In this document: in pieces, positions 1-28,788 of the stretch
How the letters are laid out: the number at the start of each line of letters is the position of its first letter
Position numbering within the stretch: the stretch's first letter is position 1
Source: a virus
Length of the DNA: 28,788 nt
Virus record (IMG/VR): IMGVR_UViG_3300030101_000677
Span: 1-28,788 of that record
Direction: 5' to 3' (one strand)
Position numbers and translations under genes: made by a program
Notes under the pieces: generated by a model
Database searches by the model: none
What the model was told of the DNA's origin: nothing
The model's input: only the letters and a program-made list of their open reading frames with translations

Positions 1-146
1 ATCAGCTCCCGTGATGTCTCTAACGATACTAACCTAGCCGTAAGTTCTGTGTATGCGAACACGCCCATTGCAACGAGCACAATCAAACTGGCAACCGTCT
101 TCATCGGCATCTGTACAGCTGCGGACTCGGAAATTTTAAGTGCCAT
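1..146 (-). CDS. Small membrane protein, 3' end outside window
   Basis: The start codon is at 146-144 and the reading frame stays open for 48 codons to the window edge, so the protein is incomplete. The visible N-terminus is MALKISESAAVQMPMKTV, followed by a hydrophobic stretch at about residues 18-32 (ASLIVLVAMGVFAYT) and then a polar region (ELTARLVSLETSREL) that looks like the start of a coiled coil. This layout, a short cytoplasmic head, one membrane helix and a coiled coil, is common among small marine phage proteins often placed near lysis functions. That comes from memory, not a search. The start overlaps the stop of the upstream 84 aa gene as TAATG, so it is probably translationally coupled. 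A spanin or holin-accessory role is possible but not shown. Confidence 0.7.
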   Translation of the reverse strand, partial: MALKISESAAVQMPMKTVASLIVLVAMGVFAYTELTARLVSLETSREL

Positions 147-400
147 TAGTTTGCTAGTGGATTCTTGCTACTTGCTTTCAGTTCCTGTATTTCCAATTCT
201 AATACTTGAATTGTTTTTTCTAAAACTGCGATGTCCTTTTTGTTTTCACCTAAAGTTTGAATGATAGGATCTGGATTAAATGCTTCCATACTGTCTAACT
301 TAGACATTACTTCACCATATTTTATGAACCCAGCACCTATTGCACCAAGGACACCAATCAAAGCAGCGACTCCTGCCAATTGTTCTTTTATTTTACCCAT
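146..400 (-). CDS. Small membrane-anchored coiled-coil protein (84 aa)
   Basis: This is an 84-residue protein with a short basic N-terminus (MGKIKEQL), one hydrophobic segment at about residues 8-27 rich in Ala/Gly/Ile/Val, and a C-terminal half with heptad-like Leu/Ile spacing (AVLEKTIQVLELEIQELKA) that predicts a coiled coil. The layout resembles inner-membrane spanins or small phage membrane accessory proteins, but no family-specific residues are recognised. The start overlaps the end of the 480 aa gene by 8 bases and follows GAGG about 9 bases upstream. The stop overlaps the next start as TAATG. With the partial gene downstream it forms a pair of small membrane proteins at the end of this transcription unit. 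Confidence 0.7.
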   Translation of the reverse strand: MGKIKEQLAGVAALIGVLGAIGAGFIKYGEVMSKLDSMEAFNPDPIIQTLGENKKDIAVLEKTIQVLELEIQELKASSKNPLAN

Positions 401-1835
401 TTTTTAGTACCTCTATCTCTCTTATCAATTTTTGTTTTTCAAGTCTAATACTATTAATCTCGTTTTGTTGCGTAAAAATAGGGTCATTTTGTTGGTATTC
501 TGCAAGGTTTTTTGTGTAAATTATTCGATTATCAAAGATATTAAGTTGGTCTTCGTATATTTTATCTTCTTTATAAAACGGGACATTATAATTTAATAAA
601 ATAGAATTGTCCATCATTGCATTTATTTTTATAAAATTTTTAGCTTGCAAATTTTTACCAACTTCTTTAATCTTTTCGTCAATTTTATCTAAAGTTTCAA
701 CAAGTCTAGCATCCGCTTTAGCCTCACGTACCTTTTCTTTTTGTTCTGCTCTACTCTCTGTCTCAGCTTTGGCTGTTTCAGTAGGCTCCTCGCCACTGGA
801 TTCCTCTGCAATCTCTTCTGGTTGTTCTTCTTTTTTTTCTTCATTTGTTGCCATCTCCATTGGTTTGTTCATTATGGGTTTTTCCTCTTTTTCTTCAACA
901 AACTCTTCAAACTCCTCTACCATTTCTTCTGGCATCTCTTCAAACTCTTCGACCATTTTGGGTTCTTCCATAGTTTGGAATGATTCTAAAGTAGGTTCTT
1001 TGTATTCCATAAGAGATACAACTTCAAACTCTTCCTCTATTTGAAACTCTTCTGTAATGGCAAACTCCTCTTCAAACGTAAATTCTACAATTTGTTCTAT
1101 TTCTTCAAACTCTGTAAACAATTCTTCAAACACCTCTGTTATCTCTGTTTGTATGGCAGGTGGTAGTGGTGCGTAATCGATATCTAATAATGTTGCTCTA
1201 AGTTCTGCACCGACCAAATTGGGTCCTATCGCTGCTGTAGAGTTAGTGTCTCCACCATCTAATCCTTGCCACTCCCAGCTCCAGTTTCTTGCTCCTGTGC
1301 CATTGTGAATTACTGTATCTGTGTATGTAAAAGTGTTGCCATAATATCCAGCGTCGTTGTTTCTACTTTGTGTTGTGCTATTTAATACATTGTTAGATTC
1401 ATCTAATATTTTTACTGTTGTTGAATAAGTATCTCTTTGTCCACCACCAGAGGATGCTTGACCACATTGATGAGCAGAACCTACCCACTCACAGTTTTGT
1501 ACTTCTGTTGTAGAGTTTAATCTTACGCCACCATCTAAACTATTTGCTGTTGTTGTAAACTGACCACCGTTTTGTTTTTCTGTTGTGATATTAGATAAAG
1601 ATCCATTTGCTGATACAGTCCCGGTTCCTGTTGCCTCTATCTCGTTTGGATAATATGTTGTACCAGACATTGTCCAGTTGCTAGTGCTATTAAAACCATC
1701 AATAGATCCACTAGAGTTTTGTAAATTAGTTTGCCCGGTGCCTGCGTTGGGTAATAGATTACCTGATGTTGCTTCTTCAGCGTTACTCTGCGTTATCCAT
1801 ACGGATATCGCTAGGAGGAGTATTAGCTTTTTCAT
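393..1835 (-). CDS. Exported protein with Glu-rich central region (480 aa)
   Basis: The N-terminus is a classic Sec signal peptide (MKK, then LILLLAISVWITQ, with likely cleavage after SNA at about residue 19). Residues about 20-220 are Asn/Thr/Ser/Gly-rich and look beta-structured, with a Cys pair (NCEW...QCGQ) and aromatic Trp clusters (WSWEWQGLDGG), suggesting a lectin-like or surface-binding fold. Residues about 230-350 are extremely acidic, with repeated EEF/EEM blocks. The C-terminal ~110 residues are a normal-composition domain ending in a helical Lys/Glu segment. I recognise the Asn/Thr-rich domain from marine phage contigs but know no function. A secreted, non-virion-looking protein in a phage could act in lysis, superinfection exclusion or the host envelope; all of these are inference. 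The start at 1835 has GAGGAAGCAA upstream, lying inside the previous gene. Confidence 0.8.
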   Translation of the reverse strand: MKKLILLLAISVWITQSNAEEATSGNLLPNAGTGQTNLQNSSGSIDGFNSTSNWTMSGTTYYPNEIEATGTGTVSANGSLSNITTEKQNGGQFTTTANSLDGGVRLNSTTEVQNCEWVGSAHQCGQASSGGGQRDTYSTTVKILDESNNVLNSTTQSRNNDAGYYGNTFTYTDTVIHNGTGARNWSWEWQGLDGGDTNSTAAIGPNLVGAELRATLLDIDYAPLPPAIQTEITEVFEELFTEFEEIEQIVEFTFEEEFAITEEFQIEEEFEVVSLMEYKEPTLESFQTMEEPKMVEEFEEMPEEMVEEFEEFVEEKEEKPIMNKPMEMATNEEKKEEQPEEIAEESSGEEPTETAKAETESRAEQKEKVREAKADARLVETLDKIDEKIKEVGKNLQAKNFIKINAMMDNSILLNYNVPFYKEDKIYEDQLNIFDNRIIYTKNLAEYQQNDPIFTQQNEINSIRLEKQKLIREIEVLKNG

Positions 1836-2385
1836 TTGCTTCCTCTATAATTTTTAATTCTTTTACGTATAAATCATAGTCAGGTCTTAACTTGTCATAT
1901 TTTTTCCAAGCCTCTGTTGCTTTAGAACCTATCTGTCCTTCAAACGGACAAGGTGTTCCTGCGTGATGCATAGCTTGAAAAACTCTTTCATCCTGACAAA
2001 GCATACTTACAGCTGCTACTTTCATACCTTGATTTGATAATTCTCTTGCTAATTTTATTCTTTCACAATTTTTATCTCTAAAATGTTTACCACCTGATAC
2101 ACCTAAACCAAAAGTTTGAACACCAGCTGATACACCCACAGCGCAAATATCCATACCACCTGCTCCTACGTTTGGCGCAGATGCAGTTGGAGGTGCTGAT
2201 CTTATATTTGATGTTGAATTGTTTGTTGTTGTAGAGGCAGAACTAGATCCTGATTCGTACGTTGTGGCATTAGTATAGCCACCCGTTATCGAAGTATTCG
2301 ATCCGCTTGTATTATTTTGAGTCGTATCTGCGTACACCAAGCCTGTGAAAAGACACGCCCATAAGAGGGCATATAGTCTTTTCAT
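1783..2385 (-). CDS. Exported Cys-containing hypothetical protein (200 aa)
   Basis: The protein has a signal peptide (MKRLYALLWACLFTGLVYA, predicted cleavage before DTT), then a Ser/Thr/Asn-rich linker to about residue 70. A compact conserved-looking domain follows with Cys residues in DICAVGVSAG, DKNCERIKLA, SMLCQDERV and GTPCPFEGQ, which would allow two disulfides in the periplasm. The domain contains the phrase AMHHAGTPCPFEGQIG, which I associate with marine phage hypotheticals. No enzyme motif is recognised. The last 53 bases overlap the signal-peptide region of the 480 aa gene in another frame. The start lacks a good Shine-Dalgarno sequence and sits one base after the stop of a 23-codon ORF, so it is probably translated by reinitiation. 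Confidence 0.78.
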   Translation of the reverse strand: MKRLYALLWACLFTGLVYADTTQNNTSGSNTSITGGYTNATTYESGSSSASTTTNNSTSNIRSAPPTASAPNVGAGGMDICAVGVSAGVQTFGLGVSGGKHFRDKNCERIKLARELSNQGMKVAAVSMLCQDERVFQAMHHAGTPCPFEGQIGSKATEAWKKYDKLRPDYDLYVKELKIIEEANEKANTPPSDIRMDNAE

Positions 2386-2386
2386 T

Positions 2387-2458
2387 TTAGTTTACCCAGA
2401 ATTTACCAACGATTTTTTCCCAAATGCTTTTAATTTTTTCCCACACTTTTTTAATCAT
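2387..2458 (-). CDS. 23-residue cationic amphipathic peptide ORF
   Basis: The ORF runs from ATG at 2458-2456 to TAA at 2389-2387. Its start overlaps the end of the 216 aa gene by 8 bases, it has a strong Shine-Dalgarno sequence (GAGGAG, about 7 bases upstream), and its stop lies one base before the start of the 200 aa gene. The peptide begins MIKKVWEKIK and carries Trp at 6, 13 and 21 and a 7-residue repeat (WEKI at 6-9 and 13-16). Hydrophobic residues at 2, 5, 6, 9, 12, 13, 16, 17, 20 and 21 form one face of an ideal amphipathic helix. There are six Lys and two Glu, so the net charge is about +4. It may be a membrane-active (lysis-type) peptide or simply a coupling leader for the next gene; the sequence supports translation but not function. 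Confidence 0.6.
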   Translation of the reverse strand: MIKKVWEKIKSIWEKIVGKFWVN

Positions 2459-3101
2459 TTTTCTTCTCCTCAATTTCGTAAAAGAAGTTATCCGTATCTT
2501 CGGTCTTCCATTTACTTGTGTTTTCTACATTCCATTCAGATGTTTGGACTTTCCAATCTGGTACATTATTCTTCACTGTAAATGAAGGTATGTCCCATAT
2601 ACATCTGTTGTTAGGTTGTGCTGCATAGTTCCCATCATCGAGGGCTATGATGTGAGCACATTTGTGCTCGTGCGGTATCTCTGAATGATCCGTATCCATT
2701 ATATTACTTTCAGGATGTGCAAAGTCAACAGTAAATAAATATTTACCGTGATGCCATTTTTTGTCTTTGCCTATGTATTTACCGGCTTGTGCCTCTAGGA
2801 TATCCCAAGAATGCACAGAAGGATAATAACTAAAACAGTTCCATAACTGTAACTCATCAAGTCTACGTTTAGGAACGTCTTTCGCTTTAAAACCTCTTTG
2901 AATAAACGCAGTAATCGGCAAACGGTAGAAGATTGCACCATTTTCCATAATCGCGTGAAATAAAATCGATTTACCAGTGATCGAACTAATCCCAAAGATA
3001 ATACAATCTTCAACTTCGCCGTGATGTTTCTTAAGATCATAGAGATATTCTCTCCTGATTTGTGCGTATTCCGGTGGTATGTTTGCGTTTAGATATGCCA
3101 T
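2451..3101 (-). CDS. Conserved marine-phage hypothetical protein (216 aa)
   Basis: This is a soluble, aromatic-rich protein with no signal peptide or membrane segment. The N-terminus (MAYLNANIPPEYAQIRREYL) and the phrases GEVEDCIIFG and ILFHAIMENGAIFYRLPI match, from memory, a protein repeatedly seen just downstream of DNA polymerase in uncultured marine phages. I recognise no catalytic motif. His/Cys residues are scattered (KKHHGEVEDC, IPHEHKCAHI) but no clear zinc site is visible. The start is 2 bases after the polymerase stop, so the two are probably co-translated. The C-terminus ends in acidic/lysine residues and its coding overlaps the start of the 23-residue ORF. Its position suggests an early or middle gene linked to replication. 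Confidence 0.8.
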   Translation of the reverse strand: MAYLNANIPPEYAQIRREYLYDLKKHHGEVEDCIIFGISSITGKSILFHAIMENGAIFYRLPITAFIQRGFKAKDVPKRRLDELQLWNCFSYYPSVHSWDILEAQAGKYIGKDKKWHHGKYLFTVDFAHPESNIMDTDHSEIPHEHKCAHIIALDDGNYAAQPNNRCIWDIPSFTVKNNVPDWKVQTSEWNVENTSKWKTEDTDNFFYEIEEKKND

Positions 3102-3103
3102 AG

Positions 3104-4948
3104 TTAATCATTTATTGTTCCCCAATTCTTACCAGACTCATAATCAACTTTGTTAGGGATTTCTAATTTAACAGCATTCTCCATAATCTCAACAATTTTT
3201 TTAGCTTGTTCCGGTGACTCCACAGAAATATCTAACTCATCGTGTATTTGTATGTGTGCGACAATTCCTTCTTTGTATAAATCTAACATAGATTTTTTTG
3301 TCATATCAGCAGCAGAACCTTGAATTAATTTATTAAGAGCCTTGTATGTGTATGCTCTTTTTATTCCTGGGCCATACTCTGCTCTTGCCTCATCAAACGG
3401 TAAAGCTTTGTGTATACCAAACTGATTTGGTTCCCATAAATGAAACCGACATAGTCTACCTAGTAATGTTCTTATTTGTCCTCTTCGTTGTGCTCTATTA
3501 GAAACAGAGTTCATAAGTGATTTAACAAATGGTACTCTGCTGTGATAAATATTAAATAGTTCTTCTGCTTTATCTTTACTAACACCTAGTTCTGCTTGTA
3601 GCTTTGCTTTACCCATACCATAAAAAAGACCCAAATTGATCGTCTTCGCAGCTGTCCTTGGTATGTTTGCCATTTTTGCTACGATAGTATGAAAATCTGC
3701 ATCACCCTCATCGTAAGCCTCTTTAACACCAAATACACTGGTGTCTTGGTCTAGAGATGCATAGTGCACTACAAGTCTTGGTTCTTGTTGACTGTAGTCA
3801 AAGCATCCCCACTCGCAACCTGACTCTGGTAAAAATAGGGATCGAATCAGTGGACCTAGGTCTTTATTACGAGCAGGAATCTGTTGTAGGTTAGGATTAG
3901 AATATGAAAATCTGCCAGTGACAGTGCCACCTTGGTCAGATCTTATTTGATTAATATCCGCGTGTATCCTACCTTTGTGTTCATATTTTATTATTGTATC
4001 AATAAAAGTTGTGTGTGCCTTGTTTATCTCTCTAGCTTTTGCTATGTTTTTAACTAGAGGATGCGTATGATTAGACAAAAAGTTTTTAGTAAAGGATGGT
4101 GCTTGTGTTTTTGCAGTTCTTTCATAAGGTAAATTTAACTTGTCAAAAACTTTGGCAATCGATCTTGCTGCCCATATTTGACATTCTACTCCTGTCTCTT
4201 TGGTTACTTCTAATAATAATTGTTTTTCTTGTGTACTTAACTCTTGTTTCAATTTATGAGCTGATTCGGTATCGACACGAACCCCTTTAAATCTCATATC
4301 AACTAGACACGGAAACAAATCAGTTTCTAAATCAAAGATAGATCCTAGATCCTGGTCGCTTAATTCTTTTTGCATCACTCTCCATAAAGAATAGGTCAAC
4401 TCTGCATCCCTTTTTGCATAATTACCTACGTATAGTGCGGGTAATTTCCACATATCTGCTTTAGGATCTAGGCCCCATTCTTGTGCTGCATTGTTTAATT
4501 CTGTTTCATTTTTACCTTGGCCAACATAATCCCAACCTAAACTATTAAGATCGTATCTATATCTATTTTCGTTGACTAATGATGCAGCTATCATTGTGTC
4601 ATAGATTCTACCATTTAATTTAAAACCCATAGATCTAATCCAACACACATCATACATTGCATTGTGAAATATTTTATCTGCTGTTGACTCACAAATATCT
4701 TTAAACCATTTCATTACTAAGTCTTTGTCAAGATTACCACCACCTTCGTGGTCAAATGGAAAGTATTCAGAGTAGCCATCTGTAGCAATAGCTATTCCAA
4801 CTACTTTACCTCTATCAACTACTGAACCTGTACCTAATTTTTTTAAATCTGGATCGTAAGTTTCTAAGTCAATTACTATCTCATCACAGTGTCGAAGATC
4901 TGGAAACTCTGTGGGTTTAACCCATTCTGTTTGAGCTTTAAATATCAT
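3104..4948 (-). CDS. polA: Family A DNA polymerase with 3'-5' exonuclease, Leu762 type
   Basis: This is the replicative phage polymerase. I take ATG at 4948-4946 as the start (614 aa) because GGAG lies about 9 bases upstream; the longer frame to 5023 would overlap the DUF3310 gene by 86 bases. Exonuclease motifs are D27/E29 (IDLET), N96-D100 (HNAMYD) and Y177-D181 (YAKRD). Polymerase motifs are TGRF near 344-347, motif A with D384 (CFDYSQQEPR), motif B R431/K435/L439/Y443 (RTAAKTINLGLFYG) and motif C H569-D570-E571 (QIHDELDIS). The residue equivalent to E. coli Phe762 is Leu439. The N-terminal 5' nuclease domain of bacterial Pol I is absent, as is usual in phages. The gene follows the UvrD helicase and DUF3310 genes in one run. 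Confidence 0.97.
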   Translation of the reverse strand: MIFKAQTEWVKPTEFPDLRHCDEIVIDLETYDPDLKKLGTGSVVDRGKVVGIAIATDGYSEYFPFDHEGGGNLDKDLVMKWFKDICESTADKIFHNAMYDVCWIRSMGFKLNGRIYDTMIAASLVNENRYRYDLNSLGWDYVGQGKNETELNNAAQEWGLDPKADMWKLPALYVGNYAKRDAELTYSLWRVMQKELSDQDLGSIFDLETDLFPCLVDMRFKGVRVDTESAHKLKQELSTQEKQLLLEVTKETGVECQIWAARSIAKVFDKLNLPYERTAKTQAPSFTKNFLSNHTHPLVKNIAKAREINKAHTTFIDTIIKYEHKGRIHADINQIRSDQGGTVTGRFSYSNPNLQQIPARNKDLGPLIRSLFLPESGCEWGCFDYSQQEPRLVVHYASLDQDTSVFGVKEAYDEGDADFHTIVAKMANIPRTAAKTINLGLFYGMGKAKLQAELGVSKDKAEELFNIYHSRVPFVKSLMNSVSNRAQRRGQIRTLLGRLCRFHLWEPNQFGIHKALPFDEARAEYGPGIKRAYTYKALNKLIQGSAADMTKKSMLDLYKEGIVAHIQIHDELDISVESPEQAKKIVEIMENAVKLEIPNKVDYESGKNWGTIND

Positions 4949-5213
4949 TATCTTTTCTCCACTTCTTATATCCTTCCGTCCAAGATTCTTTCTTTTCTTC
5001 TGTGTTTGAATAATCTCTTTCAATAATCATTTCTATAAAGTGTATTGCTTTCAATAAATCTTGTTTCTTTCCCTTATCACGATGTCTAATTATGTACTTA
5101 ATAGCACATCCCTCCGGGTATAACAACTCATTCTCAACTACAAACTTGCTTGGCTGTATGACATACTTTTGATAGTGACTCCCGCCGTGTTGCTTGTCCC
5201 ATACTTTACTCAT
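4938..5213 (-). CDS. DUF3310 family protein (91 aa)
   Basis: The small soluble protein carries the hallmark pattern of DUF3310: GSHYQKYVIQPSKFVVEN, then EGCAIKYIIRHRDKGKKQDLLKAIHFIEMIIE in residues about 11-68. The family is widespread in phages and is sometimes labelled nucleotide-kinase-like, but its biochemical role is not settled. The start overlaps the stop of the UvrD helicase as ATGA, and the stop lies 11 bases inside the start of the polymerase gene, so it sits tightly between two replication enzymes. The C-terminal 25 residues are rich in Lys, Glu and Trp and look less conserved. Membership of the family is clear; its function here is unknown. Confidence 0.88.
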   Translation of the reverse strand: MSKVWDKQHGGSHYQKYVIQPSKFVVENELLYPEGCAIKYIIRHRDKGKKQDLLKAIHFIEMIIERDYSNTEEKKESWTEGYKKWRKDNDI

Positions 5214-6649
5214 ATTATAAACTCCTTCTGTTTGTTTTTACATTTTACTAAATACAAATCCTGTATCGCTCTTGTTACACCAACATACCAAACGCGATAT
5301 TCTTCATCTTGTTTCCACACAGATTTGTTAGCCGCTCTAATAGTATTTATTGTTTGATTTAAAAATAAAACTACATTTGTGGCTTCACCGCCTTTTGCGC
5401 TGTGAATTGTGGAAACTTTTATTCTAGGTGATTTAGATAAATCCTCCCCATTAATAATCATCTTAAAAACATAATCAATTTTTTCTTGTGATACATTTGT
5501 GAAAGCGTCATACCATTTTAAAGATTTATTTGGTTTACCTTTTATTTTTTCAAGAAGTCTTTGTAGTTGCACTTCTGCTATCTCTTCGCCTTTTCTAAAT
5601 TTATCCCAGTTTAGAATGTCATCGTAAAATTTTTTAGAAATACTTTGTCCATCTTTAGTTTCAAAAAAGAAACCTTTGTTTTTTAAAATTAAAGGAATTT
5701 GTTTTAATAATGGATTCGTTCGTGCAAGTATTAACCAATCTCCCTCACCCATATTTATTTCTTTAAAATTATATACGTCTATCACCTGTCCTTTTAATTG
5801 CTTTGGAAGATAATCTTTTTCTAATCGATTATCTTTGACTCTAGATATTATGGATAAAGCTTTTTGTTGCACAGTTTTAGGAACTCTTACTGATTGTTTT
5901 AGTGGCATCTCTGTTGCCTCCCAGTCTATAAATGAGTCTACATCAGCCCCTGCCCAGCCAAATATTGCTTGATCATCATCTCCAGCTATCCATACATCAC
6001 AACCATTATCTTTCTCTATTTTTTCTATCATATCCCATTGTATTTTTGATAGATCCTGTGCTTCGTCTATAAAGATTACATCTAATTTATTTTGTATGCT
6101 GCCTTTTTCTAAAAATTTTTCTAACATATCTGTGAAATCTATAAGTTCGTAAACTTTTTTATATTGATTAATAGCAGTATCTATGGCCTCTAATTTATCT
6201 CTTTCTACTTTGCCTAAGTGTTCGTTTAAATCTAACTGCTCTAGTGGTTTGATTCTTTTTACTCTGGCTAAATTAATTAGTGTTAGATACTCACTATCTG
6301 ATGTGAATACACCATTCCAAGCATTTTTTTCGTAGAATGCATATTTAATTTGTATACCAGATGTTTCACCAATAACTTTATAATTTAATTCATCCATTAC
6401 ATTTTCTTCTTTTAATCCTAAATTATTAAATGCAAGCGAGTGTAAAGTTTGAAAGTATTTAATATCTTTTTTAGTTAAGTTTGGTCTTAACTCTAAAAAC
6501 CTATCTCTAGCTTCTTCCGACGCTTTTTTTGTAAATGCAAAATATCCTATTCTATCTAGTGATATACCAGTATCTAAATACAATTTAACTTTATCTAATA
6601 ATGTTTTAGTTTTTCCTGTGCCTGGTGGTCCTACAACTTTATATCTCAT
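5210..6649 (-). CDS. UvrD/PcrA-type superfamily 1A DNA helicase
   Basis: This is an ATP-dependent 3'-5' DNA helicase. Visible motifs are Walker A GPPGTGKT (residues 7-14), motif Ia FAFTKKASEEARDR (about 38-50), Walker B IDEAQD (194-199), motif III GDDDQAIFGW (223-232), motif V STIHSAKGGE near 410, and motif VI VWYVGVTRA near 455. At 479 aa it is shorter than bacterial UvrD (about 700 aa), so the 1B/2B accessory subdomains must be reduced. Motif IV reads QSVRVP, not the usual NYRSP. Its start overlaps the primase stop as TAATG and its stop overlaps DUF3310 as ATGA. With no DnaB-type helicase in view, it is the best candidate for unwinding at the phage fork. Confidence 0.95.
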   Translation of the reverse strand: MRYKVVGPPGTGKTKTLLDKVKLYLDTGISLDRIGYFAFTKKASEEARDRFLELRPNLTKKDIKYFQTLHSLAFNNLGLKEENVMDELNYKVIGETSGIQIKYAFYEKNAWNGVFTSDSEYLTLINLARVKRIKPLEQLDLNEHLGKVERDKLEAIDTAINQYKKVYELIDFTDMLEKFLEKGSIQNKLDVIFIDEAQDLSKIQWDMIEKIEKDNGCDVWIAGDDDQAIFGWAGADVDSFIDWEATEMPLKQSVRVPKTVQQKALSIISRVKDNRLEKDYLPKQLKGQVIDVYNFKEINMGEGDWLILARTNPLLKQIPLILKNKGFFFETKDGQSISKKFYDDILNWDKFRKGEEIAEVQLQRLLEKIKGKPNKSLKWYDAFTNVSQEKIDYVFKMIINGEDLSKSPRIKVSTIHSAKGGEATNVVLFLNQTINTIRAANKSVWKQDEEYRVWYVGVTRAIQDLYLVKCKNKQKEFII

Positions 6650-8217
6650 TAATAGTTATCTGCCTTTCTATCTGTTGGTTTATATTCAATCTTATCTACG
6701 TGCAGCTGTTCTAATCTACAAACCTTAATTGTTTTGCCATCTACTTTTAGTGAGTAATTAAATTCAACCTTAAATTTTTCTTTTAACTTCTGTCCTATTT
6801 TTTCTTTAGATATTTTCCAATCACTACCAAGGTGTGTTAAAAAAGATTGATACTGAAAGTAATGATAACCATTTTCTGTTAAACACGATCCTAATCTTAT
6901 CTGCATTCTTTTACTAGCTTGTGGACCGTTAACACAATACTGAAACAATTCGTTTTCTAATATGTCATCTGTGCTTGTGCCTTCTGGTGGTTTTATGTTT
7001 TGACAATTTTTTCTCCAGTCATTTAATTTAGCTCTCCAGTCTTTTGGTTTAATAGGTTCAAAATATATTCCTGTTTGTTCCCATATTAAATTTAAAACTT
7101 CTTTTTGTGTGGTCATTAATTTTAAATTAGGTATGACAACTTCTATCTTATCATCGTTAGGCATAACAACATTAAACCTATATTCTGGTTGTTCGTACTG
7201 TATGATTTGAAAATCTGTAATGTCTGGAAATACATTTATACTATCTGATTTTACACCGAACGGTCTTGAGTAGCAAAGACTACGCATACAATTATCTTTA
7301 ATAGGATCTTCATAACAAGTGTGTCCTGCTGTTTCTTTTGTCCAAGCATTTATTTTATTATCTAATTTTGCTTTGTCCCAAGGTTGTTGTAAATATTCGT
7401 AGTTTGCTTTTGATACAAAGTCAGCCCATTTATCTTTGTATTTCTTTTTTGCAAAGACCATATAGTTGTACATAAATCTATCTCTACCATCATCTAATTT
7501 AGATTTAGAACATAAAGCTAAACAAGGTGGTCCATCATTAAACTCTGGATTTGTGCCAACTAAAATATTTCTATGTGTTTCATCAACTAGAAAGTCTAGT
7601 TTTGTTTTATTTGTTTTTGATCTATTTGCAAAACCAACAAACTGTTCTAATGAAAGTTTATTGTTATCTTTATCTACTGCATATCTTTGTGTGTCACCAT
7701 TATTGTAATATGGTAAGTTAATAAAGTTACCTGGTTTTACGTTGCCTTTGTCATCTTTCTTTAGTTCTTTCTGCTTTGGAAAAATTTCTGTGGTAGGTTT
7801 TAATCCTAGAGGCAGAAGAAAAGACTTTAACGCCTCTATTAAATCAGTTGTTGGTATTGGTTCTTCTAAAAATAAATAACAATGTAGACCACCACTTTTT
7901 GATAGCAGTGGTACAATAGGAAGTTTATATTGTTGAAATAATGCTAAATACTTTTCTGTTTTAAAATCTTTGTAATTCTTTGGATCTATATCGATACAAC
8001 CAAATTGCGCTGTGCCATCAATCCTGCAAGGTTGTATACCTATTGATATTTTACCATTGATATGGTTTTCATAATCTTTTGCTGTAACAGGTCGACCAGA
8101 CCATTCGTAATCAGGTTTTACTTTATTTTTTTCAGCGTCTAAAGTCGCCTTGGACATATCGGCGATACCGAAGTCCCCATCATAACCAGAAAATAATTTT
8201 ATAAACTCATTTACCAT
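6649..8217 (-). CDS. Archaeo-eukaryotic (TOTE-like) primase
   Basis: This DNA primase should make the primers for Pol A. The AEP catalytic residues are visible: DxD at D76/D78 (GCIDIDPK), the SGGLH motif at 108-112 (KSGGLHCYLFL), and an acidic third site at E144 (TTEIFPKQ) followed by GNFINLPYYNN, the pattern I associate with primases of TOTE conflict systems and their phage relatives. A second region has conserved-looking cysteines at C232, C301, C310 and C315 (HTCYEDPIKDNC...C), probably a zinc or Fe-S site. The C-terminal ~100 residues look like a small winged-helix domain. There is no helicase domain, so unwinding is probably left to the adjacent UvrD gene. A GC-rich hairpin lies 16 bases upstream of the start. 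Confidence 0.88.
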   Translation of the reverse strand: MVNEFIKLFSGYDGDFGIADMSKATLDAEKNKVKPDYEWSGRPVTAKDYENHINGKISIGIQPCRIDGTAQFGCIDIDPKNYKDFKTEKYLALFQQYKLPIVPLLSKSGGLHCYLFLEEPIPTTDLIEALKSFLLPLGLKPTTEIFPKQKELKKDDKGNVKPGNFINLPYYNNGDTQRYAVDKDNNKLSLEQFVGFANRSKTNKTKLDFLVDETHRNILVGTNPEFNDGPPCLALCSKSKLDDGRDRFMYNYMVFAKKKYKDKWADFVSKANYEYLQQPWDKAKLDNKINAWTKETAGHTCYEDPIKDNCMRSLCYSRPFGVKSDSINVFPDITDFQIIQYEQPEYRFNVVMPNDDKIEVVIPNLKLMTTQKEVLNLIWEQTGIYFEPIKPKDWRAKLNDWRKNCQNIKPPEGTSTDDILENELFQYCVNGPQASKRMQIRLGSCLTENGYHYFQYQSFLTHLGSDWKISKEKIGQKLKEKFKVEFNYSLKVDGKTIKVCRLEQLHVDKIEYKPTDRKADNY

Positions 8218-8232
8218 AAAGATCCCTTGTTA

Positions 8233-8262
8233 AGGCCGGTTCCAGTCTCCCATCCCCGGCCT
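8233..8262 (-). promoter_or_regulatory. GC-rich hairpin upstream of the primase gene
   Basis: In the 64-base gap between the SSB-like gene and the primase, AGGCCGG (8233-8239) pairs perfectly with CCGGCCT (8256-8262) around a 16-base loop. Of these 30 bases, 21 are G or C, in strong contrast to the AT-rich surroundings. On the transcribed (minus) strand there is no following U-run, so a classical intrinsic terminator is unlikely. A translational control element, RNase processing or stability stem, or partial attenuator between SSB-like and primase expression is possible. The primase Shine-Dalgarno sequence (AAGGGA) lies just downstream, outside the stem. Confidence 0.5.
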
Positions 8263-8281
8263 CACTTTTCCTAGCTAGAAA

Positions 8282-9046
8282 CTAGTAATTAGCTTTATCC
8301 TCTGAAACTGTGGCAGTTTTTTGCTGCGAGTTTTTTAATGAGTTATAAAAATCACGGGCCATTTGGTATAGTCCAACATCATCAACTTTCTTGACCATAG
8401 TTATATTGTAACCGTGCCAACTAAAGCTGCTGCCTGCGTTCTCTACAGATCTTAGTCTGTATACTCTTGAAAACATAGGTGCTGGAATAGACTTGCCAGT
8501 TTTTGGATCTGTTTCAAATTGATCTTCCATCAATGAGTTCCATCCTCTACTGACTTTTAACTGAGTAGACTTCATCGTCATTAAAGCTTTCTCAGGTCTT
8601 TCACCGTTTATAATAACAAAGTGATTTGCAGTTTTGATAATTTCATTACCATTTGCAAGCACATCTTTGTTACTATTATTTTGAGTAGTGTCCTTCATAA
8701 TTTCAGGACCTCTATCATTACTGATAGGTCTACCTTCTCTTCTCTCAAAAGGTGCCCACTCTGGGTAAGTCATTTTATAGAATACAGGTATAACCTCTAT
8801 TCCTTTCTCACCATTGTACAGTTTTTTCGTGACTGTATTATAAAACATACCAGCTTCTGCCCCATCGACATATTTGGAATGTTTCTTTTTTGTTTCGTCC
8901 GAACCACTTTGTAATAGTTTTAAGAAAGGTAAGGCTAAATCACCTTTATCCATATTCTCTAGACCCATTCCTGAGTCTGCTACAAAGTCAAGTTTTGCAA
9001 TTGCTCCACTTTGTTTTGTCGTAACGTTTCCTGTTTCTTCGCTCAT
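8282..9046 (-). CDS. Putative single-stranded DNA-binding protein (254 aa)
   Basis: This soluble protein has a short acidic/Ser/Thr N-terminus, then LALPFLKLLQSGSDE (about 37-51), a central charged domain (GEKGIEVIPVFYKMTYPEWAP), and a beta-rich part with MFSRVYRLRSVENAGSSFSWHGYNI near 195-220. This resembles phage proteins annotated as ssDNA-binding in replication clusters; I base this on remembered pattern and context, not on a diagnostic motif. The tail (SQQKTATVSEDKANY) is polar and mildly acidic, as is common for SSB-like C-termini. The start has GGAG about 8 bases upstream and lies one base after the previous stop. It is followed by the hairpin gap and the primase, supporting a role in replication. 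Confidence 0.6.
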   Translation of the reverse strand: MSEETGNVTTKQSGAIAKLDFVADSGMGLENMDKGDLALPFLKLLQSGSDETKKKHSKYVDGAEAGMFYNTVTKKLYNGEKGIEVIPVFYKMTYPEWAPFERREGRPISNDRGPEIMKDTTQNNSNKDVLANGNEIIKTANHFVIINGERPEKALMTMKSTQLKVSRGWNSLMEDQFETDPKTGKSIPAPMFSRVYRLRSVENAGSSFSWHGYNITMVKKVDDVGLYQMARDFYNSLKNSQQKTATVSEDKANY

Positions 9047-9047
9047 A

Positions 9048-9611
9048 TTATTTGCTCCTTGTTATTTTTGTTTTGTTTCCCTTAAACAGATTAAAATGTT
9101 CAGAGGGCAATTCCTCGTTATTCTCGGAACGCTCTCTGAACAATGCTTTGAGTGTCATAGGTTCGACTTTCAACTTTTGAGTTGGTTCCAAACCTTGACC
9201 TCGTGCAAGGTCAGCATATTCTACTGCCTTGTTGTCTTCGCCACGACCAAAGGAAACAGTAACCTCATTTTTAATAAGATCACCCAGGCCGTGCTCTCGA
9301 AGCCAGTTAAATGCGCCTTCTTTTTTATCTAATGGTATTGTGGCGCTATAAACCTCTTTTACTTCTATTGCAGATCCATCAGCAAGTTTCATTGTTTTTA
9401 ATTTTAATGCTTGCATAATTTCTGGTATTGCAATGTTAGAAATTTTGTCTGCTTTTTCTTTTTTCAGTTTTAATCTCTCTTCATCATTTTTTATTTCATC
9501 CTCTAATCTTTGTAATTCTATAACTAGAGTTGATAGATTTTCAACACCTGTAAGATTATCTACATCTTGTGGTGCATCTTCTATAAACATTTTTTCTAAA
9601 TTATTATCCAT
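9048..9611 (-). CDS. Replication-cluster coiled-coil protein (187 aa)
   Basis: The N-terminal third (about residues 25-65) is a strongly predicted coiled coil (LVIELQRLEDEIKNDEERLK and following). The middle (KLADGSAIEVKEVYSATIP, then FNWLREHGLGDLIKNEVTVSFGRGED) looks like a compact alpha/beta domain that I have seen beside SSB-like genes in marine phages. A host-nuclease-inhibitor (Gam-like) or recombination-accessory role is conceivable from the coiled coil and position, but no diagnostic residue supports it. The start (ATG at 9611) has AAGGAG about 7 bases upstream and overlaps the previous gene by 8 bases. The stop is one base before the SSB-like start, so the two are coupled. Confidence 0.75.
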   Translation of the reverse strand: MDNNLEKMFIEDAPQDVDNLTGVENLSTLVIELQRLEDEIKNDEERLKLKKEKADKISNIAIPEIMQALKLKTMKLADGSAIEVKEVYSATIPLDKKEGAFNWLREHGLGDLIKNEVTVSFGRGEDNKAVEYADLARGQGLEPTQKLKVEPMTLKALFRERSENNEELPSEHFNLFKGNKTKITRSK

Positions 9612-9963
9612 TTATATCTCCTTTCTCGTATAAATTAATTTCTATTGGATAGTATTTTCTTTCTTGTTTGTCCCACTTTAATACTTGGTATTTACCGTTT
9701 GTTATATCTGATACAATAGAACACGCTACACCTATTATCGCAGGATCTCCAGTAAGTAATAAATAATCTTTTGGTGTATACTCTCTCAATCCTTGTCTTA
9801 ATTTCATAATTAATGGACCAGGTGAAAAAATTATTTGAGATAATTCTGGTAGTAAAAATTTAAAATTACCATATTCAGCAGCACCTAAAATATTAATTTT
9901 TGGTTTGCCTTCTTTTGTACCAGCAATCTCTTGTATCACATATACTTTACTTCTTTCTGACAT
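9604..9963 (-). CDS. First gene of replication operon, hypothetical (119 aa)
   Basis: An upstream-extended frame reaches 10044, but that start would lie inside the opposite SNF2 gene and its first 27 residues look like translated promoter. I choose ATG at 9963-9961 (MSERSKVYVIQEIAGT). There is no Shine-Dalgarno sequence there. Instead a good promoter -10 (TATAGT, 9976-9971) ends seven bases before the ATG, so the mRNA should be leaderless or nearly so. The protein is small and soluble, with an alternating hydrophobic pattern and phrases such as INILGAAEYGNFKFLLPELSQIIFSPG. I do not recognise the family. As promoter-proximal gene of the replication run it may be an early regulator, which is inference. 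Confidence 0.72.
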   Translation of the reverse strand: MSERSKVYVIQEIAGTKEGKPKINILGAAEYGNFKFLLPELSQIIFSPGPLIMKLRQGLREYTPKDYLLLTGDPAIIGVACSIVSDITNGKYQVLKWDKQERKYYPIEINLYEKGDING

Positions 9964-10000
9964 TGACAACACTATAAACTTTGTGATATAAAAGTCAATA
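9963..10000. promoter_or_regulatory. Fully overlapping divergent sigma70-type promoters
   Basis: Leftward promoter: -35 TTGACT (9998-9993, minus strand), 16-base spacer, -10 TATAGT (9976-9971). Predicted initiation is at about 9964, essentially at the ATG of the 119 aa gene. Rightward promoter: -35 TTGACA (9963-9968, perfect consensus), 18-base spacer, -10 TATAAA (9987-9992) preceded by TG at 9984-9985 (extended -10). Predicted initiation is at about 9998-10000, leaving a leader of six to eight bases before the SNF2 ATG at 10006. The two -35 boxes form the ends of an inverted repeat (TTGAC...GTCAA), so RNA polymerase could not occupy both promoters at once. This comes from reading the boxes by eye. 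Confidence 0.65.
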
Positions 10001-10005
10001 GAAAG

Positions 10006-11439
10006 ATGAAATATAAGTTTAAAACTAAACCTTACGCACATCAACTAAAGGCATTAGAGATGTCTTGTGATAAAGAAGTGTTTGCGTACTTTATGGAAAT
10101 GGGGACAGGTAAATCAAAGGTCCTTATTGATAACGTGTCTATGCTTTATGATAAAGGCAAGATTAATGGCGTTGTAATTGTGGCACCAAAAGGTGTTTAT
10201 AAGACTTGGTATGAAACTGAAATACCAACACATATGGCTAATCATATCGAATATGAGGCAGTATTGTGGCAATCCAACATTAATAAAAAACAAGAAAAAG
10301 AATTATCTAAACTGTTCAAAACAGGTCATCAACTACACGTCTTAATTGTAAACGTAGAAGCACTGTCTACTAAAAAAGGTGTGGACTTTGTGGCTAAATT
10401 TATTAGTTGTCACGAAACGTTAATGGCCATTGATGAGTCTACTACAATAAAAAATCCAGATGCAAAAAGAACTAAAAGCATATGTAGGTTAGGTAGACTT
10501 ACAAAGTATAGAAGAATATTAACTGGTTCTCCTGTAACAAAATCACCATTAGACTTATATAAACAATGTGAGTTTCTTGACCCCTGGTTATTGGGACATC
10601 AATCTTATTACAGTTTTAGAACACGATATGCAGTGATGAAGACCGCAAACTTTGGTGGTAGGTCTGTGCAGATTGTTGTTGGTTATAAAAATATACCAGA
10701 GCTATCTGATAAACTTACAGGGTTTTCTTACCGTGTGCTGAAAGATGATTGTTTAGATTTACCAGCAAAGACTTACACTAAACGTGTAATCCAACTTACA
10801 GACGATCAAGAGAAACTGTATTCACAAATGAAGAAAAGTGCACTAGCTGTGATGAATAGTAAACTTAGCACGACGGCTACGGCTATGACTCAACTTATGA
10901 GATTACAACAGATTACTTGTGGCCATTTCAAAGCTGATGATGGTTCTATTCAAGAAATAAAAAATAATCGTATTGTGGAACTTATGAACACACTAGAAGA
11001 GATACAAGGTAAAGTTGTAATATGGGCACATTGGAGGAACGATATAGCAACAATAGTAAAACATATTAAAGAAGAGTATGGGGATAATTCTTTTGTCACT
11101 TATTTTGGTGATACATCAACAGATGACAGACAAAAAGCTATTAAAAAAATACAAGACCCTGAAAGTCCTGTTAGATTTATTATAGGGACACCGCAAACAG
11201 GTGGTTATGGTATTACACTTACAGGTGCATCCACTATGATTTATTATTCTAACGGATACGATCTTGAAAAAAGAATGCAATCAGAGGCTAGAATAGATCG
11301 TATTGGGCAAAAAATGCCAATGACTTACATAGATATTATGTGTGAAAAAACTGTCGATGAAAAGATAGTCAAAGCTTTGCGTAAAAAAGTTAATATAGCC
11401 ACACAGGTTATGGGTGAAGAATTAAAGGCTTGGATATGA
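10006..11439 (+). CDS. SNF2-type superfamily 2 helicase/ATPase
   Basis: This is an SF2 DNA-dependent ATPase of the SNF2/DEAD-like group. Visible motifs are a Q-like motif YAHQLKAL (10-17), Walker A MGTGKS (32-37), motif Ia VVIVAPKGVYKTW (about 56-68), a DEST box (143-146) where SNF2 proteins usually have DEAH or DESH, motif III TGSPV (173-177), and motif VI QSEARIDRIGQ (425-435) with the arginine finger. The length of 477 aa suits a phage SNF2 with both RecA lobes and little else. It is the first gene of the only plus-strand unit, transcribed away from the replication genes from a shared promoter region. Likely roles are fork remodelling or recombination; the exact role is unknown. Confidence 0.93.
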   Translation: MKYKFKTKPYAHQLKALEMSCDKEVFAYFMEMGTGKSKVLIDNVSMLYDKGKINGVVIVAPKGVYKTWYETEIPTHMANHIEYEAVLWQSNINKKQEKELSKLFKTGHQLHVLIVNVEALSTKKGVDFVAKFISCHETLMAIDESTTIKNPDAKRTKSICRLGRLTKYRRILTGSPVTKSPLDLYKQCEFLDPWLLGHQSYYSFRTRYAVMKTANFGGRSVQIVVGYKNIPELSDKLTGFSYRVLKDDCLDLPAKTYTKRVIQLTDDQEKLYSQMKKSALAVMNSKLSTTATAMTQLMRLQQITCGHFKADDGSIQEIKNNRIVELMNTLEEIQGKVVIWAHWRNDIATIVKHIKEEYGDNSFVTYFGDTSTDDRQKAIKKIQDPESPVRFIIGTPQTGGYGITLTGASTMIYYSNGYDLEKRMQSEARIDRIGQKMPMTYIDIMCEKTVDEKIVKALRKKVNIATQVMGEELKAWI

Positions 11440-11873
11440 TTGTATTTAATAGAAACGACAGTGCAGACATACAAGAACAACTCACATATTTAAATAGTCT
11501 ACCACAATATAAATTGTTTAGATTAAGAGCTGTAAGAGAACAAATGAAAACTTATGATTTTTGGAATGAAAAATGTATTATTGAATTTAAAAAACGTACT
11601 TGTAATCACGATACTTTTCCTGATTTTATATTACAAAAAGATAAATACGATATGAATATGGAACTTGCTAAAAAACACAAGATATCATTTTATTATCAGA
11701 ATAAATTTGCAAATGGTAAAATATGGGAATGGGACATTACAGATATGGTTGAGAGAAATGATTTACCTAGATTAATAAATAAAGAAATGAATCGGTACAC
11801 CTACGTTGATAACCCTAATAAAATAACTAAACAAGTTTATATGTTAAAATTAGATCAGGGTTACGAGATTTAA
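11436..11873 (+). CDS. Putative PD-(D/E)XK nuclease-like protein (145 aa)
   Basis: ATG at 11436-11438 overlaps the SNF2 stop as ATGA and has AAAGG about 7 bases upstream, which is better than the TTG at 11430. Residues 41-52 (DFWNEKCIIEFK) present an acidic residue, a hydrophobic strand and an E-x-K, followed by a helix with LQKDKYDMNMELAKKH and a strand ISFYYQNKFANGKIWEWD. That order (D, ExK, helix, strand) is what small PD-(D/E)XK resolvase or nuclease folds show. The call rests on pattern only; no family is recognised with certainty. A partner nuclease for the SNF2 helicase is a plausible role. The 3' end overlaps the convergent 69 aa gene by four bases. Confidence 0.55.
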   Translation: MIVFNRNDSADIQEQLTYLNSLPQYKLFRLRAVREQMKTYDFWNEKCIIEFKKRTCNHDTFPDFILQKDKYDMNMELAKKHKISFYYQNKFANGKIWEWDITDMVERNDLPRLINKEMNRYTYVDNPNKITKQVYMLKLDQGYEI

Positions 11874-12079
11874 TTTATAAACAGATTAAAAAGACCCACA
11901 AGCGTTAATATTGTTGTGAACGCACCACCAATAATCCAATAGATTACAGTGTCTGTTTTCTTTTCTAGTTTTCCTACGTCTTGATGTAAATGATCTATCT
12001 GTCTTTTAAACCCTTGCACATATCCATACAAAGATACTAAGTGTTCGCCAGTTGTTTTTGGTGGTTTACCGTTTGGCAT
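11870..12079 (-). CDS. Small protein with C-terminal membrane helix (69 aa)
   Basis: The N-terminal ~42 residues are polar and helical (GEHLVSLYGYVQGFKRQIDH, QDVGKLEKKTD), then comes one hydrophobic segment at about 46-67 (VIYWIIGGAFTTILTLVGLF) ending almost at the C-terminus. Cytoplasmic coiled coil plus C-terminal anchor is the layout of XhlA/haemolysin-type holin accessory proteins, so a lysis function is reasonable but unproven; no endolysin is in view. AAGGAG lies about 12 bases upstream, a rather long spacing. The start overlaps the 494 aa gene by 14 bases and the stop overlaps the convergent nuclease-like gene by four bases, leaving no room for a terminator between them. Confidence 0.72.
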   Translation of the reverse strand: MPNGKPPKTTGEHLVSLYGYVQGFKRQIDHLHQDVGKLEKKTDTVIYWIIGGAFTTILTLVGLFNLFIN

Positions 12080-13550
12080 TTTTAATAAAAACTCCTTTTA
12101 TAAAAAATTGTATTGTTCTATAGACAAAGGTCCAAGCAGTTTTTAAAGTTCGTTTTTTACCTGTTCCAAATGCAACATAATCTTTAAATTCTTGATAATG
12201 ATTTTTAGCTTTACCTTCATCAATTGCTTTTTGACCATAGTATTTATAACCTCTTCTCACTGCCTCACCCCACCAAGTTCTATGTAAATTTCTAACACAC
12301 CAACGAACAGCCTCTCTTTTTGTTTGTGGTGTAAACGCTCCTGAGTTAACTGCGTGAGTTGCAATAACACAGCTGCTGCCCCCACTTGACGACCCACCAC
12401 TATCACCTTGATAATCAGAGGTTCCTAAATTAGGGTCCGGCGCAGCTGCAGCTGATGCTTGCTCATCGGATGTTCCTTCATCAGAATCTGATGGATCTGC
12501 TGTAATATTAGATATTGATTCTTGAGCTAATCCTGCTTCTACGTCTGCTTCATTAACAGTGTCTTGAAATCCTGAACCTGATTCTGTTTCTCCTTGATCA
12601 AAAATTTGTTCTGCAGGAGTTTGTACTTGTGGAGTATCTATTTCACCAATATCATCTAACGTTTGACCCTCACCTAAAGTTAAAGCTGTGTTTATTGGAT
12701 CTGTAGTTATTACAGTTGAAGGAGTGTCTTGTATGTTTGCAAATTCATTTTCTGCTGCATCTACACCTGGATCTCCACCTTCAAATAATCCCGTGTCTGG
12801 ATCCATAGTTAATTGTTCTGATACAGATTCATCTGGAGTTAAAGCTCCAACAATAGCTTTTCCTACTTGAACTGTAGGTGATAAACCTACAATATCTGTT
12901 AATGTTGTTGCTGGTTCAGGCACTGGAGCTAAACCATAAGCATTTGCATATTGTTGATCAACAAGCAGTTGCTCTTCATTATCTAAAAATTCATATTCAC
13001 TAGGTGAAGTATTATAAGTTCTTGCATAAAATTCTTGCGGTGTTTCTATAACTCCTTGATTAATTAAATCTGTCGATGTTCCTGATAGATCTAAAGCAGG
13101 AACAGTTGTGGGTGCATCTGTGTAGTCTACCTGATCTATTGTTGTAGGTGTTGTAAGATTACCTAATGTTCCTATTGTGCCGGGTGTATCCACTGCACCT
13201 GCATCTTGAAAAGTCGTATCTAATGTTGGATCTGTTACTGGATCTGTAATGACCCCTGTTGCCTGACTCTGGTTACCTACATTTACTAACGTGTCTACAG
13301 CTCCAGGTATCTGTGCTGTGTCTGTTGTTGTGGGTGTGTCTAACATAGGTAAACCACCACTATATAATTCATATAAATCTGAAATGTAATCATAAGACGT
13401 TGGATCAAATTGAACACCTTGAAAGTCAGGAGCTTGTGCCAATAATTGTGGGCTTGTATCTGTAGCTGTTCGTAAACCAGTTACATCAATTTGTGGGTCT
13501 ACTTGTGTTGGGTCTATAATTAATGATCGTAGTCCTGTGTTTTCTGCCAT
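12066..13550 (-). CDS. Virion-associated protein with Thr/Asp-rich arm and conserved C-terminal domain
   Basis: Residues about 1-390 are acidic, low-complexity and rich in Thr, Asp, Pro and Gln, with no predicted globular fold; a Ser/Gly linker (GDSGGSSSGGSS) follows. Residues 394-494 are a distinct basic, aromatic domain: CVIATHAVNSGAF, C418 (RWCVRNLH), TWWGEAVRRGYKYYG, then DYVAFGTGKKRTLKTAW and a hydrophobic-basic tail. From memory this C-terminal domain recurs in marine phage genomes near ejection proteins, but I know no function. The long acidic N-terminus could be a flexible or DNA-mimicking arm in the virion. It is last of the structural run, with its start overlapping the 1331 aa stop as TAATG. 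Confidence 0.78.
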   Translation of the reverse strand: MAENTGLRSLIIDPTQVDPQIDVTGLRTATDTSPQLLAQAPDFQGVQFDPTSYDYISDLYELYSGGLPMLDTPTTTDTAQIPGAVDTLVNVGNQSQATGVITDPVTDPTLDTTFQDAGAVDTPGTIGTLGNLTTPTTIDQVDYTDAPTTVPALDLSGTSTDLINQGVIETPQEFYARTYNTSPSEYEFLDNEEQLLVDQQYANAYGLAPVPEPATTLTDIVGLSPTVQVGKAIVGALTPDESVSEQLTMDPDTGLFEGGDPGVDAAENEFANIQDTPSTVITTDPINTALTLGEGQTLDDIGEIDTPQVQTPAEQIFDQGETESGSGFQDTVNEADVEAGLAQESISNITADPSDSDEGTSDEQASAAAAPDPNLGTSDYQGDSGGSSSGGSSCVIATHAVNSGAFTPQTKREAVRWCVRNLHRTWWGEAVRRGYKYYGQKAIDEGKAKNHYQEFKDYVAFGTGKKRTLKTAWTFVYRTIQFFIKGVFIKNAKR

Positions 13551-16500
13551 TATGTCAATCCTCTTTGTCTAAGTCTTATTTGTTGTTCTTGTGGTGATAA
13601 TAAAGCTTGTTCAGTTGGTGTCAATCCTGTTTGTGTAACAGGTATATTATTTGTTGCTAGTGCCTGGCTGCTAACTTGTGGTGTCACTGGTAAAGCTGAC
13701 TGTCCTTGTGGATTTGTATCTGGTAAAAAGTCTTCTACGTTTAGATAGAAATCATCGTATAAAGTTAATTGGTCCATAGCAGATTGTATGGCTCTTAGCG
13801 TAGGTTCTGCTTCTAGATAAACGTTTGGTATTCCAGCCCTTTTAGCGTTTTCATCAAACACATCCTCTAATCTTTGAGATGGAAAGAATGGATCAAAAAC
13901 ACCAGAGGATAATTCATCATACTCAGATTTTAATCCACGCTTATCGAATATTTCATACATTTTATCTGGTGCCATTCCAATCGTATCTGCATTGTTCATT
14001 GTGTTTAACATTTTTTTTCTAGCATTAAATATTTGTTTGTTAGCTACAAAATATCTTCTAATAACATCGGATGCAGTTCTCATTTCTGTAACATCAATTT
14101 CACCTGTAAATAATCTTCTAGAGTCTGACACGGCTTTTTGATATTCAAATAATTTAAACGCCATAGATTTTTCTGGATTTACTTTAATACCTCTGAAACC
14201 AAATATACCTGCAATTTCATAGGGTATTTCATATAACTCTGAACCTCTGCCTGGTTCACCTGTAAACGCTTTTTTAGTACGTTGAAATGGTTGAGTAGTG
14301 GGCATTAACGTTTTACCAAGATGTTGCATAATAATAGCTATCTTTTCTGGTCCCGGTGTTTGCTCTGTGTATAATTGTTTGCCCTCTCTTGTTCTACCTT
14401 CTCTGCCCCAAATATCCATAAACGCCTCTGTATAAATAGACTCTGATATAAAAGGTGATGCAGTTTCACCAGCGGCCTCTGCTATACCTTGTACAAAACC
14501 TTTAATTAAAACTTCATCATCCATTATACCTTCTTGTATATTTCTTAATACAGATTGAAATGGTCTTGTTAAGGTATCGTAAACATTATTTTTTGACCAG
14601 TCGATATAAAATAAATCATCTGTTTCTGGATCTCTAAAATATATTTTTTGTGAACTCTTTGCCCAAGGTGCAACAAAATCATTTGCTGCATCTGCTTCTT
14701 CATTTGATACACCAAAGATTGCTTGTGATCCTTTTATTAATCCATATGGTATTGCACCAGCAGCCATTGTCATACCTGCAAGTCTTTTTACACCGAGTGC
14801 TCTAAATCCAGGTGTTTTTAAATCTTTTAATCCTTGTTCAAATATACCATAACCTGTTCTAAATACTTCAGATGGCCAAGACATAAAGTTACCAAAAGGT
14901 GATACCCTAGCTGCTCTTACAAATTCACCTACCTTTGCATAATTAGGAACAGTATCTTGCACAATTCTAGCTACCTCTCTTTTTAATGCAGGAGAGTCAA
15001 CACCCATATTTTTAACACCAGCAGCTGCATATTTTTCTGCCCTTTGAATCAGTTGAACTTCATAGTTTACAATTTTCCAAATATCATCCTCTGCAACATA
15101 TAAATCTTGCATAACTTTTCCTGCTTTTTTAACACCTCGACTTACTCTTTTACCTAAAGTATTTAACATTGGTCTTAACACACTGTCTGTTGCAATATTA
15201 CCCTCTCCAAATCTTATATCTTTCATAAGGTTTCTAAGATCTCCAAGCCGTACGTTTGTATTTACAACACCTAATTCTAAATATTCTCTATATTTTTCTT
15301 GAGATAGTGGCTTTCTAGGTCCACCCACTTGAACCATACCAAAAGCATTACTCATTGCCTTTGCAAATACTTTTGGATTTGAAAATACAACACCGTTTGC
15401 TAAAGAAAATGCACTAGAGCTTAAGAAGTTTCTTATATGTGTAGGCACAGATAAAATTGTTTTTGCATATTGTGCACCAGCTTTTGGTGTTAGTAATAAA
15501 TTACGATAAGCCATAGAGAATGTTTTACCTAATAAACCACCAGAGTCCCCACGCATAAAGTTTTGCATTTGTGATACATTAGTGAAACCCTCAGCTATAT
15601 CTTTTGTTGTGTAGGTATTAGATAATCTATTTATTAGCACACCATCCTTAAAATATTCTTGTACATAATCATCCATCTTTACAATGTCTGCGTTTGGACC
15701 AAATGCTCTTTTAGCAGCCAATGGTGTACTATGAAAAAAACCTCGTTGTCCTACAGGTGTATTTGCTGTAGCTTTTGCTTTCATAGCGTCATCAACATCT
15801 AATATCTCATCAAACAATTGATTTTTTCTAGCAACAACAGATAATCTATTCATACCCTCAAAGATTGAGTGTCTAACATCCTCAATCTCACCAAATAATT
15901 CTCTAAAAGCTTTACTACCTTTACCAATTACTTTTATTTCTTTTTTACCACCGGGTAATTTTTTCTCTATAGTTTGTGCGAATGTTTTTAATGCAAATGG
16001 ATCTTTTGCAGATGTAGATAAATCTTGATAAGCAAAAGTTGGTAAAGTATCTTTACCAGGATTCATCTTTCTAACACCTTTTATAATATCGTTTACCATA
16101 CCCTCAGCTTCAAGGTCTGTAATTGGATTTTTATTTTTTCTTGCATATCTCATAAATATTCTTTTAACTCTATCAATAGCGTCTTGTGTTGGTGTGTATT
16201 TAGAAAAGAAACCTGATTCAGCATTTTCAAATATTTCAAAAGTATTACCAATATAATTTTTAACACGATTACCCATAATCTTTCTTAAATCTCTTGTAAC
16301 ACCTGCCGGTAAATCTGCTTTAGCACCAGGTCCTTGTGCTGTAATTTCTAAAAGAGCGTTAAACTCACCACGTGTTTTACCTAATGATTTAAAAATGTTA
16401 TTAGTAACTTCATTACCCTTAACAGCTCCTAGTCGCTTATTTACAGTTCTCTTAACTTTTTGTATAATATTACGATCAACAGGTTTAGTTAAATCACCTG

Positions 16501-17545
16501 TAAACAAAGCATCGTCTAATATTTTTAAAAAACTTTTTCTTTCCTCTGCAGTAGACGCATTAAACACTTTTCTAAACTCAGGAAAAACTTTATCAACTTC
16601 TTTGTCTATTCTAGCTACTTGTTCTTCTGCAAAATTAGTATCTCTCATACCTCTACCTTTTTGCAACTGTTTAGCTTCTGCTACTTCTTGTGGTTTTGCT
16701 CCTCTAAATCTAAAAGCACTAGCAAGTTTATCTAACGCTTTTTCCATTTGAGAATTACTGTACGCTAACTCTTTACCTCTTTTAGCTAATGTCTTTGCAC
16801 CGAGACCCACACCATAAACAAACGGTGTTAAAAATACAGACTCACTACCAAATCTTAATCTGTTTGCTAATTTTCTAGCTGCATCGTCTGATGGATCAGA
16901 TCTAACATCTCTATCTAATTCTGTTGGTCCACCTTGAAATAAATCACCAAACGTTCCTATGTTTTCTACATCAGCAACTAATGTTTCTCCTGCAGCTCCT
17001 CCTGCAACAATAGCTGCAAACCTTTGTGTGCCAGATAATTTATTTAAATCTTTTGTTTTTTGAATTCCTTTCTTAAGATTCGCTGCTTTAAAATTTACAT
17101 ACTTACCAGCTTTTTTAGCTCGCACCGCTTTACTAGCTAATGTAGTTGCAAGTTTTGCACCTGCTCCACCAGGTATACCTATTTGTACTAATGCCTCTGT
17201 AAGTTTACCTACAGCTCTTGATTGTGCAGTTTCTTCAAATATATTTATTTTATCAAAAAACATTTCCACATCTGCAGCAAGATCTGTGCCTGCTCCAAGA
17301 TCAATAAGTTCTGCACCAAGAGATACAACACCCTCACCTACTTTAATAATGCCTGACCCAATTCCTGCAGCAAACGCAACTGCACCGCTAACTTCATTAT
17401 TATCTTCAGCTTCGGGTACAACATCTTCCGTGTCTATACCGTAACTTCTATTAACGTCTTCTAAATTTTTTTGTTGATTTTGTTTTCTGTTAAGCTCTTC
17501 TGAGTCTATTAGAGCGCCTGTTTGAGGATCTATGACTAAAGGCAT
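13550..17545 (-). CDS. Large internal virion (ejection) protein, 1331 aa
   Basis: This is the largest gene in the window. Near the N-terminus (about residues 50-85) is a Gly/Ala-rich hydrophobic segment (SGAVAFAAGIGSGIIKVGEG) and further small hydrophobic patches occur near 180 and 235, typical of proteins that insert in membranes during DNA ejection. The bulk is helical, basic and soluble. The extreme C-terminus ends LTPTEQALLSPQEQQIRLRQ plus a few residues, a tail I recall from other marine phages. Size and position after the nozzle and other internal proteins match the T7 gp16/gp15 slot, so a role in the ejection channel is inferred. I see no transglycosylase motif. Confidence 0.78.
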   Translation of the reverse strand: MPLVIDPQTGALIDSEELNRKQNQQKNLEDVNRSYGIDTEDVVPEAEDNNEVSGAVAFAAGIGSGIIKVGEGVVSLGAELIDLGAGTDLAADVEMFFDKINIFEETAQSRAVGKLTEALVQIGIPGGAGAKLATTLASKAVRAKKAGKYVNFKAANLKKGIQKTKDLNKLSGTQRFAAIVAGGAAGETLVADVENIGTFGDLFQGGPTELDRDVRSDPSDDAARKLANRLRFGSESVFLTPFVYGVGLGAKTLAKRGKELAYSNSQMEKALDKLASAFRFRGAKPQEVAEAKQLQKGRGMRDTNFAEEQVARIDKEVDKVFPEFRKVFNASTAEERKSFLKILDDALFTGDLTKPVDRNIIQKVKRTVNKRLGAVKGNEVTNNIFKSLGKTRGEFNALLEITAQGPGAKADLPAGVTRDLRKIMGNRVKNYIGNTFEIFENAESGFFSKYTPTQDAIDRVKRIFMRYARKNKNPITDLEAEGMVNDIIKGVRKMNPGKDTLPTFAYQDLSTSAKDPFALKTFAQTIEKKLPGGKKEIKVIGKGSKAFRELFGEIEDVRHSIFEGMNRLSVVARKNQLFDEILDVDDAMKAKATANTPVGQRGFFHSTPLAAKRAFGPNADIVKMDDYVQEYFKDGVLINRLSNTYTTKDIAEGFTNVSQMQNFMRGDSGGLLGKTFSMAYRNLLLTPKAGAQYAKTILSVPTHIRNFLSSSAFSLANGVVFSNPKVFAKAMSNAFGMVQVGGPRKPLSQEKYREYLELGVVNTNVRLGDLRNLMKDIRFGEGNIATDSVLRPMLNTLGKRVSRGVKKAGKVMQDLYVAEDDIWKIVNYEVQLIQRAEKYAAAGVKNMGVDSPALKREVARIVQDTVPNYAKVGEFVRAARVSPFGNFMSWPSEVFRTGYGIFEQGLKDLKTPGFRALGVKRLAGMTMAAGAIPYGLIKGSQAIFGVSNEEADAANDFVAPWAKSSQKIYFRDPETDDLFYIDWSKNNVYDTLTRPFQSVLRNIQEGIMDDEVLIKGFVQGIAEAAGETASPFISESIYTEAFMDIWGREGRTREGKQLYTEQTPGPEKIAIIMQHLGKTLMPTTQPFQRTKKAFTGEPGRGSELYEIPYEIAGIFGFRGIKVNPEKSMAFKLFEYQKAVSDSRRLFTGEIDVTEMRTASDVIRRYFVANKQIFNARKKMLNTMNNADTIGMAPDKMYEIFDKRGLKSEYDELSSGVFDPFFPSQRLEDVFDENAKRAGIPNVYLEAEPTLRAIQSAMDQLTLYDDFYLNVEDFLPDTNPQGQSALPVTPQVSSQALATNNIPVTQTGLTPTEQALLSPQEQQIRLRQRGLT

Positions 17546-17547
17546 TA

Positions 17548-18249
17548 TTAACTCTCTGTTCCATCAACTTTGCTCAATGGTTTTAAATTAATTGGATCTA
17601 ATGGTGTTATTGTACCATTTGTTTCTTTTCTATATGCTTTACCATCTAACGGATTAAATGTAATACCACCTGATGGAAGACTTCTAAAATCAGGTTCATA
17701 TTTTTTACTTTTATTATCGTAATTAAAATTTAATTGAAACAAAGGTTTGTTTCTGTGTCTTACTTCAAAGTTTGCTATATCAGTTGCGTTGTCTCTTATT
17801 GGTGGTATTCTTGATTCACTGTATGATTTTAGTTTTGCTGCAAACTGAGCTTCTGGTGTTTGTGCAGCATAAAAATCTTTTGCACCTCTTTTATTAAGTT
17901 GTCTTTGTAAACCTGCTGTAACTGCAGTGCCTTTTCGTGATGCTAATAATTTTCTTCTGGCATCATCTGCTTTTGTAAATGCACCATATCCAACACCTAA
18001 TGCTTCTATTGGAGTTGCTCCTTGAGTTAATGCAAATCCCACTTGACCAAAAGGCACTCTAGTTTTTGGTAATGGTGCAAATTGATTTAGTGCATCTAAT
18101 ATAGCTTTTGTATCAGATCGTAACATTGCTGGATCTATAGGTCTGCTAGTGCCAGTGTTAAGATTTTTTCGATCTACAAGCCCAGTCATTATACCCTCAC
18201 CTGTGGACCCACCTTTTTTAAACATTGGTCTTTTTAATATTCTACTCAT
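17548..18249 (-). CDS. Internal virion block hypothetical protein (233 aa)
   Basis: The basic N-terminus MSRILKRPMFKKGGSTGEGI contains the KKGG motif shared with the 642 aa protein, followed by a helical middle with Ala-rich stretches (VPFGQVGFALTQGATPIEAL, KADDARRKLLASRKGTAVTA). The C-terminal third is beta-like with Asn/Tyr/Lys (FQLNFNYDNKSKKYEPDFRS). I do not recognise an enzyme. It lies between the 321 and 1331 aa genes, the start overlapping the upstream stop as TAATG and the stop two bases before the next ATG. Its place suggests a small ejection or scaffold-like partner of the 1331 aa protein, which is inference from position only. Confidence 0.72.
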   Translation of the reverse strand: MSRILKRPMFKKGGSTGEGIMTGLVDRKNLNTGTSRPIDPAMLRSDTKAILDALNQFAPLPKTRVPFGQVGFALTQGATPIEALGVGYGAFTKADDARRKLLASRKGTAVTAGLQRQLNKRGAKDFYAAQTPEAQFAAKLKSYSESRIPPIRDNATDIANFEVRHRNKPLFQLNFNYDNKSKKYEPDFRSLPSGGITFNPLDGKAYRKETNGTITPLDPINLKPLSKVDGTES

Positions 18250-19214
18250 TATGATTTTCTTCCAAATATCCTTCCATAAATATCAGCGCCCATTAAACCA
18301 ATACCTAAAGCATTCGCTAGTGGACTAGCTTGCGGTGCTGCCGCTGCATCTGATATATTAACAGCTCCTGCTCCAGGAACTAATTGTGCAATACCAGAAC
18401 CTAACATTGATAATCTTCTTCTTGGATCATCGACAGCCATTTGTGCTGTTTGTCTTTGTGCATCTAACACGGCTTGTGTTTGTCCTTGTTGTTGTGCACC
18501 TAGTGTGCCAAGAGTTGCAATCTGTGCTCTAGCTAGATCTTGTTGTCTTGCTCCTAAACCAGCTTGTAAATTTGCTAGTCCTTGTTGATTTGCAAAGTCT
18601 TGCTGTCTAGCAGATTGCGCTTGTTCAAAACCTTGTTGTAATAATCCTGCTTGTAAAGCCGCTCGATTCCTGTCGCTTGCTGCATCAAACTCGGCTCTTT
18701 GAACTCCTTCACGGCCACCACCAAAAGCTCCTGGTGTGCCTAAAGTTCTTGCTGCTAATTGATTTTGTCTTTGTTGAGCTTGTCTGTCAAACTCTGCAAG
18801 AGTTGTATCAATAACAGATGTTTGATATGGAGACATATAAGCCGTTGTTTGTGCTGTTGTCATAGGTCCTGTTAGACCTGTTGCAGCATCTGCTGCTGTT
18901 GTAGCTTTTGTTAAGAAAGGTTGAAAAGCGCCTAATCCTGTTGTTGGATCTGTTGCCTGAGTTACAGCTGCTACTTGTAAAGCATCTTGCGCTGCAACTT
19001 GTGGAGCAAGATCAGCCATACCAGCTTTAGTAATTTCAAATTGTTGTGCTTGTGCTTGTCGAGCTGCAAACTGTTCTGCAGTTTCACCAGGCATTTGTGT
19101 TGTTGCTGTGGTAATACTTGGTATACCAGCTTGTCTACCAAGATCAGCTAAAAACGTTCGTTGCGCTGCTTCTATAAACTCTGGTGGTAATGTTCTTGAT
19201 TCTGTTATTGCCAT
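18249..19214 (-). CDS. Gln/Ala-rich internal virion protein (321 aa)
   Basis: The composition is dominated by Ala, Gln and Leu, with long predicted helices (for example QQRQNQLAARTLG, QQGFEQAQSARQQDFANQQG, ARQQDLARAQIATLG) and almost no Cys or Trp. The phrase MSPYQTSVIDTTLAEFDRQ in the middle is one I associate with marine phage virion genes. The C-terminus has a hydrophobic Gly/Ala/Ile stretch (NALGIGLMGADIYGRIFG) that may contact membrane. Helical, Gln/Ala-rich proteins of this size occupy the T7 gp14 position, so an outer-membrane or periplasmic channel part is a reasonable inference. Both junctions are TAATG overlaps with neighbours. Confidence 0.75.
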   Translation of the reverse strand: MAITESRTLPPEFIEAAQRTFLADLGRQAGIPSITTATTQMPGETAEQFAARQAQAQQFEITKAGMADLAPQVAAQDALQVAAVTQATDPTTGLGAFQPFLTKATTAADAATGLTGPMTTAQTTAYMSPYQTSVIDTTLAEFDRQAQQRQNQLAARTLGTPGAFGGGREGVQRAEFDAASDRNRAALQAGLLQQGFEQAQSARQQDFANQQGLANLQAGLGARQQDLARAQIATLGTLGAQQQGQTQAVLDAQRQTAQMAVDDPRRRLSMLGSGIAQLVPGAGAVNISDAAAAPQASPLANALGIGLMGADIYGRIFGRKS

Positions 19215-21142
19215 TATACTACTCTACTCTCTAATTTTTTCATTGTGTCGTACATACGTTGTGCACCTTTTTTAATACTACCGTTACCAGCACCTCTTAC
19301 AGCATCTGCCGTAAATACAAATTCATTTTTAGATAACATTGCTGGAACGTCATCTGCCTTTTCTTTTACACCAATTGGCACAAAACCGCCAGTCTTTCTG
19401 TAATCTAATTCTCTAACTCCTTCAGAGTTTGTTCTAACTGGAATATCCATCATACCACCTTTTTTCATTTTTGGTAGTCTAGCTTTTGCTGCACCTAAAA
19501 GTTCTTGATTTCTTCTACGTCTTTCTTCATTAATAGCAACATTTTCTCTAAGCAATCTTTCTCCAGTTATTGCGGGTAGTGTGTTCGCTATTCCTCCTGA
19601 TGGTAGTGTACGACTATCACCATAATCTGTTCCCATACTAATACTATCCTCACCTGTAATTCCAGCTAATCTATATACATCTGACATACTTCTAATTGGA
19701 ACATTTCCAGTTATATTTGAAGCTGTGCCTGTTTTTCTAATAAGTTTTGGTATACCTTGATCTCTTGCTACATTTCCTTTTTCATCCATCATAACGTTAA
19801 CAGCAAATTTTTCATTAGGTATTGTTTGTACCCCTGTTGGTGTTGGTGCAGCTGTTGTTGGTGCAGCTGTTGTTGGTGCCGCTATTGTTGGTGCATCTTG
19901 TTGTTTTACTAGTTCAGCTATCCTAGCACTTTCAGCTTGTCGAGCTAAAAGAACAGGGTCATCAGCTCTACGCATAACTGTTCCTGAATCTAAAAGATCA
20001 TCAAGTGAGCTATAAAAATCTTTTGTTCCTAATGAAGTATAAACACCTTGAGGATTTACTATTTCAAAACCAAGAGGGGATTGATAAATATATGAACCAT
20101 TACCTAAATCATAAACAATGCTTCCACCTTCAGTATTAGGCACACCACCTAAACTTTCAACTGTAGGTAATCCACCCTCTTGTAATCCAACTCTACCACC
20201 TTTAGCAACCATATCTCTTTTCATAGACATTCTCTCTAAATAGTCTTCGTATTCTCTAATCATATCCTCTAAACTTTGTTCTCTCATAAATTTTTGTTTT
20301 CCTTGAAAGTACTCTTCAAAGGACAATATGCCTTCAGCTTTACTTGCCATACCACCTTGATTCATATTGTATCTTGCAACAAAAGCATCTCTCTCTGCAT
20401 CAGACATAGCAGAATATTCTGGATCAAATCTATAATAGTTATCCATAAACGTTCTCATTTGTTTACCAACACTTGCTTTTCTAGCTGCTAGGTATTCTTC
20501 CATCGTCTCACCTTCTTCTTGTGGTCTAAAGTCACCACTAAAATAACTATATAAAGCTGAAGCTCCAGATGTAATACCACCCACAACTAATTGATCCATT
20601 ACAGATTTTGGTAATAATTTTTTTACTCCTGGAATTTTTGCAATTGTTTTATCTGTTATTGCTCTTACAATACCAGTTCCTTCTTTTGTTACGGGTGTTG
20701 TCCCTTTAACACTTGCTAACTCAGGTGATCTTTCAAATCCTGTCGTTGTTGTTGTTTTGGGAAACAAACTACCAATTGGTCCTTCTCTAAAACCCTCCAT
20801 AGTAAATTTTTGACCACCTAAAAAACCTTCACCAGTTTCAGCTCCACCTAATTTACCTGCAACTTTACCAAAAGCAAAAGTTGCTGCTCCTTGTTTAAGT
20901 GCATCACTAACACTGCCTCTTTGATCAAACCTACCTACACCTCTCATCAACGCTGCAGCTCCTGGATTAAAAGGTGCAACAAAAGGTGCTGCTTTAACAG
21001 CTACATCTGCAAGTTCGTTGGGTATAAGTTTTCTAATTGTTTTCTTTACAAGACTACCTAATCCGTATTTTTGTCTAACTGTCTTAACAGTCATCCCACC
21101 TCTATTACGTAATTGTCTTGGCATTTGTGCTCTTGTTATCAT
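19214..21142 (-). CDS. Virion protein with KGG motifs and conserved C-terminal module (642 aa)
   Basis: The basic N-terminus (MITRAQMPRQLRNRGGMTVK) leads to Ala/Gly-rich helical regions, then a disordered middle with an APTTA triplicate repeat. The C-terminal ~85 residues (KKGGMMDIPVRTNSEGVREL, then ADDVPAMLSKNEFVFTADAV and a basic end) form a module that I recall as highly conserved at the end of large proteins in marine phages. Short basic-Gly-Gly motifs occur five or more times (RGGM, QGGM, KGGR, KGGM, TGGF). The start at 21142 has only a weak AAAAGA upstream and follows an 81-base gap with two inverted repeats. Position suggests an internal or tail-associated virion protein; no enzyme activity is visible. 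Confidence 0.78.
   Translation of the reverse strand: MITRAQMPRQLRNRGGMTVKTVRQKYGLGSLVKKTIRKLIPNELADVAVKAAPFVAPFNPGAAALMRGVGRFDQRGSVSDALKQGAATFAFGKVAGKLGGAETGEGFLGGQKFTMEGFREGPIGSLFPKTTTTTGFERSPELASVKGTTPVTKEGTGIVRAITDKTIAKIPGVKKLLPKSVMDQLVVGGITSGASALYSYFSGDFRPQEEGETMEEYLAARKASVGKQMRTFMDNYYRFDPEYSAMSDAERDAFVARYNMNQGGMASKAEGILSFEEYFQGKQKFMREQSLEDMIREYEDYLERMSMKRDMVAKGGRVGLQEGGLPTVESLGGVPNTEGGSIVYDLGNGSYIYQSPLGFEIVNPQGVYTSLGTKDFYSSLDDLLDSGTVMRRADDPVLLARQAESARIAELVKQQDAPTIAAPTTAAPTTAAPTPTGVQTIPNEKFAVNVMMDEKGNVARDQGIPKLIRKTGTASNITGNVPIRSMSDVYRLAGITGEDSISMGTDYGDSRTLPSGGIANTLPAITGERLLRENVAINEERRRRNQELLGAAKARLPKMKKGGMMDIPVRTNSEGVRELDYRKTGGFVPIGVKEKADDVPAMLSKNEFVFTADAVRGAGNGSIKKGAQRMYDTMKKLESRVV
19842..19886 (-). 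repeat. Three tandem 15-base units encoding APTTA
   Basis: GTTGGTGCAGCTGTT occurs exactly at 19842-19856 and 19857-19871, then once more with two changes at 19872-19886, followed by a partial fourth unit. In frame it gives repeated Ala-Pro-Thr-Thr-Ala in the disordered middle of the 642 aa protein. The unit is a multiple of three, so copy-number change would alter linker length without a frameshift. Confidence 0.85.
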
Positions 21143-21146
21143 ATCT

Positions 21147-21216
21147 TTTAATTAATTAAATGTTAAAGGCAGGGATTTCACCTGGGGTTATCAACTTACT
21201 AGTTTTTTACTAGTAA
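21147..21216. other. Structured 81-base gap with two inverted repeats
   Basis: The gap 21143-21223 is the only sizeable break in the virion run. It holds a perfect 8-bp stem TTACTAGT/ACTAGTAA (21196-21203 and 21209-21216) with a 5-base loop, starting 7 bases after the stop of the 113 aa gene on the minus strand. A 14-base perfect palindrome, TTTAATTAATTAAA (21147-21160), lies five bases upstream of the 642 aa start. No T-run follows the stem on the transcribed strand and no convincing -35/-10 pair is seen. It could be an mRNA-processing or end-stabilising stem, or a protein-binding site. Confidence 0.45.
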
Positions 21217-21223
21217 ATCAAGA

Positions 21224-21565
21224 CTATGTTGTTACCTCTCTAGGCTTCGATTGTAGCGCAGAAAGGACCACGTGTAGTCTATTAGCCGTAGCCGCAGTCA
21301 CTTTTAGTATCTCACTTTCCTCTAATACTAAAGGATTTGTTAATAATTCTGTTGTTCCGTTAGCAGATATAGACTTAGTCTTAAATAAGCTAAACACATT
21401 ATCACTTGTATCTGTAATCGTCACTGTGATGGTATCAGCATTACCAGAGTCTTCAGACACCAATATAGATTTAATAATAGCAGTTGTTGCTGTTGGCACT
21501 GTGTATAGTGTTGTAGCTGATGTAGTTGTCAAATCTACTTTTTTATTTACAAATGAATTAGCCAA
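21224..21565 (-). CDS. Small virion protein with TTG start (113 aa)
   Basis: The frame begins at TTG (21565-21563). It is preceded by a perfect GGAGG about 9 bases upstream and overlaps the stop of the 54 aa ORF, so the TTG start is well supported. The protein starts MANSFVNKKVDLTTTSATTL and is rich in Thr, Ser and Val with alternating hydrophobic residues (YTVPTATTAIIKSILVSEDS, DTITVTITDTSDNVFSLFKT), predicting an all-beta sandwich. I recall similar proteins beside tail genes in marine phages. Likely roles are a head-tail or decoration protein. No catalytic residues are seen. It is the last gene before the 81-base gap. Confidence 0.8.
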   Translation of the reverse strand: MANSFVNKKVDLTTTSATTLYTVPTATTAIIKSILVSEDSGNADTITVTITDTSDNVFSLFKTKSISANGTTELLTNPLVLEESEILKVTAATANRLHVVLSALQSKPREVTT

Positions 21566-21722
21566 AGAAAAAAGCCTCCGCCTCTGCTTCGTCTTTTAAA
21601 TCTTGTTGATATGTTGTGTTTAATTTTTGCACAATACTATCTACATCTCTAACAAATGATTGTTGTATTTGTTGGTCGTATCGTTCTGTAGGTTGTGTTA
21701 ATGCTTGTACTATTCTAGCCAC
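21558..21722 (-). CDS. 54-residue acidic-tailed protein, GTG start
   Basis: This gene is short and starts with GTG (21722-21720), with AAGGAG about 9 bases upstream. The product reads MARIVQALTQPTERYDQQIQ and continues with QSFVRDVDSIVQKLN, ending in an acidic/Phe tail (EAEAEAFFFG). It is helical and Gln-rich. I recall proteins with the ARI.QALTQP.ERYDQQ start in marine phages, between the nozzle protein and a small beta protein, as here. It overlaps the upstream 43 aa gene by 8 bases and the downstream 113 aa gene (TTG start) by 8 bases. The function is unknown; a small virion or assembly protein is likely. Confidence 0.8.
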   Translation of the reverse strand: MARIVQALTQPTERYDQQIQQSFVRDVDSIVQKLNTTYQQDLKDEAEAEAFFFG

Positions 21723-21846
21723 GTTTTTTAACTCCTTTAATTATACCTTTGTTTTTAGAGGCATAAAAAACTTGTTCACCTCTTTTTTTACCATATTGTT
21801 TTTTCATAGACTTCATTATCTTTTTACCTTTTTTATTTAATGGCAT
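21715..21846 (-). CDS. 43-residue highly basic protein
   Basis: The gene runs from ATG at 21846-21844 to TAG at 21717-21715. The product begins MPLNKKGKKIMKSMKKQYGK and continues through GEQVFYASKNKG to a basic end. About 16 of 43 residues are Lys or Arg, with very few acidic ones. I recall this sequence type as recurrent after the nozzle gene in marine phages. A small DNA- or RNA-binding, or virion-packaged basic, protein is plausible. The start forms TAATG with the nozzle stop, with GGGAGAAGATA upstream, and the stop overlaps the next gene by 8 bases. Translation is well supported and the function is unknown. Confidence 0.8.
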   Translation of the reverse strand: MPLNKKGKKIMKSMKKQYGKKRGEQVFYASKNKGIIKGVKKRG

Positions 21847-24002
21847 TATCTTCTCCCGTCTGGTTGATAGTCTATTCTAAAAGTTCCTAGTTTCCAGAAT
21901 TGACTTGTACTTGTGTTTTCTATTTTTAAAGATATTTCTCTAGCTCTTGCACGTGTATCAATTTTTTGTGTGCCACTAGATATTGTAAATGGTCCTAACG
22001 TAGAACTCGCTGCTGTGTCATTTGGAAAGTCTCTTAAATTTAATGTAACTCTTGCATCACCTGTTTGTGCTAAAAAGTCTGGTATGACTCTTCTTATTTT
22101 CATCATAAACTCACCGTCATTCCCTGGGCCACTTATACCCCTTGGACCAATATCAAAACTACCAGATTCTATGTTTGCAGCTATGGCTGATGTTTGACCA
22201 CCTTTAACTTGATTTAATCCAGTTTCGTGTTCGTAATATGTAGATGCGCCATCAGTATTACCGTGTACATAATTAACATCGGTATCTGCTGTCTCAGCAC
22301 TTTCATCATATTCTGTTGCGTGTGGTTTACCAAATATTGCAGAGTCCTCCCACGCTGTTCTCGCTAGTGTGCCTGTAGTCCATACAGGTCTTTCTGGACT
22401 TGAATCTAGATAATTATATGCAACCATTCTATTAACAACACCTGAACCTGAGTTTGGATAGAACCACATTACTTCACCAAACAAGTTATTTAATCCTGCA
22501 TTAATATGTTGCTTTGGTGTTGTGTTAATATCATCAAAAACGTGGTCTTCAACTAAACACGGTAGTGATTCTAGTTTACCTGTGTATCTAAAGAAACCAT
22601 TTTCTGACATCCAGTACGCTGTACCATCTACCTCAACGGCTGCGTTCTGACCAATCAGTCCACAGTTTGTTCCTACTTGTTGAAATGAAAATGTAAATGG
22701 TGGACCGACAAAACGCATAATAAATAATGCTGTGTCTGTCCAAATGTAAATAGCATCACGACCTCTAATAGCTCCTACAAGTTTAGAACCATCAGCTAAT
22801 CTTTGTGTACCCGCTGTATTAGTCGCTGTAGGTGAATAAGTATTAATATCCTCTTGAGAAGAGAATCTAATGAACATAGGGTCTTGTGTAGACTTAGTCC
22901 CTATAGTTGTTTCTGTTCCAAAAAATATTAAGTGTCTATCTGGTGTAGACACTAAACTAAATGCAGATGCTGTTGGTGCACCTGTTATAATCGTTGCTCT
23001 AGTATTATTAGCTCCAATAGGATTAGAGTCCCACTCAAAACTCTCACCACCATTTATAGTTGCAATAAGTTTGTTACCTAAATTATCTAGTGACCATAAA
23101 CCTGGTGCTGTTACAATATCTCCAGATGGTGCAGCATTCCAAGCAAAAAAGTTTGATGCATCTGTTACTGTTGCACCCGATGAATGTGAAGCAGCTGTTG
23201 TTCCAGAAGCTCCTCGTGTTAAACCAGATAATGTTCCGCTACTATTACCTGTGTATGTAATTAATTCTGTTCCAATTAATACTGTACCTGAAGATGGAAA
23301 AGAAGAAGAACTTGCCATTGTTAAACTTGTTACCGATGAATTGATGTCCGATGATAATGTAGATGTAAATTGTCCTGCTTGTTGTCCACCCCAAGATCCC
23401 AAACTCCAACCTGTTGATGCAACCTCTACTGCTGGTCCCACTGGATAGTAATGTTGAACTCGAATACCACCAGATGTTGAAGCACCTGATCCTGACTCGT
23501 TTGATTCCATTTCTATTGTTAGTGTTGTATCTGTTGGTATGGATGTCACCATAAATTTTTTATCTGTAAAGTCTCCAGAACCAAAATCAGAACCAGTGAT
23601 AGCTGTAAAAGTGTCTAATAAAATAATATCAAACTTATTTATGTTGTGTGCAGATGCAAAGGTGAGTGTTACAGTCTTTGATCCGTTAGTTGTAGAGAAA
23701 GCATTTGATAAAGATGTTGTAGATTTAATAGGGTGTATATCATAAAATATACCTCCAGAGTATGCGTACAAAATTCTGTTTGTTCCTAAAATAGCGTACT
23801 TGATACCTGATGTATTAACAAAGTGATGAATAGCTGTCGCTCGACCTGTTATAGCAACTGAACCTAGTTGTGACCAACCACCTATTTTTTCTGGTGTGCC
23901 ATATCTAAATCTAACATTATCACCATTAACCCATTGGCTTTCACCACCGGTAGCAGTGACCTGTTTATTAAATCCAGGCGCAAATTTAACTTTTTGCAGC
24001 AT
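21846..24002 (-). CDS. Tail nozzle / DNA-stabilisation protein (718 aa)
   Basis: The N-terminus (LQKVKFAPGFNKQVTATGGE, then QWVNGDNVRFRYGTPEKIGG) and C-terminus (REISLKIENTSTSQFWKLGT, ending DYQPDGRR) are the hallmarks of the podovirus tail-tube family that includes P22 gp10 (phage stabilisation) and T7 gp12-like nozzles in marine phages. The body is beta-rich with Thr, Ser and Gly throughout, as expected for a propeller-type nozzle. It should close the head-tail channel and connect to fibres and ejection proteins. The start at 24002 has AGGA about 7 bases upstream. The stop overlaps the 43 aa gene. A long antisense frame inside it is a shadow. This gene is the main evidence for podovirus morphology. 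Confidence 0.87.
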   Translation of the reverse strand: MLQKVKFAPGFNKQVTATGGESQWVNGDNVRFRYGTPEKIGGWSQLGSVAITGRATAIHHFVNTSGIKYAILGTNRILYAYSGGIFYDIHPIKSTTSLSNAFSTTNGSKTVTLTFASAHNINKFDIILLDTFTAITGSDFGSGDFTDKKFMVTSIPTDTTLTIEMESNESGSGASTSGGIRVQHYYPVGPAVEVASTGWSLGSWGGQQAGQFTSTLSSDINSSVTSLTMASSSSFPSSGTVLIGTELITYTGNSSGTLSGLTRGASGTTAASHSSGATVTDASNFFAWNAAPSGDIVTAPGLWSLDNLGNKLIATINGGESFEWDSNPIGANNTRATIITGAPTASAFSLVSTPDRHLIFFGTETTIGTKSTQDPMFIRFSSQEDINTYSPTATNTAGTQRLADGSKLVGAIRGRDAIYIWTDTALFIMRFVGPPFTFSFQQVGTNCGLIGQNAAVEVDGTAYWMSENGFFRYTGKLESLPCLVEDHVFDDINTTPKQHINAGLNNLFGEVMWFYPNSGSGVVNRMVAYNYLDSSPERPVWTTGTLARTAWEDSAIFGKPHATEYDESAETADTDVNYVHGNTDGASTYYEHETGLNQVKGGQTSAIAANIESGSFDIGPRGISGPGNDGEFMMKIRRVIPDFLAQTGDARVTLNLRDFPNDTAASSTLGPFTISSGTQKIDTRARAREISLKIENTSTSQFWKLGTFRIDYQPDGRR

Positions 24003-24018
24003 AGTGATTTCCTATGCC

Positions 24019-24306
24019 TTATGGTTTAGTCGGCCAAGTAGCGTTATTACATTTATCAACAGTGTCTTTACCGTCAGGGAAGTCTCTTAAATTTTGTCTG
24101 TATGTTTTCATATCATCAGATAATGTAACATCAGATAAAGCATAAAAGTCTGTCTCTGCTAAAAGTTGATTTCTTTTAGCTCTTAAAGCAGCTTGTGCTC
24201 TTGCTACAGCACCATCCGCCCACGCTTTTTCCTCAGCGTCACGTGCGCTCTCTTCTGCAGCTGTAAACTGAATACGCTCACCGTTAACCATCTTGAATCT
24301 AGGCAT
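24019..24306 (-). CDS. Tail assembly chaperone-like protein (95 aa)
   Basis: This small soluble helical protein contains AALRAKRNQLLAETDFYALS, then TYRQNLRDFPDGKD and NNATWPTKP at the end. That order (R..RN.LL..TD, YRQ.LRD.P, WP..P) is the signature of the Phage_tail_APC family of putative tail assembly chaperones, usually found next to fibre genes. The N-terminal half (MPRFKMVNGERIQFTAAEES, then Ala/Glu-rich helix) is typical too. AAGGAG lies about 8 bases upstream of the ATG. It sits between the fibre-domain array and the nozzle gene, so it may assist fibre folding or attachment; that role is inferred from family and position. Confidence 0.85.
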   Translation of the reverse strand: MPRFKMVNGERIQFTAAEESARDAEEKAWADGAVARAQAALRAKRNQLLAETDFYALSDVTLSDDMKTYRQNLRDFPDGKDTVDKCNNATWPTKP

Positions 24307-24358
24307 ATTTGTTCTCCTTGTTGTTTGTTTATATACTATTTCATATAGTTGTAAAAGC

Positions 24359-24961
24359 CTAATTTACCCCATACAAATCGATTGTTCCTGAATCTATGTT
24401 TCCACTAGACATCGCAAATTGTACTCCATCTATTGCAGCTGTAACATTACAATATCCAGCTACAAATTGCTGAATACTTGCATTTGAATTGTGTGTATTA
24501 TTTCCATTATATAAAAAATGTTTTACAAAAGTTGTATTACTTGGATCAAATAAATGTAAAACTCCACTAATACACTGATCAGAATCATCCCCAACACCAC
24601 TATGTAACATTTGTGCTCCAGTGGACTGTGCTAAATCTCTACCTGATTCATAATTAACACTACCATTACTTGCTGATTCATCATTTGATGCTTGAAAAAA
24701 AGTAGTCGTTTTTGTTGCGTCAAAAGCAGAACTGCCATCTCTAAAATTAACTGTAAAATTTACATTGTCACTTGCTGGATGTATATTATTAAATATGAAA
24801 ATATATTCTTTATAAGTACTATCTATACCTGATGTAATATCTATAGTTGATGATGAACTAGCAGTTGATCTTGATATAAAAACTAAATTACCAAGTCCTG
24901 TTGTGGTTCCAACTGCTGTTGCATCTTTTAATGCTCTATTATTTAAAGTTATTATACTCAT
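24359..24961 (-). CDS. Fibre-domain paralogue 6 (200 aa)
   Basis: This is the last of six tandem paralogues. After a short unique head (MSIITLNNRALKDATAVGTT) it carries the shared core: SGIDSTYKEYIFIFNNIHPA (from about residue 44), DGSSAFDATKTTTFF, RDLAQSTGAQ, SGVLHLFDPSNTTFVKHFLY and VTAAIDGVQFAMSSGNIDSG ending IDLYGVN. The pattern is all-beta and matches the C-terminal domain of the tail-fibre-like protein encoded at 28094. There is no signal peptide or membrane segment. The start forms TAATG with the preceding paralogue's stop. The most variable parts are the loops after DLAQST and before the final strand. A host-recognition or fibre-tip role is inferred. Confidence 0.82.
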   Translation of the reverse strand: MSIITLNNRALKDATAVGTTTGLGNLVFISRSTASSSSTIDITSGIDSTYKEYIFIFNNIHPASDNVNFTVNFRDGSSAFDATKTTTFFQASNDESASNGSVNYESGRDLAQSTGAQMLHSGVGDDSDQCISGVLHLFDPSNTTFVKHFLYNGNNTHNSNASIQQFVAGYCNVTAAIDGVQFAMSSGNIDSGTIDLYGVN

Positions 24962-25566
24962 TATGATTTACTTAATCCATACATTTTAATAACACCAGAA
25001 TCTATTGTTCCAGCAGATGCAGAAAATTCTACTCCATCAATAGCTGCAGTTACATTAGCATAACCAGCAGTATAAGTAACTGTTGAATTATCTCCACTAT
25101 CCATATTCTGAGTTCTTGCCGTAAAATGTTTAACAAACGTAGTCGAACTTGGTGAAAATAAAAACATATCACCTGAAAGAGAACCATCATTTTGATTTCC
25201 TGTCACTAAATTTAAAAAATGCCCCCCTGTGCTTTGTGCTAAATCTCTATCAGAGTCATAGCTAAATGAATTTGTACCAGCTTCAGTATTTCTAGCAAAA
25301 AAATGAGTTGTAGTTTTTGTAGCATCAAAAGAAGAACCACCATCTCTAAATTTTAAAAAAAATGCTTCATTGGCATTAGAAAAATGTAAATTAAAAAATT
25401 TAAATAAATAAGTATCATAAGTGCTATCGATCCCTGAAGTAAAACTTGAAGAGGATACACCTGAAGATATAGTATTCGTAGTAATTAAATTCATATCACC
25501 ACTTGTTATACTACCTAAAGCAGTTACGTTTAATATAGATCTATTATTATATTTAACTAACGCCAT
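24961..25566 (-). CDS. Fibre-domain paralogue 5 (201 aa)
   Basis: The head is short (MALVKYNNRSILNVTALGSI) and the core shows SGIDSTYDTYLFKFFNLHFS, DGGSSFDATKTTTHFFARN, RDLAQSTGGHF, SGDMFLFSPSSTTFVKHFTA and VTAAIDGVEFSASAGTIDSG ending IKMYGLSKS. It belongs to the short-head subgroup with paralogues 4 and 6. In the STYDTY, DLAQST and FSPSSTTFVKHF segments it is closer to paralogue 2 than to its neighbours, which argues against simple end-to-end duplication. The start overlaps the upstream paralogue by 14 bases, the only non-TAATG junction among copies 1 to 6. Function is inferred from homology to the fibre terminus. Confidence 0.82.
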   Translation of the reverse strand: MALVKYNNRSILNVTALGSITSGDMNLITTNTISSGVSSSSFTSGIDSTYDTYLFKFFNLHFSNANEAFFLKFRDGGSSFDATKTTTHFFARNTEAGTNSFSYDSDRDLAQSTGGHFLNLVTGNQNDGSLSGDMFLFSPSSTTFVKHFTARTQNMDSGDNSTVTYTAGYANVTAAIDGVEFSASAGTIDSGVIKMYGLSKS

Positions 25567-26158
25567 ATAATTTTATAACTCCACTTTCAATATTTCCTGA
25601 ATCAAACTTAAATTGTATAGCATCAATAGCACTTGTTGTATTTAAATAACCAGCAACATAATTTGAATTAACATAAGCATTAGCAACTAAAGTTCCCGTA
25701 GCAATAAAGTGTTTGACAAATGTAGTATTAGATGGGTCAAATAAGTGAAAAGTTCCGCTACCACTATCATCAGCATTTGCTGTTATACTACTTAAAACTC
25801 TTTGAAAGTCAGTTGATTGTGCTAAATCTTTACCACCCTCATAACTTAAATTTGCTGTTGAATCTGCTTCATTATGGTCTGTTTGAAAAAATGATGAAGT
25901 AAGAGTAACTCCATAAGAACTTCCACCATCTGTGCTACCTTGAAAACTAAAATGTCTGCCAGTTCCGCCATCAGGGTGAATATTATAAAACTTAAAAATA
26001 TATTCTTTATAAGTAGAATCTATACCACTGGTAAAAGATATTGTTGAACTACTACTAGCTGTAGATGTAGATATTAAATTTAAAGCACCACCACTAATAG
26101 CTGCAGGTATCGAAGTTATAGCTGATAAAGAATTATTGTTACAAAAATTTAAAGCCAT
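25553..26158 (-). CDS. Fibre-domain paralogue 4 (201 aa)
   Basis: The head (MALNFCNNNSLSAITSIPAA) has a Cys not seen in the other heads. The core runs SGIDSTYKEYIFKFYNIHPD, DGGSSYGVTLTSSFFQTDHN, KDLAQSTDFQRVLSS, SGTFHLFDPSNTTFVKHFIA, then TTSAIDAIQFKFDSGNIESG ending IKLYGVS. It differs in several loops from the copies on either side, notably the stretch between HP and DGG (GGTGRHFSFQGST). It is co-directional and overlaps the stop of copy 3 as TAATG. As with the others, a beta-sandwich fibre-tip or adhesin domain is the best guess. Confidence 0.82.
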   Translation of the reverse strand: MALNFCNNNSLSAITSIPAAISGGALNLISTSTASSSSTISFTSGIDSTYKEYIFKFYNIHPDGGTGRHFSFQGSTDGGSSYGVTLTSSFFQTDHNEADSTANLSYEGGKDLAQSTDFQRVLSSITANADDSGSGTFHLFDPSNTTFVKHFIATGTLVANAYVNSNYVAGYLNTTSAIDAIQFKFDSGNIESGVIKLYGVS

Positions 26159-26793
26159 TATCTAACTCCATACATCGTTATGGTTCCGCTATCAATATTG
26201 CCTGATGACATTTTAAATTGAATTCCTGTAATAGCAGACGTTGTATTAAAAAAACCAGCACCAAATACATCTGTTGCTCTGTCAAATATTGTCATAGTTC
26301 TTGAAATATAATGCTTAACAAATGTTGTAGATGATGGTTCAAATAAGTGCATATGTCCTGAAATACTTTGATCGTTATCTGAACCTGTGCTTTCATTTAA
26401 TCTTTGAAAAGCAGTTCCTTGTGCTTGGTCGTCATCAGCACTATAACCTAATGCTCTAGAACTATTATCTTCTTGATTTCTAGCAACAAAATAAGTGTTT
26501 GTAAGTGTAGTATTAAAATTACTTCCATCAGTTGTTGTTTGAAAAACTAATTTAGTATCATCTGTTTGTGGATGAAGATTATTGAAAAAAAACATATACT
26601 CTTTATAAGTGCTATCAATACCTGATGTAAACGATAATGATGCACTTGAGCTTGCAGTTGTAGTAGCTATCTTAACTAAATTACCTCCAGCATCTGCTGT
26701 CTCTAAACCATTAGCACTTGAATTAAATCTTATGGCTTTACTAGCGGCTGGCGTAACATTTATACTATTAAATTTTAATTTATTAAGAGCCAT
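26158..26793 (-). CDS. Fibre-domain paralogue 3 (211 aa)
   Basis: This copy has the long head type: MALNKLKFNSINVTPAASKA followed by IRFNSSANGLETADAGGNLV, clearly related to the heads of copies 1 and 2. The core shows SGIDSTYKEYMFFFNNLHPQ, DGSNFNTTLTNTYFVARNQE, then DDQAQGTAFQRLN where the other copies have DLAQST, SGHMHLFEPSSTTFVKHYIS, and TTSAITGIQFKMSSGNIDSG ending ITMYGVR. The altered DQAQGT is the most distinct change in the family. Both junctions are TAATG. The role is inferred to be fibre-tip or receptor binding. Confidence 0.82.
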   Translation of the reverse strand: MALNKLKFNSINVTPAASKAIRFNSSANGLETADAGGNLVKIATTTASSSASLSFTSGIDSTYKEYMFFFNNLHPQTDDTKLVFQTTTDGSNFNTTLTNTYFVARNQEDNSSRALGYSADDDQAQGTAFQRLNESTGSDNDQSISGHMHLFEPSSTTFVKHYISRTMTIFDRATDVFGAGFFNTTSAITGIQFKMSSGNIDSGTITMYGVR

Positions 26794-27434
26794 TATTTTG
26801 TAACTCCATACATTTTAATTGTGCCTGCATCTATTGTGCCTGCAGAAAAAGTAAATCTTATACCATCGATGGCAGCCGTAACATTTGCATATCCAGCATT
26901 AAAGTGATTCATTGCATAATCATAACCATCTGTGGTATTTATATGAGCTAGAAAATGTTTTACAAATGTTGTTGAACTAGGACTAAATAAATACATTGTG
27001 CAACAAAGAGATTCATCATTAGCATTACCTGTATCACCTAAACGTTTTTGACTTGTGCTTTGTTCTAAATCTTGTCCAGCATTATAAGTTAAACCTGTAG
27101 CATTGGCAGCTTCATTGTGAGCACCATAAAATGATGTACTTGTTATTGTTGCATCAAAGTTACTACCACCATCTCTAAGATTAAAACCAAAAATAGCGTG
27201 ATCATTAGATGGATGAATATCAAAACACTTAAATACATAAGTATCATAGGTGCTATCTATACCTGATGTAATATCAACTTGACTTACAGATGATGAAACA
27301 GTGCTAGTTGAAATTAATGTTAAAGCACCTGGTGCTGCCGTATCAAATCCATTAGCACTTGCATTAAAACCTAAACCTGTGCTTGCAACAGTTGTTAAAT
27401 CAAAACTATTAAAATTAAATTTAGTAAGTGCCAT
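26793..27434 (-). CDS. Fibre-domain paralogue 2 (213 aa)
   Basis: The long head (MALTKFNFNSFDLTTVASTG, then GFNASANGFDTAAPGALTL) matches copies 1 and 3. The core has SGIDSTYDTYVFKCFDIHPS, DGGSNFDATITSTSFYGAHN, QDLEQSTSQKRLGDTGNAND, CCTMYLFSPSSTTFVKHFLA, then VTAAIDGIRFTFSAGTIDAG ending IKMYGVTK. Three Cys residues (KCF and a CC pair replacing the usual SG) set it apart. It begins as TAATG with copy 1 and ends as TAATG with copy 3. A virion surface or receptor-binding role is inferred. Confidence 0.82.
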   Translation of the reverse strand: MALTKFNFNSFDLTTVASTGLGFNASANGFDTAAPGALTLISTSTVSSSVSQVDITSGIDSTYDTYVFKCFDIHPSNDHAIFGFNLRDGGSNFDATITSTSFYGAHNEAANATGLTYNAGQDLEQSTSQKRLGDTGNANDESLCCTMYLFSPSSTTFVKHFLAHINTTDGYDYAMNHFNAGYANVTAAIDGIRFTFSAGTIDAGTIKMYGVTK

Positions 27435-28084
27435 TATAAAATCCCATATAATTTAAATGTTCCAGACTGTATATTACCAGATGACATTGTAAACTGAATA
27501 GCATTTATAGCAGATGTTGTATTACCATACCCACCAACAAAACATTGTGCTGAAGCATCACCGTTAGCTGAATATGTTTGTGTAATTGCATTATAATGTT
27601 TAACAAATGTTGTACCTGATGGATTGAATAGACGAACTTCTCCTGATAAACTTTGGTCGTTATCACCCCCAATTGTTAATCCAGCAATGGGCTGCACACC
27701 TGTAGATTGTCCTAAATCTGGACCCGTAGCATTATCTAAACTAGCAGAGCCACCTCCTTCTTCGTGTGATGCTCTAAAAAAATGACTTGTTTTTGTAACA
27801 TTATAATTACTTCCGCCATCAGCTGATAAATTCATTCTAAAGTCAACGTTATCAGTGCCTGGATGAATGTTAATCATTTTAATTACATACTCTTTGTAAG
27901 TAGTATCTATTCCACTAGTTATTGAAATTGCTGAATCATCACTTGCTGTGGTTGTAGATATGAGTTGTAAATTACCCCCAACATCATCCGCAGCTAACCC
28001 ATTGTTACTAGAGTTAAATGTTATAAACTTACTCGCTGTTGGAGTAACGTTGAAGCTATTAAAGTTTGCTTTAGATATTGCCAC
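27434..28084 (-). CDS. Fibre-domain paralogue 1, GTG start (216 aa)
   Basis: This is the first free-standing copy. The start codon is GTG (28084-28082) with AGGAG six bases upstream, nine bases after the fibre stop. The long head is MAISKANFNSFNVTPTASKF followed by ITFNSSNNGLAADDVGGNLQ. The core shows SGIDTTYKEYVIKMINIHPG, DGGSNYNVTKTSHFFRASHE, PDLGQSTGVQPIAG, SGEVRLFNPSGTTFVKHYNA, then TTSAINAIQFTMSSGNIQSG ending FKLYGIL. Of the six, its YKEYVIKMINIHPGTDNV segment is the most readily aligned with the fibre's own domain (STYRDYHLTWSNVHCATDNV), consistent with an early copy. It probably acts at the fibre tip. Confidence 0.83.
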   Translation of the reverse strand: MAISKANFNSFNVTPTASKFITFNSSNNGLAADDVGGNLQLISTTTASDDSAISITSGIDTTYKEYVIKMINIHPGTDNVDFRMNLSADGGSNYNVTKTSHFFRASHEEGGGSASLDNATGPDLGQSTGVQPIAGLTIGGDNDQSLSGEVRLFNPSGTTFVKHYNAITQTYSANGDASAQCFVGGYGNTTSAINAIQFTMSSGNIQSGTFKLYGIL

Positions 28085-28093
28085 ATTCTACTC

Positions 28094-28788
28094 CTATGTG
28101 ATTCCGTAAATTTTAAATACACCTGATGCAATGTTACCTGACGTAAACTGAAATTTAAATGCATTATGTGCTGCTACTTTTTTATAAACACCACCAAGCA
28201 AAAACATTGTAGCAGCCTGATCAGTTTTAGTAGATTGAACTTGACCAATAAATTGTTTAAAATTATCTGTTCCTAATATATTAAAAAAAGTTACTTCTCC
28301 TGAAGTATTTTCACCAGCGGCATTACCCATATTAGCAGGAGTAATTTCAAATTGAGTACCACTATCGTTATTATTTGTTAAAATAGTGGAGTTGTCTGAA
28401 GTCAGACCAAAACTATTTCTTTGATGATCACTGTCTGATTTAAAACTTGAACCGTTATCATCTGAAATTAAAAGATCAAGTCTGACATTATCTGTTGCAC
28501 AGTGAACATTTGACCAAGTAAGATGATAATCTCTGTAAGTAGAAGTAACGTAGGTATTATTAAATGTAACATTAGCTGAGTCACTTGCAGTAACTGTATG
28601 TAATAAAGTTTTATGTGGAGTAGACTTTAAATGACTAAAATCTATTCTTTTTAATACACCAGCATCCGATAATAATAATTCATCAGTATCTGCAGGAGTT
28701 TCTGCTAAAGCAGTCTGCCCTGAGATTACATCTGCATTAAATTTAGCAGCTGTTACTGAGTTAGCAACTAGTTTTGCAGTTGATATAC
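28094..28788 (-). CDS. Tail fibre-like protein, C-terminal part (5' end outside window)
   Basis: The frame is open from the window edge (first full codon 28786-28784) to TAG at 28096-28094, 230 residues; an internal Met at 28330 is not the start. The first ~50 residues contain the linker ALAETPADTDELLLSDAG followed by VLKRIDFSHLKS, which I recognise as typical of long tail-fibre proteins in marine phages. Residues about 55-230 form a terminal domain homologous to the six downstream genes: STYRDYHLTWSNVHCATDNV, SDDNGSSFKSDSDHQRNSFG, SGEVTFFNILGTDNFKQFIG and FKFQFTSGNIASGVFKIYG. It lacks the TTFVKH phrase of the paralogues, having TDNFKQ instead. Host recognition is the expected role. Confidence 0.8.
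   Translation of the reverse strand, partial: ISTAKLVANSVTAAKFNADVISGQTALAETPADTDELLLSDAGVLKRIDFSHLKSTPHKTLLHTVTASDSANVTFNNTYVTSTYRDYHLTWSNVHCATDNVRLDLLISDDNGSSFKSDSDHQRNSFGLTSDNSTILTNNNDSGTQFEITPANMGNAAGENTSGEVTFFNILGTDNFKQFIGQVQSTKTDQAATMFLLGGVYKKVAAHNAFKFQFTSGNIASGVFKIYGIT

Follow-up and report, generated by a model that had tools for sequence, protein, structure and literature searches.

The fibres and spikes of phages are, as a rule, homotrimers. Complement C1q is a heterotrimer of paralogous chains: A, B and C are coded by neighbouring genes and each carries a beta-sandwich head. Among viruses, the closest precedent for the locus described below is the tripartite tail of the virophage DSLV2 (Dishui Lake virophage 2). 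According to the available text of that report, three consecutive genes specify proteins of about 200 aa with a T4 gp37-like fold and a collar domain (PF07484), which form a heterotrimer, as judged by co-purification, and are proposed to bind the receptor (PMC12724248). In the neck fibre of Anabaena phage A-1(L), the available text describes three adjacent gene products, gp80, gp81 and gp82, that were modelled as separate trimers forming beads (PMC10966104).

The window analyzed here is the whole of an incomplete 28.8-kb virus contig (IMGVR_UViG_3300030101_000677). Six consecutive open reading frames on its minus strand (28084 to 24359, Table 1), overlapping their neighbours by 1, 1, 1, 14 and 1 nt, code for proteins that can be aligned with each other along their length and that all match the PHROG 14820 profile over the whole domain (6/6, E values from 4e-77 to 3e-56). 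The overlaps suggest that translation of the genes is coupled. The fibre-like protein upstream of the array matches the same profile at its C-terminus (E 4e-20); a full-length version of 328 aa is present in L012, a contig 98% identical to the window in that region, and the N-terminus of the protein matches a PHROG tail fibre protein.

Table 1. Features of the array region in the window.
Feature	Position	Strand	Remarks
Gene A1	27434..28084	-	216 aa, GTG start, long head; triplet 1, class A
Gene B1	26793..27434	-	213 aa, long head; triplet 1, class B
Gene C1	26158..26793	-	211 aa, long head; triplet 1, class C
Gene A2 (copy 4)	25553..26158	-	201 aa, short head; triplet 2, class A; AF2 pLDDT 90.6
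Gene B2	24961..25566	-	201 aa, short head; triplet 2, class B; 14-nt overlap with A2
Gene C2	24359..24961	-	200 aa, short head; triplet 2, class C
A2 exchangeable hypervariable body, about residues 59-193	25580..25984	-	recurs behind head A1 in other phages
Fibre-like protein, C-terminal part with the same domain	28094..28786	-	cut by contig end
Tail-fibre assembly chaperone PF16778, 95 aa	24019..24306	-	Pfam; downstream of array

A first-pass annotation of this DNA had described six tandem, free-standing copies of a fibre-terminal domain that also ends the fibre-like protein upstream, and the reading frames, the alignment and the common profile bear this out. The array proper occupies 24359-28084; the remainder of the interval assigned to it, 28094-28788, belongs to the cut fibre-like protein. 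The annotation was also right to separate long-headed copies 1-3 from short-headed copies 4-6 and to see copy 5 as similar to copy 2, both being of class B. What it overlooked is that the triplet is the unit: the six genes are two triplets of the single family PHROG 14820, A1-B1-C1 and A2-B2-C2, the head type is common within a triplet and different between triplets, and unannotated trios exist in SAR11 phage isolates. It had also raised a decoration module; decoration of the capsid is not favoured, since the array is flanked by fibre proteins on one side and by a tail-fibre assembly chaperone on the other.

Other reading frames of the window, all on the minus strand, were also noted. Residues 203-285, approximately, of a 718-aa virion protein (PHROG 3287, 21846-24002) match families of tail fibres and baseplates, which gives the impression of a tail protein that has acquired an inserted fibre-like domain. 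Two proteins of 1331 aa (13550-17545) and 494 aa (12066-13550) adjoin structural genes and gave no match in Pfam or PHROG. A protein with an AEP-TOTE primase domain (6649-8217) is coded beside a UvrD-like helicase. In L012, the plus strand upstream of the array (4406-6361) codes for a fibre-like protein of 651 aa in which TSTAAELNILDGV is repeated in tandem.

The array, which the first-pass annotation took to be worth keeping, recurs in metagenomic relatives. The family and, in addition, copies 4, 5 and 6 served as queries against IMG/VR, and 244 loci were found, representing 212 distinct arrays; free-standing copies were counted, and a run was considered complete when it was not cut by a contig end. 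The complete runs consisted of 82 of three genes, 9 of six, 1 of five, 1 of seven and 4 lone remote relatives, counts to which no formal probability was attached because the loci were collected through their similarity and the arrays share ancestry. Complete runs of two or of four genes did not occur among the 212 distinct arrays. The run of seven (L157) is really one of six, since one gene is split into pieces of 145 and 78 aa. The only genuine exception to the threes is the five-gene array of L154 (745-3747), which has two B and two C heads of one type and whose third gene is a chimera of a C head and an A tail; either recombination or faulty assembly may have produced it. Matches in bacterial genome assemblies were also triplets (3/3), two of the three assemblies being Pelagibacter.

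The N-terminal heads are of about six unrelated types, which were assigned from sequence patterns or, when no pattern fitted, by visual inspection. The type was identical across A, B and C in 159 of 160 triplets, the sole mixed triplet being that of L214 (long, long, short). In genomes with two or three triplets, the head types differed between triplets at all 30 loci; none of 20,000 shuffles reached 30/30, the best giving 26/30. Three loci (L129, L225 and L245) have three triplets, nine genes each, with heads in the order long, STY, short. The simplest meaning of these patterns would be that the heads gather the right three chains or take the chains to their own site. The duplication proposed by the first-pass annotation is retained in a different form: whole triplets, not single copies, were duplicated, with new heads.

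One ancient triplication, handed down by descent to genes that function separately and form no complex together, could also have left genes in threes; most triplets have a short or a long head and possibly go back to a single ancestor. Such a history leaves unexplained that, for each of the unrelated head types, the change affected the three genes jointly, and that three persists even though frequent recombination could alter the copy number. We regard it as highly improbable.

The proteins group by their position in the triplet. In core columns 1-45, the nearest neighbour in another locus occupied the same position as the protein itself, be it A, B or C, in 456 of 480 cases, and in 403/480 when neighbours were restricted to other head families; these classes hold for the main families, the link of the rare MGxITR and STY head families to them not being clear-cut. 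The corresponding value was 387/480 for the last 27 core columns and 240/480 for the core middle, chance being one third. The class-telling residues (copy 4 numbering: 28, 30-32; 52, 54, 56, 58; 136, 138; 194, 196, 200, 201), which include the polar E52, K56, H138 and K196, alternate on four strands with the near-invariant Y53, F55, F57; G135, L137, L139; and G193, I195, L197. We infer that they form an exposed face which would meet the neighbouring chain. Covariation between subunits of one triplet, with mean z of 1.4-6.1 for class residues and 0.1-0.3 for bodies, fits a conserved joint with independent faces, a scaffold signal that co-inheritance could also produce.

The AF2 model of copy 4, for which rows from annotated records were left out of the input, is confident (Table 1) and all-beta, with a beta-sandwich. 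Among viral structures the fold matches that of phage tail-fibre tips, tail fibre proteins being part of the hits. Comparison with the PDB by Foldseek gave weak hits, to galectins with E near 1e-3 and TM of 0.34-0.45, and also to jelly-rolls; the T4 gp37 tip (2XGF) was not in the list of 50 PDB matches. When the family was searched by sequence in Pfam and PDB, no meaningful match emerged. In the model of the fibre-like protein, the C-terminal domain repeats the strand order of copy 4.

The main rival to a heterotrimer is a fixed three-piece fibre in which A, B and C form separate homotrimers, stacked or side by side like beads on a string. The gp80/gp81/gp82 neck fibre, as the available text presents it, is a precedent for such an assembly (PMC10966104), which would explain three distinct position classes and a fixed gene order. 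A single head type per triplet, however, is a need of parallel chains and not of stacked beads, and the bodies move among A, B and C while the class ends remain (see below). We therefore consider separate homotrimers unlikely.

Each gene is composed of a head, position-specific residues and a hypervariable body. The heads of L012 and of the window are alike position by position, but heads 1-3 of L012 carry bodies 4-6 of the window, with 99.5-100% DNA identity, sharp edges and highly similar flanks. L020/L147 has bodies 1-3 in common with the window and not bodies 4-6. Body 4 was found behind head 1 in L012, L017/L203 and L095 (94.7-99.5% identity). Since this combination recurs in three other contigs and isolates have intact trios, assembly chimeras are an unlikely source of the shuffling. 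A strict exchange of whole three-body sets was rejected, as the bodies of L095 are mixed from several sets.

Near-identical body pairs among the classified genes identified 19 within-class moves between long and short heads and 10 moves between classes. In all 10 between-class moves the class-specific residues on both sides were kept, the identity starting at about N-x-H-P and stopping at about S-G-N-I-D-S-G. The mosaic similarity reported at first pass is real, and its breakpoints are sharp. Only one near-identical pair was found inside one array; the traceable exchange is thus between phages, and probably took place during co-infection.

The synonymous sites at the breakpoints showed no special conservation and no sign of DNA-level recombination sites, and the array has only weak inverted repeats, of a kind that chance would give. 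Among those proteins of this incomplete contig that were scanned with Pfam, there was no reverse transcriptase, site-specific invertase or other inversion or switching element, and hence no indication of a diversity-generating retroelement or an invertible tail-fibre cassette. The lack of such enzymes among the scanned proteins, together with the unconserved synonymous sites, makes ordinary homologous recombination the likely means of body shuffling.

Hypervariable, exchanged bodies, and the same domain in the fibre-like protein, would also be expected of an archive of alternative tips, that is, of spare receptor-binding modules used singly or as donors for the fibre protein. An archive does not require threes with matched heads, and the genes overlap as co-translated ones would; in the cassette pairs, the partners of fibre bodies were always other fibre genes or genes that are cut off, and the window proteins scanned with Pfam included neither invertase nor reverse transcriptase. 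We regard an archive, too, as highly improbable, and both an archive and a frozen triplication explain less than a heterotrimer does. Of the two possibilities offered at first pass, hetero-oligomeric tips gain support, and alternative tips do not, the genes overlapping and looking co-translated and no switching element having been found among the scanned proteins.

A tblastn search of 50,697 phage records gave strong relatives only in the Candidatus Pelagibacter phages HTVC010P, HTVC019P and HTVC034P, and a single, weaker relative in phage Lederberg. Each of the three pelagiphages has exactly three tandem copies, one triplet against the two of the window; the proteins belong to PHROG 14820, like those of the window, and are annotated just as hypothetical proteins. 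Only HTVC019P of the three is placed in Autographiviridae; the module is thus common to unlike SAR11 phages. Judged by these relatives, the window phage, a marine virus, probably infects SAR11, the most abundant bacteria of the ocean. No account of SAR11 phage trios, and no virion proteomics, was found in the open-access literature, most subscription papers lying outside the search. Marine phages, including those of SAR11, have under-recruiting islands rich in host-recognition genes; the available text of that study does not name PHROG 14820 (PMC3909814).

We propose, with a probability of roughly 70%, that each triplet gives rise to a 1:1:1 heterotrimer with which a SAR11 phage binds its receptor, as a tip. 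Chains A, B and C would join via their beta-sandwich domains, at the class-specific faces. The head, common to one triplet and different between triplets, would ensure that the right three chains pair and dock at their own site on a virion that would incorporate them, and the window phage would have two tips, each three-faced and different from the other. Receptor contacts would lie in the hypervariable bodies; co-infecting phages would swap these by homologous recombination, while heads and class faces stay. The sequences themselves show the grouping in threes, the position classes, the matching of heads and the exchange of bodies between fixed ends. A wider generalization seems to us evenly balanced between true and false: each virion of a SAR11 phage would bear between one and three different heterotrimeric adhesins, as many as nine co-translated paralogues would be sorted into the right trios by a head code, and every tip would have three receptor-binding faces, shuffled independently, to provide a combinatorial host range.

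If the proposal is true, heterotrimeric tips would be a normal strategy among SAR11 phages, by way of a widespread module that occurs almost only in threes, its heads matched and its faces class-specific, and a phage could hold several receptor faces at once, renewing each alone. The array would represent a host-range locus readable directly from metagenomes, and the triplets would illustrate how mispairing between paralogous chains is prevented in nature.

The animal C1q has collagen stalks, and no C1q or galectin Pfam match was obtained in the members of the present family that were scanned. The A-1(L) neck fibre resembles the triplets in consisting of three adjacent gene products; matched heads and position classes are not reported in the available text of that work (PMC10966104). 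DSLV2 is a virophage, whereas the family described here belongs to SAR11 tailed phages, has a different fold and matched PF07484 in 0 of 127 members; the DSLV2 heterotrimer was established biochemically and the one proposed here is deduced from genes. Several triplets per genome, head codes and body shuffling are likewise not described in the available text on DSLV2 (PMC12724248). With DSLV2 the window and its relatives have in common three consecutive homologous genes, whose products group by position across viruses, as they do here in the N-terminal scaffold of the main head families (456/480).
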